Source of the DNA: Funiculus sociatus GB2-C1
Lineage (GTDB): Bacteria > Cyanobacteriota > Cyanobacteriia > Cyanobacteriales > FACHB-T130
DNA: 64,000 bases
Direction: 5' to 3'
Assembly: GCF_039962115.1 (NCBI RefSeq)
Contig: NZ_JAMPKJ010000024.1
Coordinates: 1-64,000 of the forward strand
Both the position numbers and the translations under genes were made by a program. Shown here one piece after another: positions 1-64,000 of this stretch (within the stretch, counting starts at the first letter, position 1; each line of letters opens with the position of its first letter). The notes below the pieces were generated by a model. That model saw only the letters and a list, made by a program, of their open reading frames with translations, made no database searches and was not told the DNA's origin.

Positions 1-133
1 ACCGCGGGCACAAATCCTTTTGCCATGATCTCTGCTGGGGGCTAGGGGATAAGCTAGAGCATCTTCTAATTTAATCGTTCTTGTCACCCCTGCCACTCAA
101 GGCGAATGTTCACTACCTCTTAACCCATTACTC

Positions 134-158
134 AGCCAAACCGTCTGTATGTTTGGCT
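134..158 (+). terminator. Hairpin, possible terminator of an upstream gene
   Basis: An 8-bp perfect stem (AGCCAAAC / GTTTGGCT) with a 9-base loop, followed shortly by a run of four T. It lies ahead of the first gene and may end a gene lying outside the window. Positions 1-133 hold no convincing coding sequence. Confidence 0.3.
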
Positions 159-168
159 ACGCTTTTAG

Positions 169-393
169 ATGCGCTTACCCTGCGCCATTAGCAACCTTGA
201 GTACGATTTGCTCACAGTATTACAAAACAAAGCTGAAGCGCTGAAAGCATATGAGACTTATATACAAGACGCGCAACAAATGGGATCTCAGCCTTGTGCA
301 GAACTCTTCCAGAAGTTGCAACAAGAAGATATGAAGCACGCGCAGGAAATCCGCCAGCATCTTCAGGAAGTGATGCAAAAAGGCAAAATGTAG
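169..393 (+). CDS. Small helical conserved cyanobacterial protein, function unknown
   Basis: A 74-residue, almost wholly alpha-helical and strongly charged protein with no membrane segment. The core from about residue 8 (SNLEYDLLTVLQNK) to the end looks like a small protein that recurs in cyanobacteria; the first seven residues may be spurious, but no better ATG is present. The C-terminal EDMKHAQEIRQH stretch has Glu/His spacing reminiscent of ferritin-like helices, but one helix pair is too little to claim metal binding. It stands alone, about 95 bases ahead of an exporter gene on the same strand. Function is not assigned. Confidence 0.55.
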   Translation: MRLPCAISNLEYDLLTVLQNKAEALKAYETYIQDAQQMGSQPCAELFQKLQQEDMKHAQEIRQHLQEVMQKGKM

Positions 394-488
394 CCGACAT
401 CAGGTGAGGCGATTAAATTAGTTTTTTAGGGTGGGCAATGCCTACCCTACTTACTGTATGCTAAGTGTCATAAATCGCTTCACGCGCT

Positions 489-1313
489 ATGACATCAACC
501 ACGTTATTAATATTTGCTGCGGCTGGAATATTTTCCGGAATACTCGCGGGATTTTTAGGAATTGGCGGTGGCACGGTTCTTGTACCATTATTAGTAGCAT
601 TAGGTTACAAGCCAGTTGAAGCCGTTGCTACCAGCAGCCTAGCAATTTTAATCACCGCAATTTCTGGCAGTGTCCAGAATTGGCGCATGGGGCTATTCAG
701 CTTTAATCGAGTAATTGCCATCGGATTTCCCGCTATAGTGACAGCCCAAATTGGGGCATATTTAGCAACTCGTTTTCGCCCTTATTTGCTCTTAGCATCT
801 TTTGGATTATTGCTACTTTTAAATATATATTTAGTTGAACTACGAAAACAACTGACAGCAAAAAAGAAGTTGGAAGAAGAGCAGGGAATAGACGCAGAAG
901 CGCAGCAACTTAAGACTCAACACTCAAACATTTTTTTCAATCCCAATATTGCTAGAATTTTCACAGGAAGCACCGCTGGAATACTAGCAGGATTGTTTGG
1001 GGTTGGTGGGGGTGTAATCATGGTGCCTCTACAAATATTACTATTAGGAGAAACCATCAAAGTTGCCATTCAAACAAGTTTAGGTGTCATTGTCATTACT
1101 GCCATATCCGCTTGTGTGGGACACGCCTTGCGAGGTAATGTCTTATTTACAGAGGGTTTCTTGTTAGGAGCCGGTGGTTTTTTAGGAGCGCAAATTAGCA
1201 CCCGTTTTTTGCCAAAGTTACCCGATGAAGTTGTTAGTTTAGCCTTTCGTACACTGCTGGGAATTTTATCAATTTATGTTTTCTGGCAAGCATGGCAAAG
1301 TTATAACAGCTAA
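489..1313 (+). CDS. TauE/SafE family membrane transporter (sulfite exporter-like)
   Basis: A 274-residue polytopic inner-membrane protein of the TauE/SafE (formerly DUF81) family, whose members export sulfite, sulfoacetate or other small organosulfur anions. The two homologous halves each start with the family's glycine-rich signature, GFLGIGGGTVLVP near residue 22 and GLFGVGGGVIMVP near residue 168. Between them lies a charged cytoplasmic linker (about residues 117-145, rich in K/E). Around eight hydrophobic segments are visible, as expected. No sulfur-metabolism gene is adjacent, so the substrate is open. A strong hairpin follows the stop codon. Confidence 0.85.
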   Translation: MTSTTLLIFAAAGIFSGILAGFLGIGGGTVLVPLLVALGYKPVEAVATSSLAILITAISGSVQNWRMGLFSFNRVIAIGFPAIVTAQIGAYLATRFRPYLLLASFGLLLLLNIYLVELRKQLTAKKKLEEEQGIDAEAQQLKTQHSNIFFNPNIARIFTGSTAGILAGLFGVGGGVIMVPLQILLLGETIKVAIQTSLGVIVITAISACVGHALRGNVLFTEGFLLGAGGFLGAQISTRFLPKLPDEVVSLAFRTLLGILSIYVFWQAWQSYNS

Positions 1314-1317
1314 TTCC

Positions 1318-1344
1318 GCGTTACCAGGCTGAGGCTGGTAACGC
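1318..1344 (+). terminator. Palindromic terminator after the TauE/SafE gene
   Basis: A 12-bp stem (GCGTTACCAGGC type) directly after the stop codon, with a TTT stretch beyond. The GTTACCAG/CTGGTAAC core recurs in the hairpin at 18186-18220, so it is also a dispersed palindromic repeat of this genome. Confidence 0.6.
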
Positions 1345-1389
1345 TTTCAGGGAATATGTGAGGCAGAGTTTCAGACTAGGCAATGAGAA

Positions 1390-3030
1390 TTACACTAAAG
1401 GCAGTAAAATTTGAGAAGGAAAATCTTTCCCACTTCGCACAGTTAAAGTAATAATTTGAGCTGCAATTAAAGCGGTTTCACTAGGGGAAGAACCAGTACC
1501 GGGATTAACAGGATAAGCGGGAAAACAAGCTGCACTTAAACTAAGCCGTAGACAATTACCTTTGTCCAATCGCGCACAAGTTGCTTGCAAAATAACTTTT
1601 AAAGGTGCCGTTTCTTGATTCGGTTCAACCCGCACATATCCTTGAGTAAAATTGTAGACAGTGCCATCTGTTCGCACTTCCGACAACACTGCACATAAGT
1701 CAAAACAGGGTGTATCTGCTATAGCATAAACTTCTACAACTACATCTCCAGCAAGATGTAAATCTGACTCTATCGGTGCAGAAGTATAGGTTAAAATATC
1801 CGTGCGACAATCAAGGCTAGAACGGTCAAAGGAACCAGCAGGAATTGTAGCATGACCTCCTAAAGCGGGAACAGGTCGCCAAGGATCGTGAACCAGTACA
1901 TCAGAAGAATTTTGGATAAATTGTTTCGCCTGTCTTATCAACTTACCTGCATCATCCCGCATACTAGCTAAACCAGAACTTTGCAGAAAATAGGATTTAT
2001 GATTATCGCTAGGGAAAGTTTCAAAAAATCGCCATTTGTTACTACCCATTTCAAATAAATTAACAGGCGGTTCATTCAATAATCCTGTATCAATACCTTT
2101 GAGAAACTGGTCAAACCATCGAATTTGCAATTTATCAATTGAACTATTAGCCTCTGCACCATAATCTACATTCCCTACTTTTCGACCCCAAGGTAGATGC
2201 GCCCAAGGGCCAATTACTAAATGCTGAGGAAAGGCGCTACGAGATGCCATTTCTTTGTATAAATGCAAAGTTCCGCGCAGGAAAGTATCAAACCATCCGC
2301 CAACGTGCAGCATCGGCAAATCAACATCTTGCAAATGCTGTTTTGGTGAAAGGTTTTCCCAATATTCACCGGGTTGAGGATGGTCTAACCATTCGTGATA
2401 GAAAGAGTCAGGCGCTAGGTTTTTCAGAATTTCCGGACGGGCAGGAATTTGGTCATAAACTGGTAAGTTACGAGAAGCTGTAAAAAGAGCTTGATACGCT
2501 TTTTCATCTCCTAGCAATCTAGCGGTTTCTGTTGCTAGTTGAATCGCCCAGCCGAGATTGGCTTGGAAACAAAATGCTCTGTTTTCATACGCCCAATCTG
2601 TATATAAATCGTAGCCAATCATGGCGGGACAAACCACTTTTAATGCCGGGGGATGTGCGGCGGCGGCGTAAAGCTGGGTCATTCCCTGATAGGAAAACCC
2701 ATACATTCCAACATTTCCATTACTACCTGGTAAATTCGCAGCCCAATTAACTGTGTCAAAACCATCTTCAATCTCGTGGGAAAATAGTTTAAATTCGCCC
2801 TCTGATGTGCCGCGTCCCCGAACATCTTGAATTACCACAATGTAGCCTTGGGCGGCGTACCAGGTAGGATGGGCATAGACAACGGTGGATGCGATCGCTT
2901 TCCCATACGGCTGTCGCATCAGCAAGACGGGAAACTCACCCTCCGCATCCGGTCGATAAATGTCCGCATCCAAGCGCACCCCATCTCTGGTAAGCATTGA
3001 GGCAGTTTCTTTGGGAAAAACATTTAGCAT
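1390..3030 (-). CDS. CocE/NonD family hydrolase (X-Pro dipeptidyl-peptidase S15-like)
   Basis: A 546-residue alpha/beta hydrolase. The nucleophile elbow GFSYQG places the catalytic Ser at residue 113. The Asp probably lies in HVGGWFDTFLRG and the His in IGPWAHLPW, which is the order found in the CocE/NonD family. The C-terminal third (from about residue 370) is the jelly-roll domain typical of X-Pro peptidase/cocaine-esterase proteins. Members cleave esters or amides, so annotation beyond 'hydrolase' is unsafe. Its start overlaps the end of the upstream cupin gene by 7 bases, indicating one transcript with the cupin and isochorismatase-like genes. No signal peptide, so it is probably cytoplasmic. 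Confidence 0.85.
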   Translation of the reverse strand: MLNVFPKETASMLTRDGVRLDADIYRPDAEGEFPVLLMRQPYGKAIASTVVYAHPTWYAAQGYIVVIQDVRGRGTSEGEFKLFSHEIEDGFDTVNWAANLPGSNGNVGMYGFSYQGMTQLYAAAAHPPALKVVCPAMIGYDLYTDWAYENRAFCFQANLGWAIQLATETARLLGDEKAYQALFTASRNLPVYDQIPARPEILKNLAPDSFYHEWLDHPQPGEYWENLSPKQHLQDVDLPMLHVGGWFDTFLRGTLHLYKEMASRSAFPQHLVIGPWAHLPWGRKVGNVDYGAEANSSIDKLQIRWFDQFLKGIDTGLLNEPPVNLFEMGSNKWRFFETFPSDNHKSYFLQSSGLASMRDDAGKLIRQAKQFIQNSSDVLVHDPWRPVPALGGHATIPAGSFDRSSLDCRTDILTYTSAPIESDLHLAGDVVVEVYAIADTPCFDLCAVLSEVRTDGTVYNFTQGYVRVEPNQETAPLKVILQATCARLDKGNCLRLSLSAACFPAYPVNPGTGSSPSETALIAAQIITLTVRSGKDFPSQILLPLV

Positions 3031-3479
3031 GGAACTAGAGAATCTACTCTACCCAATACTGCTAAATCCTCTTCATCCAATTCCACTGGCATACCGCTAC
3101 GAATTAATTCTGCAAAGTCTTCATTTGGCACCATAATACACAGCGCATACAAGCGAGTAGAACCCGTATTTTCAATTTTATGGATGCCAGTTGGAGGAAC
3201 TAAAATACTATCTCCAGCGCCAATTGGTACAGTTTTCCCATCACAAGTAGCTTGCCCTTCCCCTTTAAGAATGAAAAACATTTCTACAGCGAATTGGTGC
3301 CGATTTGGGGGAGTTTTCCCGCCAACATCGAAAATTTCTACACAAAAAGTTAAGGACATATGCGCCGTTTTCGGCTCAAACACAATCGCTAAACGATTAC
3401 TATCCTGGGGACTAATACGATAGACTTGGTAATCTTTGGGAGACTTGAGGACAGGAATCACGCAACGGGCAGCATCCAT
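3024..3479 (-). CDS. Cupin-domain protein
   Basis: A 151-residue single-domain cupin. The first cupin motif lies around NRHQFAVEMFFILKGEG (His, Glu and the following strand) and the second around PPTGIHKIENTG, giving the usual metal-binding His/Glu set. Such small cupins act as metal-dependent enzymes or ligand sensors; which applies cannot be told here. It is the middle gene of a three-gene minus-strand operon: 60 bases after the isochorismatase-like gene and overlapping the CocE/NonD gene by 7 bases. That suggests a role in the same degradative pathway. Confidence 0.8.
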   Translation of the reverse strand: MDAARCVIPVLKSPKDYQVYRISPQDSNRLAIVFEPKTAHMSLTFCVEIFDVGGKTPPNRHQFAVEMFFILKGEGQATCDGKTVPIGAGDSILVPPTGIHKIENTGSTRLYALCIMVPNEDFAELIRSGMPVELDEEDLAVLGRVDSLVPC

Positions 3480-3539
3480 AAAGGTTTCACCTTTGCTAAT
3501 TGAAGGATGGCTAATTGTGGTTTTTATGACTATTAGCCA

Positions 3540-4313
3540 TTAACCAGTTGTAATTGCTTCTAAGATAGCTTGAGAATCTGTCACGAACCCAAAACACTGT
3601 TTAACGTTATAAAGTGTAGCTTGCCAGCAATATTCTGGAGAGGTAGTAGCAGTGCAATCTGTAACTAAAATGCAGTCATAGCCAAGAAAGTTGGCATCTT
3701 GTAAGGTAGCCATCACGCATTGATCGGCATTCACCCCCGCAAAGAAGATAGTAGTTTTTCCCAGGTTCCGTAAAATACTATCGAGGGGAGTATCCCAAAA
3801 ACCGCTCATCCTGTACTTATCGACGCGAATATCTTCCGGCTTTTGTTCCAATTCATCCACCACCGCCGCCGCCCAACTACCCGCCATCAGCACTTTAGCA
3901 TCAGCTTCGGGCAAGCGATCGCCTAAACCAACACCATCTCCTGTTGCGTTATAAACATGATGCACTCCTGCACTAATATTCAACAAATCGGGGCGATTTC
4001 CCCAATTTAGCCAAATTACAGGCACGTTTGTATCTCGCAATTTTGGCAGTAAATTGTTTAAGGGATTTATGGGATTCCGTGCAGGTGTCACGTCTACGCC
4101 AATGTGCGCCAGCCAGCCTTTCGGATGACAGAAGTCATTCTGCATATCAATTACCAAAATCGCCGCTTTTGCCAAATCCAAACGCAGTGTTTTAGTTTCT
4201 GTCGCCAAAGTGACAGGTTGCGGTTTTAAAGGAGGGCGCGTGATATCGGCAATTTGAGCATCAACAGCCCAAGCATTCGGTGGTACGCCCAAGGTTCGTA
4301 AGGGTGAATTCAT
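3540..4313 (-). CDS. Isochorismatase-family cysteine hydrolase
   Basis: A 257-residue member of the isochorismatase-like superfamily. The catalytic triad is readable: Asp56 in VIDMQNDF, Lys166 in VDKYRMSGF and Cys199 in GVNADQCVMAT. The nucleophilic Cys means an amidase-type reaction, as in biuret hydrolase, ureidoacrylate hydrolase or nicotinamidase, rather than true isochorismatase. The N-terminal 45 residues are an extension before the core. It is the first gene of the minus-strand operon with a cupin and a CocE/NonD hydrolase. An amidohydrolase and an AtzH/HpxZ-like gene lie 2-4 kb away on the other strand, which favours a nitrogen-compound substrate (inference). Confidence 0.85.
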   Translation of the reverse strand: MNSPLRTLGVPPNAWAVDAQIADITRPPLKPQPVTLATETKTLRLDLAKAAILVIDMQNDFCHPKGWLAHIGVDVTPARNPINPLNNLLPKLRDTNVPVIWLNWGNRPDLLNISAGVHHVYNATGDGVGLGDRLPEADAKVLMAGSWAAAVVDELEQKPEDIRVDKYRMSGFWDTPLDSILRNLGKTTIFFAGVNADQCVMATLQDANFLGYDCILVTDCTATTSPEYCWQATLYNVKQCFGFVTDSQAILEAITTG

Positions 4314-4510
4314 AGGGATTCTTGAGAAGGGAACTTCAATGGTAAGGACTCAAGGCTCTAGATTTGAACTGAGTTAGAAGAGATTATGGTAATTAGTGAT
4401 CGCATTCCGGTGAAGTACGAAGGTTAATTTGTTGATATTTTAGATGCTGCTACCAGCCACAGTGGAAAAATTTGATGATTTGATGGCTGTGGCATCTCGG
4501 CGGGTGTTGA

Positions 4511-4822
4511 AGGATAGCGATCGCTTTATGTACGATTGAGGGAAAACTCTGGCGTTACGATGCTGCTGAGGCTCAAACAAGTTTAGCTACTTTCAAAGTA
4601 CCATTGCGGGTTATCTCGACTGCTGATTTGATGGAGGAGGCTGTTAATATTGCCTTGGCTTATGGAATTTCTGCTTATGATGCCAGTTATGTTGCCCTTT
4701 CTCAACAAGTTGGTGCTACGCTATTGACTCTCGATGAGAAGTTGGTGAGGGCTGTAGCTGCTGCATCTTACGATGTTCGCTCATTTAATGATTTTACAAT
4801 TCCGCCGTTGCCCTCAGTGTAG
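4511..4822 (+). pseudogene. VapC-like PIN-domain toxin remnant
   Basis: The open frame from 4511 encodes the C-terminal two thirds of a PIN-domain ribonuclease of the cyanobacterial VapC type: a segment reading EGKLWRYDAAEAQ, then TADLMEEA, the conserved ISAYDASYVALSQQ helix, and the LLTLDEKLVRA strand with an acidic metal-binding position. The N-terminal strand with the first catalytic Asp is missing; a stop lies immediately upstream and no antitoxin is recognisable in 4320-4510. A TTG at 4604 is the first possible start but would lose still more of the fold. Probably inactive. Confidence 0.65.
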
Positions 4823-4921
4823 ATATTAAAATCAACCATGCTTCAATCAACTTATGAGTAATTTTAAGTTGCGTTGCCGTGGTGTACTAATGTCAATTCA
4901 TTAATATCTTAGTTGAAAGTT

Positions 4922-5521
4922 ATGTCAACAGCGATAGCTCTTTCTCAAGTGTCTTCTAAAGTATTGGAGAAGCTAAAAGAAAATCCTTATGCTTATGATG
5001 TGTTTTTTGAGGCAATAACCATATCTGATCCCAATGATTGGCAAGAATTTAAGTCCGTTTTTTACCAACAGGACTTTGACGAATTTAAAGCCGATGCTCC
5101 TCGCCTTTTAGCTGAGGGTAAAAATAGGCGGTTATATCTTGGGGAAAATTGGCAACCAATCCAATTTTATCTTACAGCTACTTGTGGAGAAGAAGATTTA
5201 ATTTTCCCAAATAGTTATAGCAAGGATGAAAATGATTTACTTCGAGTTAATGCTGTCACAAGTGTAAATTACCTGAAATATGAAAGGTATATAAGGTACT
5301 TTACTGCTGATGAAGTCAAGGACGTAGTAGAAGAATTATCGAGAGTTGCACAAGAGGATGATAGGGAAAGACTAAGAAAAATATGTCGAAAAGCCAAAGT
5401 AAATTTTTGGGAAAGAGAATATGAAAATTGGATTGAATATACTGAGCTGTTTAACGAATTGATAGATTACTACAAAGATGCTGCCGACAAAGGGAATGCC
5501 ATGTTAATATCTATTGGTTGA
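4922..5521 (+). CDS. DUF1877 family protein, copy 1
   Basis: A soluble protein of 199 residues from the ATG at 4922 (a TTG at 4913 would add three). It resembles the DUF1877/YfbM family: a short N-terminal helix (SQVSSKVLEKLKENP), a central WQPIQFYLTA segment, a YFTADEVKDVVEELS helix and the closing YYKDAADKGNAMLISI motif. Biochemical function of the family is unknown. It is the first of two tandem paralogues about 160 bases apart, each followed by a tiny ORF that shares an IQPV.LPI core. The AT-rich composition and the neighbouring toxin remnant suggest an accessory module. Confidence 0.75.
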   Translation: MSTAIALSQVSSKVLEKLKENPYAYDVFFEAITISDPNDWQEFKSVFYQQDFDEFKADAPRLLAEGKNRRLYLGENWQPIQFYLTATCGEEDLIFPNSYSKDENDLLRVNAVTSVNYLKYERYIRYFTADEVKDVVEELSRVAQEDDRERLRKICRKAKVNFWEREYENWIEYTELFNELIDYYKDAADKGNAMLISIG

Positions 5522-5564
5522 TGATGTTAATAGGTAGTAGGTGAAAATTAAACAATAACCCGCA

Positions 5565-5639
5565 ATGACGAAAATTAATGGGATTCAACCCGTTATATTA
5601 CCAATTTTATCGTCAGTGATGGCGATCACAATCAGTTAA
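5565..5639 (+). CDS. Mini-ORF trailing DUF1877 copy 1
   Basis: A 24-codon ORF (MTKINGIQPVILPIL...) downstream of the first DUF1877 gene. It aligns by eye with the 36-codon mini-ORF after the second DUF1877 gene: both share the core N.IQPV.LPI followed by a hydrophobic stretch. This copy looks shortened by an early TAA. Coding status is unproven; the support is conservation of the peptide core at the same relative position after both paralogues. Confidence 0.3.
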   Translation: MTKINGIQPVILPILSSVMAITIS

Positions 5640-5684
5640 TATAATACAAACTTACTATATTGCGTTTCTTGGGGATAGCCAAGT

Positions 5685-6344
5685 ATGGGCATAGAGGCAA
5701 ACTTCAAGCAAGTGTCTCCATATCTGTTGAAGAAGCTAAAAGAACACCCAGACTTTGCAGAGGTGTTCTTTTATGCAGAATTGCTACCCGATTCAGATCG
5801 CTGGCGAGAGTATCCGATTGATCTAAATAATCCTAGTGAGGTTGCGGATTATGAGGATTTCACAAATTGGGTTGGAGAGACGTTGCAAAAATTAGAGGAG
5901 GAAAAGCCAGAAGAGTATGAAAGAATGGAAATAGAAATTCCTTTAATTATTGCAGAAGGGAAAGCATTACCTTTAAATATAGGTAAAAGGTGGCGTGAGT
6001 TACATTTTGTACTCACAGGAGAGGATGACTCTATTCCTCTGCCTTTTTTAATAAGTGAGAACAAAAAAGATAATTTACCTTCAATTAATACAATTTGGGG
6101 TGGCACAGAAATAGAATATAACTTTGATTATGGATTCTTACGATACTTGACAAATGATGAAGTTAAGCAAGTAGCAGAGGCTTTATCAAAGTTTTCCTCT
6201 GCAATGATCGGGGAAAGGTTTAAACTTAGAGGCTGGGAAGAAGATTTTTTTGATTATTTATTCCAGTATACGTACAATCCGCTTGTGAGATATTACCAAG
6301 ATGCTGCTGAAAAGGGAAATGCTATGTTTCTCTACTTAAGTTAG
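5685..6344 (+). CDS. DUF1877 family protein, copy 2
   Basis: A 219-residue paralogue of the preceding gene. The N-terminal VSPYLLKKLKEHPDF helix, the central WRELHFVLTGE segment, the RYLTNDEVKQVAEALS helix and the C-terminal YYQDAAEKGNAMFLYLS motif all match the first copy. It carries an acidic insertion at about residues 55-85 that copy 1 lacks. Function unknown. The pair probably arose by tandem duplication of a unit comprising the DUF1877 gene and its trailing mini-ORF, followed by considerable divergence. Confidence 0.78.
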   Translation: MGIEANFKQVSPYLLKKLKEHPDFAEVFFYAELLPDSDRWREYPIDLNNPSEVADYEDFTNWVGETLQKLEEEKPEEYERMEIEIPLIIAEGKALPLNIGKRWRELHFVLTGEDDSIPLPFLISENKKDNLPSINTIWGGTEIEYNFDYGFLRYLTNDEVKQVAEALSKFSSAMIGERFKLRGWEEDFFDYLFQYTYNPLVRYYQDAAEKGNAMFLYLS

Positions 6345-6352
6345 ATAATTTT

Positions 6353-6463
6353 ATGCAAGTTAATCAGATTCAACCTGTTATGCTGCCAATTGAATTGCCG
6401 CTGGTAGCGATCGCGTCTTTAATTATTTTCTGGGTGAAAAAGCATGAAAGCGCTATAAAATGA
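6353..6463 (+). CDS. Mini-ORF trailing DUF1877 copy 2, predicted single membrane segment
   Basis: A 36-residue ORF starting 9 bases after the stop of the second DUF1877 gene. It has a hydrophobic segment (LPLVAIASLIIFWV) followed by a basic tail (KKHESAIK), as expected of a small membrane peptide. Its N-terminal NQIQPVMLPI core matches the mini-ORF at 5565-5639. Close spacing suggests co-transcription. Coding status is inferred, not proven. Confidence 0.4.
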   Translation: MQVNQIQPVMLPIELPLVAIASLIIFWVKKHESAIK

Positions 6464-6549
6464 GAAAATAATTTTATTTTATGATTAATCGTAATTTTTA
6501 AAATCAATAAACGTAGAATTTAATAAACCCTAACTAAAAGGTAAAAACT

Positions 6550-7974
6550 GTGACTTTTACAATCCAACAGGCTTTAATCCCGGTTGATGACGGTTATGCA
6601 AACGTCGATGTGCAGATTCAGGATAACGCGATCGCTGCCATCGAAGCTAATCTAGAAGTTGTCGGTACAGCTGTCGATGGTAAAAATAAACTTCTCCTTC
6701 CTGGTTTCGTCAACGCCCACACCCACTCTTCAGAAATGTGGCAGCGGGGATTGATTCCCCCTGTACCCTTAGAATTGTGGATTGCGGAACTTTACGACTT
6801 TACACCCCTCGAACCCGATCAAGTTTACCTGAGTGCTTTAGGAACAGCGGTAGAAACTCTACTTTCTGGGGGAACTAGCGTAGTCGATCACTTAGTTTTA
6901 ATTCCTGGCAAAGAAATTGAAACCATTGCCGCTGCTGTTCGCGCCTATAAAGAAATTGGTATCCGTGCTTTTATTGGCCCATTAATTCAAGATGAAACCC
7001 TGACTCGTGGCATTCCCACGGGTGGTAAGGAAACGGAACATGAAGCCTACATCCGTTCCACAGAGGCAACTCTAGCACTAATGCAGGAAGCTGTAGACAA
7101 GTTTCATAATCCTGAGGAAGGTGTTTATATTTTAGTTGCACCAACGGGGATTCAACTGTGTTCGGATGCCTTGTTTCAAGGTTGTATTGAATTAAGTGAT
7201 CGCTACAATCTCTGTCGTCATGCCCACCTCTTAGAAACCCAAGCCCAAAAACTCCTCGCCCAGGAAAAATACGGCTGTAGTGCAGTTGAACACCTAAAGC
7301 GTATCGGTTATTTAAGTCCGCGCACTTCCTTAGCTCATTGTGTTCATTTGAGCGATGCTGATATTGAAATTATGGCAGAAAATCAATCTACTGTAGTACA
7401 CAATCCTCTCAGCAACCTGCGTTTAGGTAGCGGCATTGCTCCAATTTTGAAATATCTTCAAGCGGGAGTCAATGTATCTTTTGGTTGTGATGGCGCTGCT
7501 AGTAACGACTCGCAAGATTTACTAGAAGCTATCAAAATAGGCTCAATTTTGCACAACATCACTGATTTAGACTACCACCACTGGATTACACCCCGTCAAT
7601 CCGTAGAAATAGCTGCTTTCGGCGGTGCCAAAGGATTAAATTTAGCCGATGAAATGGGTTCGTTGGCTGTGGATAAAAAGGCTGATTTGGTACTTTATGA
7701 CCTTACCAGTTTGTCGCTGCTACCCCGCACAGATCCGATTGGCTTGCTAATTTTAGGCCGTCCAACTCAAGCAGTGGACAGTGTTTGGGTAAATGGTAAA
7801 AGAATCGTTGCCGATGGCAAAGTGACGACGATTAATGTAGAAGATTTGAGAAAAGAATTGTTTGAGCGCAGCCAATGGGCTACAAATCGTCAGTCTAAAA
7901 CTTTAGGTGAAATTGAAGCCCACTATCGCAGTGTAATGGGATTACCAGCAGGAGTAAAGAAAGGTTATTCGTAG
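6550..7974 (+). CDS. Metal-dependent amidohydrolase (TRZ/ATZ, cytosine-deaminase-like)
   Basis: A 474-residue amidohydrolase with a GTG start. Metal ligands can be read off: the HxH pair in NAHTHSSEMW, His in CRHAHLLET, His in LAHCVHLSD and Asp in FGCDGAASND. This is the pattern of the subfamily containing atrazine chlorohydrolase, guanine deaminase and methylthioadenosine/S-adenosylhomocysteine deaminase, which deaminate or dechlorinate heterocycles. A C-terminal beta-sandwich closes the protein (VDSVWVNGKRIVADGKV). The AtzH/HpxZ-like gene downstream and the cysteine hydrolase operon nearby suggest catabolism of a heterocyclic or ureido nitrogen compound; the exact substrate is unknown. Confidence 0.85.
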   Translation: MTFTIQQALIPVDDGYANVDVQIQDNAIAAIEANLEVVGTAVDGKNKLLLPGFVNAHTHSSEMWQRGLIPPVPLELWIAELYDFTPLEPDQVYLSALGTAVETLLSGGTSVVDHLVLIPGKEIETIAAAVRAYKEIGIRAFIGPLIQDETLTRGIPTGGKETEHEAYIRSTEATLALMQEAVDKFHNPEEGVYILVAPTGIQLCSDALFQGCIELSDRYNLCRHAHLLETQAQKLLAQEKYGCSAVEHLKRIGYLSPRTSLAHCVHLSDADIEIMAENQSTVVHNPLSNLRLGSGIAPILKYLQAGVNVSFGCDGAASNDSQDLLEAIKIGSILHNITDLDYHHWITPRQSVEIAAFGGAKGLNLADEMGSLAVDKKADLVLYDLTSLSLLPRTDPIGLLILGRPTQAVDSVWVNGKRIVADGKVTTINVEDLRKELFERSQWATNRQSKTLGEIEAHYRSVMGLPAGVKKGYS

Positions 7975-7981
7975 GATTTGC

Positions 7982-8025
7982 GGCAGGCTTTTAGCCTGCC
8001 CCACTAACAATAAAATTGTTAGTGG
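7982..8025 (+). terminator. Double hairpin after the amidohydrolase gene
   Basis: Two adjacent stems: GGCAGGC/GCCTGCC (7982-8000), then a perfect 10-bp stem with a TAAAA loop (8001-8025). They sit between convergent genes, the amidohydrolase and the minus-strand 45-residue ORF, and can end transcription from both sides. Confidence 0.55.
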
Positions 8026-8034
8026 CTAATTCTG

Positions 8035-8172
8035 TTAATTCCGGGTTCTCTTGATATGATCCATAATCTGCTGCTTGCGCTGATCTGAATTGGTACTGTA
8101 ATTCGCCTGATTGAGTTTTACAGTTTTGCTGACATGATCTAAAATCCGCTTTTTGCGTTCTGAGGTAGCCAT
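8035..8172 (-). CDS. 45-residue protein with a duplicated RK-rich motif
   Basis: A short ORF from ATG at 8172 to TAA at 8035. Its 45 residues consist of two repeats of one motif: SERKKRILDHVSKT near the N-terminus and SDQRKQQIMDHIKRT near the C-terminus, with the consensus (E/Q)RK..I.DH..(K/R)T. The internal repeat is good evidence that it is a real protein, because a non-coding stretch would not keep it. I recall similar RKKxILxHL-type repeats in small cyanobacterial proteins but cannot name a family. It is basic, with no membrane segment, and convergent with the amidohydrolase gene. Confidence 0.6.
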   Translation of the reverse strand: MATSERKKRILDHVSKTVKLNQANYSTNSDQRKQQIMDHIKRTRN

Positions 8173-8311
8173 TGTTAGATACTTGGATTAATTAATTGGA
8201 TTACAGACCTTACCTATATATTAACTTATATTAAGTTGGTTTTACAGCCGTGAAAGTTTCCAGACTTGAATGACAAAATACCTCTCTCAAAAGAGAGAAA
8301 ATTGGAATTAA

Positions 8312-8695
8312 ATGGATATCAACATACCGGATGTGGTAGCTGAAGTTACAGCAGCTTTTGAGCGTTACGAAAAAGCTTTGATTAGCAATGATGTCGCCGT
8401 ACTCGACGAATTATTTTGGAGGAGTCCACACACTTTGCGCTTTGGGGTGACTGAAAATTTGTATGGCTATGATGCGATCGCTACTTTTCGCAGCCAGCGA
8501 TCGCCTGTGAATTTAGAGCGATCGCTAATTCATACCACGATCACTACCTACGGACGAGATTTCGCCACCGCCAACACAGAATTTCAGCGCCTTGGCTCAA
8601 ACCCCACCGGACGACAAAGCCAAACTTGGATGCGAACCCCGGACGGTTGGCGTATCGTTAGCGCTCATGTTTCATTGTTGGCTACTCCCGATTAG
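8312..8695 (+). CDS. AtzH/HpxZ-like protein (NTF2-like fold, DUF3225)
   Basis: A 127-residue protein matching the AtzH-like/HpxZ family: an N-terminal helix ([16 protein letters not shown]), the strand-rich core [22 protein letters not shown], a paired-arginine segment, and the closing [16 protein letters not shown]. Family members are named from oxalurate degradation (HpxZ) and cyanuric-acid catabolism (AtzH), where they accompany amidases; their fold is SnoaL/NTF2-like. No allophanate hydrolase or oxamate gene is adjacent. It follows the amidohydrolase by about 340 bases with a terminator in between, so it is probably transcribed separately. Confidence 0.8.
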
Positions 8696-9219
8696 AGGGC
8701 GCTGGGTGCGTTAAGCAGCTAGAACTTTGCCGCTTTGTAAAGAAATATTAAGCAGAATTTATTAAAAAATGTTGCAGCTTCTTGAAACCAATTGCTAAGG
8801 TGTGCATAAGCAATGCTTCAGGTTAGCGCTCGTATTGAGGAGACGTGCCATTTATGCTCTACATTCATCTTGGCTGTTTGCCGACTAACTGATTCCAGAA
8901 ATGTCTGAAAAATATTTCTCGGACTTTCCGGCAAAACGGCTGAGAAATATCTTTTTTGCTTGTTTGACTGCTTTTAGTCCAGCGTCATTCTGTTAGCAAC
9001 TTCTCAAAGTTTTGGGTTATCAATTTTTAGACATTTTTAGGTTTGTGTTCCCTAAAATTTCCGGAAAATGTCTTGCACGGCAAGGTTTAGTCCAAGTAAT
9101 ACCCCAAACACAAATCAATTGTCATCTCAGTGCGTGAAATTAGGAACTTTTCTGTTGGATTTTGCACATAACCACTGAAAAAGCCAGCGCAGTGAGTCCT
9201 CAAATATGGAGGTTTAATC
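8696..9219. other. Non-coding stretch between AtzH-like and SDR genes
   Basis: About 520 bases without a supportable gene on either strand. An AT-rich tract near 9040-9080 and the GGAGG-type site just before 9220 suggest that the right part carries the promoter and ribosome-binding site of the SDR gene. No repeat or RNA gene was recognised. Confidence 0.5.
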
Positions 9220-10044
9220 ATGGATATTCAAGGAAAGACAGCTCTGATTACTGGAGCTTCGCGGGGGATTGGACGAGCGATCGCACTCGTTTTAGCCAAA
9301 CAAGGAGCAAAACGCCTGTTGTTGGTAGCACGCGATGAACAGCGGTTAGCCCAAGTCGCCGCCGAAATCGAAGCTATGGGCGTGGAAGTGGCGATCCTAC
9401 CTTTGGATTTGGCTCAAGTGATAGAAGTGAATATTGCGATCGCTAAAGCTTGGCGAGACTACGGGCAAATTCATCTACTCGTCAACTGTGCAGGCGTTGC
9501 ACACCAAACACCCTTCTTACGTTCCCGACTGCCAAATGTGCAGGAAGAAATCGCCATTAATTTAATGGGAATGTACACCATCACACGTCTAGTTGCTCGA
9601 CGCATGGCAGCACAACGGGAAGGGACAATCGTTAACGTTTCAAGCTTAATGGGCAAAGTGGCAGCCCCGACGATGGCAACTTATTCTGCCACCAAGTTTG
9701 CAATTGTCGGATTTACCCAAGCCTTGCGCGGCGAACTCGCTGCATACAATATCCGGGTAATAGCTTTGCTGCCCTCTTTAACCGATACTGACATGGTGCG
9801 AGAATTACAGTGGTTTCGCTGGGTAGTTCCCACGACTACCGAGAAAGTCGCTCAGGCGCTCGTCGCCGGACTGCACAAGGAATCGCCGGAAATCTTGGTA
9901 GGATGGCAAAGTCATTTGGCTGTGTGGTGCAACCGCCTTGCACCTTGGCTGCTGGAGAAGGTTTTACTGATAGCTGCTCCGCTGTCGAAGTATAAACAAA
10001 AGCGTTACCGCAGACTTAGAGAGGCTGGAGCAATCGGGCGTTAG
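9220..10044 (+). CDS. Short-chain dehydrogenase/reductase (SDR)
   Basis: A 274-residue classical SDR that would oxidise or reduce a carbonyl/alcohol using NAD(P). The Rossmann motif TGASRGIG is at residues 11-18, followed by NCAG, a catalytic Ser in NVSSLMG, and YSATK carrying the Tyr/Lys pair. A C-terminal extension (VAQALVAGLHKESPEILVG ...) with a hydrophobic, basic tail resembles SDRs that act on acyl or lipid substrates at membranes, but the substrate is not inferable. A clear purine-rich site (GGAGG) lies about 10 bases upstream of the ATG. It stands alone. Confidence 0.85.
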   Translation: MDIQGKTALITGASRGIGRAIALVLAKQGAKRLLLVARDEQRLAQVAAEIEAMGVEVAILPLDLAQVIEVNIAIAKAWRDYGQIHLLVNCAGVAHQTPFLRSRLPNVQEEIAINLMGMYTITRLVARRMAAQREGTIVNVSSLMGKVAAPTMATYSATKFAIVGFTQALRGELAAYNIRVIALLPSLTDTDMVRELQWFRWVVPTTTEKVAQALVAGLHKESPEILVGWQSHLAVWCNRLAPWLLEKVLLIAAPLSKYKQKRYRRLREAGAIGR

Positions 10045-10076
10045 AGCAATCCTCTCTCCTTTCTTCGTGGAGAGCA

Positions 10077-10095
10077 GGGTTGTTTTATACAACCC
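10077..10095 (+). terminator. Hairpin terminator after the SDR gene
   Basis: A 6-bp stem GGGTTG/CAACCC with a 7-base T/A loop, about 30 bases after the SDR stop codon. No long T run follows. Confidence 0.4.
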
Positions 10096-10124
10096 TTAAA
10101 AAATATCGAAAATTGTGACATTTT

Positions 10125-10148
10125 GTAGGGGCATTGCTATGCCCCTAC
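10125..10148. repeat. Palindromic dispersed repeat (GTAGGGGCAT type)
   Basis: A perfect 10-bp inverted repeat (GTAGGGGCAT / ATGCCCCTAC) with a TGCT loop. The same arms, slightly altered, flank the insertion sequence at 30741-32188, so this is a repeat family of the genome. Confidence 0.65.
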
Positions 10149-10190
10149 CGCCAACCATAAGATCAGGGGTCAGATGGGGCGCGATCGCAT

Positions 10191-11078
10191 CTAAGCATCC
10201 GGATCGATACCCAATTCCCGGAGTTTCGCCGCCAATGCTTGAGCTTTAGCTTGGGCTAACTCGCGTTGTCGGCGTTCCTCGTCAGCGTTTGCTTGGGCTA
10301 ACTCGCGTTGTCGGCGTTCCTCATCGGCGTTCGCTTGTGCTAACTCGCGTTGTCGGCGTTCCTCGTCAGCGTTGGCTTGTGCTAACTCGCGTTGTCGGCG
10401 TTCTTCTGTAGCTACTTCTTTGGGTATTGGTAGCAACTCCCCCTCAGAGGTAAAAAAGCGTAACTTTCGCTCATGGATACCCAGATACAACTCTAACTGC
10501 TGACTCCACAGCCACCCAGAGGAATTAGGTTCTATCGGTTGATACTGACCGTCTTTTAGATGAAACCCGGCAAGTTCGAGAGTTTTGGGATCAAACCAAA
10601 AATAATCTGGCGTGCGAAGGATATCTTGATAGATTTGTTTTTTTATCCCCTTGTCTACGTTAGCTGTACTCTCAGAGATAATTTCCACAATTACATTGGG
10701 ATACTTCCCGCCTTCTCCCCAAACTACCCAACTTCTGCGGGGATGGCGTTCTGTTCCCAGCACTACAAAGAAATCTGGGCCGCGAAAATCCCGCGATTTG
10801 ATTTGGTCTTGAGAGTAGTAAATTGTCAGATTTCCACTAACATAAAAATCGTTACGGTTACGCCACCACCATTCTAAGGAATTGATGAGCGCATCCATCT
10901 GCTGTCGATGCCAATCACTTTCCAAAGGCGGTTCGTCACTCCATAAATCAGTAGGTGGAACGACAATATCTTCCCACGTATCTTCTGAGATATTTCTTTC
11001 TTGAGCGAGGGACATGGCATCTTGGGCGTTAGTGCTATGAGTATATGGTAGCCGGGTGGATGCGATCGCATTCATCAT
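10191..11078 (-). CDS. Uma2/DUF820 family protein with a tandem C-terminal repeat
   Basis: A 295-residue protein. Residues about 50-225 form the Uma2 domain, a restriction-endonuclease-like fold abundant in cyanobacteria: RGPDFFVVLG and PNVIVEIISESTANVDKGIKKQIY hold the acidic and basic active-site-like positions. From about residue 226 a charged 14-residue unit (ERRQRELAQANADE) is repeated nearly four times and forms a predicted coiled coil ending in AAKLRELGIDPDA. The cellular role of Uma2 proteins is unsettled. The start ATG overlaps the stop of the upstream HNH pseudogene by 4 bases. It heads a region full of nuclease and toxin relics. Confidence 0.8.
   Translation of the reverse strand: MMNAIASTRLPYTHSTNAQDAMSLAQERNISEDTWEDIVVPPTDLWSDEPPLESDWHRQQMDALINSLEWWWRNRNDFYVSGNLTIYYSQDQIKSRDFRGPDFFVVLGTERHPRRSWVVWGEGGKYPNVIVEIISESTANVDKGIKKQIYQDILRTPDYFWFDPKTLELAGFHLKDGQYQPIEPNSSGWLWSQQLELYLGIHERKLRFFTSEGELLPIPKEVATEERRQRELAQANADEERRQRELAQANADEERRQRELAQANADEERRQRELAQAKAQALAAKLRELGIDPDA
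10257..10403. repeat. 42-bp tandem repeats inside the Uma2 gene
   Basis: A 42-bp unit occurs about 3.5 times with exact phase (the TCGCGTTGTC block recurs at 10261, 10303, 10345 and 10387). The period is a multiple of three, so each unit adds 14 residues to the coiled-coil tail. Confidence 0.8.
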
Positions 11079-11496
11079 TCAATCTTTGGGGGATGCCAGC
11101 CAACCGCTACCCACTCGCGTCTAACCATAACAGCAATAATATTATTAAGTTGGAGAGCTATAACTGTCGCTCGACCACAGATAGTTTTACCAATAATCTG
11201 CGCGCTGTCCTCACTCCAAGTGAAATGCCGCGACCATTTCTGATGTCGAGGGTTGAACAGCCGAATTCGCCGCCCTGTCACTGGGTCGCGTCCATGCGTT
11301 TGCGTACCTTTGTAACTATTGCACAGCCGACAAGCTAACCACAAATTATCTTCATCGTCAGTACCACCTTTAGCTGTGGGAATCAGGTGGTAATTTCTAA
11401 AATTCCAAGAACATATTTCTGCAAACTGCGGCAATAACCACAGCGATCGCCAGCTTGTGCGCGTACTCGATCTCGGACTTCATCTGAAATTGCCAT
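11075..11496 (-). pseudogene. HNH endonuclease, frameshifted
   Basis: From ATG at 11496 the frame reads an intact HNH N-terminus (SDEVRDRVRAQAGDRCGYC with the first zinc CxxC, then KYVLGILEI), but runs into a stop near 11390. The rest of the domain (HLIPTAKGGTDDEDNLWLAC, the second Cys pair LACRLC, then SYKGTQTHG) continues in another frame to 11075. One missing base between EI and the HLIP motif, where the family has EIDHxIP, explains this and removes the conserved Asp-His junction. A sequencing error cannot be excluded. It pairs with the CopG-like gene just upstream, and its 3' end overlaps the Uma2 start. Confidence 0.75.
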
Positions 11497-11638
11497 TAAG
11501 GTGTTTCAAAAATAGGAATCCCTATATTTTCGAGATACCCGCTAGATATCAAATCCAATATCGCAAACTTGGCGAATTCAAAGATGAAAGCAAGCGATCG
11601 CTACTAATCTGCTTTTTGCTTAATTTTCCGGCTAGAAC

Positions 11639-12028
11639 TTATGCCTCTAATGGTTCCATCAAGCCGCGCCGTACTGCTTCACTCATGGCTTGAGCTTTCT
11701 GTAACAAGCCTTCTTCGTAAACCTGCATCAGCGCTAGTAACTCGGAACGTTGTGTTTCTGTAAGTGTCCCAGCTTGTTGTCTATCCAACAGCCTACTCAG
11801 ACTTTGGTCTTGCTCCGGTTCCATCTGAAGCTGTGCTAAAGCCATCACTTCCTCGTCAGATAAGGCTGATACTGGTTTAATTGCTTCCGACTGTAGACCA
11901 AGTGGTGATAGTGAAAGCTCAATTGTATCTACTAGAACATCAGCAACATCTCGGCTACTCAGTTGTGCTAGTCGCTCAGCTCTACGGTAAACCTCATCTG
12001 GCAGGGTAAGAGTGACTTGGGTACTCAT
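11639..12028 (-). CDS. CopG/RHH-like putative antitoxin, partner of HNH gene
   Basis: A 129-residue protein from ATG at 12028 (an upstream in-frame start at 12115 adds 29 unconvincing residues). The N-terminal strand-helix STQVTLTLPDEVYRRAERLAQLS looks like a ribbon-helix-helix or DNA-binding antitoxin module. The C-terminus is a Leu/Glu-rich helix ending in EAVRRGLMEPLEA. In many cyanobacteria a protein of this design is encoded directly before a small HNH nuclease, as here (142 bases). Whether the pair acts as toxin-antitoxin is unproven; in this genome the HNH partner is frameshifted, so the gene may be an orphan. Confidence 0.6.
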   Translation of the reverse strand: MSTQVTLTLPDEVYRRAERLAQLSSRDVADVLVDTIELSLSPLGLQSEAIKPVSALSDEEVMALAQLQMEPEQDQSLSRLLDRQQAGTLTETQRSELLALMQVYEEGLLQKAQAMSEAVRRGLMEPLEA

Positions 12029-12193
12029 AAGAATATTGTGTGTAAAAGTTTTCTTTATTGTGGCAGAGGAGAGGGATCGCGCTTGCAGTCTGGGGAATGC
12101 GATCGCGGTTGCCATGTGGGGATGCGATCGCGCTTAGTTCGCCTAGATATAGAAATTCCAGATGGTGAGAGCTTAGAGATATGCGATAACAAC

Positions 12194-13036
12194 TCAGGGG
12201 ATAGAGGGGAGATTGTTAACACGGGCGAAGATACTATATTCAGGACTACGTTGAGCAACTTCTTTTAAAAGAGCGACCGCCTCTGGATCGTGACAATGGT
12301 GAGCAAGGTAAGGGAGAATATGCACAACAGCAAAGGCACTATACTCAGCACGGGACTGGCAGTGTTCTTTCAGAAGTGCGATTGCTTCCAAATTACCAGT
12401 CTCTTGAGCAATTTTTAGTAAAGAGAACATATATTTAACGCGCTCGGTGCGGTGCTTGATTAACTCCTTCCTGCTGCCGCGATCGCTATTAAGGTCAAAG
12501 ATCCGCTCAACTTCCTTTCCCCGTGCATCACGACCTTGTACTCTGGCACCATCCACCGAGTCCCAGGAGAAATGCAGATGCTTATTTATGTCTGTAGCAT
12601 TATCAGTTGGGTCAATCAGCAAAGGATTGCCATTTGAGTCGAGTGGAAATTGCGTCCCCTTGTGTCCAGCATCGTTGCATTTTTCGCATGAGAGTAGGAG
12701 ATTGCTCCAGTCAAAGGTCAGTGTGACGCATCTAGGATTTCCTTTTGGACAAAAGTGTTCGATGTCCCCATATCCTGTAGTTGTGACCTGGCTTTCACAG
12801 TAGGCACATTTCCCATGAAAGATCCTCTCAAGAGCATCTTTTATTTCTTTTTGCCTATACTTAATGGTGGTCTTCTCAACATTCTTTTCAGCTTTAGCAA
12901 CTTCTTGTTTTGTTGAAGTCGGATTAGCTTTGACTGCTTGTAAATTAGCTATAGCTGCCTGTAGCTCGGATAACCACCTAGCAGCATTGCGTTTCAGTAC
13001 ACCAGGAGGCTCTTGAGGTCTTGATACGGGAATCAA
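12194..13036 (-). CDS. ptuB: PtuB-like HNH nuclease of a Septu defence system
   Basis: A 280-residue HNH nuclease of the retron/Septu-associated type (TIGR02646-like). Zinc and catalytic motifs are present: CAYCES at about residue 96, then DIEHFCPKG (the HNH His), the downstream SNLLLSCEKCNDAGHKG and a FDLNSDRGSRKELI segment. The C-terminal 60 residues form helical repeats (ALLKE.CQSRAEYSAFA / ALLKEVAQRSPEYSIFA). It overlaps the ATPase gene by 4 bases, the standard PtuA-PtuB arrangement. In Septu the ATPase restrains or triggers the nuclease against phage (known for the family); activity here is inferred from intact motifs. Confidence 0.82.
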   Translation of the reverse strand: MIPVSRPQEPPGVLKRNAARWLSELQAAIANLQAVKANPTSTKQEVAKAEKNVEKTTIKYRQKEIKDALERIFHGKCAYCESQVTTTGYGDIEHFCPKGNPRCVTLTFDWSNLLLSCEKCNDAGHKGTQFPLDSNGNPLLIDPTDNATDINKHLHFSWDSVDGARVQGRDARGKEVERIFDLNSDRGSRKELIKHRTERVKYMFSLLKIAQETGNLEAIALLKEHCQSRAEYSAFAVVHILPYLAHHCHDPEAVALLKEVAQRSPEYSIFARVNNLPSIP

Positions 13037-14382
13037 GGCAGATTTGCCTCCAAAAAAGCCTTGGTTCGAGCTTCTAAACTACCGGGATCGGGAGGACCAC
13101 CAATCGGCTGTGCTTCCTTCATAAACAGCCTGAGTTGCTCGTACTCCTTCCGTTCTTCCCCAATCAGATCATCTATCTTCTTTCTGAGTTCGTAATATCT
13201 CTTGATTTTCTGCTGTGTCTCAGGGGAATGCGTTGACTGAAGACCAAAAGCAGGACTTCTAAGTATATAGTCAACATCGTAGGCTGAAATATTATCAATT
13301 TGTGTCACCTGAACTTCACCATCCTCCATGTCTAAGCGGAGAGTGAGAGCATCTTCTCCTCCTCCGGCTGCAACTAGAGGACTGTGGGTGGCAACGAAAA
13401 ACTGGAGATTGGGAAAGACATCCCGCAACCAACCAGCAATCTGTCTTTGCCAGGATGGGTGCAGGTGGATATCCAGTTCATCGATCAACACAACGCCGGA
13501 TGTCTGCGTTGGATCATCAATATCGGGAAAAGCCTGAAGTAATCGCCAGATCAAATCTCCAGCTAGGGCTATGACGCTGCGAAAGCCATCAGACAAACTA
13601 ATGGTTGGGACTTTTTGACCATTCACTGTGAACTGGATAACACCATCAGCAGTCACCCCAGCAACCTTCGCGTTTCCAGGAAGAAGCTGAGTAATAGCTC
13701 TTTCCCCCACCGTCCGCATTTGTCGCGCCTTAATATCATTCCCATCTTTAGCAATCCGGTAATCTAGATAAACCATCCACCGCTCAAATGAGCTTAAGGC
13801 GCTGTCTTCATCAAACTGCGTAATAAAGTTGCTGGAGCGCTTTGCTGGCTCTAGGCTGGGTATCAAGACTTGATTCACTCGCGTGAGTCGGCGGAAGGCT
13901 CCATAACCGACAGCAAACCATCCTTGAGTATCTGAGGCAAAGGCATTTGTCCGCAGCCAGGTGAGGATCTTTGAACTGTCCTCAATTAGCACAGGTTCAG
14001 TATAGGTTTCTTTGCCAACCTTAACAGGTGTATCAGCAGTAACAGCATAGGAATAAGAGAAAGATTTCCGAATTTTATTTTCTCCAAAAATTCCAGCATC
14101 AATTTCTTCCTGATGCAGAACAGCGGATAGCTTGCCTGGGTTTGAGGGGTCACAAACCCACCCAGTAGGGCGTGGGAGGAGTTCTTTGGCAGCTTCTGGT
14201 CCTGCTAAAAGTAGTGCTAGTGCCTGAAGTAATGTGCTTTTTCCTACTCCATTTTCTCCTAATAAGGTAATCCAAGAATAGGGCTTTGCCCTATCCCGAC
14301 GAGTAGTAGCATTACGAGTAAATTCTATCTTCTGTTCTCGAAAGCACTTGATATTGGTAAGAGTAATGCTTTCAACCCACAT
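13033..14382 (-). CDS. ptuA: PtuA-like AAA ATPase of a Septu defence system
   Basis: A 449-residue SMC/ABC-like AAA_15/AAA_21 ATPase. The N-terminal strand SITLTNIKCFREQKI leads to the Walker A LLGENGVGKST at about residue 42. An ABC-type signature lies near SLSDGFRSVIAL, Walker B is GVVLIDELDIHLHP, and the H-switch is FVATHSPLV. The length and overlap with a downstream HNH gene fit type I Septu rather than an OLD-family protein, which would carry a Toprim domain. It is the first gene of the two-gene operon. The flanks hold decaying nuclease and antitoxin genes, as in defence islands. Confidence 0.82.
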   Translation of the reverse strand: MWVESITLTNIKCFREQKIEFTRNATTRRDRAKPYSWITLLGENGVGKSTLLQALALLLAGPEAAKELLPRPTGWVCDPSNPGKLSAVLHQEEIDAGIFGENKIRKSFSYSYAVTADTPVKVGKETYTEPVLIEDSSKILTWLRTNAFASDTQGWFAVGYGAFRRLTRVNQVLIPSLEPAKRSSNFITQFDEDSALSSFERWMVYLDYRIAKDGNDIKARQMRTVGERAITQLLPGNAKVAGVTADGVIQFTVNGQKVPTISLSDGFRSVIALAGDLIWRLLQAFPDIDDPTQTSGVVLIDELDIHLHPSWQRQIAGWLRDVFPNLQFFVATHSPLVAAGGGEDALTLRLDMEDGEVQVTQIDNISAYDVDYILRSPAFGLQSTHSPETQQKIKRYYELRKKIDDLIGEERKEYEQLRLFMKEAQPIGGPPDPGSLEARTKAFLEANLP

Positions 14383-14674
14383 TATCTTTGTCCTTCAGGT
14401 GCTTTATTAGAAAAAATTTTCTTGGGAGCATAGCCTTATCACTTTTTAACTGATTGCTTCTATCGACAAAGAAATCGATAATCTCTAGGACTTGTTGGTG
14501 CGAGATGAGGGCTATAAATGGAATTTAGGGTGATCGCTTCTATAATATCAACACTATGTCCCTAATCATCGTAATCCTTGCGATCGCAACAATTCATCAG
14601 CCCAAGCCCCATCTGCGTCTGATAGCGATCGCACTAGCTCATTAGAGCGAAAAGGCAGGTTGTGCCATCGCTTA
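14383..14674. other. Spacer with first copy of a 65-bp repeat
   Basis: No intact gene. 14568-14632 is the first copy of a 65-bp direct repeat whose second copy is at 14962-15026. Read on the minus strand, the repeat encodes the C-terminal peptide SLSDADGAWADELLRSQ, like the end of a small antitoxin, followed by an ATGA-type junction; the rest of that gene is gone. Confidence 0.5.
14568..14632. repeat. 65-bp direct repeat, copy 1
   Basis: It matches 14962-15026 at 61 of 65 positions by eye. The two copies flank the HicB gene. Both include HIP1 sites and read as an antitoxin-like C-terminal peptide on the minus strand. Confidence 0.75.
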
Positions 14675-14917
14675 TTAGGCGACAGATTCAACTTTTATGG
14701 ATACGCCATCAAATTATGGCAGGTCGTGACCCCTAGCAATACCGATAATTACCCACTCCTCCAGCACTTCTAATAACTCCGTGCGGCAGGCTTCTAAAGT
14801 TTTACCTGTTGCCCATACCCCAGTAGCACCAGGAATTTCTCCATAAAAGCCTTCATCATCCTCCAGCAGTTCATAGTGTGCCAATTCCATAGCCTTCTGG
14901 AGATATTTCTGAATCAT
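14675..14917 (-). pseudogene. HicB-family antitoxin cut by a premature stop
   Basis: From ATG at 14917 the frame gives a 67-residue HicB-like protein: YLQKAMELAHYELLEDDEGF, then YGEIPGATGVWATGKTLEAC and LLEVLEEWV, as in the HicB ribonuclease-H-like fold. It stops at TAA 14716-14714 after GHDLP. Reading on in the same frame gives FDGVSIKVESVA and a second stop at 14675, which is the usual HicB C-terminus, so the first stop is probably a nonsense mutation removing 13 codons. No hicA toxin gene is adjacent on either side. The shortened product may still fold; function is doubtful. Confidence 0.65.
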
Positions 14918-14961
14918 TTTCTACCTCTAGATATATCTAACATGAGTGCATCGAAATCCTT

Positions 14962-15026
14962 ATCGTAATCCTTGCGATCGCAACAATTTATCAGCCCAAG
15001 TTGCATCTGCGTCTGATAGCGATCGC
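14962..15026. repeat. 65-bp direct repeat, copy 2
   Basis: Second copy of the repeat at 14568-14632, 394 bases away and in the same orientation. Four differences were counted. On the minus strand it reads SLSDADATWADKLLRSQ and then stops. Confidence 0.75.
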
Positions 15027-15070
15027 GGGAACTCCTCTTCCAGCTAGGAAAAAATCAGCACTAACTTTGA

Positions 15071-15259
15071 CGCGAGACTGCCAACCAATCTAGAGAGAAA
15101 CTTTGTCGGAGATTGAGAAATAAGCAACTCATGAGGTTGAAGTTTCGCCGTCAACATTCTATTGATGGTTTGATTGTTGATTTTTACTGTAATGACGTTG
15201 GCTTTTTGCAAAATCGGGATGCTCCCCACGCCTGCGCTACGGCTATATTTACCCATTGA
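15071..15259 (+). pseudogene. DUF559 (Vsr-like endonuclease) fragment
   Basis: The plus-strand frame between the stop at 15068-15070 and the stop at 15257-15259 reads REKLCRRLRNKQL, then LKFRRQHSIDGLIVDFYC, the hallmark of DUF559 restriction-like nucleases (family: FRRQHPIG..IVDFYC). It lacks the N-terminal third and everything after the FYC strand, including the expected E/DGG-H catalytic region, and ends in unrelated sequence. It is a relic of a nuclease gene. Confidence 0.6.
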
Positions 15260-15470
15260 CTGATTCAATCAAGTTTTTCAGGTAAGCTGCTGCTTCTTTT
15301 GCAGGTAGCATAACCACTTCATTTTTCCTAAGAATTTCATACTGGTTATTACGATAACCGTGACCAATAATCAATCCTAAACTTACTGCTCTATTGCCAA
15401 GTTCTGTTAACTCGTTAAAGCCCATCGCTTCAACTTCCATATTTAGTTGTCTGATGATTTCCTCATCCAT
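15249..15470 (-). CDS. Small conserved hypothetical protein
   Basis: A 73-residue soluble protein (MDEEIIRQLNMEVEAMGF...), with an N-terminal helix, a central LGLIIGHGYRNNQYEILRKNE segment of strand character, and a C-terminal helix KEAAAYLKNLIE. I recognise no family. The small size and its setting among toxin-antitoxin relics suggest an accessory gene, possibly an antitoxin, but nothing in the sequence proves it. An A/G-rich stretch (AGGAGG-type) lies just before the ATG, which supports translation. Confidence 0.5.
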   Translation of the reverse strand: MDEEIIRQLNMEVEAMGFNELTELGNRAVSLGLIIGHGYRNNQYEILRKNEVVMLPAKEAAAYLKNLIESVNG

Positions 15471-15875
15471 ATCCTTTAGCCTCCTCGTTACTGCATTTAC
15501 TTAAATTTTACTTTTTTTACATATCGTTAACTACCCACTTTAAAAGGGGCAGGAGATTACTCGCCATCCGCTAAGGCAGTAGCATCTTTACAAGTCAGCT
15601 TGCGCGATCGCGCACAAGATATCATAGCTTTTTTTAACAACCGCGATTTTTTGCCTCTCTCTCAAGAAATATTTTTTTAACTCAAAATCTTATTATATTA
15701 ATAATATATTACAAGCCTTTGTGAATAATTCTCTTCTATAGCAATCCTTGCAGGAATTGTAAAGTTATCTCTCTTCTCTCTTAAGCGCCCGGTCGCGGTT
15801 GGAGGAGTTCGTTTTTTTTCACCAATAGAATAGAACTGCTATAACTTCTTTTTTCTCTGCGTTCTCTGTGCCTCT
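15471..15875. other. AT-rich spacer before the TVP38 gene
   Basis: About 400 bases with no gene. It contains a GCGCGATCGCGC palindrome near 15604, long A/T tracts (15660-15720) and a pyrimidine-rich repeat of CTCTGYG units at about 15855-15876, a short tandem motif that also occurs near 39970. The right end probably holds the promoter of the membrane-protein/flavoprotein operon. Confidence 0.45.
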
Positions 15876-15887
15876 GTGGTTTGTTTT

Positions 15888-16646
15888 ATGAAGTTGTTTA
15901 TGAACAAAGAATCTAGTCCAAGCAAATTAGGTTCAAATAGCAAACTCATTGTAGGATTTTTATTACTTGCTTCCCTAATCTCGGCTTTTATTTTTGCAAC
16001 TAAATATTTTGATATTCAAGAAACTTTGAAAAACCTATTGGCGTGGATTGACAGCCTAGGATTTTTGGCACCCGTGAATTTTATTCTTATTTATATTTTA
16101 GCTACCGTGCTTTTTATTCCAGGCTCCGTTCTCACCCTAGGATCTGGTTTTGTCTTTGGCGTTATTTGGGGTTCAATTTATGTTTTCATAGGAGCGACTT
16201 TAGGAGCAACAGCCGCTTTTCTAGTTGGGCGTTATTTAGCTCGTGGATGGGTTTCCCAGCAAATAGAAAATAATGCCAAGTTCAAAGCCGTTGACCAAGC
16301 GGTGAAGAGAGAAGGATTTAAAGTTGTTCTTTTGACTAGACTTTCGCCGATTTTCCCCTTCAACATTTTAAATTATTCTTTTGGAGTAACCCAAGTTTCC
16401 TTAAAAGATTATTTTTTAGCCTCCATTGGGATGATTCCTGGGACTATCATGTACGTTTATATTGGTTCTTTAACGAGTAGCCTCGCCACGATTGGAGCAG
16501 CAAATCAGCCCACTAATCCGGAAACAGAGGCAGTAAAATGGGTTATTCGTGTTGTTGGTTTTATTGCCACAGTTGCCGTGACTATTTATGTCACACGCAT
16601 CGCTCGTAAAGCATTAGAAGAAAGCGTTAATCGAGAGGAATTGTAA
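15888..16646 (+). CDS. TVP38/TMEM64 (DedA-like, SNARE-associated) membrane protein
   Basis: A 252-residue inner-membrane protein of the TVP38/TMEM64/VTT family from ATG at 15888; the GTG at 15876 is less likely. Five to six hydrophobic segments are seen. The core signature is present: LFIPGSVLTLGSGFVFG, then GATLGATAAFLVGRYLARG, and the re-entrant-loop element LLTRLSPIFPFNILNYSFG. Family members act in lipid scrambling or ion-coupled transport. Its stop codon overlaps the next ATG by one base (TAATG), so it is translationally coupled to a MerA-like flavoprotein; that pairing is common in bacteria, but its purpose is unknown. Confidence 0.85.
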   Translation: MKLFMNKESSPSKLGSNSKLIVGFLLLASLISAFIFATKYFDIQETLKNLLAWIDSLGFLAPVNFILIYILATVLFIPGSVLTLGSGFVFGVIWGSIYVFIGATLGATAAFLVGRYLARGWVSQQIENNAKFKAVDQAVKREGFKVVLLTRLSPIFPFNILNYSFGVTQVSLKDYFLASIGMIPGTIMYVYIGSLTSSLATIGAANQPTNPETEAVKWVIRVVGFIATVAVTIYVTRIARKALEESVNREEL

Positions 16647-18178
16647 TGTCACAAACAGTTGAAAAAGCAATTGTGCAGCCAATGGATGAATATAATCAGG
16701 CTTTGGTTGCTAATGTACATCCGCCAGATTGGGTGAACCCAGAACCTGCGTCTCGTTACAATTTGGTTGTCATTGGAGCAGGTACTGCGGGACTGGTTGT
16801 TGCCGGAGGTGCAGGACTTTTAGGTGGTAAAGTAGCCTTAATTGAAAAAGATTTGATGGGTGGAGATTGCCTAAATGTAGGCTGCGTACCTTCTAAATGT
16901 ATGATTCGCTCCTCTCGTATTGTCGGAGATATTCAGAATGCAGATAAATTTGGTATTCGCGTTCCTGATGGCACAGAAATTGATTTTTCAGCAGTAATGG
17001 AGCGAATGCGGCGAGTTCGTGCGGAGATTAGCCCTCACGATTCTGCTCAAAGATTTAAAGAAGAATTTAATGTGGATGTATTTTTGGGAGAAGCGCGTTT
17101 TAACAGTGCTGATACTGTGGAAGTTGGAGGAAAAATTTTGCGCTTCAAAAAGGCAGTAATAGCTACTGGTGCTAAGGCTACTGCTCCTGACATTGAAGGG
17201 TTACAGGATGCTGGTTATCTCACTAATGAAACGGTATTTTCTCTAACCGAAAAGCCGCAACGAATGGCAATAATTGGTGCTGGCCCCTTGGGGTGCGAAT
17301 TTGCTCAAACTTTTCAACGTTTAGGCTCACAAGTGGTATTAATACATAAAAATGACCACATTCTGGATAAGGAAGATGCTGATGCAGCAGAAATTGTCCA
17401 GCAGGCTTTTATTCGGGAAGGCGTTCAGCTGATATTAAACTCCAAGGTGAAACGGGTTGAGCGAACAAGTGTAGGGAAAGTTATTTATTACGAATCGGAT
17501 GGAAAAGAAGATTCTATAACGGTAGACGAAATTCTGATTGGAGTTGGGCGATCGCCTAACGTAAAGAAATTAAATCTTGAGGCTGTTGGTGTGCAGTATG
17601 ACCTCAGAAAAGGAGTGATTGTAAATGACAATCTACAAACCTCTAACCCTCGAATTTATGCGGCTGGTGATGTTTGTATGGATTGGAAATTTACCCATGC
17701 TGCTGATGCTGCTGCCAGAATTGTAATTCAAAATAGTTTGTTTTTTGGACGCAAAAAACTCAGTTCGCTGACAATGCCTTGGGTGACATACACCGATCCG
17801 GAAGTTGCCCATGTTGGGATGTACGAGAAAGACGCTCAAAAAAAAGGAATTGAGGTGGATACTTTTTTCGTTCCATTAAATGAGGTGGATCGGGCAGTTG
17901 CCGATGGCGAAACAGCAGGATTTGCGAAAGTTTTTGTAAAGAAAGGCACTGATAAAATTTTAGGTGCAACGATTGTGGCGCGAAATGCAGGCGATATGAT
18001 TAGCGAAGTTACTCTGGCAATTGTGGGAAATCTTGGGTTAAAAACTCTTGGTAGTGTCATTCACCCGTATCCTACTCAAGCCGAGGTGATTCGCAAGGCG
18101 GCAGATGAATATAGTCGTACTCGTTTAACACCCTTTATTAAGAAACTGTTGGGCTGGTGGCTGGCTTGGATGCGATAG
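16646..18178 (+). CDS. MerA/dihydrolipoamide-dehydrogenase-like flavoprotein disulfide reductase
   Basis: A 510-residue pyridine-nucleotide disulfide oxidoreductase. The FAD-binding motif VVIGAGTAGLVVAGG is at residues 41-55; the redox pair is Cys75/Cys80 in GGDCLNVGCVPSK; the NAD(P) motif is IIGAGPLGCEFAQ; the second FAD motif is IYAAGDVC. The C-terminal dimerisation domain carries HPYPTQAEV. There is no N-terminal heavy-metal domain and no C-terminal vicinal Cys pair, so true mercuric reductase activity is doubtful although databases often use that name. Translationally coupled to the TVP38-family gene, so a membrane-associated redox role is plausible. Confidence 0.85.
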   Translation: MSQTVEKAIVQPMDEYNQALVANVHPPDWVNPEPASRYNLVVIGAGTAGLVVAGGAGLLGGKVALIEKDLMGGDCLNVGCVPSKCMIRSSRIVGDIQNADKFGIRVPDGTEIDFSAVMERMRRVRAEISPHDSAQRFKEEFNVDVFLGEARFNSADTVEVGGKILRFKKAVIATGAKATAPDIEGLQDAGYLTNETVFSLTEKPQRMAIIGAGPLGCEFAQTFQRLGSQVVLIHKNDHILDKEDADAAEIVQQAFIREGVQLILNSKVKRVERTSVGKVIYYESDGKEDSITVDEILIGVGRSPNVKKLNLEAVGVQYDLRKGVIVNDNLQTSNPRIYAAGDVCMDWKFTHAADAAARIVIQNSLFFGRKKLSSLTMPWVTYTDPEVAHVGMYEKDAQKKGIEVDTFFVPLNEVDRAVADGETAGFAKVFVKKGTDKILGATIVARNAGDMISEVTLAIVGNLGLKTLGSVIHPYPTQAEVIRKAADEYSRTRLTPFIKKLLGWWLAWMR

Positions 18179-18185
18179 AAACTGT

Positions 18186-18220
18186 TTTCTAGTTACCAGA
18201 CTGGGTCTGGTAACTAGAAA
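18186..18220 (+). terminator. Strong bidirectional hairpin terminator
   Basis: A near-perfect 15-bp stem (TTTCTAGTTACCAGA and its complement) with a short GGG-containing loop between the convergent flavoprotein and LysR genes. A/T runs on both sides allow use in both directions. It shares the GTTACCAG core with the hairpin at 1318-1344. Confidence 0.75.
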
Positions 18221-18236
18221 TAGCGCCGGGAGGATG

Positions 18237-19148
18237 TCAGGACATATCCACGGCAACTTGCGGTGCTTTCTCCAAAAGGTATTCGAAAAAGGTGTGAGCG
18301 ACAACCGAGAGCTGTTTGCCAGCAGGATATGCTACATACCAATGGCGACTGATAGGAAAGCCTTGCACATCAAGGATGGTAATTTGATTGGTGGCACCAT
18401 CTAGCCCTAGAGTATGGCGAGATAAGACAGATATGCCTAAGCCGCCGGCGATCGCTTGCTTAATCGCTTCGTTACTCCCCAACTCCAGCCTGACTTTTAC
18501 AGAAACACCATGCTCATCGAATAATGTTTGCACCGATGAGCGCGTTCCCGATCCATGTTCCCGCATAATAAACGGCTCACCAGAAAGGCGAGATATCGGG
18601 ATATTTTTTTCCTTAGCTAGCGGATGATCGACAGGTGCCAAGACCACTAGGGGGTTTGCCAGAAACTGATGATAGGTGATATCAAGATGCTCCGGTATTT
18701 GGCTCAAGATATACAAATCGTCCAGATTCTCGCTCATGCGGCTGAGTATCCGTTCGTGATTTGTCACTTGGAGCGCAATATCAATTCCCGGATACATCTG
18801 GCAAAATGGTCCTAGTAAACGCGGCACAAAGTATTTGGTAGTGGTAATCACTGCCAGCCGCAATCGTCCCTGCTTCAGCCCTTTCATTTGAGCAACAATC
18901 ATCTCAAACTGGGCTAATCTATCGAAAACTTCCCGACACGTTACTAAAAGTTCCCGTCCGGCATCGGTAAGATAGAGTCGCTTACCCACTTGCTCGAACA
19001 GTGGCAAGCCAACTGTTTTAGTTAGCTGCTTTACCTGCATAGAGACGGTGGGCTGGGTGAGAAATAATTCCTCTGCCGCACGAGTAAAGCTCCCGTGCCG
19101 AGCCACCACCTCAAAAACCTTTAACTGATGCAGCGTTGCCTGCTTCAA
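18237..19148 (-). CDS. LysR-type regulator of carbon uptake (CmpR/NdhR type)
   Basis: A 303-residue LysR regulator. The winged helix-turn-helix covers residues 1-60 (LHQLKVFEVVARHGSFTRAAEELFLTQPTVSMQVKQL); the effector domain follows from about 90. The N-terminus MKQATLHQLKVFE is the type found in CmpR and NdhR (CcmR), which read 2-phosphoglycolate/2-oxoglutarate to control bicarbonate uptake, ccm and ndhF3 operons. RbcR has a different N-terminus. Position next to ccm and ndhF3-ndhD3-cupA supports control of these operons, but the choice between CmpR and NdhR needs a tree. A palindromic site lies just upstream of its start (19191-19226). Confidence 0.85.
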   Translation of the reverse strand: MKQATLHQLKVFEVVARHGSFTRAAEELFLTQPTVSMQVKQLTKTVGLPLFEQVGKRLYLTDAGRELLVTCREVFDRLAQFEMIVAQMKGLKQGRLRLAVITTTKYFVPRLLGPFCQMYPGIDIALQVTNHERILSRMSENLDDLYILSQIPEHLDITYHQFLANPLVVLAPVDHPLAKEKNIPISRLSGEPFIMREHGSGTRSSVQTLFDEHGVSVKVRLELGSNEAIKQAIAGGLGISVLSRHTLGLDGATNQITILDVQGFPISRHWYVAYPAGKQLSVVAHTFFEYLLEKAPQVAVDMS

Positions 19149-19190
19149 CCGCCCTTCTCCTGGCAGTTATAGATAATAATCTATCATAAC

Positions 19191-19226
19191 CATTGAAAAC
19201 AATGTTTTTGATCTATAGGAGATCAA
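19191..19226. promoter_or_regulatory. Candidate LysR operator(s) upstream of the regulator gene
   Basis: Two inverted repeats within 80 bases of the LysR start: CATTG-AAAA-CAATG (19191-19204) and TTGATC-N7-GATCAA (19208-19226). The second has the T-N11-A layout of LysR sites. LysR genes usually regulate themselves from such positions. The assignment rests on symmetry and position only. Confidence 0.4.
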
Positions 19227-19436
19227 GGTTATTATCAAATTAATGAAACAAAGTGACAGTCTTCCTTCCTACAGGCGTTGCATATTTACTTGATGATTGG
19301 TCGGGGAAGTCATTATCTTCTATATTCATCCTGTGTTTTGCAGGCTGATTCCCTCCCAAAGCATCTAAGGTGTGAATGTGCAACGCTTTCCATTTGAAAA
19401 GAAGCTGTTAGCTGTAGATGCGCGAGCCTATATACA

Positions 19437-20210
19437 TCATTCTTCCACACGGAGGGGTGGTAACTTAGCTAAATCTGGTAATTCTAACTCTACCAACTGT
19501 TTTTCCGTTTCCTTAACGTTAACAGGCACCATCAGAGGTTCAGGTTTCTCCTCAACCCAGCAAGTCGCCACTGGCAGGATTTGCTCCAGATCATCCAAAA
19601 GTCTTGGAATCACCATCAGCGAGTTGAATTCCCCAATCCTCTCAGCTTCTCTCATCCCAGCCTCAACAGCTACAGCCACATCTGCCACCCTTCCTCGGAT
19701 AATCGCGGTACACAGACCATCGCCAATAGTTTCGTAAGAGGATAGATAGACCTCAGCTGCCTTGAGCATAGCATCGCAGGCTCCCACCATCGCCGGAAAT
19801 CCCCGCGTTTCCAACAAACCAACCGCTTGATTGCTCAGGCGACTGTAACTGTCGCTGTCGCTTAGTTCGGACAAGCGCCTGCCAATAGGAAATATTACTT
19901 CCAAATTGGGCATGGGACGCGCCATTACCGAAGAGGAGACTAATTGACCAAACTGTTCGGCAGTCTGTGCGCCGGCTTCTACAGCTAAACGGACATCTGA
20001 GATCCTGCCTCGGACAATAGCGGTACAGTAACCACTGCCAATTTTTTCAAACCCGATGAGTGTCACCCCGGCTGACTTCAGCATCATATCAGCTGTGCCA
20101 ACGATAGCGGGGAAACTGCGAGTCGAAACCATGCCGAGAGCAGTGTCTTTGAAGTTTTTTGGTTGAGTTGTCCGTTCAAAACGAACAAGCCCTGGTTTTT
20201 GTACCTCCAC
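19437..20210 (-). CDS. ccmO: Carboxysome shell protein CcmO (tandem BMC)
   Basis: A 257-residue protein with two bacterial-microcompartment domains in tandem, residues about 25-110 (ALGMVSTRSFPAIVGTADMML ... KIGSGYCTAIVRG) and about 128-215 (AVGLLETRGFPAMVGACDAML ... TIGDGLCTAIIRG). This architecture defines CcmO, which joins shell facets in beta-carboxysomes. A C-terminal tail of about 40 residues is acidic and proline-rich. It is the last gene of the minus-strand ccmK2K1LMNO series, about 105 bases after ccmN. In some cyanobacteria ccmO lies elsewhere; here it is kept in the operon. Confidence 0.93.
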   Translation of the reverse strand: MEVQKPGLVRFERTTQPKNFKDTALGMVSTRSFPAIVGTADMMLKSAGVTLIGFEKIGSGYCTAIVRGRISDVRLAVEAGAQTAEQFGQLVSSSVMARPMPNLEVIFPIGRRLSELSDSDSYSRLSNQAVGLLETRGFPAMVGACDAMLKAAEVYLSSYETIGDGLCTAIIRGRVADVAVAVEAGMREAERIGEFNSLMVIPRLLDDLEQILPVATCWVEEKPEPLMVPVNVKETEKQLVELELPDLAKLPPLRVEE

Positions 20211-20314
20211 CTATAACCTCCGTGAGAAAATACTGGCCGCCTAACTTAAGTATGCCCACACTAAGAGATTAGTTGATGGTTGTTAATACTAATACTTCCC
20301 AAAAGTCGAAACTA

Positions 20315-20992
20315 TCATTCACTGTGATTGTCTTCGGGAGGAGGGTTGGCGGATTTATGATGAGGAAACAAAGTCAACAGCAGTCGGTTCAGGTTTGCTT
20401 GTCCATAGACGGGAACGCCAACAGGGGGAGGCTTAGGCGCTGGCTCCTCTTGGGTATCTTCGCCGCTTGGAGTCGGGGGAGTGGTAGCGATCGCTGACTC
20501 CTTTGGGGTGTCTTTGCCGCTTGTAGTCGGGTCACTGGTGGCTATCCCTTGTCCGTTTAGGGATTCTGGGGGGAAGCCCTCGCTTTCTAGCTGGTTTGCC
20601 GCATCTTCGCTTGTTGTTGCTTGTGGGGTGTCAGCAATTTGCCGCCCCTTGGCTCCTAGCAGAGATCCCGGCGGCACTACTTGACAAGATTCCACAGATG
20701 CGTTGAAAACCGTCGTCGCGGCACCAATGCAGGCATTCGCCCCAATCTTACCGGTACCGACTAGCAGAACACCAGCGCCCAGAATAACTCCTGCCTCGAC
20801 TTCTAGGTTGCCTTTATGGGCATGAATAATGGTTCCCATGCCGATGCAGACACCAGCAGCGATAATAATTTTACAGTCTGGATCTGCTTGAATAATTACC
20901 CCTGGTGCGATCGCGGCACTTTCATCAATACTCACATCCCCTTGCACATAAACCTGAGAATTGCTAAACGGCGGTAGTAGGGGCAAGTGCAT
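20315..20992 (-). CDS. ccmN: Carboxysome assembly protein CcmN
   Basis: A 225-residue adaptor that links the CcmM-RuBisCO core to the shell. Residues about 1-120 form a left-handed beta-helix of hexapeptide repeats (IAPGVIIQADPDCKIIIAAGVCIG ...). A poorly conserved Pro/Thr/Glu-rich linker (about 125-195) follows. The C-terminal amphipathic peptide VYGQANLNRLLLTLFPH is the encapsulation peptide that binds CcmK. All elements are present, so it should be functional. A 314-base repeat-rich spacer separates it from ccmM. Confidence 0.92.
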   Translation of the reverse strand: MHLPLLPPFSNSQVYVQGDVSIDESAAIAPGVIIQADPDCKIIIAAGVCIGMGTIIHAHKGNLEVEAGVILGAGVLLVGTGKIGANACIGAATTVFNASVESCQVVPPGSLLGAKGRQIADTPQATTSEDAANQLESEGFPPESLNGQGIATSDPTTSGKDTPKESAIATTPPTPSGEDTQEEPAPKPPPVGVPVYGQANLNRLLLTLFPHHKSANPPPEDNHSE

Positions 20993-21306
20993 GGAACTAG
21001 GAGCTAAATAGTTATAAGTTAGGCGTTAAGAGTTAAGAGCTATGAGTTGCTAACTTCCAACTTCTGTGAATAGGTTATCACTCAGCAGTTACTAACTCTT
21101 AACTACTAACTTCTGTGAGCAAGTTAGTAGTTAAGCATTGCTAACTCATAACTTTTAACTTTTTACTAAAAGTTATGAGTTATTAGTTGAGTGCTGTTAA
21201 CTTCCAACTTCTGTAAGTTATGAGTAACAAGTTAATAACTCTTAACTCATAACTCCTGTGAGTGAGTTAAGAGTTAATCATTCCTAACTCCTTACTCTTA
21301 TCTCTC
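20993..21306. repeat. Repeat-rich ccmM-ccmN spacer
   Basis: The whole spacer is built from alternating direct and inverted copies of motifs such as TAACTCTTAACT, GTTAAGAGTTA and TAACTTCCAACTTCTGTGA. The last recurs at roughly 50-70 base intervals in degenerate form. Neighbouring copies are complementary and could form long imperfect hairpins in the ccm transcript. No ORF is present. Confidence 0.75.
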
Positions 21307-23331
21307 CTAACGTCCAGCCTTACCATTCGGCTGTTGAATCAGCGTCTCTTGGACGCGGCGCTTGGCTTTAGTGTCAATACCAAATAAGCGCACATACTCG
21401 TCGCTGTGGCTGTTCATACAAGCTTCCAGCGCATCAATTACTTCTGCTTGTCTGGTTGATTCAATCGGAGAACAAGTATGCCAGGAACTGGTGCGGAAGC
21501 GACGCTCATCGGCGTGTTCTGTACCAATCTTGTAGCCTTGAGCTAACAGATTTCGCACTTGATCCACCACTTCGCTGCTTAATAGAGAGCTGTTAACCAC
21601 TTGCGGAGTGCTGTATGAGCTACTCTTAGCAGCAGCCGGGGCGCTCTTAGCTGCGACTTGTACCTTGCCTTCAGGACGTTGGATAATTTGCTCTAATACC
21701 CGACGCTTAGCTTTCGGGTCGATGCCTATTAACCGGACATATTCGCCACTATATTCTTCGAGTGCTGCTTCTAGGGCTGCGACCGCTTGGCTTTGATTTT
21801 TGGCATCAATTGTCGAACCACTTTGCCAGGAACTGGTGCGGAAGCGACGCTCATCTGCGTGTTCTATGCCAATTTTTAAGCCTTGGGCTAACAAGTTTCT
21901 AACTTGTTCACTTAGGTCTGAGTTATTGGAAGCACTCGCAGTTTGTGCAGTGGCTTTACTACCATTGCTATACTGAGTTTTCGCCGGTGTTGTCTTAGCT
22001 GCGACTTGTACCTTGCCGTCGGGACGTTGGATAATTTGCTCTAGTACCCGACGCTTAGCTTTCGGGTCGATGCCTATTAACCGGACATATTCGCCACTAT
22101 ATTCTTCGAGCGCTGCTTCTAGGGCTGCGATCGCTTGGCTTTGATTTTTGGCATCAATTGTCGAACCACTTTGCCAGGAACTGGTGCGGAAGCGACGCTC
22201 ATCTGCGTGTTCTATGCCAATTTTTAAGCCTTGGGCTAACAAGTTTCTAACTTGTTCACTTAGGTCTGAGTTATTGGAAGCACTCGCAGTTTGTGCAGTG
22301 GCTTTACTACCATTGCTATACTGAGTTTTCGCCGGTGTTGTCTTAGCTGCGACTTGTACCTTGCCGTCGGGACGTTGGATAATTTGCTCTAGTACCCGAC
22401 GCTTAGCTTTCGGGTCGATACCTATTAACCGGACATATTCGCCACTATATTCTTCGAGCGCTGCTTGTAGGGCTGCGATCGCTTGCGCCGCGTTATTTGT
22501 TTCAATTGTCGAACCACTTTGCCAGGAACTGGTGCGGAAGCGGCGCTCATCGGCGTGTTCCGTCCCAATTTTTAAACCTTGGGCTAACAAATTTCTAACT
22601 TGCTCGGAAATATCTATGCTTACTGAATTCATACTTGATACCTGACTTGATACTTGAGTAGTGGGACGGCGATCGCCATTAGATGTAATCATCTCATCTC
22701 GGACAGATGTAACGCAGTTTGCATCCGCAGCACACAAGTACCCAGCCCGCAGAGCCTCATTAATTCCTACAACATGGCGGCTAAACTCCGTATCGCCCTC
22801 TTGCACATCCGGCAAACGGTCTGCTTGCTGCTGAGAAGTAATCACCGACCCAGAAGCTACATACTTCCCTGGAGGAATTTCCACATCTTGAATCAGGGAG
22901 TGCATCATCACAATGCAACCGTGGCCCACCCTGGCATTAAATACTGTCGAGCGAAAGCCAATAAAGCAATCATCTCCCACATAGGCTGGTCCATGAATTA
23001 AAGCCATGTGGGTCAAAGAAGCATTCTTCCCAACCCACACCGAGTATTCCTCCTGGTCATCCCCAACGACCCGGCCTTGTTCCAAACCATGAATCACTAC
23101 ACCATCTTGGATGTTCGTGCTTTCGCCAATATGAAACGGTGAGCCTTCATCAGCCCGGATCGAAGTCCCCGGAGCAATCAACACATTCGCCTCAATCCGC
23201 ACATCTCCGATGATGTTGGAAAAAGAATGTACATAAGCGGTTGCATCAATCTTTGGTTCCGCCAAACTTTTTGACCACGGGGTCGGGGGAGCCGCATACC
23301 TGCGGACAACCGGCATAACTAGATCCCTCAC
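21307..23331 (-). CDS. ccmM: Carboxysome scaffold CcmM with four SSUL modules
   Basis: A 674-residue protein that condenses RuBisCO. Residues 1-215 are the gamma-carbonic-anhydrase domain, with zinc-ligand candidates His81, His108 and His113 and Cys200/Cys206 able to form the C-terminal loop disulfide. Four RuBisCO-small-subunit-like modules follow, starting near 243, 357, 473 and 588 (each [11 protein letters not shown] ... [10 protein letters not shown] ... [16 protein letters not shown]). Met234, just before SSUL1, is a candidate internal start for the short M35-like isoform, though no clear ribosome-binding site precedes it. SSUL1-3 have no cysteine; SSUL4 has two, 18 residues apart (HTCSPI and EACMN). 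SSUL2 and SSUL3 are almost identical, indicating recent duplication. Confidence 0.95.
21653..22348. repeat. Two near-identical 348-bp tandem repeats in ccmM
   Basis: Units 21653-22000 and 22001-22348 match with few differences, and a third, more diverged unit follows from 22349. The period is fixed by the GCGACTTGTACCTTGCC block at 21653, 22001 and 22349. Each unit encodes 116 residues, one SSUL module plus linker. Confidence 0.85.
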
Positions 23332-23352
23332 TAACTCAACAAAGTAGACCGA

Positions 23353-23655
23353 CTAACGATACTGTTCCTTCTTGCTGTATAGGAGGCGATTTTCCACATT
23401 CACAGTGTCAATAATCGCCACTACCATCGCATCGATAGGACGCTTTTCACTTCCTTCCATCTGCCGAGCCGCACTACCACGACTAATCAGAACCCACTCA
23501 TCCAGACCCGCACCTACTTGATCGCCTGCTACCTCGTATTTCGGCAGTAGCTGTCCCTCTTCATCAATGAACTGCACCAGAAGTAACTTGACACCTCTGA
23601 GTGTAGGCTCTTTGTGAGTGCTGACGACCGTGCCGCGAACCTTAGCAATTTGCAT
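23353..23655 (-). CDS. ccmL: Carboxysome vertex protein CcmL
   Basis: A 100-residue EutN/CcmL-family protein that forms pentamers closing the vertices of the carboxysome shell. The N-terminal MQIAKVRGTVVSTHKEPTLRG and the central LLPKYEVAGDQVGAGLDEWVLISRGSAAR are the conserved pieces; the tail IDAMVVAIIDTVNVE is also typical. It lies 21 bases upstream of ccmM and about 150 bases after ccmK1; the spacer before it carries a GTTGGAAAGTT/AACTTTCCAAC inverted repeat. Confidence 0.95.
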   Translation of the reverse strand: MQIAKVRGTVVSTHKEPTLRGVKLLLVQFIDEEGQLLPKYEVAGDQVGAGLDEWVLISRGSAARQMEGSEKRPIDAMVVAIIDTVNVENRLLYSKKEQYR

Positions 23656-23806
23656 CTTCGGTGATTGTGTGTTGACTATCCATTATTTGTTGTCCGTTGT
23701 CCATTAGCGTTTTAACGTTTGAAGGTTGGAAAGTTATAGAAACTTACCTCTAGTCACCGTTCCAACTTTCCAACTTTCCAACTCTTAAAGGACAACTGAC
23801 CTAATC

Positions 23807-24148
23807 TTACGGTCTATTGTAAGGGCGAATGCCGCTGACACTTTCGCGGAACTGTTCCACAGCTTCGGTGTAACGAATGGGCAGCACGTACTCCAGGTTT
23901 TCGTGAGGACGAGCAATGATGTGAGTGGACAAAACTTGACCGCCGTTCACCCGCTTTACAGACTCAACTCCCGCCGATACAGAGGCTTGCACCTCAGAAA
24001 CGTCTCCACGAACAATTACGGTGACGCGACCACTGCCGATTTTTTCATAGCCTACTAGCGTCACACGAGCAGCTTTCACCATTGCATCAGCGGCTTCCAC
24101 AACTGCGGGAAACCCTAGCGTTTCAATCATTCCTACTGCAATTGCCAT
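23807..24148 (-). CDS. ccmK1: Carboxysome shell hexamer protein CcmK1
   Basis: A 113-residue single-BMC-domain protein from ATG at 24148 (upstream in-frame codons add nonconserved residues). It has the canonical pore loop KIGSG and the core [15 protein letters not shown]. The C-terminal extension [16 protein letters not shown] is what separates CcmK1 from the shorter CcmK2. Hexamers tile the shell facets and let bicarbonate and phosphosugars through the central pore. Second gene of the ccm operon, 93 bases after ccmK2. Confidence 0.93.
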
Positions 24149-24241
24149 TGATTCTTCCTTCCCTTGATAAATAAACAAACTTTTTGGACTTGAAAAACCG
24201 ATTTATCGGCATCTGACTGCCCAACAATCGCCTTTAAACTT

Positions 24242-24550
24242 TTAAAGACGGAACTGTTCGACTGCTTCGGTGTAACGAATGGGCAGCACATACTCCAGGT
24301 TCTCGTGAGGACGAGCAATGATGTGGGTGGACAAAACTTCACCGCCATTCACCCGTTTTGCTGCGTCAACTCCAGCTGATACAGAAGCCTGCACCTCGGA
24401 AACATCGCCTCGGACAATGACTGTCACCCTAGCGCTGCCGATTTTTTCATATCCCACCAGTGTCACGCGAGCGGCTTTCACCATTGCGTCGGCGGCTTCC
24501 ACAACTGCCGGAAAACCTTTGGTCTCAATCATTCCAACCGCAATTGGCAT
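24242..24550 (-). CDS. ccmK2: Carboxysome shell hexamer protein CcmK2
   Basis: A 102-residue BMC protein, nearly identical to the next gene but without its C-terminal tail (ends VEQFRL). It is the first gene of the operon and probably the major facet protein. The pore loop reads KIGSA rather than the KIGSG of the neighbouring copy, a small change at the pore mouth. The gene order K2-K1-L-M-N matches other beta-cyanobacteria. The promoter should lie in the 750-base spacer shared with ndhF3. Confidence 0.93.
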
Positions 24551-25301
24551 TACTTCCCTCCTACAAAATCAGTTGAATTACCTGGCCCAAATTTGCCTTG
24601 CCAAGAAAATTTGGACGGAGATGCCCATTTTTTCACTTCAAGAACTATTTTTTACCCTTGCATCCATAAGCATAGGGAAGTGAGGCTCCCTTGACAATAT
24701 AAATTAGTATGATATTTTCAGATTAAAAGGTTTAAAAAAACTTAACAATAGACTAAATAAGGGATCTGCTTAGTAGAAGTTCATCAGTTTCTGGAATGCT
24801 TAGTTATGTTTTATAATTTCTTCATAACTTTTACATAGACTACAATAATACCACCTATAACCCGCCCCGATTGGGTAAGAGCGACCAAATTTAAAAGCTT
24901 GACAGGGAGCGCTCGTTGTGAGCCGCCCAGCGCAGCCACGCCGCGAGAGCGATCGCACGATCCGCCTGCCAAACCTAGAAGCTGATAACCTGCCAAATTC
25001 AAGCTATAAGTTTTTTAAATAGAGCTTATAAACTTAGGTTTGATAGCCACGGATGCTGAGACTTTTACAATCTCTAAGGAGATATTTTTAGGAGATTTGG
25101 AGTTGTTTAGTGTTAACGTACAACCAATTAAAGGCAACAGCGATAAAAAAATAATCTAGCAAAGATTAATTTTGAGAGGTGCAAAATTCTAAAACCTCGC
25201 TAAAGGTTCATAGTTAATGGTGCATGATAATGTTTGTGCTGCACAATAAACAATGAACAATTTTAAGTAAATTGATGTTGAAATAGCAAAGGCTTTTTTC
25301 T
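24551..25301. promoter_or_regulatory. Divergent control region between ccmK2 and ndhF3
   Basis: About 750 bases without a credible gene (the minus-strand ORF at 24811-25002 is unsupported). It must hold promoters for both the carboxysome operon and the inducible CO2-uptake operon. An inverted repeat TATAAG-N14-CTTATA at 25005-25030 is the most symmetrical site and a candidate for LysR (NdhR/CmpR) binding. AT-rich tracts at 24700-24750 and 25060-25150 may be promoter parts. No site is proven. Confidence 0.45.
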
Positions 25302-27161
25302 ATGACAGAGTTTCTCACCCAGACAAGTTGGTGGGTGCCTTTTTATAGCTTAATGGGTGCCGTTTTGACCTTACCCTGGTCTACAGGCATCATCCGGCGC
25401 ACAGGCCCCAGACCAGCGGCTTACTTTAATGTGTTAATGACTGTCTTGGCGTTTCTTCATGGCACAGTTGTCTTTAGATCCACCTGGAACCAAGAGCCGA
25501 TAAAGTTAGTTTTCCACTGGCTGCAAGTTGTAGATTTAGACCTGACATTTTCCGTAGATATCTCAGCAGTGAGTGTTGGGGCAATGGAATTGATAACTGG
25601 TTTAAGTCTTTTAGCGCAACTGTTCGCTTTGGGATATATGGAGAAAGATTGGGGATTGGCTCGCTTCTTTGCCCTGATGGGATTTTTTGAAGGAGCGATG
25701 ACTGGCTTGGCGATTAGCGATTCATTATTGCTTAGCTATTGCCTTTTGGAAGTCCTCACCCTTTCGACATATTTACTTGTGGGGTTCTGGTATGCACAGC
25801 CCTTGGTAATAACGGCAGCAAGAGATGCTTTTTTAACTAAGCGGGTGGGAGACATCTTGCTGCTGATGGGAGTGGTGGCGCTAGCGACTTTATCGGGAAC
25901 CTTGGATTTTCCCGATTTGTATGAGTGGGCAGAAACTGCCACCTTGTCACCACTGACGGCAACTTTGTTAGGTTTGGCTTTGATTGCTGGCCCTACCGGA
26001 AAATGCGCCCAATTTCCGCTGCACCTTTGGCTGGATGAAGCGATGGAAGGGCCTAATCCAGCTTCCATCTTGCGGAACTCGGTGGTGGTAGCTTGCGGCG
26101 CATATGTGCTGATTAAACTCCAGCCTGTGTTAATTCTTTCGCCTGTGGCTTCAAGCGCATTGGTAGTAATTGGGACGGTAACAGCGATAGGTGCTTGTTT
26201 GGTAGCGATCGCTCAAATTGACATTAAACGCGCCTTGTCCCATTCCACCAGCGCTTACTTGGGTTTAGTATTTATCGCCGTCGGAACGCAATGGACGGGT
26301 TTCGCTTTGATGTTGTTATTTGCTCACGCGATCGCCAAAGCTCTCTTATTCATGAGCATTGGCTGTGTGATCTTGACAACTAACAGCCAAAACCTCACAG
26401 AAATGGGCGGTCTTTGGTCGCGGATGCCAGCTACCACCACCGCCTTTGTCGTCGGTAGCGCTGGATTAATTGGACTACTCCCACTGGGCGGATTTTGGGC
26501 ATTGCGCCTGGGAATGGATGACTTTTGGACACACCAACCCTGGCTGGTGACAGTATTGCTGATAGTTAATGGCTTGACAGCATTAAATTTAACCCGCGTG
26601 TTTCGTCTGATTTTCTTGGGTGAACCCCAACCGAAGGCGAAAAGAGCGCCAGAAGTGCCTTGGACTATGGCTGTGCCAATGGTGAGTTTGATAGTGTTAA
26701 CTCTCCTAGTACCATTGATGATGCAAAGCTTGTCACTGTTGCCTGATTGGGAGTACCTGAACAAACCAGCCCTATTGCTAGTGATGATATCTGGCTTAAT
26801 CGGCTGTAGCTTCGGAGCAGTTATTTATCTGCCGAGAAATTGGTCTAGATCGATTCGGGTTCCCTTCCGATTTCTCCAAGACTTGTTCGCCTACGACTTT
26901 TACATCGACCGACTTTACCGCCTGAGTGTAGTTTTTGCTGTCGATCGGCTTTCCCGGTTAAATGCTTGGATTGATCGCTACGTGGTAGATGGACTGGTTA
27001 ACCTGGTTGGTGTTGCTACCATTTTCAGCGGGCAAAGCTTGAAATACAACGTTTCCGGTCAGTCCCAGTTTTATTTACTAACTATCCTCCTGGGTTTAAG
27101 CGGTTTAACAATTCTGATGCTCTGGCCAATTTTAACTTTGTTAAGCGCTGAAATTTTTTAA
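25302..27161 (+). CDS. ndhF3: NDH-1MS subunit NdhF3 (CO2 uptake)
   Basis: A 619-residue, roughly 16-helix antiporter-like subunit of the low-CO2-inducible NDH-1MS complex in the thylakoid membrane, which powers CO2 hydration by CupA. The Proton_antipo core is clear: LLEVLTLSTYLLVGFW, GPTGKCAQFPLHLWLDEAMEGPNPASILRNS, HSTSAYLGLVFIAVG and HAIAKALLFM. Length and the DLDLTFSVDISAVSVG start region match the F3/F4 type rather than respiratory NdhF1. It is the first gene of ndhF3-ndhD3-cupA, 91 bases ahead of ndhD3, and divergent from the ccm operon. Confidence 0.93.
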   Translation: MTEFLTQTSWWVPFYSLMGAVLTLPWSTGIIRRTGPRPAAYFNVLMTVLAFLHGTVVFRSTWNQEPIKLVFHWLQVVDLDLTFSVDISAVSVGAMELITGLSLLAQLFALGYMEKDWGLARFFALMGFFEGAMTGLAISDSLLLSYCLLEVLTLSTYLLVGFWYAQPLVITAARDAFLTKRVGDILLLMGVVALATLSGTLDFPDLYEWAETATLSPLTATLLGLALIAGPTGKCAQFPLHLWLDEAMEGPNPASILRNSVVVACGAYVLIKLQPVLILSPVASSALVVIGTVTAIGACLVAIAQIDIKRALSHSTSAYLGLVFIAVGTQWTGFALMLLFAHAIAKALLFMSIGCVILTTNSQNLTEMGGLWSRMPATTTAFVVGSAGLIGLLPLGGFWALRLGMDDFWTHQPWLVTVLLIVNGLTALNLTRVFRLIFLGEPQPKAKRAPEVPWTMAVPMVSLIVLTLLVPLMMQSLSLLPDWEYLNKPALLLVMISGLIGCSFGAVIYLPRNWSRSIRVPFRFLQDLFAYDFYIDRLYRLSVVFAVDRLSRLNAWIDRYVVDGLVNLVGVATIFSGQSLKYNVSGQSQFYLLTILLGLSGLTILMLWPILTLLSAEIF

Positions 27162-27220
27162 TTTGCCATACAAGAGTTAGAAATTAGGAATTAAGAACTT
27201 CTAACTCTTAACTTTCTCCC

Positions 27221-27250
27221 CAGTCCCCAGTCCCTAGTCCCTAATCCCTA
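27221..27250. repeat. Heptanucleotide tandem repeat (CCCCAGT type)
   Basis: About four units of a 7-base motif (CCCCAGT, CCCCAGT, CCCTAGT, CCCTAAT) immediately before the ndhD3 start codon. Such short tandemly repeated sequences are common in filamentous cyanobacteria. It occupies the place where a ribosome-binding site would be expected. Confidence 0.75.
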
Positions 27251-27252
27251 TC

Positions 27253-28740
27253 ATGCTTAGTGCTTTAATTTGGTTGCCTGTATTAGGCGCTCTCATAGTT
27301 GGGTTTTGGCCCCAGCTCACCGCCCAAGTTGCCCGTCGAGTGTCGTTGGTGGTTATGGGTGGCGTTTTAATTTGGTCTATTCTACTGGTGAGTCAGTTTC
27401 AACCAGAGGATGGACTCCTACAGTTTTCTGAGTTCATTCTTTGGATTGATACATTAGGTTTGACCTATCATCTTGGTGTGGATGGTTTGTCTTTGCCTTT
27501 ACTGGTTTTAAATAGTCTTTTAACACTAATTGCCCTCTACAGCACTGATGATTCTATCAACAGACCACGGTTTTATTACTCTTTGATTTTGCTTTTAAAT
27601 GCCGGAGTTTCAGGGGCATTTTTGGCGCAGGATTTGCTGCTGTTTTTCCTGTTTTATGAGGTGGAACTGATTCCGCTGTATCTGTTGATTGCTATTTGGG
27701 GAGGAGAAAAGCGCAGCTACGCAGCAACAAAATTTCTGATTTATACCGCAGTTTCGGGAATTTTGCTCCTCGCATCTTTCTTTGGGCTGGTTTTGCTCAG
27801 CGGGGGAACTACATTTGAGTTTGAAAAATTGTATGCCTTGTCCTTACCTTTAGGCACACAACTACTACTGCTGTCTGGAATTTTGATAGGCTTTGGTATT
27901 AAGATACCTTTAGTGCCATTCCATACGTGGTTGCCAGATGCCCACGTAGAAGCATCAACCCCAGTTTCAGTGCTGTTAGCGGGAGTGCTGTTGAAGTTGG
28001 GAACATACGGGTTGCTACGTTTTGGCTTAGGGTTGTTCCCCCAGGCTTGGGCGTATCTGGCTCCCTGGCTGGCTACTTGGGCGGCGGTGAGCGTACTGTA
28101 TGGTGCCTTCACAGCGATCGCGCAAACAGATATGAAAAAAATGGTCGCCTATAGCTCAATCGCTCATATGGGCTACATTCTTTTAGCAGCAGCAGCAGCA
28201 ACTCCCGTAAGCATTTTGGCAGCTGTCTTCCAAATGATCAGCCACGGCTTAATTTCCGCACTGCTGTTTCTCCTTGTCGGTGTCGTTTACAAAAAAACTG
28301 GCAGCCGCGATTTAGATGTCCTCAAAGGTTTACTCAACCCAGAACGCGGCTTGCCCCTAATTGGTAGTCTAATGGTATTGGGGGTGATGGCTAGCTCTGG
28401 TATTCCCGGTATGGTGGGCTTTATTTCCGAATTTTTGGTATTTCGGGGCAGTTTTCCAGTATTTCCCGTTCAAACCCTGTTGTGCATGGTGGGTACAGGT
28501 TTAACAGCAGTGTACTTCTTGCTGCTGGTTAACCGCACCTTCTTTGGACGCCTTTCCGAACGAGTGATGAATTTGCCACCAGTAGAGTGGAGCGATCGCT
28601 ATCCGTCTATATTTTTAGCTATCCTGATCGTCATTCTGGGAATCTCTCCCAACTGGGTAGCGCGTTGGAGTGAAACCACGACAACAGCAATGATTACACG
28701 ACCAGCGATCGCGCAAATTTCTTCTGTTAATAGTCATTAG
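27253..28740 (+). CDS. ndhD3: NDH-1MS subunit NdhD3
   Basis: A 495-residue, about 14-helix antiporter-like subunit partnering NdhF3 in the inducible CO2-uptake complex. Key segments: YEVELIPLYLLIAIWGG (with the conserved helix-5 Glu), FGIKIPLVPFHTWLPDAHVEASTPVSVLLAGVLLKLGTYG, and MKKMVAYSSIAHMGYI. The absence of frame problems and the operon position identify it as the D3 rather than the D1 copy. No ordinary ribosome-binding site is obvious because a heptad repeat runs up to the ATG. Confidence 0.93.
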   Translation: MLSALIWLPVLGALIVGFWPQLTAQVARRVSLVVMGGVLIWSILLVSQFQPEDGLLQFSEFILWIDTLGLTYHLGVDGLSLPLLVLNSLLTLIALYSTDDSINRPRFYYSLILLLNAGVSGAFLAQDLLLFFLFYEVELIPLYLLIAIWGGEKRSYAATKFLIYTAVSGILLLASFFGLVLLSGGTTFEFEKLYALSLPLGTQLLLLSGILIGFGIKIPLVPFHTWLPDAHVEASTPVSVLLAGVLLKLGTYGLLRFGLGLFPQAWAYLAPWLATWAAVSVLYGAFTAIAQTDMKKMVAYSSIAHMGYILLAAAAATPVSILAAVFQMISHGLISALLFLLVGVVYKKTGSRDLDVLKGLLNPERGLPLIGSLMVLGVMASSGIPGMVGFISEFLVFRGSFPVFPVQTLLCMVGTGLTAVYFLLLVNRTFFGRLSERVMNLPPVEWSDRYPSIFLAILIVILGISPNWVARWSETTTTAMITRPAIAQISSVNSH

Positions 28741-28812
28741 TCGCTTGCTATCTTTTAATGGCTAATTGTTAACCGTAATAAACAAAATATCACTTAGCCA
28801 TACACAAGATAG

Positions 28813-28847
28813 CTAATGACTAATGACTAATGGCTAATGACTAAGGA
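28813..28847. repeat. Heptanucleotide tandem repeat (CTAATGA type)
   Basis: Five consecutive 7-base units (CTAATGA, CTAATGA, CTAATGG, CTAATGA, CTAAGGA) just before cupA. The last unit provides the AAGGAG of the cupA ribosome-binding site. Confidence 0.75.
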
Positions 28848-28856
28848 GTACCAGCA

Positions 28857-29987
28857 ATGATCGGCACCACATTAAAATCTTCAAATCACCCTCTGGCAGA
28901 GTACATTAACCGACTAATGAATGGGGGTGCCTTACTACCCGACACACCAGAAAATGTGATGGAAGTTGTAGGGATTCTCAAAAGTTATGGAATAGTTTTA
29001 GATGCTTATTCTAAAAATCTCATCTACATCGCTGAACATCAATTTTTAGTGCTTTTTCCCTTTTTTAAATACTTCAATGGCGACATTTCTCTAAAAAAAT
29101 TGCTGCGCCACTGGTGGCACGACCGGATTAATTATGAGTACGCTGAATACTGCATGAGGGGAATGCTGTGGCACGGTGGCGGCGGTTTAGATACTTACCT
29201 GGATTCTCCAGAATTTAAAGCCCGAATAGAGCCCGCAATCCAAGCAGCAATTAAACACAACTTCCTTATCCAAGGACTCAATAGCCTATTTCCAGAATTC
29301 TTGCCAGAACAGGTGCGAACCTTGACTTATTACAGTGGGCTGGGGCAATTCTGGCGGGTGATGAGCGATATGTTTATCGAGTTATCTGACAGATACGATA
29401 GCGGAGAAATTAAATCAATTCCCGACGTGGTAGAACATATCCGCGCCGGATTAGTTGCAGCTGCTAACTTGCCGATTACATATGCCGTGCCAATTAAAGG
29501 ACAGGTGTATGAAATAATTCCCAAAGAAGTCGGTTTAACTTTTCTAGCAGATACAGCAATACCCTACGTAGAAGCGATTTTCTTCCGGGGAACGCCTTTT
29601 CAAGGTACAGTTTCTTTTAATGCTCAGGCACAGCAAATTTCCCCAGACCAAAGTAGATTTGATTATGGCGCTTTGTATGCCGATCCGTTACCGATTGGCG
29701 GTGCTGGAATTCCACCAACTTTGCTGATGCAAGATATGCGGCACTTCTTGCCAGACTATATGCATGATATCTACCGCCGCAGCCGTCGAGGAGAAGATGA
29801 TTTGCGGGTACAAATTTGCATCAGTTTTCAAAAGTCAATGTTCTGCGTAACAACCGCTACCATGTTTGGATTGGCACCCTACCCTATCGATTCCACTGAT
29901 AAAGATCAGCAGCAAGCAAATCGGGCTTATTTTGCAAATTGGATGGATCGATTCCTCAACTCTCGCTTGACTGATGTTAATAACTAG
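28857..29987 (+). CDS. cupA: CO2-hydration protein CupA (ChpY)
   Basis: A 376-residue soluble subunit that binds NDH-1MS and converts CO2 to bicarbonate. The sequence shows the family's conserved blocks: FPFFKYFNGDISLKKLLRHWWHDRINYEYAEYCMRGMLWHGGGGLD, then RTLTYYSGLGQFWRVMSDMF, and MQDMRHFLPDYMHDIYRRSRRGEDDL. Several His and Cys suited to metal binding lie in the first and last of these. Length is slightly below the Synechocystis protein's roughly 430 residues but with no internal gap obvious. It ends the ndhF3-ndhD3-cupA operon. The small partner CupS is not encoded next to it. Confidence 0.92.
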   Translation: MIGTTLKSSNHPLAEYINRLMNGGALLPDTPENVMEVVGILKSYGIVLDAYSKNLIYIAEHQFLVLFPFFKYFNGDISLKKLLRHWWHDRINYEYAEYCMRGMLWHGGGGLDTYLDSPEFKARIEPAIQAAIKHNFLIQGLNSLFPEFLPEQVRTLTYYSGLGQFWRVMSDMFIELSDRYDSGEIKSIPDVVEHIRAGLVAAANLPITYAVPIKGQVYEIIPKEVGLTFLADTAIPYVEAIFFRGTPFQGTVSFNAQAQQISPDQSRFDYGALYADPLPIGGAGIPPTLLMQDMRHFLPDYMHDIYRRSRRGEDDLRVQICISFQKSMFCVTTATMFGLAPYPIDSTDKDQQQANRAYFANWMDRFLNSRLTDVNN

Positions 29988-30040
29988 GGCATCGGTATAG
30001 TATTCAAAATTGGGGCTAAAAAACCCGGTTTCTTTCCTCG

Positions 30041-30061
30041 TTCCCAGTCAGAGACTGGGAA
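30041..30061. repeat. Palindrome after cupA (TTCCCAGTC type)
   Basis: A perfect 9-bp inverted repeat TTCCCAGTC-AGA-GACTGGGAA, about 55 bases after the cupA stop; a related element (GAGTCTCTGACTGGAA) lies about 95 bases further on. It may terminate the CO2-uptake operon and belongs to a dispersed repeat family. The remainder of 29988-30190 holds nothing else recognisable. Confidence 0.55.
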
Positions 30062-30190
30062 TGCTATTGATGAGGCTCTGCTTCAAAATATGCCTGGGAT
30101 TTCTTGGCTATTGGAGGAGGCACCTTCGTTTAATTGTTCCGAGTCTCTGACTGGAAGGATAATTTTAAATTTTTAATGGCTTATTAGCCT

Positions 30191-30664
30191 TTAGAGCATT
30201 TTTTCCATGAATACAGTGCAGAAACCATCGTTGTATCGCTCGATAAAATAAAAGCCGAGCCGCTTGTAGAGCTTCAGGGCTTGTGCTTGTTTTTCTTTAT
30301 CAGTGGTATCAAGTCTGACTCTCTTGTAACCTGTTTTCCGAGCAAAATCTAAGAGCATCTGGGCCATTTTCATCCCCAGCCCTCGTCCTCGGTAATCTTT
30401 GAGAAACCACATCCTCTTCAGTTCGCAGATGTCGTCATTCAAACGCCGGATAGCTCCGCTTCCCACAACCCTGCCATCATCGATAAGCACTAAAAACGTG
30501 CCGTTATTGTCGAAGTAGTGCGATCGCATATCATCTATGTCAGACATGGCATCGTAACGCGCGATCGCTTCTTCAGGAAGCTGCCAGATTTCACAGGCAA
30601 CCGCAACAATTACACGCTTAACTTCTTCAACTTGGTGTGATTGTATCGGTTTGATTTCTATCAT
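30191..30664 (-). CDS. GNAT family N-acetyltransferase
   Basis: A 157-residue GNAT acetyltransferase transferring acetyl from acetyl-CoA to an unknown amine. The acetyl-CoA-binding motif A is readable: LKRMWFLKDYRGRGLGMKMAQMLLDFARKTGY contains R-G-x-G-L-G. Motif B follows as YKRLGFYFIERY. Alone on the minus strand between cupA and the insertion sequence, with no operon partner. Substrate unknown. Confidence 0.83.
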   Translation of the reverse strand: MIEIKPIQSHQVEEVKRVIVAVACEIWQLPEEAIARYDAMSDIDDMRSHYFDNNGTFLVLIDDGRVVGSGAIRRLNDDICELKRMWFLKDYRGRGLGMKMAQMLLDFARKTGYKRVRLDTTDKEKQAQALKLYKRLGFYFIERYNDGFCTVFMEKML

Positions 30665-30765
30665 CTGTTTCTCGTTGGCTGCTTACAGACTAAACTTTAA
30701 CCGGACTTACGCAGTTAATTAGTGAATGCCTGATTCTGCCGTAGGGGCATGGCAATGCCCATTGG

Positions 30766-32163
30766 TGTCAACTTAAGAAAAAGCAGCGTTTGTCAAGGGG
30801 TTGTTCAAGCTGGGGATAAGCTGAGGATCGCAGCATTGATTTGGGGCTGATGGGCAACCCTCGCAATGGCAATCCGGATTTAAGACGGGCAGTGAATGTG
30901 CCTGCCCCCAGCAATGAGGAACTCGAAGCGCGACTGCGCGACTGGCTGACTCCTGGCACATACGCCAATCTCAAAACAGTCAAGGACAAGACCCGGAAAT
31001 TGCGCGACCGGGTGCTGACTTTACCAGTGATGGTCGCCATTGTGTTGAGTCTGGTGTATCGGCAAATGAGCGGGCTGAGCGAGGTATTACGAGTCCTCGA
31101 ACAGGAGGGACTTATGTGGGCCGAAGCGCAGTCGGTCAGCAAACAAGCCCTGTCGAATCGATTGCGAACCCTGCCTGGGGCATTATTTGCCCAACTGTTC
31201 GAGCAGGTGATAGCGCCAATGCAGCAACTTTCGGCAAGCGGTGACGGTACCGCGGGCGTGGCAGCCTGTGCAGCAACGGTTTGGGGCAGTGTGGTTAGCT
31301 GATGGCTCGACCTTGGAAGCGGTTGCCAAAAGACTCGACTCGCTCCCAGCGCCAGCGTCGGGATTAGGCGGCAAGATGATGATGATCGTTGAAGCCTTTT
31401 CCCATCGCCCTGTGGCGGCATGGTACAGTGCCGATGCTCACGCGCACGACCAAAATTGGTGCGATGCGCTCATTGAGCGGTTACCCAAAGGCGGTTTACT
31501 GATTTTCGACTTAGGGTTCTTCAACTTTGTCTGGTTCGATGAGTTCACAGCAGCAGAAAAATACTTTATCACCCGTTGGCGACAGAAAACGGCTTTTAAG
31601 GCGATCCGGGTTCTCAGCCAAGGGCAGCGTCATCGCGATGAAATCCTTGAACTCGGACAGTATCGTTCTAATCCTTGCCGTTATCCGGTGCGTCGCATCT
31701 CGGTGTTGTGGGGCAAAACTTGGTAGACCTATCTCACCAATGTCCTCGACCCGAGCGAGTTGTCGCCTCAACAGATCTGTGACCTCTATCGCCAACGCTG
31801 GCGGATTGAAGAAGCGTTTCTGCTCACCAAACGATTGCTCGGTTTAGCCTATCTGTGGGTGGGTGGCAGCAATGGGGTGCAGATTCAGCTCTATGCTACT
31901 TGGATTTTTTATGCGGTGTTGACCGACCTGTGTGCCGAAGTCGCCGTTGCATTAAACAAACCCTTAGAGCGTATTTCTGTGGAAATGGTCTTTCGCAGTT
32001 TGTATCACTTTAGCCGCGCTCGCCAACAAGGACGTGCTGATGCACTGGTGCCATTTTTGGTTCAACATCATCGCTCCTTTGGTCTGGTCAAAGCCGAGCG
32101 TCAGCGACATCGACGCCTTCATGCCCAATCGCTTGACATCTGGGCTTTGACCTTAAGTTGACA
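30766..32163. mobile_element. Insertion sequence with an IS4-type transposase, inactive
   Basis: About 1.4 kb bounded by the inverted ends TGTCAACTTAAG (30766-30777) and its complement (32152-32163). The single transposase gene inside is broken twice. Outside these ends the flanks themselves are inverted repeats of each other (see repeat at 30741-32188). Only one copy is present in the window. Confidence 0.75.
30841..32161 (+). pseudogene. IS4-family transposase, frameshift plus stop codon
   Basis: Three fragments rebuild one DDE transposase of about 440 residues. Fragment 1 (30841 to about 31240) carries the N-terminal helical domain; a frameshift near 31225-31245 leads to fragment 2 with the first Asp (VWLADGSTLE) and second Asp (LLIFDLGFFNF); a TAG at 31724-31726, between KTW and TYLTN, interrupts it; fragment 3 carries the YREK-type signature LYRQRWRIEEAF with the catalytic Glu and the C-terminal region. 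Both defects must be repaired to give activity, so the element cannot move itself. Confidence 0.85.
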
Positions 32164-32269
32164 CTAATGGGCATTGCCGTGTCCCTACAGCCTGTTGACG
32201 TGCGTAAGCCCTATTTAATCTACTCCAGCTAAATATCGAGTTTTAGGCTGGGGTTTCGCTTGCGCTCAA

Positions 32270-32297
32270 AAGCCACCCCCGCGCACGGGGGTGGCTT
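32270..32297 (-). terminator. Strong GC-rich hairpin with T run on the minus strand
   Basis: A perfect 12-bp stem (AAGCCACCCCCG and its complement) with a 4-base loop; on the minus strand it is followed by TTTT. It lies about 80 bases after the stop of the Ferritin_2 gene and is a good terminator for it. Similar hairpins occur at ends of IS200/IS605-type elements, so it could also be a relic of one. Confidence 0.65.
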
Positions 32298-32377
32298 CTC
32301 AACCTACGTAAAGAGTAATTTTTGAGCGGGAAGAAAGTAACCCAATATTGGGGATGGTGATCGTTAAACTTAGGTTT

Positions 32378-33178
32378 TTATGGACGCAGAATTGGAGCTA
32401 CCAGCGCCAATACTTCATCACTTGTGGCGAAGCCATCAAAGGCTTCACCACTAAACGGAATTGGGAAACCAGTCCGATTTTCGTTGTAAATCACCTCATT
32501 TTGATTTCTAATCCAAGGTCGGATGTCGGCATTGAGCAGAGTTTGCCGCAGGTATCGGAAGCCCGCAGCGTGCCGCGCCTCTACAGTATGAATTTCTAAG
32601 GCTCCGGCTAACACAGTTTTGCCAGCTTCTCCAGCTGCCAGCAAGTTCTGTACTTGGCCTTTATAAGCTGCTACTCCCAAATCTTCAACGTATTGTCCGG
32701 CGAGTAAAAAATCTGCAAGATTAGTAAATGGATTGCGGCCTAAGATGGCGTTGTAATTGGGGTTGGCAGGAATAGTAATCGCATCTGGGTTGCCTCCCAA
32801 AGCTGTCAATACAGCGGACAAGTCAACAACGTGTTGAGCCTCATCTTGTCCATAAGATGCGATCGCATTCTTGGCTGGTTGGGGAGCGTTCGCCAAACCC
32901 CCGTTCTGGGTTGAAGCGATCGCTTTGACGTAAAAATCAGCTTCCAGCTTTTCTAGGGTTAGGGCATATTCCACCACTTGTCGGGGTGTCAGCACTGCGC
33001 CTTGAGCATAGGCAGGTGCAGCTGGAGCGATGAACACTGATAGAAATATTAAAGAAACCAGCACTACAGCTTGTACAGCGGTGGCGATGGGGCGGATGAG
33101 TCGGAGGTTAAAGCTCTTTGAGTGCATATTTTCTGTCGCCTGCTGTGCTGTTAGGTTTGAAAAGATTTTCATTGTCAA
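32378..33178 (-). CDS. Exported Ferritin_2-family protein, copy 1
   Basis: A 266-residue protein with an N-terminal signal region: basic residues, then AVVLVSLIFLSVFIAPAAPAYA ending in a plausible signal-peptidase site near residue 58. The mature part is a ferritin-like four-helix bundle (PF13668 type) with all four di-iron ligand positions: Glu in LEKLEADFY, DEAQH, VEDLGVAAY and VEARHAAG. Role unknown; such proteins are often linked to stress or iron in the periplasm. The next gene upstream is a paralogue 16 bases away, so they form an operon. Confidence 0.82.
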   Translation of the reverse strand: MTMKIFSNLTAQQATENMHSKSFNLRLIRPIATAVQAVVLVSLIFLSVFIAPAAPAYAQGAVLTPRQVVEYALTLEKLEADFYVKAIASTQNGGLANAPQPAKNAIASYGQDEAQHVVDLSAVLTALGGNPDAITIPANPNYNAILGRNPFTNLADFLLAGQYVEDLGVAAYKGQVQNLLAAGEAGKTVLAGALEIHTVEARHAAGFRYLRQTLLNADIRPWIRNQNEVIYNENRTGFPIPFSGEAFDGFATSDEVLALVAPILRP

Positions 33179-33193
33179 ATACCTCTATACATC

Positions 33194-33904
33194 TCAAGCG
33201 ACGAGCGCCCCGTTGATGGGGTTGTTTAGAAGCTGGAAAGAGCTGACAATAGCCACAATTTGTTTGGGCGTGTACAACTCATCGTATGCCCGTCCCTTAA
33301 AGGGGTTGAGTTCAGGTACTAAGTCAGGGTCTTTGATTATGCGATCGCTATCGCTTTCTGTAGCAGGCCGACCCACCAACCCGCGTACCCCCGCCGCGTG
33401 ACGAGCTTCAACACTCACAATCGAACCAGCCGCCAGCAAGTAAGTAGGATTTTTTAAGCTTGTTCCCGCGCCATTGTAGGCGTGTACGCCCACGTCCTCT
33501 AATGTCAAAGCTGTATTCAAAATCGTGGTGCGGTCGGCTAGTACGCCAGCCAACCCAGCTTGGTTGAAGTTGAGGTCTCTGGTGTTGAATGTGGCATCCG
33601 AGCCGAGTACGCTACGCAAAAATTTTACGTGTTCGCCTTCGTGAATACCCAAGGCTCTCATGTAATCGAGTTCTCTGGGATTGGTAATTTTGCCAGATTT
33701 GACAACGGATAGATAAAATGCTGCTTCCAGTTCCTCTAGCAATAAAGCAAAGTTGAGGATACCAATGTCGTCAGCATTAAATGTCAGGGCTTTTGTGGTG
33801 CGACTAGGCTGTGCAGTTAATGCTTTTGGGATGGTCGTCAAAGCTAGTGCGCCAAAACCGCAAAGGCCCATTTTTAACAGTTTGCGCCGCGAGGAAAATG
33901 TCAT
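33194..33904 (-). CDS. Exported Ferritin_2-family protein, copy 2 (Tat signal)
   Basis: A 236-residue protein. ATG at 33904 is preferred over 33943 because AGGAG sits about 8 bases before it and it puts SSRRKLLKMGLCGFGALALTT at the N-terminus, a twin-arginine signal that implies export in folded, cofactor-loaded form. The mature domain is ferritin-like with di-iron ligand candidates in LEELEAAFY, HEGEHVKFL, LEDVGVHAY and VEARHAAG. It is first in a two-gene operon with the related gene downstream. The two share about a third of their residues by eye. Confidence 0.82.
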   Translation of the reverse strand: MTFSSRRKLLKMGLCGFGALALTTIPKALTAQPSRTTKALTFNADDIGILNFALLLEELEAAFYLSVVKSGKITNPRELDYMRALGIHEGEHVKFLRSVLGSDATFNTRDLNFNQAGLAGVLADRTTILNTALTLEDVGVHAYNGAGTSLKNPTYLLAAGSIVSVEARHAAGVRGLVGRPATESDSDRIIKDPDLVPELNPFKGRAYDELYTPKQIVAIVSSFQLLNNPINGALVA

Positions 33905-34011
33905 AAGATTGCTCCTAATAGAGGTGCGCTCAATTGCCTGCAAATAATTCCGAGGTCAGCGTTTTTGCGTAGGCGTTGAGTGAAGGGAAATGTAATCGCA
34001 GGGGATGAGAG

Positions 34012-34704
34012 TTAACTAGGTAAGTTGTTTTTCTGGTTTTTTAGCCGTGATGCACCCAAAGCACCCAGGGCCAATATCCCTAACGCAGAGGAGGGTTCAG
34101 GGATGCTCGTATTTCCTGCCGTTTGAACTCCAGTTAGGGCAATTGTGTAGCTACCACCACTGCTCAAGATCGCACCGTCAAACTCCTTCAAAGGTGAATC
34201 ACCGCCAAAACCAGTCGCCCCAACAACTGCATCGAAGGCAACATCAGGAAAATCAGGAAAATCAGGGAAAATTTCACCCTTGTTACTGACAGGATCGTAG
34301 TCAAAACCAGAGATTCCCAAGTAATAAATGCCGGATTTGGTTGGGGTGAACGGATTGTTCATTGGCAGCGTGGATTGCCCCATACTCCCGGTTGATTCAT
34401 CGTTAGAATAGACTCCGAAGCCATCTTTATCGAATAGGAACAACTGCGTATCAAAATCAGCCCCGCCGACTGTTGTCGCCGAGAATGTCTGACCGCTAGT
34501 TAAGAAGATTTGGAATAGATCAGCATCTCCAGAAAGCATCCCAGAGATTGACTCTAGGGGCATTGGCATTGTTGAGAGGATCTGGGCTGTACTGAGAGTC
34601 TCACCTGCGTCGTCGCTTTCGGTGAACGTGGCCGCCTGTGCAGGAAGGGATGATAGCCCTGCAACTATTACCGATATTGCTGTTATCTGTGCCAGTTTTT
34701 TCAT
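34012..34704 (-). CDS. PEP-CTERM exported protein with PPC-like domain
   Basis: A 230-residue exported protein. Residues 1-24 are a signal peptide ending AQA. The middle resembles a bacterial pre-peptidase C-terminal (PPC) beta-sandwich: ADLFQIFLTSGQTFSATTVGGADFDTQLFLFDKDG and IYYLGISGFDYDP. The C-terminus is a complete sorting tail: PEP motif (SIPEPSSALG), a hydrophobic helix and basic RLKNQKN, which an exosortase-type system would process. Its function is unknown. It lies upstream of the Ferritin_2 operon on the same strand and divergent from the sigma-factor operon. Confidence 0.85.
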   Translation of the reverse strand: MKKLAQITAISVIVAGLSSLPAQAATFTESDDAGETLSTAQILSTMPMPLESISGMLSGDADLFQIFLTSGQTFSATTVGGADFDTQLFLFDKDGFGVYSNDESTGSMGQSTLPMNNPFTPTKSGIYYLGISGFDYDPVSNKGEIFPDFPDFPDVAFDAVVGATGFGGDSPLKEFDGAILSSGGSYTIALTGVQTAGNTSIPEPSSALGILALGALGASRLKNQKNNLPS

Positions 34705-35103
34705 TGGGAGTTTTATATCTCGATCTACATGGGACTAGACTCAATACTGTTCGGTTAAGGATTGATCCCTCCTAACAGTGCTGTAGGGGGTATCTACCCT
34801 AAACTGAACATCACTATCCAGAACCCTATGGGAACTGGGCTGAGTAACCCATGCGCGATGCTGTGGAATCTACTCAACCGACCTACTTGTTATTACGGAG
34901 TCAGTGGCATTTTGGATTGCGACTGACCGCAAAATTACTGAAATAAATCTGAAATAAATTTACGACTGTGTTGGCAGACATCCAATTAGCGCTTTCGGTC
35001 GTATAAAAGAAAAAGGAAAGTTCTCTCTTGTGAGGGATGCAGCAGAACAAGTGCTGACTTTGACTCTGAAGAGGTATCGGTTTAGACATTCTTTTCAGAA
35101 CGT
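34705..35103. promoter_or_regulatory. Divergent spacer between PEP-CTERM and sigma-factor genes
   Basis: About 400 bases with no gene. It contains a GTAGGGGGTATCTACCC palindrome at about 34782-34798, near the PEP-CTERM gene, and AT-rich tracts near 34930-34970. Promoters for both divergent genes must lie here; the sigma factor may control one or both, but no motif could be assigned. Confidence 0.4.
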
Positions 35104-35694
35104 ATGCCTCCTGACTCTAGCGATCGCACTCCCAAAACCCCATCGACGAGGATGGATAGAGACTTATTTCAAGCCCTCAAAGCTGGTCAATCCTCTGCTC
35201 TGGGGATTCTCTACGACCGCTATGGCTCTCTTGTATATGGGTTAGCACTGAAAATTTTGAGAAATCCTCAAGAGGCAGAAGACCTAACGCAAGAGATTTT
35301 TCTGAATCTCTGGCGTAGCGATGGTTACAATCCCGCTCGTGGTTCTCTTAGCAGCTATCTCACAGTTATGACGCGATCGCGTGCTATTGATAAACTTCGC
35401 TCTCGCGGCACTTCTGTGAAGTTTCTGGAGCGTTGGCAACACGCAATGACTGCTGAAACAAGAACGGACAATCCTTTTGAACAAGTGTCTTTGGGAGAGC
35501 GATCGCAACAAGTTCGAGCTGCTTTGGCGGAACTTTCAGAAAATCAGCGTCAAATATTAGAAATGGCATACTACGAAGGCCTGAGCCAATCAGAAATTGC
35601 CACTCAACTAGATATTCCTTTGGGAACGGTCAAAACTCGCGCACGAACGGGTCTACTAAAACTGAGGCAAACTCTACGAGAATTTATTAAATAG
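35104..35694 (+). CDS. ECF-type RNA polymerase sigma factor
   Basis: A 196-residue sigma factor with only regions 2 and 4. Region 2: YDRYGSLVYGLALKILRNPQEAEDLTQEIFLNLW and the RSRAIDKLRS promoter-melting part. Region 4: ALAELSENQRQILEMAYYEGLSQSEIATQLDIPLGTVKTRARTGLLKLR. The ATG at 35152 (MDRDLFQALKAG) is an alternative start that fits the family better; the extra 16 residues are Ser/Pro-rich. It is followed after 7 bases by an anti-sigma gene, the usual pair for SigK/RskA-type signalling. Confidence 0.88.
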   Translation: MPPDSSDRTPKTPSTRMDRDLFQALKAGQSSALGILYDRYGSLVYGLALKILRNPQEAEDLTQEIFLNLWRSDGYNPARGSLSSYLTVMTRSRAIDKLRSRGTSVKFLERWQHAMTAETRTDNPFEQVSLGERSQQVRAALAELSENQRQILEMAYYEGLSQSEIATQLDIPLGTVKTRARTGLLKLRQTLREFIK

Positions 35695-35701
35695 TTGTAT
35701 T

Positions 35702-36472
35702 ATGACCGAACCTTTAAATCCTGAACATTTAGAAGAATTAATGACAGGTTATGTCCTCGGCGACCTCAGCCCTGAAGAAGCCCTGGAATTTGGGCAACTC
35801 CTGGCAGAAAATCCGCAATTGGCTACAGAGGTAAGTAGTTTGCAGGAAGCACTGGAAGTGTTGCCCTATGCTTTACCTGAAGTAACTCCTCCTCCTCACT
35901 TGCGTACAGCCATTCTGGAAGCTGCCAATAGTTCTCTAACTCCTATCTCAACACCAAAAAGGTTTTCTTTACCTTGGAGCAAAATTGCTGCTGGTGCGGC
36001 TGCACTTTTAGCTCTTGCTTTAGGTTTAGATAATTACAATTTGCGGCAGCAACTGAAAGTTGTGCAGGCTCAGAAAGATGTAATTGAGGTGTTACAACAG
36101 CGCAATACTCGCGTAATCGAGGTGTTACAACAGCGCAATACTCGCTTATTTACTCTCACAGGAACAGAAAATGCAAATACTGCCTCTGGTAGTATAGCGA
36201 TTAATACTAACGAACAAAAAGCGGTTATTGTCTTTCAAAACCTCCCCGCTTCCCCTGCTGGTCAAATATATCGACTTTGGGCCATAGCTGATGACAAAAA
36301 GATAGCTTGTGCAAATTTTGATGCAAGTCAGCAGGGAACAGTTTTAGCGGAATTTACCATTCCTGCCGCTGCTTGTAGTTCTACAAAATCAACTTTAGCT
36401 GTCACCTTGGAACCATCTACACTACCTCCACAACCAGTTGGGCCGGCCGTAATGGTAGAAAGTAGTTTGTAA
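35702..36472 (+). CDS. Membrane anti-sigma factor (RskA-like)
   Basis: A 256-residue anti-sigma factor. The N-terminal zinc-less anti-sigma domain (LEELMTGYVLGDLSPEEALEFGQLLAENPQLA) binds the sigma factor; a single membrane helix follows at about residues 95-110 (IAAGAAALLALALGL); the C-terminal RskA domain (from about 150, GSIAINTNEQKAVIVFQNLPASPAGQIYRLWAI) faces the periplasm. Between them a coiled stretch contains an exact-length duplication, VIEVLQQRNTR twice. Regulated proteolysis would release the sigma factor (family knowledge). Starts 7 bases after the sigma gene. Confidence 0.86.
   Translation: MTEPLNPEHLEELMTGYVLGDLSPEEALEFGQLLAENPQLATEVSSLQEALEVLPYALPEVTPPPHLRTAILEAANSSLTPISTPKRFSLPWSKIAAGAAALLALALGLDNYNLRQQLKVVQAQKDVIEVLQQRNTRVIEVLQQRNTRLFTLTGTENANTASGSIAINTNEQKAVIVFQNLPASPAGQIYRLWAIADDKKIACANFDASQQGTVLAEFTIPAAACSSTKSTLAVTLEPSTLPPQPVGPAVMVESSL
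36080..36145. repeat. 33-bp tandem duplication in the anti-sigma gene
   Basis: Units 36080-36112 and 36113-36145 differ at one base (ATTGAG vs ATCGAG). The duplication is in frame and lengthens the periplasmic juxtamembrane coil by 11 residues. Confidence 0.85.
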
Positions 36473-36560
36473 AATAGGAGGACAGATCATTTTGTGCCAC
36501 ACACCTTGATTGTTTCACTAAATCGCTGGTTAGAGTGGGTGGACAACATAATATTTCCGG

Positions 36561-36610
36561 GCGATTAGAAATCGCGGCTATACAGGCGAAACCCGCAAGA
36601 AGCGGGTTTC
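36561..36610. repeat. Dispersed repeat with terminator hairpin
   Basis: GCGATTAGAAATCGC hairpin (36561-36575) followed by GAAACCCGC/GCGGGTTTC (36588-36610). This GGGCGATTAGAAATCGCGGC-type element is a common interspersed cyanobacterial repeat. The second hairpin ends the sigma/anti-sigma transcript and sits 20 bases before the first Rieske gene. Confidence 0.65.
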
Positions 36611-36629
36611 AATTTGGCTAAGTATATAA

Positions 36630-37661
36630 ATGATGGTAAATCTCAATTCCAAGGCTTCTAGTTCGCTTTGCAAATCCAAGACTTTCAATAATCCAGAGTG
36701 CTTTATTGAGGGGTGGTATTGGGCGATACCTTCTCATCAGCTTAGGGTGGGTGAGGTAAAACCTGTAACTCTCATGGGAAGGGAACTAACGATTTATCGG
36801 GGAAAAGATGGGAAAGCGATCGCACTCAATGCGTACTGTCCCCACATGGGCGCACACTTGGCGGAAGGAACGGTTGAAGGTAATAGCATCCGCTGTTTAT
36901 TTCATAACTGGAAGTTTGACGAAGCGGGGACGTGCGTAGACATTCCATGTATGGAAAAACCGCTGGACGTAAGAGTGCGGACGTGGCATACAGGGGAAAA
37001 ATACGGCATGATTTGGGTGTGGACTGGGGACACTCCTAAACACCCTTTGCCTTTTGTTCCGGAACTGGAAGATGATGAATGCGATAGCGCGATCGCATCG
37101 AGTTTTGTAAAGAACTGTCACCCCAATGTTGTGATGATTAATGCTATCGACGCGCAGCATTTCAACACAGTTCATAATTTACCCTTAAAAATCGTTTTTG
37201 AGAAAAACGATATTAACGAAAACGCGATAACTTTCAGCAATACTACTCGCGGCGGCGAAGATTCTTTTTTTATAAAGTTAATCCGCCCGTTTTATAAAAA
37301 AGAAGTAACTTATAGTATGTGCTACTGGTATGGAAGCACTGGTACAGTCACCGTAGGCCCAGATTTTCTTCACTTTCATATTATGTTTGCTTTGCGCTTG
37401 CTTGAAGGAGGAAAAGCGGAAGGTAAAACTATCCTGATTACTAAGAAGCGGCCGGGTATATTAGGATGGGTTTTCAATCGAGTTGTGCTGTGGTTGACGA
37501 AGATGGTAGGGAACTATTTCGCTAAAGGTGATACTCAGGTTTTTCAGACGATTAAGTTTGATTTCCAGACTCCGACTAAGGCGGATATGTCGATTATTCA
37601 GTTTATTCAGCACGTTGAGAAACAGAACGCGATCGCTTGGGGAACGTGGGAAGCAGAGTGA
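36630..37661 (+). CDS. Rieske non-haem iron oxygenase A
   Basis: A 343-residue Rieske-type oxygenase, first gene of the oxidative cluster. The [2Fe-2S] motif is CPHMGAHL ... CLFHNWKFD (CxH and CxxH). The catalytic mononuclear iron site is DAQHFNTVH (D-x2-H-x4-H). Among known families the layout (single polypeptide, hydrophobic C-terminal third) is closer to KshA/DAF-36-like oxygenases of steroid or lipid substrates than to ring-hydroxylating dioxygenases with a beta subunit. Substrate unknown. Its TGA overlaps a GTG start of the next gene (GTGA), so the two are probably co-translated. Confidence 0.85.
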   Translation: MMVNLNSKASSSLCKSKTFNNPECFIEGWYWAIPSHQLRVGEVKPVTLMGRELTIYRGKDGKAIALNAYCPHMGAHLAEGTVEGNSIRCLFHNWKFDEAGTCVDIPCMEKPLDVRVRTWHTGEKYGMIWVWTGDTPKHPLPFVPELEDDECDSAIASSFVKNCHPNVVMINAIDAQHFNTVHNLPLKIVFEKNDINENAITFSNTTRGGEDSFFIKLIRPFYKKEVTYSMCYWYGSTGTVTVGPDFLHFHIMFALRLLEGGKAEGKTILITKKRPGILGWVFNRVVLWLTKMVGNYFAKGDTQVFQTIKFDFQTPTKADMSIIQFIQHVEKQNAIAWGTWEAE

Positions 37662-38626
37662 ATAACCCAAAATCACGCGATGTTTTGGGAAGTATCAATT
37701 TCCCCAAAAATCGCTTTAAAATCGCAACTGCTGGGTTTGACTTACCCCATGTTTGCTCTGACGACAAGCTGCGTCGCGTATTATCAGGTGCTTTGAAAAG
37801 TCGTTTGGCCAATCATTCAGTATCCCCAGAATACGACAGTTATCAATATTGGAATGCCCATTATTTCGGTCTTCAGAAAGTAAATATTTTCCAAGATTCT
37901 AGCGTTGAGGAGCAAGCAGAAATTCTGCGACTATGCAGTTGCGGACTGTTAGAAGAAGCCTACTTTGTGGAGAAAGCTGGCGTAGGTTACATGGCGAAAA
38001 TGGTGCTGCTTGCAGAAACCACTGAGGAACGTATGCTATACGGACTCTTCAGCGCTGACGAAGTAACTCACCTCTCCCAGATTAGCAGCTTCCTGCCAAT
38101 TCAGGAACCTGTCGGAACAGATAACGCCTTCTTACGCTTCCTGGGAGACTTGGTGGAAACCGAGGATAAAACAGTTCTCTTATTTGTGATTCAAGTTGTA
38201 CTTGAAGGGTGGGGTTTAAGCCATTACAAAAACCTTTCCAAGGACTGTTTAAATCCTCATTTGAGTAAAATTTTAAATCAGTTCCTGCAAGATGAAGCAC
38301 GTCATCATAGTACCGCCGTCAATTTGTTTAATCAAAGGCAAGTTTTAGAAACGAGTCGAGAGGTAATAATTGAGAGCCTTGCACTATTCTTGCAGATGAT
38401 CCAGGTAGGCCCTCAGAGTGTTGTCTCCGCAGTAGAAAAAGTTAAAGGTCATTTGTCTCGCCAGCAGAAAGTGAGGATTTTCTTGGAAATTGAAACAGAA
38501 ACTCATAGCGGTACTCGTCTCAATTTCCTGCGTTCCCTGATGCGAGATCCAAAAGCCGGAATTATTGTTCAAGAACTAGAGGAACGGGGAGCATTTTTAC
38601 CTTTTCCCCCAGAAAAGTGTGTATAA
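37658..38626 (+). CDS. Ferritin-like di-iron oxygenase/oxidase candidate
   Basis: A 322-residue protein from GTG at 37658, overlapping the previous stop by 4 bases; a longer frame reaches back to 37637. Helical throughout, with a full di-iron set: Glu100 (or Glu105) in LLEEAYFVEK, E135-x2-H138 in SADEVTHL, Glu183 in VLEGWG, and E213-x2-H216 in QDEARHH. This E, ExxH, E, ExxH order defines ferritin-like oxidases such as R2 and the AurF/CmlI N-oxygenases. No signal peptide, so it is cytosolic. Likely oxidises an intermediate made by the Rieske enzymes; the reaction is unknown. Confidence 0.72.
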   Translation: MNNPKSRDVLGSINFPKNRFKIATAGFDLPHVCSDDKLRRVLSGALKSRLANHSVSPEYDSYQYWNAHYFGLQKVNIFQDSSVEEQAEILRLCSCGLLEEAYFVEKAGVGYMAKMVLLAETTEERMLYGLFSADEVTHLSQISSFLPIQEPVGTDNAFLRFLGDLVETEDKTVLLFVIQVVLEGWGLSHYKNLSKDCLNPHLSKILNQFLQDEARHHSTAVNLFNQRQVLETSREVIIESLALFLQMIQVGPQSVVSAVEKVKGHLSRQQKVRIFLEIETETHSGTRLNFLRSLMRDPKAGIIVQELEERGAFLPFPPEKCV

Positions 38627-38660
38627 CTTTATATCTTTCACTAAGAAACCTCTCCCCCAG

Positions 38661-38683
38661 CCCCTCCCCTACGAGGGGAGGGG
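38661..38683 (+). terminator. GC-rich hairpin between the two di-iron genes
   Basis: A perfect 10-bp stem (CCCCTCCCCT and complement) with an ACG loop, 35 bases after the stop of the first di-iron gene. It lacks a T run. It may attenuate or protect the transcript, or split the cluster into two units. Confidence 0.45.
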
Positions 38684-38779
38684 AGCAAGAAGGAAGAGGA
38701 AAAAAGAGGAAATAAAAGTCCGGTTCCCCTTCCCTTGCTCTTAACAGGGTTAGTTTTTAACTTGCAAAAAATTATTTGT

Positions 38780-39955
38780 ATGACTTCAACAATCCAAGAA
38801 CCCAAAAGCAATACACTTCTAGAAAACGAAAAAGTTTACCGAAAGCTTCAGATTAATTATACACGCTGCAAGCAACAAGATCATACCCAGTTACTTGACG
38901 AAGCAGCAGCGTCTTTCCGATATGAAGATTGCCAAGATGAATACTGGAATCCAAAGGAATTTTCCTTACTTTACGGTACTCCCTTATGGGAACAATCTAG
39001 CGCAAGTCAGAAGATAATTTTAAATCAACTTTATTGGGTTGCATATTACTCGCAAATTATCTCTGCCGAAATTGCCACAATCTACTTTAATCAAACTAGC
39101 GCCGCCGGATTGTATGCTCAAGAAGACTTTCGTTTAGTCTGCGATATTCTAGACCTTGAATCTGGGCAAGAACGCGCTCACATAAACGCCTTTAAAACAA
39201 TTTCTACGCAGGTAGAAGCTGCCCTTTTTGGAAAGCGAGTCTTCAGCTACCCGATGCGCGGGCCTTTTAATGAGACGATGATTTTTGCTGATACCAACGC
39301 TTTAAAAGCGTGGTGGAAAAAACTTCAACTTCAGTGCTTCGGACTCCTTAGTGCGGGAAACACCTTTCTGGCTTGTCAATACTTTACGGTGCGGGGTGTG
39401 CGGACGCTGAACGGTAAGCTAGTGCAGCACAAACTCAGCAATTACTATCAAAAACATCCCAACCAAGAAAAAGCTCCTATTCCCGCAAAGATTTCCTACT
39501 ATCACTTCATGGATGAGAGCTTTCATTTTAACAGTTCTACCATCCTCTCCCATGATGTAATAAATTGCCTGAAATCGCCGACAGCTTTTGAAAGTTTTGT
39601 GGCGAATTTAGGGCTACGTGGTTGTCAGAAAGATCATTATCACTTCTCAGCAGCGATCAATGGTATATTTTGGTACGATCCTGCCTTATATCCAGCGATC
39701 TACGAAGTGATGCGATCGCGTGTTTTTGGGATGAGCGATCGCGAAGCTAAAGAAATGATCAAAAAATGCTTCACCCAAGAATCCGAAGGCTTAAATCGCA
39801 GCTACGAAACCCACAAAGAAGCCATAGAATCATACAAAGTATACCTCGAAAAAATTAATTATACTTGGAAAACTAACAAAGAAATGTCTATCATGTCTGC
39901 CAATTCCATCCCCAAATACCTCGCCACCCAAAAAAAGGCAATTGGTAACTGGTAA
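38780..39955 (+). CDS. AurF-like di-iron protein with one ligand replaced
   Basis: A 391-residue protein from ATG at 38780 (the upstream start at 38735 adds 15 unlikely residues). Helices carry Glu97 (SAEIATIYF), E131-x2-H134 (ERAH), then H242-x3-E246-x2-H249 (YHFMDESFH). This matches the p-aminobenzoate N-oxygenase AurF pattern (E, ExxH, E, HxxxExxH) in order and spacing. The glutamate expected in the third helix is missing: the aligned region FLACQYFTVRG has only Cys199/Gln200. It may therefore bind one metal, use another ligand, or have a non-oxygenase role. Genes on both sides encode iron enzymes. Confidence 0.65.
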   Translation: MTSTIQEPKSNTLLENEKVYRKLQINYTRCKQQDHTQLLDEAAASFRYEDCQDEYWNPKEFSLLYGTPLWEQSSASQKIILNQLYWVAYYSQIISAEIATIYFNQTSAAGLYAQEDFRLVCDILDLESGQERAHINAFKTISTQVEAALFGKRVFSYPMRGPFNETMIFADTNALKAWWKKLQLQCFGLLSAGNTFLACQYFTVRGVRTLNGKLVQHKLSNYYQKHPNQEKAPIPAKISYYHFMDESFHFNSSTILSHDVINCLKSPTAFESFVANLGLRGCQKDHYHFSAAINGIFWYDPALYPAIYEVMRSRVFGMSDREAKEMIKKCFTQESEGLNRSYETHKEAIESYKVYLEKINYTWKTNKEMSIMSANSIPKYLATQKKAIGNW

Positions 39956-40009
39956 GCCGGTTTCTCGTTTCTCCTCTGCGTTCTCTCTTGCCTGTGCAGT
40001 TTTTTCCTT

Positions 40010-41059
40010 ATGAACCAGCTACAAAACCAAAACACCCAACCACTGTTAAAGATGAAAATCTTTAACAACTGGGATATTATTGCCAAAGGCTGGTACATAG
40101 CGTGTCCTAGCAGAGAACTTCCCCCCTTAAAAGCAAAATCCTTAGAACTTTGCGGACAAAGAATAGTAATATTTCGAGGACAAGACGGAAAAGTTCGTGC
40201 CTTAGATGCCTATTGTCCGCATATAGGAACTGACTTAGGAATTGGACGAGTAGATGGAAATTTTATTCGCTGCTTTTTCCATCATTGGGGATTTGATGGC
40301 GAAGGTAACTGCAAGGATATCCCTTGTGAAGCAACCATTCCTGAAAAAGCCCGTCTTCAATCTTATGCCACCGAAGAAAAATACGATCTAATTTGGATTT
40401 ATCCAGATGCCAAAGCTCCCGAAGGCGTAGCAGAATTCGACGAACTCAAAGGCAAATCAATTGTAACCATACATGACAAAGCCTTTGAGCGCAGTTGTCA
40501 CCATCATATTTGCATGATGAACGGAATTGATGCTCAACATTTGCAAACAGTCCACAAAGTAGACATCAAAATGGAGCTATCTTTAAATGAAAATAAATCT
40601 GGCACGTTGATTGATTTTACACTCAAAGGCGAGTTGCCCAAAACCACGCGCCGAGAACGTATTGGAGGAAAAATTTTGGGCGCTCAGTATGAATATTGCA
40701 TGAGGTATGCAGATGGCTGTATAGGACTTTTGACAACCATGAAAAATGTGAAGCTTTTTCCTTCACTGCACATGATTTACGCTTATACGCCTATAGAACC
40801 TGGCAGAACTCGTATTCAGCCTATTTATGTAGCTGAGAAGAGAAAAGGGCTTTTCGGTTCGTTTATGACGTGGCTATTACTTTTTTTCACCAAGTTGGGA
40901 TACTACGCTTTGCGTGGTGAGGATGGAAAAATATATGACAATATTCGGTTTAATCCGAATGCGTTGCTGGCTATTGATACGCCTTTAGTAAAGTATATGC
41001 AATATGTTAATCAGCTTGAACCTTCGGTATGGTCAAGAAAATTAACTGACACACAGTAA
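40010..41059 (+). CDS. Rieske non-haem iron oxygenase B
   Basis: A 349-residue paralogue of Rieske A. Rieske cluster: YCPHIGTDLG ... CFFHHWGFD; mononuclear iron: DAQHLQTVH. The N-terminus IAKGWYIACPSRELPPLKAKSLELCGQRIVIFRGQDG and the C-terminal hydrophobic segment FMTWLLLFFTKLGYYALRGEDG parallel Rieske A (FNRVVLWLTKMVGNYFAKGDTQ), so they arose by duplication and probably act on related substrates. It begins 54 bases after the AurF-like gene; a CTCTGCGTTCTCT short repeat lies just before it. Confidence 0.85.
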   Translation: MNQLQNQNTQPLLKMKIFNNWDIIAKGWYIACPSRELPPLKAKSLELCGQRIVIFRGQDGKVRALDAYCPHIGTDLGIGRVDGNFIRCFFHHWGFDGEGNCKDIPCEATIPEKARLQSYATEEKYDLIWIYPDAKAPEGVAEFDELKGKSIVTIHDKAFERSCHHHICMMNGIDAQHLQTVHKVDIKMELSLNENKSGTLIDFTLKGELPKTTRRERIGGKILGAQYEYCMRYADGCIGLLTTMKNVKLFPSLHMIYAYTPIEPGRTRIQPIYVAEKRKGLFGSFMTWLLLFFTKLGYYALRGEDGKIYDNIRFNPNALLAIDTPLVKYMQYVNQLEPSVWSRKLTDTQ

Positions 41060-41202
41060 ATAAGTAAAGCAAAGTAGTTTTGTAATAATTAATTTAAAGA
41101 ACAGAGTCACGGAGAAGGTAGAGGAAAGAAATTATAAAAAATTTGTGGTGGTTGAGTTGAGGTAAAGAAACCAATCCTAGAATTAGCAATCAACTAAAAG
41201 CA

Positions 41203-41490
41203 ATGAGTGAGCAATGTTGTGTAGTTAGTTTTCCAGGGACAAATTATGCACCGCTAACTCTGGAAAAAAATGAGAATCTTTCGGAACATCTGACGGTGCA
41301 AAATTCCCCGGTACTTTTTGGCTGCCGTACCGGAGTTTGTGGGACTTGTCTTGTAGTTGTAGAAGGTGATATTCCTCCTCCAAGTGAAGAAGAAAAGGAG
41401 GTTTTGGAAATTTTGACTTCGGGTGACATTCGAGCAAGGTTAGCTTGTCAACTGAATTTGACGAACCATATTGCGATCGCACTCTTGTAA
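41203..41490 (+). CDS. Plant-type [2Fe-2S] ferredoxin
   Basis: A 95-residue ferredoxin with the cysteine pattern C-x4-C-x2-C in FGCRTGVCGTCLVVV and the fourth Cys in RLACQLN. It is the electron donor expected for the three Rieske oxygenases of the cluster. It differs from photosynthetic PetF in its N-terminal half and by the spacing insert PPPSEEEKEVLE. No dedicated reductase gene is present, so it is probably reduced by photosystem I or a shared FNR (inference). It lies between Rieske B and Rieske C. Confidence 0.85.
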   Translation: MSEQCCVVSFPGTNYAPLTLEKNENLSEHLTVQNSPVLFGCRTGVCGTCLVVVEGDIPPPSEEEKEVLEILTSGDIRARLACQLNLTNHIAIALL

Positions 41491-41562
41491 ATTAAAAATC
41501 CAAAATTAAAAATTAAAAATTTACAAGACACTTTTTTAATTTTTGATTTATTGTGAAAAACA

Positions 41563-42585
41563 GTGAAATTTGAACATTTTTGGTACGTTGTCGCACTCAG
41601 CGAACATCTGACATCTAATACTGTGCTGGAACGCACAGTTCTGGGTGAATGGCTGGCAATTTTTCGAGATGAAGAGGGAAAACCTGTTGCACTACGCGAT
41701 CGCTGTATGCACAGAAACAGCCGTCTCTCGCGGGGAAATATCTGTCAGGGAAAAATTCAGTGTCCCTATCACGGCTGGGTTTACGACAAAACTGGCAAGG
41801 TGGTAGCTGTTCCCGCAGAGGGAGAAAATTTTAAGGCTACTAATGCTCGTCGCACGCAGAATTATGACACAAAAGAGCAGGATGGATACGTGTATGTAAG
41901 GCTGGCGCAGAATCCAGAGGAGGAATTTGAGCCTTTTGCAATGCCTTACTATGATAAGCCTGGATGGGAAACGGTTCGGGTAATTAACCGCTTCCGGAAC
42001 AATGTTACTAACTGTGCGGAGAACTTTATTGATATTCCTCACACTGTTTCTGTTCATCCTGGGGTATTTCGCACGCCTCGCTGTTCAAAGTTGGAAATGA
42101 CGGTAGAGAGACGGAATGGATCGGTTTTTGCCGAATACCGGAATGAAACTACTAACCTCGGCTGGTATAGCCGTTTTTTAAACCGAGGCGGTTACGAAAT
42201 TCGACACACAGATAGCTTTCATATGCCGAATGTCACCAGTGTAGAGTACGACATGGGGCCGAGAAGAAGGCTTTTTATTACCAGTCAGTCTGTACCCGAA
42301 GCAGAAGACTCGACTCTCGTTTATACAGATGTGACTTTCAACTACGGAATCTGGAGCAAAATTGCTCGTCCTTTTGTGCGTTGGACTGCACAATACATTA
42401 TCCGTCAAGATGTGGAAATTTTGGGTATTCAACAGGATGTAATTGAAAAATATGGGACTCAGTTTGCGAATACTCCCGCTGATACCATCCACCTTTTTGT
42501 TGAATCTATCCGGAATAAGATTGCATCTGGCGAAGATCCTAGAACGCTATCTGATAAGGCAGTTAAAGTAAATTTTTGGGTTTAA
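41563..42585 (+). CDS. Rieske non-haem iron oxygenase C
   Basis: A 340-residue Rieske oxygenase with a GTG start, from a different branch than A and B. Cluster motif: DRCMHRNSRLSRG ... CPYHGWVYD; mononuclear iron site: NCAENFIDIPHTVSVHP (D-x2-H-x4-H). The N-terminus FEHFWYVVALSEHL resembles vanillate demethylase/phenoxybenzoate-type oxygenases. Single-component alpha-only enzymes of this type do hydroxylation, demethylation or desaturation; which one is unknown. It follows the ferredoxin by 72 bases; the spacer is a set of AATTAAAA-type repeats. Confidence 0.85.
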   Translation: MKFEHFWYVVALSEHLTSNTVLERTVLGEWLAIFRDEEGKPVALRDRCMHRNSRLSRGNICQGKIQCPYHGWVYDKTGKVVAVPAEGENFKATNARRTQNYDTKEQDGYVYVRLAQNPEEEFEPFAMPYYDKPGWETVRVINRFRNNVTNCAENFIDIPHTVSVHPGVFRTPRCSKLEMTVERRNGSVFAEYRNETTNLGWYSRFLNRGGYEIRHTDSFHMPNVTSVEYDMGPRRRLFITSQSVPEAEDSTLVYTDVTFNYGIWSKIARPFVRWTAQYIIRQDVEILGIQQDVIEKYGTQFANTPADTIHLFVESIRNKIASGEDPRTLSDKAVKVNFWV

Positions 42586-42657
42586 AGATTGTTGAGGCGA
42601 AGAATTCAAAGTTGTTAGTTAAAATTCCAAAATTCACCAATTACCAATTACTTTTTT

Positions 42658-43392
42658 ATGGGAGTTTTTGCTGCATTTGTAATTTTGATGACGCTGACTG
42701 CTAGTAATGACCGCAGTTTAACAGCACTCCGATCTAGGAAATTTGAAGACTGGGTTCTCGATGTTGTGGGTTTGTTTTTTCAGGGCATTCTCATACCCAT
42801 CTTGCAAGGTACAGTAGTTTACCAACTTTACCACTATCTTTTACCGAGCGATCGCGCTTTATTTGTGCCTCCAGTGGCAGCATTTGTCCTTAGCTTTGTT
42901 GTTGTAGATTACCTATACTACTGGAACCATCGCCTGCTCCATAGTCGATGGCTATGGAATCTGCATCTGGTACATCATACCAGCACCGAAATGAATGTTC
43001 TTTCTACCTCTAGAAATACCCTGTGGACAAGTTTTTTAATTATCTACTTGTGGGTTCACGCTTTGTTTATTTATTTGCTACAAGATCCCACGTGGTACAT
43101 TGCAGGTATTAGCCTCAGTTCAGCTTTGGACTTGTGGCGACACAGCACAACGACACCCAAACCAAACTCCGCCCTTTATTGCTGGCTGTCGATTTTCCTC
43201 ATCTTACCCCAGGATCATGCTTGGCATCATGCCAGTGAAAACTTTAGCGGAAACTATGGAGCAAATTTAAAGCTTTGGGATCTGATGCACGGTACTTATT
43301 ATAAATATGATAAGGCACCGAAATCTTTGGGAATTAAAAGTAATTTAAGCCTAAACCAAAAATTATTTTATCCCTTTTCAAAGCCAGAGTAA
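42658..43392 (+). CDS. Fatty acid hydroxylase / sterol desaturase superfamily membrane enzyme
   Basis: A 244-residue membrane di-iron enzyme. The eight-histidine signature is complete: HRLLH (HxxxH), HLVHH (HxxHH) and HAWHH near the C-terminus, with an additional His-rich loop. About four hydrophobic helices flank the His boxes. Family members hydroxylate or desaturate lipids such as fatty acids, sterols or carotenoids. Its presence in the cluster suggests a lipid-like intermediate. 72 bases after Rieske C, same strand. Confidence 0.85.
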   Translation: MGVFAAFVILMTLTASNDRSLTALRSRKFEDWVLDVVGLFFQGILIPILQGTVVYQLYHYLLPSDRALFVPPVAAFVLSFVVVDYLYYWNHRLLHSRWLWNLHLVHHTSTEMNVLSTSRNTLWTSFLIIYLWVHALFIYLLQDPTWYIAGISLSSALDLWRHSTTTPKPNSALYCWLSIFLILPQDHAWHHASENFSGNYGANLKLWDLMHGTYYKYDKAPKSLGIKSNLSLNQKLFYPFSKPE

Positions 43393-43477
43393 AAATATAA
43401 AAAAGTAGGTTGCGTTAAGCGTTAAGCCATAACTCACCTGATAAGGATAGTGCGTCACTCTAAAAATCCCAAATTAA

Positions 43478-44092
43478 ATGACTTTTCTCAGTGTAATACT
43501 TTCATTTTTCCCCGCCATAATCATCTTGCTAGCTGTTTCGTCTTTCCTCTGGGTTTGTTTCTCACCAGGAATCTTTAGCATCTTAACTTTGCTTTTTTCT
43601 CTGTACGGATTTCCACTTTTGGTATATCGGATTCATGAGCTTTTTTACCCAATCAAAGAAGGTATTAGCTATCTAGGCACAAAAGAGTATTCACCTTGGT
43701 GGGGAAGTCACCAAATCCAAGTTATATACATCGCCTTTCCTGCACTAGAAACATTACTTCGCTTAATTCCTGGTGCATTTTCCATTTGGCTTCGCCTCTG
43801 GGGTGCAAAAGTCGGTAAAAGTGTTTACTGGACACCACAACTAGAAATCGCAGATCGCGGATTAGTTGAAATAGGCGATCGCGTAATTTTCGGACACGGA
43901 GTTGGAATTTATTCGCACATCATAAAACCTAGAAAAAATGACTTAATGCTGTATGTAAAAAAAGTTAAAATCGGCACCAACGTATTTTTAGGAGCTTGGA
44001 ATCATGTTGGGCCCGGAGTTGCAGTTGAAGACGAAACCTATGTTCCAGTTGCTACTCATTTATATCCGAACAAAAAATTTTCCAAAGATTAG
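43478..44092 (+). CDS. Membrane-anchored hexapeptide-repeat acyltransferase-like protein
   Basis: A 204-residue protein. Two N-terminal membrane segments (IILLAVSSFLWVCF and FSILTLLFSLYGFPLLVYRI) precede a short left-handed beta-helix from about residue 105 (LWGAKVGKSVYWTPQLEIADRGLVEIGDRVIFGHGVGIYSH). This resembles the LbH domain that follows the condensing part of some acyltransferases or peptide synthetases (Pls/EpsL-like). A His in FGHGVGIYSH could be catalytic. It may transfer or hold an acyl group activated by the GH3 enzyme encoded next; this is inference. Confidence 0.6.
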   Translation: MTFLSVILSFFPAIIILLAVSSFLWVCFSPGIFSILTLLFSLYGFPLLVYRIHELFYPIKEGISYLGTKEYSPWWGSHQIQVIYIAFPALETLLRLIPGAFSIWLRLWGAKVGKSVYWTPQLEIADRGLVEIGDRVIFGHGVGIYSHIIKPRKNDLMLYVKKVKIGTNVFLGAWNHVGPGVAVEDETYVPVATHLYPNKKFSKD

Positions 44093-44161
44093 GATTTATC
44101 AAAAAGTTGTGTAGCTACCGAAACCTACTTTTAACCTGTTATTTACGGTTTATTCCTCATT

Positions 44162-45712
44162 ATGATGCACCATATTATCAACCTCTTCGGAAACCTTCTC
44201 GCTCCTGCTGCTCAAAATTTTTTTCATGCACTAGATAATCCTCAAAAGATGCAGCAATCTGTTCAACAAGAGATTGTATACCGTCTTGCCAAGAGCGAAT
44301 ATGGCAAATCTTTAGGTATCAACTCTATTGCTGCTGATTGGCACCACATTCCAATTGTTGAATATCAAGATATTCACGAATGGGTTGAGAAACAGAAAAA
44401 AACTAAAGCTCCAATTCTTACACCTGACCCCATACTTTTTTACGAAAAAACTTCCGGAAGTAGCGGCGCAGCTAAATGGATTCCTTACACACAATCTCTG
44501 CGCTCTTCATTTAATCATATGTTCTGTGTTTGGGCGCATGACCTAATTCAGCATGGGCCAAAATTTTCCACTGGCAAGATATACTTTTGTATTTCCCCTC
44601 AGCTTGGGAATGATGCTACCGCAGAGTCAGGAGTAAAAGTTGGATTGAAGGATGACTCGGAATATTTAGATGGATGGTTGAGACAGTTTTTGAGTCCTTT
44701 TTTAGTTTCGCCTCCCGGAATAAATAGCCTCCGCAATCCAGAAGATTTCAAAAATAAACTTTCTCAAACTTTGCTACTTGAGGAGAACCTAGAAATTATC
44801 TCAATTTGGAGTCCAACTTTTCTAAAAGTTCACCTAGACTATATCCAAGAACATCAGAAACGGCTTGTTTCTGAACTTGGGAATAAGCTATCAGTAGAAC
44901 GTCAAAAGTTACTTTTAAAACCAGAAATACCCTGGACAAAGCTTTGGCGAGAACTCAAGCTGATATCCTGCTGGGATAGTGGTAATGCTGCGGATGGTGC
45001 AGGATTTTTGCGATCGCTATTTCCTGGTGTCACAATCCAAGGAAAAGGGTTACTAGCAACTGAAGCGCCAATAACAATTCCCCTAATTGCGGCGCAGGGA
45101 TGCGTTCCGCTACTCGATGAGGTGTTTTTTGAGTTTGCGGATGAAAACGGGAATATCCACAGCCTGCACGAACTTGAGATGGGGAACGTCTATAAGATTA
45201 TTATTTCACAAAAGGGGGGTCTGTATCGTTATCGAATAGGCGATCGCGTCCGCGTTACCCATTTTTACAAAAATACACCTTGCCTGGAATTTCTCGGCAG
45301 AAGTGAGGAGATAAGCGATTTAGTTGGCGAGAAACTTCATTCTGAATTCGTGCGCGAAATTATCGAGAGTTTGCCGCTAGAAGGAACGTTTTTTAAAAGC
45401 TTAGTTCCTGCAACTTCCCCACAGGAACATTATATTCTTTTACTCGACACAGCCAAGCAACCTGCTGATGCGATCGCGCGACAACTAGATGATGCTTTGA
45501 TGCGATCGCACCACTATAAAAAAGCTCGGCTTCTAGGTCAACTTTCTCCGGTGCGAGTGCTTGTGTCAAGACAAATACCTGAAACTTTAACTATGTACAA
45601 AACCCAGTCTGGCAGCAAGTGGGGAGACTTGAAACACCAGCTTCTTGTCACCAACCCAATTGAAGAAAAGCTTCTAGTCGAGTTAGAAAAGCTTTCATAT
45701 ACCGTTGTTTAA
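44162..45712 (+). CDS. GH3-family acyl-adenylating enzyme
   Basis: A 516-residue GH3 (auxin-responsive promoter) family protein. The ATP-binding motif is FYEKTSGSSGAAKWIPYT near residue 95; the second is LLATEAPITIPL; the third is YRYRIGDRVRV. These match the plant GH3 and bacterial homologues that adenylate a carboxylic acid and join it to an amine (often an amino acid). GH3 proteins in bacteria are uncommon, and I know no product from this arrangement. It is the last gene of the cluster, 69 bases after the hexapeptide gene, and probably performs the final amide-forming step. Confidence 0.85.
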   Translation: MMHHIINLFGNLLAPAAQNFFHALDNPQKMQQSVQQEIVYRLAKSEYGKSLGINSIAADWHHIPIVEYQDIHEWVEKQKKTKAPILTPDPILFYEKTSGSSGAAKWIPYTQSLRSSFNHMFCVWAHDLIQHGPKFSTGKIYFCISPQLGNDATAESGVKVGLKDDSEYLDGWLRQFLSPFLVSPPGINSLRNPEDFKNKLSQTLLLEENLEIISIWSPTFLKVHLDYIQEHQKRLVSELGNKLSVERQKLLLKPEIPWTKLWRELKLISCWDSGNAADGAGFLRSLFPGVTIQGKGLLATEAPITIPLIAAQGCVPLLDEVFFEFADENGNIHSLHELEMGNVYKIIISQKGGLYRYRIGDRVRVTHFYKNTPCLEFLGRSEEISDLVGEKLHSEFVREIIESLPLEGTFFKSLVPATSPQEHYILLLDTAKQPADAIARQLDDALMRSHHYKKARLLGQLSPVRVLVSRQIPETLTMYKTQSGSKWGDLKHQLLVTNPIEEKLLVELEKLSYTVV

Positions 45713-45993
45713 GAATATTTCTAGGTAGAAACCGTGAGAGAGCGAAACCCAACAAATATCAAAAACTGTATTAAATTTTTGTACTCTAAGAGCGAGTTGT
45801 AATTTACAGTAGGCTGGTAAACTTATTTAATAACGAAACGCTCGTTGCTGTTACAGTTCTATTTGAGACTGATTAGCCTCGTCTGTGAATGCGTCAAGGA
45901 TGAGGCGCGAGTAGGACAAGCCGCGCATCCGCTGTTTTACAGTTAGATTCCGCTAAAAAAGTCAGAAAATAAAGTGTCGTCAGAGGGGTAGCT

Positions 45994-46359
45994 GTGGCTC
46001 GTAAACGCTTGATTATCGAGATGGGTATGGGGATAGATCAGCACGGACAGGAACCGACTGTCGCCGCAGCAAGGGCTGTAAGAAATGCGATCGCGCATAA
46101 TGCTTTGCCTGGTGTCTGGGAAGTTGCAGGGTTAAGCGATCCCGATCAAATGATAGTTGAAGTACAAGTTGCAGTACCTTACCCGGAGCAAGTGCGGGAA
46201 GCAGAGGTTTTAGCCGTGTTACCTTTCGGTCGCAAAACTCTCACTGTCGAGTCCGGCGGAATGGTCGTTCAAGGTAGAGCAATTCCCTCTCTTAATGATA
46301 AAAATGACGAAATGCTCATCGCTGTTGCGGCTGTTACAGTTCTGATTGAAACCGAGTAG
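45994..46359 (+). CDS. Lin0512 family protein
   Basis: A 121-residue protein of the Lin0512 family (GTG start with a GAGGGG site 7 bases upstream). Conserved parts: RLIIEMGMGIDQHGQEPTVAAARAVRNAIAHNALPG, VQVAVPYPEQVREAEVLAVLPFGRKTLTVESGGM and NDEMLIAVAAVTVLIE. The family is a small alpha/beta fold with no known activity. Separated by about 280 bases from the GH3 gene; not an obvious part of that cluster. Confidence 0.8.
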   Translation: MARKRLIIEMGMGIDQHGQEPTVAAARAVRNAIAHNALPGVWEVAGLSDPDQMIVEVQVAVPYPEQVREAEVLAVLPFGRKTLTVESGGMVVQGRAIPSLNDKNDEMLIAVAAVTVLIETE

Positions 46360-46453
46360 TTGAGTCGATGAAGTGGGAGCGATCGCTACTATTAATTTGG
46401 AAAGCCTGTGTCACGATGGTTGTTGTATGCTCTTTTAAGCATGTTCTTGTCCT

Positions 46454-47068
46454 ATGACTCAAGCCACAAGCAAAAAGCTGACCTTTGATGAATTCCTCCA
46501 ACAGTGTCCTGAAGATGGCATCTACGAGCTTGTAAATAGCAAAATTGTCAAAGTGGAGCCAACTAGAGCGCATAAGAATGTGTCCAGGTTTTTAGTGTTT
46601 GCTTTCAATGATGAAATTAGGCGCTTGGGACGTGATTACATTGTTGACAATGTAGTCATCAGAACTGTAACAGCAGATGGGGAAGAACAAGGTATAAGAC
46701 CAGATGTAAGCGTAGTTAGTGCATCACAGTGGAACTCAAATGTACTAACCTACGGTGCGCTTACTGAACCAATTCAGCTCGCTTCGGAAGTTACTTCAAC
46801 TAACTGGGACGACGATTATATTGATAAAGTAGACGAATACCAAAGACTCGGTATTCCCGAATATTGGATTGTAGATTATTTAGCGATCGCTTCAAGAACT
46901 TATCTCGGTAATCCAAAAGTCCCCACTGTTTCCGCTTACCAGTTAGTCGGGGGTGAATATCAAGTCCAACGGTTTACGGGTAATAATCGCATCATTTGCC
47001 CCACTTTTCCAGAACTAGAGCTAACTGTTGACCAAGTGGTGGCAGCTTCTCAACTACGACAGCTATAA
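46454..47068 (+). CDS. Uma2/DUF820 family protein
   Basis: A 204-residue Uma2 protein without the coiled-coil tail of the one at 10191. Typical motifs are MTQATSKKLTFDEFLQQCPEDGIYELVNSKIVKVEP, GIRPDVSVVSASQW and EVTSTNWDDDYIDKVDEYQRLGIPEYWIVDY, holding the PD-(D/E)xK-like acidic residues. Such genes are multicopy in cyanobacteria and often lie near mobile DNA. Role unknown. Stands alone. Confidence 0.82.
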   Translation: MTQATSKKLTFDEFLQQCPEDGIYELVNSKIVKVEPTRAHKNVSRFLVFAFNDEIRRLGRDYIVDNVVIRTVTADGEEQGIRPDVSVVSASQWNSNVLTYGALTEPIQLASEVTSTNWDDDYIDKVDEYQRLGIPEYWIVDYLAIASRTYLGNPKVPTVSAYQLVGGEYQVQRFTGNNRIICPTFPELELTVDQVVAASQLRQL

Positions 47069-47418
47069 CAAAGTAAAGATTTCAGGATGAGCAGAGAAGT
47101 TGCGATCACGCTTGATTTGGAAAGTGAGTAAAGGATGATGGAGAGGAGGAAGCGATCGTATCTGTTGTGTTACAGCAGAATGTAGCATCTCAAAGAACTG
47201 CAAAAATGTATATAGGTACAACCTGAATAAGTCAGGAGGCAATTTCAGCATTCTGAATGTTGTTAGATGTCGAAGGTTAGAAAATCGCTCTATCGGGTCT
47301 AAGATTCTTGGTTAGAGCTTTTCTGATTTAAGTGTTAGCCTTAAAGTACAAAAACGCCATTAGACCGTGATAAAGCTCAGGTTGTTTGTAAGTTGTTGCC
47401 TTAAGCGGCATTTTTAGT
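47069..47418. other. Non-coding spacer before the AlbA_2 gene
   Basis: About 350 bases. No supportable ORF, RNA gene or strong hairpin. The last 100 bases are presumably the promoter of the gene at 47419. A short minus-strand ORF (47063-47251) shows no coding features. Confidence 0.45.
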
Positions 47419-48588
47419 ATGTCACTCAGTAATAAACCATTAGAATCTATCGACGAAGCCGACCTTCAGGAGCTATTAGTCAACCAGATCGCTGAGGGGA
47501 AGACGCTGGAATATAAGCAAGAATTACCTGGTAGTAGTGACCCTGATAAGAAAGAGTTTCTCTACGATGTTTCATCGTTTGCTAATGCATCCGGGGGTTA
47601 TTTAATTTACGGTATTAAAGAAGATGCGGGTATCCCTACAGAGATTTGTGGTCTAGATATTACCGATGTAGACGCAGTAATCTTGAGACTTGAGAGCAGC
47701 ATCCAGGACGGCATAGCACCACGAATACCAGGATTGAGGGTTAAGGCTATTCGTTTGCATAACACGCGAATAGTTATTGTCTTCCACATACCCAGAAGTT
47801 TCTCGCTACCTCATATGGTGAAATTTAAAAATGCATCAAGATTCTATTCCCGTAACTCAGCAGGTAAGTATCAGCTCGATGTGGGGGAATTAAGGACAGC
47901 TTTTACTCTATCGCAAAGCCTTACCGATCGCATCCGACACTTCCGCCAAGAGCGTCTTAGCAATATTGTGGCGCAAGAAACCCCGGTTCTTATGAATGCA
48001 GGAGCTAAGTTGGTACTGCACATTATCCCCATTGGTGCGTTTGATCCGGCATCCAGCTTTGATGTCGCTTCTCTTTACAATAAATACTTTGAACTTTTTG
48101 AGCCATTAACCAGTAATGGTTGGCAGCAAAGGCATAACTTCGATGGACACCTAACATTTAGCACCTCTGATGCAACTTTTGCTTATTCTTATCTACAGAC
48201 TTTTAGGAACGGAATTATCGAAGCTGTTGATACTGCAACAGTTACTGTCTACGAAGGCAGAGGGATTATTTTTAAGGAGTACGAACAAGAGATTCTTAAG
48301 GCAATTTCGAGGTTCTTACCCCTTCAGCAAAATCTTGGTGTTGAACCGCCCCTTTTCATCATGCTGAGCTTCTTAGGAGTGAAGGATTACATCATGGGGG
48401 TTAATTCAGGATTTGGTCGGTCATTTGGTAGTCCCATTGACCGAGATTTCCTTTTGGTTCCCGAAGTTGTAGTTGAAGACTTCAATTTCAATTCAGCTCA
48501 AATCATGAAACCTATTTTTGATGCTGTCTGGAACGCGGCTGGATTCCCTCGGTCACTCAATTATAACGATGATGGAAACTTGCTTTGA
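47419..48588 (+). CDS. AlbA_2 (Schlafen-like) domain protein
   Basis: A 389-residue protein. Residues about 15-150 form an AlbA_2/Schlafen AAA_4-type domain: EGKTLEYKQEL at the start, FLYDVSSFANASGGYLIYGIKED and the later GKYQLDVGELRTAF. The remaining 230 residues are unrecognised, with mixed alpha/beta predictions and a W-containing C-terminus. AlbA_2 proteins occur as transcriptional regulators and in anti-phage systems; no partner nuclease or ATPase is adjacent, so a defence role is not shown. Followed by a relic of dhaL, suggesting it entered or survived near a degraded locus. Confidence 0.72.
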   Translation: MSLSNKPLESIDEADLQELLVNQIAEGKTLEYKQELPGSSDPDKKEFLYDVSSFANASGGYLIYGIKEDAGIPTEICGLDITDVDAVILRLESSIQDGIAPRIPGLRVKAIRLHNTRIVIVFHIPRSFSLPHMVKFKNASRFYSRNSAGKYQLDVGELRTAFTLSQSLTDRIRHFRQERLSNIVAQETPVLMNAGAKLVLHIIPIGAFDPASSFDVASLYNKYFELFEPLTSNGWQQRHNFDGHLTFSTSDATFAYSYLQTFRNGIIEAVDTATVTVYEGRGIIFKEYEQEILKAISRFLPLQQNLGVEPPLFIMLSFLGVKDYIMGVNSGFGRSFGSPIDRDFLLVPEVVVEDFNFNSAQIMKPIFDAVWNAAGFPRSLNYNDDGNLL

Positions 48589-48711
48589 GCCTGAGGGGGT
48601 GACACGCGCCCCTCAGTAATAAGACGCAACAAGCTGCCATTTTTTCATAGCGATTTGAGAGCTATGTTCTTGATTTTAAGTATGTTTTGACGGGTTTGTC
48701 ACCCCATCAGC

Positions 48712-49269
48712 TATCTAACTGAACTTGATTCTGCCATTGCAGATGCGGATCGTGGCATCAATATGAACCGGGGTTTTCAAAAGGTGCTGAGTCATTTACC
48801 CAGCGTTGCTGCTCAGGATATTGGTAGTATCTTCAAAACAGTCAGCATAAATTTGATTTCCAGTGTTGGTGGTGCTAGTGTCCCGTTGTATGGGACTATG
48901 TTTCTACGGGCTAGCACGACGTTAGCTAACAAATTGGAACTGACCGATGAGGATATGGTGACGCTTTTCCAAGCGTTTGTAGATGGCGTTCTGCAACGAG
49001 GTAAGCCGATGGGGGATAAAACGATGCTTGATGCCCTCTGACCCGCATCTAATGCTTTTAAGCAAGCTGTGGCTGGTTGTGCGAGTACACTAGAAGCATG
49101 ACAACAAGCTGTAGCCGTAGCCGTAGAGGGAATGAAAAACACTATCCCCTTAGTAGCGAAGAAAGGGAGGGCGAGTTATTTAGGCGATCGCAGTATCAAT
49201 CATCTCGATCCCGGTGCCACCTCTACCTATCTTATTCTCAAAACGCTGCTGAAAACTTTGGAAATGTAG
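48712..49269 (+). pseudogene. dhaL: dhaL (dihydroxyacetone kinase ADP-binding subunit) pseudogene
   Basis: Reading one frame through two stops gives a nearly complete DhaL: YLTELDSAIADADRGINMNRGF, then IFKTVSINLISSVGGASVPLYG, VDGVLQRGKPMGDKTMLDAL, a TGA at 49039-49041, FKQAVAGCASTLEA, a second TGA at 49099-49101, then [43 protein letters not shown]. The nucleotide-binding DxDxG/H motif reads DADR where the family has DADH. The first dozen or so codons are missing, and no dhaK or phosphotransfer gene is next to it. Clearly inactive. Confidence 0.88.
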
Positions 49270-49369
49270 AGACGCAATATATTGCGTTCTGAGTAGAATT
49301 AGAAATATTCTCTACTCGGATTTATTCTAAACCTAATCATTGCAGGATTATTAAAATTCTGCTAAAAAA

Positions 49370-50839
49370 ATGCTTTCTTCATCGCCTAAAGTATCGCTTC
49401 CCGTTTTGCCAGAAATCATTGATGGATTGCCGAATATTTCTGGGTGGGAAAAAGAGGTTAATTTGGTAGTAAACCGCAATGAACCTGTATTTTTACCAAC
49501 TACGAATCTGCGTTTAGAAGATATTTCGGCAGGGTTTGCGATCGCGCTCCATATGCACCAGCCTACCATCCCCGCAGGCTCCAATGGCGAATTCCAGAGC
49601 AACCTGCAATATATGCTTGAGCATCCCCAAGAGGGAGACAACCATAATGCAGAGCCATTCGCCTATTGTTATAGTCGCATGGGAGAATTTATTCCTGAAC
49701 TTGTCGCCAATGGTTGCAATCCTCGCGTCATGCTAGATTACTCCGGAAATCTTCTCTGGGGACTGGGACAAATGGGACGCGGAGATGTCTTAGAAAATCT
49801 GAAGCGCATTACCATAGATCCAACCTACCAGCCTTATGTAGAATGGATTGGTACAATGTGGAGTCATGCAGTTGTTCCTTCTACGCCAATTCCAGATATC
49901 AAGTTGCATATTCAAGCTTGGCAACATTATTTCGCAGCGATTTTTGGTTGGGATGCACTGGCGCGGGTGAAAGGATTTTCTCCACCAGAAATGCACTTGC
50001 CAAATCATCCAGATACTTTCTTTGAATTTGTGAAAGCGCTAAAAGAATGCGGATACAAATGGCTGATGGTTCAAGAGCATTCTGTTGAGAGTTTAACAGG
50101 TCACTCTCTGCAATACAAACATTTGCCTCACCGTCTAGTTGCTCGTAATTCTAAAGGAGAAACTTTGAGCATTACGGCATTAATTAAAACTCAAGGTTCG
50201 GATACGAAATTGGTCGGACAAATGCAGCCTTATTATGAGGCAAAAACTCTATCCCGACAGCAATTAGGTAAGGTTTCTGTGCCGCCAATTGTAACTCAGA
50301 TTGGAGATGGAGAAAATGGCGGCGTGATGATGAATGAATTTCCCAGCGCCTTTAAGAAAGCTTGGTATGAAATGAGCGGAACGGGTACTGTGGGGATGAC
50401 GGGGACGGAATATTTAGAATTAATTGAGGCTGCTGGTTGTACGCCTGATGATTATCCAACTTGTCAGCCAATTGGTCAGCACCAAATTTGGGAACGAGTA
50501 GCAGATAATTACACTCCGAAAGCTGTAGCAAATGCGATTGAAGAATTGAAGCAAACAAACTCAAATTTTCACATGGATGGTGCTTCTTGGACTAATAACT
50601 TGAGTTGGGTGAAGGGATACGAAAATGTCTTGACTCCGATGAATCAGCTTAGTGCTTTGTTTCACGAAAAGGTTGAGATGAAAGAAGGTGTTACTCAGGA
50701 ATATCGGTATCGGGAAGCTTTGATGAATAATCTTTTATTGCAAACAAGCTGTTTTCGTTATTGGGGTCAAGGGGTTTGGACTGATTATGCTAGAGAAATT
50801 TATCGTCGAGGTGAAGCTAGTCTGAAAAGTAATTTTTAA
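49370..50839 (+). CDS. Glycoside hydrolase family 57-like protein
   Basis: A 489-residue protein of the GH57-type (beta/alpha)7-barrel. Characteristic parts are IALHMHQPTIPAG (the HxHQP start motif), MLDYSGNLLWGL, and the catalytic-nucleophile region GFSPPEMHLPN. The acid/base Asp expected further along could be in IGDGENGGVMMNEF. GH57 enzymes act on alpha-1,4 glucans, as amylases, 4-alpha-glucanotransferases or branching enzymes. It is shorter than branching enzymes of this family. It stands alone on the plus strand; no glycogen gene is adjacent. Confidence 0.83.
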   Translation: MLSSSPKVSLPVLPEIIDGLPNISGWEKEVNLVVNRNEPVFLPTTNLRLEDISAGFAIALHMHQPTIPAGSNGEFQSNLQYMLEHPQEGDNHNAEPFAYCYSRMGEFIPELVANGCNPRVMLDYSGNLLWGLGQMGRGDVLENLKRITIDPTYQPYVEWIGTMWSHAVVPSTPIPDIKLHIQAWQHYFAAIFGWDALARVKGFSPPEMHLPNHPDTFFEFVKALKECGYKWLMVQEHSVESLTGHSLQYKHLPHRLVARNSKGETLSITALIKTQGSDTKLVGQMQPYYEAKTLSRQQLGKVSVPPIVTQIGDGENGGVMMNEFPSAFKKAWYEMSGTGTVGMTGTEYLELIEAAGCTPDDYPTCQPIGQHQIWERVADNYTPKAVANAIEELKQTNSNFHMDGASWTNNLSWVKGYENVLTPMNQLSALFHEKVEMKEGVTQEYRYREALMNNLLLQTSCFRYWGQGVWTDYAREIYRRGEASLKSNF

Positions 50840-51633
50840 GCTTTTGGATGAAAATGAACCAGTCTTGAATTGAGCCAAAAAAAGAAAGGAGAACATGGGA
50901 GCATCCCGTTTAGTTTCAACTACTGATTCTTGAGTTGTAACTGCGGACTCCCAACTCCCAACTCCCAACTCCTGATAAATTGAGATACTTTTACTGTTAA
51001 TGCGTCTCTTGCTTCGGAAATAACCTATTTAATATCAGCACCGGATGCAGCAGTCACCGAACTGCGTCTCATTTACTAGCTCTTGCACTCCAAAAGCCAC
51101 TTTTTGAGTGTGAAATACTATGACCATTCCAACCATTATTTAAGTATTATCACTTGCCCGTTATCAGGTGTTTTTTCACTGACTATAGCAATCTTATATG
51201 AAGCGAGTATGAAGGTAGTGTTTATTTTATATAAAATTTTTACTTTTTTATAAGCAAAATTTTTCATCTATATTAAGATTGGCATATTTATAAATAGGAC
51301 ACTGGTGCAGAAAATTCAAGATATGCGATCGCGCTTTTGAGCCATCTTTGCTGCAACCGCCGAAAACTCATTTTGTATCAGGGTTGGAGATTGACGAAAA
51401 AGCCTAAAAGCTTGTCAAAGTAGGCTTTCCCTAGAAAAATTCATTTATCAACCTAAAAATCGTGATTTATAGAAATTTTTGGGAATTATAGAACTGAAGC
51501 TGCCGAAATTCGTCATTTAACTTGCTTGTTGCACATTGGGCAAATTTTGGCAAGGTTAAACAAAATTTAGGGATGCGATCGCGTCCCAGTGTTGATTTGT
51601 TACTTAGTGAGAATTTATTGAGAAGTATAAATT
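50840..51633. other. Long AT-rich spacer before the first giant gene
   Basis: About 790 bases without an ORF of credible coding character. It contains a heptad repeat (ACTCCCA x 3.7, 50947-50972). The AT-rich right half leads to a weakly marked start at 51634 (no strong GGAGG before the ATG). Confidence 0.5.
50947..50972. repeat. Heptanucleotide tandem repeat (ACTCCCA type)
   Basis: Three complete units and a partial fourth of ACTCCCA. The same class of short tandem repeats occurs before ndhD3 and cupA, but with different units. Confidence 0.75.
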
Positions 51634-54600
51634 ATGGCAGACCTATATTTTTCTGAGTATGTCGAGGGTAGCAGTAACAACAAAGCACTCGAAATCTACA
51701 ACGGCACTGGGGCGGCAATTGACCTCGAAGCAGCAGGTTATGCCATAGACATTTATTCCAACGGTAGCCCTACACCTATTCATACTTTCAACCTGACTGG
51801 AACCGTAGCAAATAGCGATGTCTTTGTCTTTGCACTCAATAACGGTACTAATCCAGCTATCATTGCCCAAGCTGACCAGCTGGATACCAATCAATTTAAT
51901 TGGTACAACGGCGACGATGCCATTGTGCTGCGTAAAAATACAACCATTATTGACGTAATTGGTCAGATTGGCGTAGACCCAGGCACAGAGTGGGGTACTG
52001 GGCTTACCAGTACGCAAGACAATACGCTGACTCGAAATCGAAGTGTAACGGCTGGAGATACCAATCCCAATGATGCCTTTAACCCCACCGCTGAATGGCA
52101 AGGATTTCTTGTTAATACATTCAACGGTTTGGGCAGCTACTATGCTACACCAGTCCTGAATAACTCTGGCTCTGTGACGCTGCCAGCTATTAATGAGGAT
52201 ATACCCGACCCTAACAACATCGGCACTAAGCTCTTTGATCTAATTAGTGGCTTAGTCACAGATGTTAATAATGACCCGCAAGGAATTGCCGTAACGGGGG
52301 TAGATAACAGCAACGGCATCTGGCAATACTCACTTGACGGCGGTAGCAATTGGACAAAGTTTGGTGCAGTGTCGGATACCAACGCAACAGTGTTGGGTTG
52401 GACAAGCTTGTATACAAGTCAAGTAGGTACTGCACCAAGCAGTCAAAGGCTAACGTTTGCAAATCTTAGCGGTGCCATTCAAACTGTGGGTAGTGGTGCG
52501 ACTACTCTCACTAGCCTTGCCAATAGCAACATATATACTGGCTACACTACATCGTCCTTTACCCTTGACCGAACCAAAGGCTACACCATCAACTTCAGTG
52601 TCAAAATCAACACTGAGGATCATAGCCCTGCCAGCGCACAAAAAAACCCCAGTCAAGATTCTATTGCAGATCGAGCTGGTTTCAGCATCATCGCTATTAG
52701 CTCAGACGGTCAGAAAGGTATAGAAATTGGCTTTTGGGATAATGAAATCTGGGTGCAGGATGATGGTGTTACGCCTGGTAATGGTTCAATTTTCACCCAC
52801 ACTGTCAATTCTGCCGAGCGCTATTTTGGCAGCACCACGACTTTAAAGGACTATTCCCTGTCGGTTCTAGGCAACAACTACACGCTTTACGCTAACGGTA
52901 CGCAAATTCTGAGTGGCTTGCTACGGGACTACACCGCCTTTGTGGGATCTATAGACCCTTACGAAACTCCTAACTTTATCTTTTTAGGAGACGACACCAC
53001 AAGTGCCTCTGCTAGTTTCGACTTGACACGGGTTGCAGTTCAGGTAGCAGAACCAAGAATCCGCTTCGTACCCAACGCCAACTACAACGGCACCACGCCA
53101 AATATTACCTTCCGCGCTTGGGATGGGACGGATGGGATTGTTAGCGGTACTACTGAGGTAAACGCCTCAGTAAATGGAGGTACGACACCATTTAGCAGTG
53201 CTAGCGAGACAGCCACAATTACAGTTAACCCAATCAACGATGCGCCGACGTTCGTGGCTGGGGGAAATCAAAATGCGATCGCTGGCTCTGGATTACAAAC
53301 TGTAGCTGGATGGGCAAGCAATTTCAATCCTGGCGCAACGGAATCAACTCAAAGTGTCGATAGTTACATAGTTAACGTCACTAGCAACTCTGGTATTTTT
53401 GCGACTCCGCCAGCAATTGACCCGCTGACAGGCAATCTTACTTATACTCCTACTGCAACAATTGGTACAGCTACTACAGCGACAGTTCAAGTCCAAGTCA
53501 AGGATAACGGCGGCACTGCTAACGGTGGTGTCGATACCTCAGTAGCGCAAACCTTTCAAATTACCGTCAACCCTGGAACACCGACAGTTAGCATCCAGGC
53601 GATAGATGCTGATGCAGCAGAAGCGGGCGCAAATACTGGAACTTACCAGATTACTCGTACTGGCAACACAACGGGCAATTTAACTGTAAAATTTGCCGTC
53701 AGTAATAACAGTGCCACCAGTGGTGACTACACCCTAACAGATAGTAACGGCAAAGCGATCGCTATCTCGAATGGAATTGCCACCGTCACTCTATTAGATG
53801 GACAAGCGTCTTTCAATATTACTCTTAGCGCAGTTGACGACATCCAAGCGGAGGCAGCTGAAACACTAAAGTTAGATTTAGTAGCTGACGCGGCGTATGC
53901 GATCGCATCTTCCCAAAATACCGCAACCGTCACCATCCAGCAAAATGACACGGTAGTCATTAACGCCAACGACAGCGGCGAAGGTTCGCTACGACAAGCA
54001 ATTATCAACGCGAACGCCCTTATTGGCACCGATACCATCGGGTTTCAAATTGGCAGTGGTTTACAGACAATTACACCCCTGTCAGCTTTACCTACCATCA
54101 CCGATTCGGTAATTATTGACGGCACTACTCAGCCTGGATTTTCTGGTACTCCCATTATTCAATTAAGTGGAAGTGGGACGGGTACTGGACTGGAAATTAC
54201 TGCGGGCAATAGTACAGTCCGTGGCTTAATTTTTAATGGTTTTCAGAATGGGATTGAGTTAAGCGCCGGTGGCAATAATGTTATTGCAGGCAACTTTATT
54301 GGGACGAATGCGGTGGGTAATACAGCCGCAGGTAACTCTGCCTGGGGGGTGTTTATCAACGGTTCCTCTAACAATATCATCGGGGGAACGACGGCAGGGA
54401 CGCGCAACATTATTTCCGGTAACAGTGTCGGTCTGTTCGTCACTGGTAGCGGGAATCAAATCCAAGGTAACTACATCGGGACTGATGTCACTGGTAATGT
54501 TGACTTGGGCAATAGTGCTGACGGTATAAGCATCCAAGGAACCAACAACATCATTGGCGGGACGACAACCGACGCACGGAACGTCATCTCCGGCAATAAT

Positions 54601-57600
54601 CAGAATGGTGTCAGCATTAGCCAAGCCAGTTCCACCGGAAACCAGATATTAGGGAACTACATTGGCACCAATGCTGCTGGTACTGCCGATTTAGGTAACA
54701 CTCTCAATGGTGTAGAAATTCAATACGTATCCAATAACATTATCGGCGGGACAGCCGCTGGCGCAGGTAATGTTATTTCTGGTAATAACAGTAACGGTAT
54801 CTGGATTACAGGCAGCACTGCTACGGGGAACCAAGTACAAGGCAACTACATTGGCACCCAAGCCGATGGTAGCAGCGCTTTAGGGAATACTTTCCGGGGA
54901 GTGTGGCTTACCGATGCTAACGATAATATCATCGGCGGGACGGCAGCAGGAACTGGGAATGCGATCGCTTTTAATGGTCAAGAAGGGGTATTGGTTAGTT
55001 CCGGCATTGGCAATGCTATCCTGGGGAACTCCATCTTCTCCAACACTAACTTAGGAATTGATCTTGGCAGTATCGGCGTAACCGCTAACGATGTTGGCGA
55101 TGGTGACGCGGGGGCGAACAATCTGCAAAATTTCCCGTTGCTGACTTCTGCGGTTTTAAATGGTGTCAACACAACGGTTACAGGAACATTCAACAGCAAC
55201 CCCAACGCTACATTCAGACTAGAATTTTTCTCTAACACAGCCTTAGATGCGTCTGGCAATGGAGAGGGTAAAACATTCCTTGGCTTTACCAATGTAACGA
55301 CTGATGCCAGTGGTAATGGCAGCTTTACGGCTAATTTGGCGACGACGGTAGCGTTGGGTAACTTTATTACCGCAACAGCAACCAATTCCAACAACACCTC
55401 CGAGTTTTCCACCGGAATACCCGTTACCACACTTGTCAGTATTAATGCCATAGATGCTACCGCTGCTGAATCAGGCACCGATACAGGCATTTACCAGATT
55501 ACTCGAACTGGTACAACGGGCAATTTGACAGTAAATCTTGCTGTTGATGGTAGCAGCAGTGCTAGCGGAAATGACTATACACTGAGTAGCGGTGGTTTGT
55601 CGGTGGTGATTCCGGATGGGAAGAGTTTTGTCAATGTTACTCTTACTGCTGTTGATGGTAATTTGCCAGAGTTAGAGGAAACGCTGCGGCTAAACTTGGC
55701 GATAGGTGCAGGTTACACCATTGATACTGATAATGATAATGCTACGGTAGCGATCGCATCCAACGACACGATTCAATACGCGATTATCACTGCTTCCCCT
55801 GCTCCCCCAACTCTAAACGAAGGTGACGCTGATAAGCAAACCGTTACCTTTACTGTCACACGCAGCGGCGGGATTGGCGTAGCAAGTACCGTTGATTATG
55901 CAATTGGTGGGACTGCTACTTCTGGCACTGACTATAACAATATTCTGGTAAATGGTGAAGGAGCTGCTCTTTCTGGCACTATTAATTTTGCTGCTGGTGA
56001 GGAGACAAAGACGATTGAATTGGATGTCTTGGGTGACACAACATTTGAACTTGATGAAAATATTTCTGTCACTCTCAGTAATCCTAACCTGACGGATGCC
56101 CCAGCAAGTTCTAAAATTACTACAGCTATAGCACAGGTAACGGTTGAAGACGATGACAATCAACCTACTATCAGCATCAACGATGTCAGCGGAACCGAAG
56201 GAAATAACGACACAACTAACGCTACCTTTACTATTAGCCTTTCTGATGCAAGTAGCGAAACTGTCACCGTAAATTACGCCACATCTGACGGTACAGCTAC
56301 CACAATTGACGGAGATTACACTGGCGTTACATCAACACCAATCACCTTCAACCCTGGAGAAACAACCAAAACTATCACTGTTGCTATTAACGGTGATAAT
56401 AAATTTGAGACAAATGAAACCTTTAACGTGAATCTCAGTGGTGCGACTAATGCCACCATTGCTGATAACACGGGAGTTGGTACGATTACTAATGATGATA
56501 ATCAACCGCAAATTAGCATTGATGATGTCAGCGTAACTGAAGGCAACGACGGCACTGTTAATGCCATCTTCACTGTTAGCCTCTCCAACCCCAGCAGCTT
56601 ACCTGTCAGCATCAACTACGCCACAGCCAATAATACTGCGATCGCTAGTAGTGACTACAGTACTACCAATGGCACCTTAACCTTCAACCCTGGAGTCACC
56701 ACTCAAACCATCAGCGTTCCGGTTATTGGTGAATTGGCAACTGAAGCAAATGAAAGCTTTTTTGTCAACCTGTCCAACCCAATCAATGCCACAATTGCCG
56801 ATAACCAGGGTATCGGCACCATCATCGACAACGACGCGGCTGGCTTCACCATTTCCTCGATTAGCGGTAACACTACCGAAGCCGGAGGAAAAGCCACCTT
56901 CACCGTAAAATTGAATAGCGCCCCCACCGCTGATGTCACAATTGGTTTAACCAGTTCTGACACAAGCGAAGGCAAAGTCTCGGCATCTAGCCTCACTTTC
57001 AGTGCCAATAATTGGAATATCGCCCAGACTGTAACCGTCACTGGTGTTGATGATGCGATCGCTGATGGCAATATTCCTTACAGTATCATCACTGCTCCAG
57101 TAGTTAGCACTGATAATAAATACAACAACCTTAACCCTAACGATGTCGCTGTCACCAACATCGACAATGACATTGCTGGCTTCACCATCACCCCAGCGAG
57201 GCGGCTACAAACCACCGAAGCGGGTGTCCAAGCCAGCTTCATAGTGAAACTCAATAGCCAACCCACAGCTAATGTCACCCTTGGTTTAGTCAGTTCTGAT
57301 ACCACCGAAGGCATTTCCACCTCTAGCCTCACCTTCACCCCGAACAACTGGAATATTGCCCAAACTGTAACTGTTACGGGTGTGGATGATGTAGTTGTTG
57401 ATGGTAACATCGCTTACAAGATACTCACTAAACCAGCCGTTAGCGCTGATAGTAAATACAATCGGCTTAATCCGGTTAATGTCGCTGTTAGAAACGCGGA
57501 CAACGACATCGTAGAATTTAACGTGATTAACGGCACATCAGTTTCTGAAACATTGGTGGGAACCACTCAAAGCGATCGCATCTATGGTTTTGGTGGACAT

Positions 57601-58095
57601 GACACCATTTCCGCTGGACTAGGAAACGACCAAATTTACGGTGATGATGGCAACGACACGCTAATTGGCGATATCAGCAATAACTTGGTTGCAGGTGGCG
57701 ATGACTTTATTTATGGCGGTACAGGAAGCGATCGCATCTATGGCAACGATGGCAATGATTTCCTCTACGGCGAGTCAGGAAACGATCTAATTTTCGGCGA
57801 TTCTGGCAATGACCTTCTCAGAGGCGGCTTAGGCAATGATGTGGTTACGGGTGGTACTGGACGCGATACTTTTGTCTTTGCCAGAGGCGAAGGCACTGAC
57901 ATCATCGGCGACTTTCAAATTGGTAGTGACTTCATTGGTTTAGCTGGCGGTTTGAGTTTGGGTCAGTTGTTGATTACACAAAGAAGTAGCCAAACTGTGA
58001 TTACTCTATCCGACGGTGAGGTTTTAGCAGCTTTGAATAATGTTAATGCTGCTACTCTCCAAAGCTATGCTGCCAGCACTTTTGTGACGATTTAG
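51634..58095 (+). CDS. Giant multidomain RTX surface/secreted protein
   Basis: A 2153-residue extracellular protein with no N-terminal signal peptide, so type I secretion by its C-terminus is expected. Order: a lamin-tail (LTD) domain, residues 1-165; a LamG-like segment at about 250-475; cadherin/Ig-like repeats; a Calx-beta repeat; a parallel beta-helix at about 775-1150 with the recurrent NNIIGGT unit; more Calx-beta repeats at about 1265-1770; repeats of the form EAG..A.F.VKLNS; RTX nonapeptides (GGxGxDxx) at about 1970-2080; and a conserved tail ending in VTI. Role: adhesion, sheath or Ca-binding matrix protein (inference). No secretion genes lie in the window. Confidence 0.85.
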
Positions 58096-58591
58096 TATCT
58101 AACCCCTAACTCCTTCCCGATTCCGGCAAGGGGAAAAACATTAGCCCTTCTCCTCAAAAGAGAGGGCTTTAAGTCTTTGCGTATAAATTTTAAAGCTACT
58201 GTAAAACTTTGACGAAGTTTCTAATCACTACGCTATTTGGCGTATATCATCCCCCTAAAGATAGATTATAGTCAAGAAAAGAAACCAATATTGAGAGGGA
58301 TGGATACTGAAAAACTACCGACTTCACAGTTGTACGCGATCGCAGACAGCACTGCCTGAGCGTAATCACCGTTATAAGCGGGTAAAAAAGATTACATTAA
58401 TGTCCGCCCTCACTTACCTTGCCACCCAAATAACGCCATCTGCGTCAGACTCCTAACCCACTGGTGGCGGGTGCATTACCAAAATAATTAATTTTTTGTC
58501 AATACCACCAAGTTATTTGGCAGCGCGATGTGTTGCGATTCGCGCCCGACTTTTGATGGCTTCTAGTAACTAACTATAAGGAATCCTCACG
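58096..58591. other. Spacer between the two giant genes
   Basis: About 495 bases with no gene. A terminator hairpin (58143-58170, AGCCCT type) follows the first giant gene. The remainder must carry the promoter for the second; no repeat or RNA gene was recognised. Confidence 0.5.
58143..58170 (+). terminator. Terminator after the first giant gene
   Basis: AGCCCTtCTC-CTCAAAA-GAGAGGGCTTT: a stem of about 8-10 bp with a T run, 48 bases after the stop codon at 58095. Its shape is that of an intrinsic terminator. Confidence 0.7.
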
Positions 58592-61500
58592 GTGCAAGAC
58601 CTCAACCAGAACGCCAACAATCAAGACTCCACCAATTCTATGACTGAAGTTACTTCCACCGCCGCCAATAAACAGATTGTTTTCATCGATGCCACAGTTG
58701 CGGATAAAGAAAGCCTGGCGGCGGGTGTCGCATCGGGAACTGAGGTAATTATCCTTGACTCCACGCGGGATGGTGTAGCACAGATTACCGAAGTGTTGGC
58801 AAATCGCAGCGATATCGCCAGCGTTCACATTGTCTCCCACGGTGCTGAAGGCAATTTGCAACTGGGAGCGAGTGCGGTTAACGCGGATAACCTACAAGCT
58901 TACAGCAACTCTCTACAGCAGTGGGCGAGTGTTTTAACAGCGGACGCCGATATTCTTCTGTATGGTTGCGACGTAGCATCTGGAGAGACTGGGGAAGCCT
59001 TCGTGCAACAGCTGAGTCAGTTGACGGGTGCTGACGTTGCTGCTTCTGATGACTTGACGGGGAGCACGGCGCTGGGAGGTGACTGGGATTTAGAGGTAGC
59101 AACTGGGCAAATTGAGTCAGCTCTTGCCTTTGATGCACCGAGAAGGGAGGCGTACCAGTCTGTATTGCCTTTGTCATTTGCACCCAAGACTGACATTGGG
59201 GTGGGAAATAGTCCCTCTTCTGTAGCCGTAGGAGACTTCAACAGGGACGGTCGGCTCGACCTCGCCACGGCAAACCAAAGCTCCAACAACGTTTCGGTAC
59301 TCTTAGGCAATGCTACGGGAGGCTTTGCTGCTGCCACTAACTTTGGGGTGGGAAGTAGTCCCGAGTCTGTAGCCGTAGGAGACTTCAACGGGGACGGTCG
59401 GCTCGACCTCGCCACACCAAACTATGCCTCTAACAACGTTTCGGTACTCTTAGGCAATGCTACGGGAGGCTTTGCTGCTGCCACTAACTTTGAGCTAGGG
59501 ACACGTCCCAATTCTGTAGCCGTAGGAGACTTCAACGGGGACGGTAGGCTCGACCTCGCCACGGCAAACCAAGTCCCTAACAACGTTTCGGTACTCTTAG
59601 GCAATGCTACGGGAGGCTTTGCTGCTGCCACTAACTTTGGGGTGGGAAATAGTCCCTCTTCTGTAGCCGTAGGAGACTTCAACGGGGACGGTCGGCTCGA
59701 CCTCGCCACAGCAAACTATGGCTCTAGCAACGTTTCGGTACTCTTAGGCAATGCTACGGGAGGCTTTGCTGCTGCCACTAACTTTGGGGTGGGAAGTAAT
59801 CCCTCTTCTGTAGCCGTAGGAGACTTCAACGGGGACGGTCGGCTCGACCTCGCCACAGCAAATTATCTCTCTAACAACGTTTCGGTACTATTAGGCAATG
59901 CTACGGGAGGCTTTGCTGCTGCCACTAACTTTGAGCTAGGGACACGTCCCTATTCTGTAGCCGTAGGAGACTTTAACGGGGACGGTAGGCTCGACCTCGT
60001 CACGGCAAACCTTGTATCTAACAACGTTTCGGTACTCTTAGGCAATGCTACGGGAGGCTTTGCTGCTGCCACTAACTTTGGGGTGGGAAGTAATCCCTCT
60101 TCTGTAGCCGTAGGAGACTTCAACGGGGACGGTCGGCTCGACCTCGCCACGGCAAACTCTAGAAATGACACCGTTTCGATACTACTTAATACTTATACAT
60201 TGAACTCTGCCCCTGTCCTCAACAACACAGGCAACCCCACCCTAACAGAAATCCTCGAAGACCCAACCAGCAACAATGGCACCCTTGTTTCTGCCCTCAT
60301 CGCCAGTGGTGCTGGCGGCAACCCCATCACCGACGCTGACACGGGTGCTGTCGAAGGCATCGCCGTCATCGGTGTAGACAATACTAACGGGACCTGGCAA
60401 TACTCCACCACTGGTGGTGCGAGCTGGGCTAATTTTAACGTCTCTGCTACCTCTGCCACAGTTTTAACGGATACAGCTAACGACAGGATTCGCTTCGTCC
60501 CCAATCTCAACTACAATGGCAGCGTCGCAGACGGAATCACCTTCCGCGCTTGGGATGCCACAGACGGACACGCCAGTGGCACTACCGGGGTCAACCCTGG
60601 TGCTGGTGGTGGCGAAACCGCCTTCAGTACCACTTCAGAAACAGCGAGTATCACCGTCACCCCCGTCAACGACGCCCCCGTCGCTGTCAACGACAGCCTC
60701 ACCACCAGCGAAGACACGCCACTCATCCTCTCGCAACTGCTAGCTAACGACACCGATGCCGAGGGCAATGCCCTGACCATCACCGAAATTGCCCAGCCCA
60801 GCAACGGCACAGTGGTGAGGAATGCTGATGGCACCTACACCTACACCCCCAGCGCCAACTACAACGGCACTGACAGCTTCACCTACACCATCAGCGACAA
60901 CCAAGGCGGCACTTCCACCGCCACGGCAAATCTTAACGTCACTCCCGTCAACGATGCCCCTACCTTCAATGCAGGCGCTTCTCAAGTCGTCATGGCAAAT
61001 TCGGGAGTGCAAACCGTTACCGGATGGGCTACTAATTTTAATCCGGGTGCAGCCAACGAATCTACTCAAACACTTGACAGCTACATAGTTAATGTAGTGG
61101 GCAACGCAAATATTTTTAAAGACGCACCCACCATCGATGCTCAGGGCAACCTGACATTCACCCCAGTTGCTAACCTTACCACCAGCACCACTGCAACCAT
61201 CGAAGTCCGCGCCAAAGATAACGGCGGAACCACCAATGGTGGCGTCGATACCTCAGCGGCAAAGACTTTCAACATTACCGTCAACCCAGAACCGAAGATT
61301 ACCATCAGTGATGTCACCCTTACTGAAGGCAACAGAGGTGTCAGCTATGCTGAGTTCAAAGTTTCGCTTTCCAACGCCAGCAGCAGTGTTGTCAGTGTCA
61401 ACTACGCTACCGCTAACAACACAGCTGCTGCTGGCAGCGACTACACCGCCACCAACGGCATCTTAACTTTTGATCCCGGTGTCACTAGCAAAACCTTCCG

Positions 61501-62560
61501 GGTAGCTGTCAATGGTGACAGGGTGGATGAAGCAAATGAAAGCTTTTTTGTCAACCTGTCTAATCCCAGCAAAGCCACAATTGCGGATGCTCAAGGAGTC
61601 GGAAATATCACCGATAACGACACCGCAGGTTTCACCATCACCCCAATCAGCGGCAATACTAGCGAAGCAGGTGGTACGGCAAGCTTCAGCGTCAAACTAA
61701 ATAGCAAACCGACTGCTAACGTGGCTCTAGGTTTAGCCAGTTCCGACACCACCGAAGGCACTCTTTCCACAAATACGCTCACTTTCACGGCGAATAACTG
61801 GAATGTGGCGCAAGCTGTCACCGTTAAAGGTGTTGACGATACGCTGGTTGATGGTAATCTTGCTTACAAGATCGTTACTAACCCGGCTGTTAGCGCTGAC
61901 AGTAAATATAACAACCTGAATCCGCTTGATGTCACTGTCACCAACATCGACAACGATGTTGCCACCACCAACGTTATCAATGGCAATAGTTTAGTTGCCA
62001 TTTCCGAAACGTTGGTAGGAACAGCTCAAAACGACCTGATTAACGGTTATGGCGGTCACGATACCATGAGTGGTGGTATGGGTAGCGATCGCATCTACGG
62101 CGGCGATGGCAACGATAACTTAATCGGCGATACTACTGCTCTAACGGGAACTTTTGGTGGCGACGATCTGATTTGGGGCGGTACGGGAAGCGATCGCATC
62201 TACGGTGGTTATGGCAATGATATGCTGTACGGCGAAGCTGGAAACGACCTTCTTTGGGGCGACGCTGGCAACGACTTACTCACTGGCGGTACTGGTAACG
62301 ATATTCTTACAGGTGGTGCTGGACGCGATACTTTTGTCCTAGCTAAGGGTGAAGGTAGCGATATGATTACTGACTTCCGAGTTGGTGAAGATTTGATTGG
62401 TTTAGCTGGTGGTTTAAGTTTAGGTCAGGTGTCAATTACGCAAAGAAGCACTCAAACTGTGATTACTAATAACTCCAATGGTGAGTTGTTAGCCGCTTTG
62501 AATAATGTTAATGCTGCTACTTTCCAAAGCTACGCTTCCAGCACTTTCGTAACTATCTAA
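58592..62560 (+). CDS. DUF4347/FG-GAP/Calx-beta/RTX secreted protein
   Basis: A 1322-residue protein starting at GTG 58592 with AGGAA upstream; Met17 is an alternative start. Residues about 27-190 are DUF4347: His83 in HIVSHG and Cys126 in LLYGCDVASG give a His-Gly ... Gly-Cys pair like that of caspase-type peptidases (inference). Residues about 200-535 are seven FG-GAP/VCBS-like units of 49 residues, VAVGDFNGDGRLDLAT, enough for one seven-bladed propeller with Ca2+-binding DxDxDG-type loops. Then Ig/cadherin-like and Calx-beta domains, RTX repeats at about 1150-1260 and a C-terminal tail nearly identical to that of the preceding giant. Probably type I secreted. Confidence 0.88.
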   Translation: MQDLNQNANNQDSTNSMTEVTSTAANKQIVFIDATVADKESLAAGVASGTEVIILDSTRDGVAQITEVLANRSDIASVHIVSHGAEGNLQLGASAVNADNLQAYSNSLQQWASVLTADADILLYGCDVASGETGEAFVQQLSQLTGADVAASDDLTGSTALGGDWDLEVATGQIESALAFDAPRREAYQSVLPLSFAPKTDIGVGNSPSSVAVGDFNRDGRLDLATANQSSNNVSVLLGNATGGFAAATNFGVGSSPESVAVGDFNGDGRLDLATPNYASNNVSVLLGNATGGFAAATNFELGTRPNSVAVGDFNGDGRLDLATANQVPNNVSVLLGNATGGFAAATNFGVGNSPSSVAVGDFNGDGRLDLATANYGSSNVSVLLGNATGGFAAATNFGVGSNPSSVAVGDFNGDGRLDLATANYLSNNVSVLLGNATGGFAAATNFELGTRPYSVAVGDFNGDGRLDLVTANLVSNNVSVLLGNATGGFAAATNFGVGSNPSSVAVGDFNGDGRLDLATANSRNDTVSILLNTYTLNSAPVLNNTGNPTLTEILEDPTSNNGTLVSALIASGAGGNPITDADTGAVEGIAVIGVDNTNGTWQYSTTGGASWANFNVSATSATVLTDTANDRIRFVPNLNYNGSVADGITFRAWDATDGHASGTTGVNPGAGGGETAFSTTSETASITVTPVNDAPVAVNDSLTTSEDTPLILSQLLANDTDAEGNALTITEIAQPSNGTVVRNADGTYTYTPSANYNGTDSFTYTISDNQGGTSTATANLNVTPVNDAPTFNAGASQVVMANSGVQTVTGWATNFNPGAANESTQTLDSYIVNVVGNANIFKDAPTIDAQGNLTFTPVANLTTSTTATIEVRAKDNGGTTNGGVDTSAAKTFNITVNPEPKITISDVTLTEGNRGVSYAEFKVSLSNASSSVVSVNYATANNTAAAGSDYTATNGILTFDPGVTSKTFRVAVNGDRVDEANESFFVNLSNPSKATIADAQGVGNITDNDTAGFTITPISGNTSEAGGTASFSVKLNSKPTANVALGLASSDTTEGTLSTNTLTFTANNWNVAQAVTVKGVDDTLVDGNLAYKIVTNPAVSADSKYNNLNPLDVTVTNIDNDVATTNVINGNSLVAISETLVGTAQNDLINGYGGHDTMSGGMGSDRIYGGDGNDNLIGDTTALTGTFGGDDLIWGGTGSDRIYGGYGNDMLYGEAGNDLLWGDAGNDLLTGGTGNDILTGGAGRDTFVLAKGEGSDMITDFRVGEDLIGLAGGLSLGQVSITQRSTQTVITNNSNGELLAALNNVNAATFQSYASSTFVTI
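59202..60192. repeat. Seven 147-bp tandem repeats (FG-GAP units)
   Basis: The GTAGCCGTAGGAGACTT block recurs at 59222, 59369, 59516, 59663, 59810, 59957 and 60104, giving an exact 147-bp period (49 codons). Units 3 and 6 share the ELGTRP variant, the others GVG(S/N), indicating recent unequal exchange. Identity among copies is very high at the DNA level. Confidence 0.9.
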
Positions 62561-62593
62561 GTGTAGGAAAACCGGATTCCTAGAAGGTAAAAT

Positions 62594-62621
62594 CGCTGCA
62601 CCTATGTCAATGGGTGCAGCG
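62594..62621 (+). terminator. Terminator after the second giant gene
   Basis: CGCTGCACC ... GGGTGCAGCG hairpin of about 9-10 bp with a loop of some 9 bases, 35 bases past the stop codon. No strong T run follows. Confidence 0.55.
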
Positions 62622-62806
62622 AACTGATACCATCAAGTCGGCGATATTATACGCCACAATCCAAGGACGCGGAAACCCCGCCTCTACAAAGTGGAGCTTC
62701 ACTCCCCCAATCCCTGTGTACAAGGGTAAGGGTGCAGCCAGCAGCTACCATGAATGCAATATTATTTAGCTGAAAACGCCACATCCTTTAGGTCGGAGAA
62801 AAAAGA

Positions 62807-64000
62807 ATGCTTCCGAAAAAATCAACTTCATACTTGTGCGCCACTTTGTTAGTTTCGGGGTTAGTTTCGGGAATACTCGCCACCACCGCCACTGCACAAA
62901 CTATAGAGTCTTTATCTGAACAGTCTTCATCTGAAATATTAGAAGTAAAAGCAGACACCATCACTGTAGAAAATGATTTACCTGCAACTGAGGCATCTGA
63001 AGAAGCCGAAAAACTCGAAGTCGAAACTAATACTACAATTTTTGAAATAAAAAATACTTCACCTGCAATTACAAATCCAAAAAAAATAGCAGATGTAGAG
63101 TTACCGCCTCGTACCTTAAACGAGTTTGGTAAAATCTCGCCGGAAGTTAACGCCGAACCCGCACAAAATTCTCCAATAAGTAGCCAGAAAACCGCACAAA
63201 CGACTGCAACACCAACCGAATCAACTGTAAAAATTCTCCCGCGTGTGGGGGTAAACTTTACCAGCGGCCCAGGTGTTGGCTACTCTAGTTCGTTTACTAG
63301 CTTAGAAGGTTTTCTACCTCTATCTTCAGGTAAAACTAATAACCTGCCATTTCTAGAAGGACGAGTCCTATTATCAACAGAAAATGCTCTCATCAGCAGT
63401 AATTTGCTTTTAGGTTATCGCACTTACAATCCTAAAGATAACCGCGTCTATGGCGGTTATGTCGCCTACAACACCCGCGACACAGGAAATAGCCACTTCA
63501 ACCAACTAGGTGTAGGAGTTGAAAGCTTAGGGGATTGGGATGTTCGCGCTAATGCTTATATACCAGTTGGCGATACCCGCCAAAAGACACAAGAAACCAT
63601 TTCTAATAATAATTTGTCCTTATCAGAACCTGTATTTCAGGGGAATTTTTTAGCGCAGACTCGGACTCAGCAAGGACAAATTAACCGCCGCTTTGAAGCA
63701 GCGATGGCAGGATTTGATGTTGAGGCTGGTACAAAAATTGCTCAGATAGGTAAGACGGGCGATCTGCGGGGTTATGCTGGATTATATTATTATGATGCTC
63801 CCGGTAGTGCCGATATTTTGGGGTTTAGCACTCGTTTAGAAGCCCGTCCTACTGATAATTTGCGGCTAGGAGTTTCCCTTTCAAATGATGCTACTTTTGG
63901 GACTAATTTGGTGCTAAGCGTGGGGGCGAATTTCCCTGGTACTCGTCCGAGAAATATAGGTAAAGGAAATACGGTGTTGGTGCGTTTGGGAGAATCTGTC
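62807..64000 (+). CDS. Inverse-autotransporter-like outer-membrane protein, partial at the window end
   Basis: Open for all 398 codons from ATG 62807 to the last base, so it continues beyond the window. Residues 1-31 are a signal peptide (LCATLLVSGLVSGILATTATAQT). A low-complexity acidic region follows to about residue 140, then a beta-barrel-like domain with alternating pattern: GVNFTSGPGVGYSSSFTSLEGFLPL, LLGYRTYNPKDNRVYGGYVAYNTRD and NQLGVGVESLGDWDVRANAYIPVGD. This resembles the inverse autotransporter (intimin/invasin) barrel, which would export a C-terminal passenger. The passenger lies outside the window. Lies just after the two secreted giants. Confidence 0.75.
   Translation, partial: MLPKKSTSYLCATLLVSGLVSGILATTATAQTIESLSEQSSSEILEVKADTITVENDLPATEASEEAEKLEVETNTTIFEIKNTSPAITNPKKIADVELPPRTLNEFGKISPEVNAEPAQNSPISSQKTAQTTATPTESTVKILPRVGVNFTSGPGVGYSSSFTSLEGFLPLSSGKTNNLPFLEGRVLLSTENALISSNLLLGYRTYNPKDNRVYGGYVAYNTRDTGNSHFNQLGVGVESLGDWDVRANAYIPVGDTRQKTQETISNNNLSLSEPVFQGNFLAQTRTQQGQINRRFEAAMAGFDVEAGTKIAQIGKTGDLRGYAGLYYYDAPGSADILGFSTRLEARPTDNLRLGVSLSNDATFGTNLVLSVGANFPGTRPRNIGKGNTVLVRLGESV

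Follow-up and report, generated by a model that had tools for sequence, protein, structure and literature searches.

Rieske-containing CylC clusters were catalogued in 2021 by Eusebio et al. as an orphan class of 36 examples with no product (PMC8406957). Each holds between two and four Rieske proteins along with a single CylC homologue and a protein of the sterol-desaturase/fatty-acid-hydroxylase family, and no carrier protein or FAAL; most come from Nostocales and Oscillatoriales, and in the 'PriA' form of Synechocystis this same set is partly dispersed. GH3 proteins are not named in the main text of that study (PMC8406957). Acyl chains are the substrates of the dimetal-carboxylate halogenases CylC and NocO (PMC12101540, PMC8406957), and NocO receives its electrons from ferredoxin and its reductase (PMC12101540). 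A 2025 study noted E252 of NocO as the sole position among nine essential residues that is not absolutely conserved: the E252A variant is inactive, while a small subset of homologues has Gln there, and it was argued that this residue is no metal ligand and that its position adjoins the proposed chloride site (PMC12101540). In planctomycetes, the GH3-family enzyme OlsH, an N-acyl-ornithine synthetase, joins free fatty acids to ornithine in an ATP-dependent reaction (PMC12493201).

The nine genes and their class

We analysed a 64,000-nt stretch (the window) of a contig from Funiculus sociatus GB2-C1. An ORF scan showed that the nine genes are all present and intact on the + strand (Table 1), as the original prediction had proposed. 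Pfam searches identified three Rieske proteins, an AurF-like and a ferritin-like protein (both weak matches), a 2Fe-2S ferredoxin, a fatty-acid hydroxylase, a hexapeptide-repeat protein and a GH3 protein. The prediction that the pathway has no PKS, NRPS or terpene synthase was borne out, and the ORF list and Pfam searches revealed no AMP-binding, FAAL or ACP gene among the nine. The original title left out the eighth gene, coding for the hexapeptide-repeat acyltransferase-like protein, and the relative of CylC-type halogenases among the two ferritin-like proteins was overlooked. All iron-site motifs are intact and are also conserved in 58-80 relatives per gene; a complete diiron ligand set is present in both ferritin-like proteins, where only one had been credited with it.

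Table 1. Features of the Funiculus sociatus cluster, in window coordinates.
Feature	Position	Strand	Description	Basis
Nine-gene cluster	36630-45712	+	Funiculus sociatus GB2-C1, NZ_JAMPKJ010000024.1	
RieA	36630..37661	+	Rieske non-heme iron oxygenase, 343 aa	PF00355 E 1.3e-23
Fer1	37658..38626	+	Ferritin-like diiron oxygenase	weak PF13668
Fer2	38780..39955	+	CylC-family diiron protein (putative halogenase), Gln subgroup	homology, fold, motifs
RieB	40010..41059	+	Rieske non-heme iron oxygenase, 349 aa	PF00355 E 2e-23
Fdx	41203..41490	+	Plant-type 2Fe-2S ferredoxin	PF00111 E 3.8e-9
RieC	41563..42585	+	Rieske non-heme iron oxygenase, VanA-type C-terminal domain	PF00355 E 3.2e-24, PF19112 E 9.7e-9
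FAH	42658..43392	+	Membrane fatty-acid hydroxylase superfamily, three His boxes	PF04116 E 1.8e-24
Hex	43478..44092	+	Membrane-associated left-handed beta-helix acyltransferase-like protein	PF00132 E 1.2e-6
GH3	44162..45712	+	GH3 family enzyme	PF03321, PF23571, PF23572 all over cut-off

With three Rieske proteins, a CylC homologue whose tree position is in the Rieske/PriA clade, and a PF04116 protein without FAAL or carrier protein, the locus belongs to the class described above (PMC8406957), and hence cannot be called undescribed, as had been considered possible. Our searches of open-licence papers found no product for it; a report in a subscription journal is possible. With middling confidence, we propose that the nine genes encode a lipid-amide pathway of this orphan class, in which the CylC-type enzyme would most likely be chlorinating.

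Judging from spacing and synteny, the arrangement is operon-like. Over the cluster region, a sigma-70 promoter scan gave no more matches than in shuffled sequences and a terminator scan gave matches at about chance level. A sigma/anti-sigma pair located upstream was rejected as cluster regulator, being absent beside the cluster in 29 class-sample loci.

A CylC-family protein with a Gln signature

Homology, fold and motifs agree that the second ferritin-like protein, Fer2, is a member of the CylC family of diiron halogenases. It probably starts at ATG 38780, the longest ORF beginning at TTG 38735, and is 31% identical to a FAAL-ACP-CylC-PKS type protein encoded in the same genome (L093). Sequence searches against solved structures gave no match for Fer2; its AF2 model (pLDDT 88.5) has AurF as top fold match (Z 17.6, rmsd 3.9, 288 aligned), a Z value within the range usual for helical bundles, so that AurF was chosen for motif agreement and not for Z alone. 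The QExxH and HxxDExxH motifs are conserved in 80/80 relatives. With the helix-1 Glu, they account for eight of the nine essential NocO residues, and an alignment of 41 relatives shows no variation at these positions. The conservation of these eight residues, including the QExxH Gln that replaces an Asp of AurF, weakens the label of AurF-type N-oxygenase.

Fer2 thus shares with CylC and NocO the ferritin-like AurF-type fold and these motifs, and the ferredoxin-driven chemistry of the two halogenases is a likeness that we counted for the Fer2 cluster. It differs from them by its identity of only ~30%, by the lack of a FAAL-ACP pair, by forming its own clade and by the ninth residue. Indeed, the helix-3 Glu (NocO E252) is replaced by Gln (residue 231, counted from 38735) in all 80 cluster members, whereas the nine comparison CylC-type proteins all have Glu. 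Because of this uniform Gln, we file Fer2 as a member of a Gln subgroup of the CylC family and not as a demonstrated halogenase. In the tree, Fer2 and the cluster members form a single branch (100/100 support) whose stem is long, at 2.95 changes per column; this branch takes in the locus of a Synechocystis-like genus that is described below and stands apart from the FAAL/PKS-type CylC proteins (100/100).

The Gln, at a position where NocO needs Glu, was counted against a chlorinating Fer2, as was the lack of the FAAL and carrier protein on which known CylC enzymes depend. It is conceivable, if doubtful, that the cluster encodes a lipid-amide pathway in which the Fer2 clade is no longer a halogenase and hydroxylates, desaturates or N-oxidises its substrate. 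The fixed Gln, the long stem of the clade, the inactivity of NocO E252A and the N-oxygenase activity of AurF, the nearest fold, all point that way. However, the occurrence of Gln at this site in a small subset of homologues and the argument that the residue is no metal ligand and adjoins the proposed chloride site (PMC12101540) speak against such a loss, as does the retention in Fer2 of all eight remaining residues, among them the QExxH Gln that is specific to halogenases. Chlorination is kept as the preferred reading.

Partner enzymes and the nature of the substrate

RieA, RieB, RieC and all relatives checked possess the C-x-H / C-x2-H motif and the D/E-x2-H-x4-H iron site. In RieA, the Rieske motif (C-x-H...C-x2-H) lies at residue 70 and the iron site (D-x2-H-x4-H) at residue 174, both in 73/73 relatives; the motifs of RieB and RieC are conserved in 59/59 and 61/61 relatives, respectively. 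By sequence, the closest solved chains are SxtDIOX/SxtT and KshA for RieA, and NdmA, SxtDIOX/SxtT and DdmC for RieC. RieA shares the Rieske and iron motifs with SxtT/SxtDIOX of saxitoxin biosynthesis, a similarity at superfamily level. To our knowledge, the saxitoxin pathway has no CylC-type, GH3 or fatty-acid hydroxylase families. RieB is the most frequently displaced gene of the cluster, and in 25/80 relatives a gene for an Mpo1-like 2-hydroxy-fatty-acid dioxygenase lies directly upstream of it. The ferredoxin Fdx, whose four-Cys motif is conserved in 71/71 relatives, is the presumed electron donor of the cluster.

The probable start of Fer1 is GTG 37658, which overlaps the stop codon of RieA, and not the longest-ORF TTG 37637. 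Its PF13668 match is weak, yet it is found in 46/46 aligned relatives, and E112, E142-x2-H145, E190 and E220-x2-H223 (numbering from 37637) are invariant. By sequence, only chance-level helical-bundle matches to solved structures were obtained. The AF2 model (pLDDT 87.9) resembles the cyanobacterial aldehyde-deformylating oxygenase 4tw3 (Z 16.7), with R2 proteins tied within 1.

FAH has its His boxes HRLLH, HLVHH and HAWHH at residues 91, 103 and 187, conserved in 58/58 relatives. Its best NCBIfam match is the OlsE family (NF052566), which was rejected as an assignment at 61.6 bits against a 475-bit cut-off; FAH has in common with OlsE-type ornithine-lipid hydroxylases the FA_hydroxylase superfamily and three His boxes, a relation at superfamily level only. 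Hex weakly matches the terminal domain of Pls/PosA synthetases in NCBIfam (E 2.6e-9).

The GH3 protein, the only one found in this genome, has the complete set of N-terminal, middle and C-terminal domains and the nucleotide motifs SGSSGAAK, ATEA and GLYRYRIGD; S98, G99, K105, A299, T300, E301, R356, Y357 and D361 are invariant among 21 relatives. Its closest solved chains are plant GH3 proteins. Like OlsH, it is a bacterial GH3-family protein with nucleotide-binding motifs (PMC12493201), but an OlsH assignment was rejected (NF052613, 31.9 bits against a 620-bit cut-off) and no OlsI is present among the nine genes. Counted against the lipid-amide pathway were the scores of GH3 and FAH, which miss the OlsH and OlsE cut-offs by a wide margin, and the polycyclic or aromatic substrates of the Rieske proteins with the closest solved structures.

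This last point bears on a further reading, which we regard as unlikely: instead of a fatty acid, the pathway would tailor a polycyclic or polyene substrate (carotenoid, hopanoid, tetrapyrrole), and GH3 would conjugate the carboxylic acid so formed. SxtT/SxtDIOX, KshA, NdmA and DdmC as nearest solved chains, a best NCBIfam match to 4beta-methylsterol monooxygenase, and the UDP-glycosyltransferase and short-chain dehydrogenase added to the cluster in three relatives would fit with it. However, the similarity to these Rieske chains does not go beyond the superfamily, the neighbourhoods of relatives show no recurring gene for terpene assembly, and the families of Fer2 and FAH, like the Mpo1-like gene beside RieB, indicate acyl chains.

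Shared inheritance and the proposed pathway

Across 80 relatives, all nine genes occur in order in 22, and eight, RieB alone being displaced, in 25 more; contig ends cut many of the remaining loci. The arrangement is thus not due to chance, and the conserved synteny named as support for the original prediction does exist in many cyanobacteria. Neither of the two outcomes that would have spoken against that prediction, a published product or a lack of synteny in other genomes, was encountered. Among 390 cyanobacterial genomes, GH3 was found in 28/28 genomes with a cluster-type Fer2, and Fer2 in 28/29 genomes with GH3 (hypergeometric probability 7e-42, without kinship correction). Some of these genomes have the genes far apart. 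GH3 was likewise present in all of 8 additional genomes whose loci are unlinked or partial. In two genomes of a Synechocystis-like genus (G218, G259), x1-RieA-Fer1-Fer2, RieB, GH3, RieC and FAH+Hex lie at five separate sites, while two congeners (G231, G065) have none of the set; a genome with the set (G107) and two without (G087, G129) form a parallel case. The tenth core gene, x1, coding for a GNAT-like protein with no sequence match to solved structures, is unlinked in Funiculus sociatus and has the same occurrence pattern as Fer2 and GH3. Some 7% of the genomes sampled from this cyanobacterial class carry the set, among them Synechocystis-like, Nostoc, Calothrix and Planktothrix strains.

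The conservation of the set argues for a single pathway, a conclusion that is well supported by these genomic comparisons, and the constant co-occurrence of GH3 with the cluster genes supports its assignment to it. On the same comparisons, GH3 and the GNAT-like x1 appear as constant partners of Rieske-containing CylC clusters, a new point, as are the Gln signature of this CylC clade and the Mpo1-like neighbour of RieB.

Built on the gene set, motifs, folds and shared inheritance, the following scheme proposes a substrate, an order of steps, a chlorination and an amide partner. The pathway would start from a fatty-acyl chain of primary metabolism, without tether to a dedicated carrier protein, which the three Rieske oxygenases, FAH and Fer1 would oxidise stepwise. 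Fer2 would functionalise a C-H bond, most likely by chlorination, the chlorine being kept or displaced later. Electrons would come from the clustered Fdx, a supply favoured by the use of ferredoxin and reductase by NocO (PMC12101540). GH3 would convert the carboxylate into an acyl-adenylate and then link it to an amine or amino acid through an amide bond, and a further acyl group may be added by Hex and, in most relatives, by the GNAT-like enzyme. We favour a lipid substrate because of the FAH family, the Mpo1-like gene in 25 relatives and the action of CylC and NocO on acyl chains, and an amide step because OlsH joins fatty acids to ornithine (PMC12493201). It is plausible that the substrate is a lipid and that an amide is formed, and the product is probably an oxidised, perhaps chlorinated fatty-acid amide.

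Tentatively, the set may stand for a widespread and so far unseen class of cyanobacterial lipids, multiply oxidised and chlorinated or cryptically chlorinated fatty-acid amides, made by a Gln-subgroup CylC enzyme without carrier protein and closed by GH3. Since even scattered genes of the set are gained and lost together, the product should be directly traceable by comparing strains with and without them, or by knockouts in a tractable unicellular strain. Two questions of enzymology would also become testable, namely whether Gln-subgroup CylC enzymes chlorinate and whether they do so without a carrier protein, an independence named as an important biocatalyst property by the authors of the 2021 study (PMC8406957).

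Nine genes of a single pathway

The window lies on contig C24 of a cyanobacterial genome of 6.5 Mb, and its cluster reads RieA-Fer1-Fer2-RieB-Fdx-RieC-FAH-Hex-GH3: three Rieske oxygenases, two ferritin-like diiron proteins (Fer1, Fer2), a ferredoxin, a fatty-acid hydroxylase (FAH), a hexapeptide-repeat protein and a GH3-family enzyme. Pfam agrees with the gene labels of the original prediction, the title of which left out the eighth gene, Hex, a left-handed-helix acyltransferase-like protein.

These nine genes belong to a single pathway. In our class sample of 390 genomes, Fer2 of the cluster type (at least 61% identity) occurs in 28 and cluster-type GH3 in 29, both being present in 28/28 Fer2 genomes (hypergeometric 7e-42, uncorrected for kinship). 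Moreover, the gene sets are kept together even when unlinked. Indeed, G218 and G259, which from context we infer to be of a Synechocystis-like genus, carry them at five separate sites (x1-RieA-Fer1-Fer2; RieB; GH3; RieC; FAH+Hex; x1 is a GNAT-like tenth gene), while no cluster genes were found in their congeners G231 and G065. Similarly, every tested cluster gene is present in G107 and none was found in its congeners G087 and G129. GH3 also turned up in each of eight more genomes whose loci are partial or unlinked, a planctomycete bin among them.

The conservation of synteny in other cyanobacteria, to which the original prediction had looked for support, was borne out: the nine-gene order is whole in 22 of the 80 named loci, and 25 further loci have eight genes in order with RieB elsewhere. 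Many of the remaining loci are interrupted by contig ends. One locus from a Planctomycetota bin (L192) holds RieA, Fer1, Fer2 (about 61% identical), Fdx and RieC, with GH3 (45%) elsewhere in the bin, reflecting either lateral transfer or bin contamination. The sigma and apparent anti-sigma genes that end shortly before RieA in the window were not seen next to the cluster in the 29 class-sample loci checked.

Coordinates of the cluster, its surroundings and related loci
Feature	Location	Strand	Remarks
Nine-gene cluster	window 36630-45712	+	intact ORFs, short gaps
Fer1 start	window 37658 (GTG)	+	probable, inferred; overlaps RieA stop
Fer2 start	window 38780 (ATG)	+	most likely; as in relatives
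ECF sigma factor, downstream apparent anti-sigma gene	window 35104-36472	+	end 157 bases before RieA
Two adjoining strong Ferritin_2 (PF13668) proteins	window 32378-33943	-	likely signal peptide in both; outside cluster
Apparent decayed IS4-type transposase	window 30841-32161		over several ORFs (judged by eye)
2153-aa protein	window 51634-58095		apparent Calx-beta repeats, then C-terminal RTX-like repeats (judged by eye)
Second, unlinked CylC-type cluster (L093)	G000:C15:2000-21900; CylC-like ORF 8812-10218		same genome; AMP-ligase, small ACP-like protein, CylC-type protein, 1991-aa polyketide synthase; columbamide/chlorosphaerolactylate layout
CylC-like protein + ferredoxin unit	L096:2740-4267; L097:7879-9401		two genomes, one family
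Distant GH3 (31%), fatty-acid desaturase, x1 relative	L060 (G171), 9258-12735		adjoining; CylC protein absent from genome

Fer2 as a CylC-type protein

Pfam agrees that the cluster encodes two ferritin-like proteins, but the CylC-type kinship of the key enzyme, Fer2, had been missed. Pfam gives Fer2 no more than a weak match to AurF, and the protein's closest named relative is from Trichocoleus sp. FACHB-40 (98% identity). Fer2 is 31% identical to the 469-aa protein of L093, which has an AMP-ligase/ACP-like pair on one side and a polyketide synthase on the other, as described for the columbamide/chlorosphaerolactylate kind of CylC-type halogenase (Eusebio et al., PMC8406957). The AF2 model of Fer2 (41 sequences, pLDDT 88.5) best matches AurF (Z 17.6, rmsd 3.9, 288 residues), with CmlI and R2 proteins next.

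Chlorination by NocO needs nine residues, from a QExxH motif, a HxxDExxH motif and two more including E252 (PMC12101540). Fer2 retains eight of them (E112, Q145, E146, H149, H257, D260, E261 and H264) and has Gln231 at the E252 position (numbered from 38735). This position is Gln in 80/80 cluster relatives and, in 9/9 comparison CylC-type proteins, Glu placed 30 residues ahead of the Asp, as in NocO; a 100/100 branch separates the Gln proteins from the rest of a maximum-likelihood tree. The Glu was described as the only one of the nine without absolute conservation, a small subset having Gln, and NocO E252A keeps iron binding while losing chlorination (PMC12101540). Here we newly link that Gln subset to the present cluster.

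The CylC-like protein of the L096/L097 unit is 35% identical to Fer2, of the Glu type and on its own branch; no FAAL, ACP, PKS or Rieske genes were seen nearby. It is possible that this unit is a minimal halogenase-ferredoxin pair.

Partner enzymes and additional members

The Rieske cluster and iron-site motifs of RieA, RieB and RieC are intact in all relatives checked, and their nearest solved homologues (SxtDIOX/SxtT, KshA, NdmA, DdmC) are related at superfamily level. The ferritin-like diiron ligands of Fer1 (E112, E142-x2-H145, E190, E220-x2-H223) are invariant. The Fer1 model (pLDDT 87.9) is similar to cyanobacterial aldehyde-deformylating oxygenase (Z 16.7), but R2 proteins match about equally well, so that the fold points to no one reaction. 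All three domains and the motifs are present in GH3, and the solved chains nearest to it are plant JAR1/GH3.12/GH3.15. The nearest tested bacterial precedent is OlsH, which forms N-acyl-ornithine from ATP and free fatty acid (PMC12493201); GH3 scores 31.9 bits against the OlsH model, below its cut-off of 620.

The x1 gene, present in 63/80 loci, directly precedes RieA in most relatives and occurs in 30/390 genomes, the 28 with Fer2 and two others. No Pfam family is specific to x1, but 5/32 members weakly match a GNAT domain. Another contig of the window's genome (C63) carries a divergent x1, which shares 67% identity with the copy that follows GH3 in L117. In 25 relatives, the gene immediately before RieB encodes a 136-aa Mpo1-like protein (2-hydroxy-fatty-acid dioxygenase family, E 8e-9), which was not found in the window's genome. 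A short-chain dehydrogenase and a UDP-glycosyltransferase are extra members in three relatives. The L060 trio suggests an older GH3-GNAT lipid unit.

A proposed route for an orphan cluster class

We read the substrate as a lipid on three grounds: the family to which FAH belongs, the Mpo1-like gene beside the cluster in relatives, and the fact that known CylC enzymes take acyl substrates; fatty-acid intermediates, with no tethered substrate, were likewise proposed in 2021 (PMC8406957). Oxidation of a fatty-acyl substrate would fall to the Rieske enzymes, FAH and Fer1, and Fer2 would functionalise an unactivated carbon, most simply through chlorination. Fdx may supply Fer2 with electrons, a step modelled on NocO, which takes them from ferredoxin in vitro (PMC12101540). 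GH3 would adenylate a carboxylate to give an amide, and Hex and x1 would acylate.

The original prediction considered the cluster possibly undescribed. The class was in fact defined in 2021 from 36 examples, with no product (PMC8406957), and we found none in the open literature; the cluster therefore belongs to a known, orphan kind. What we add to this class is two constant partners (GH3 and x1), the gain and loss of its genes as sets, a signature Gln in Fer2 and, in 25 relatives, the Mpo1-like gene before RieB.
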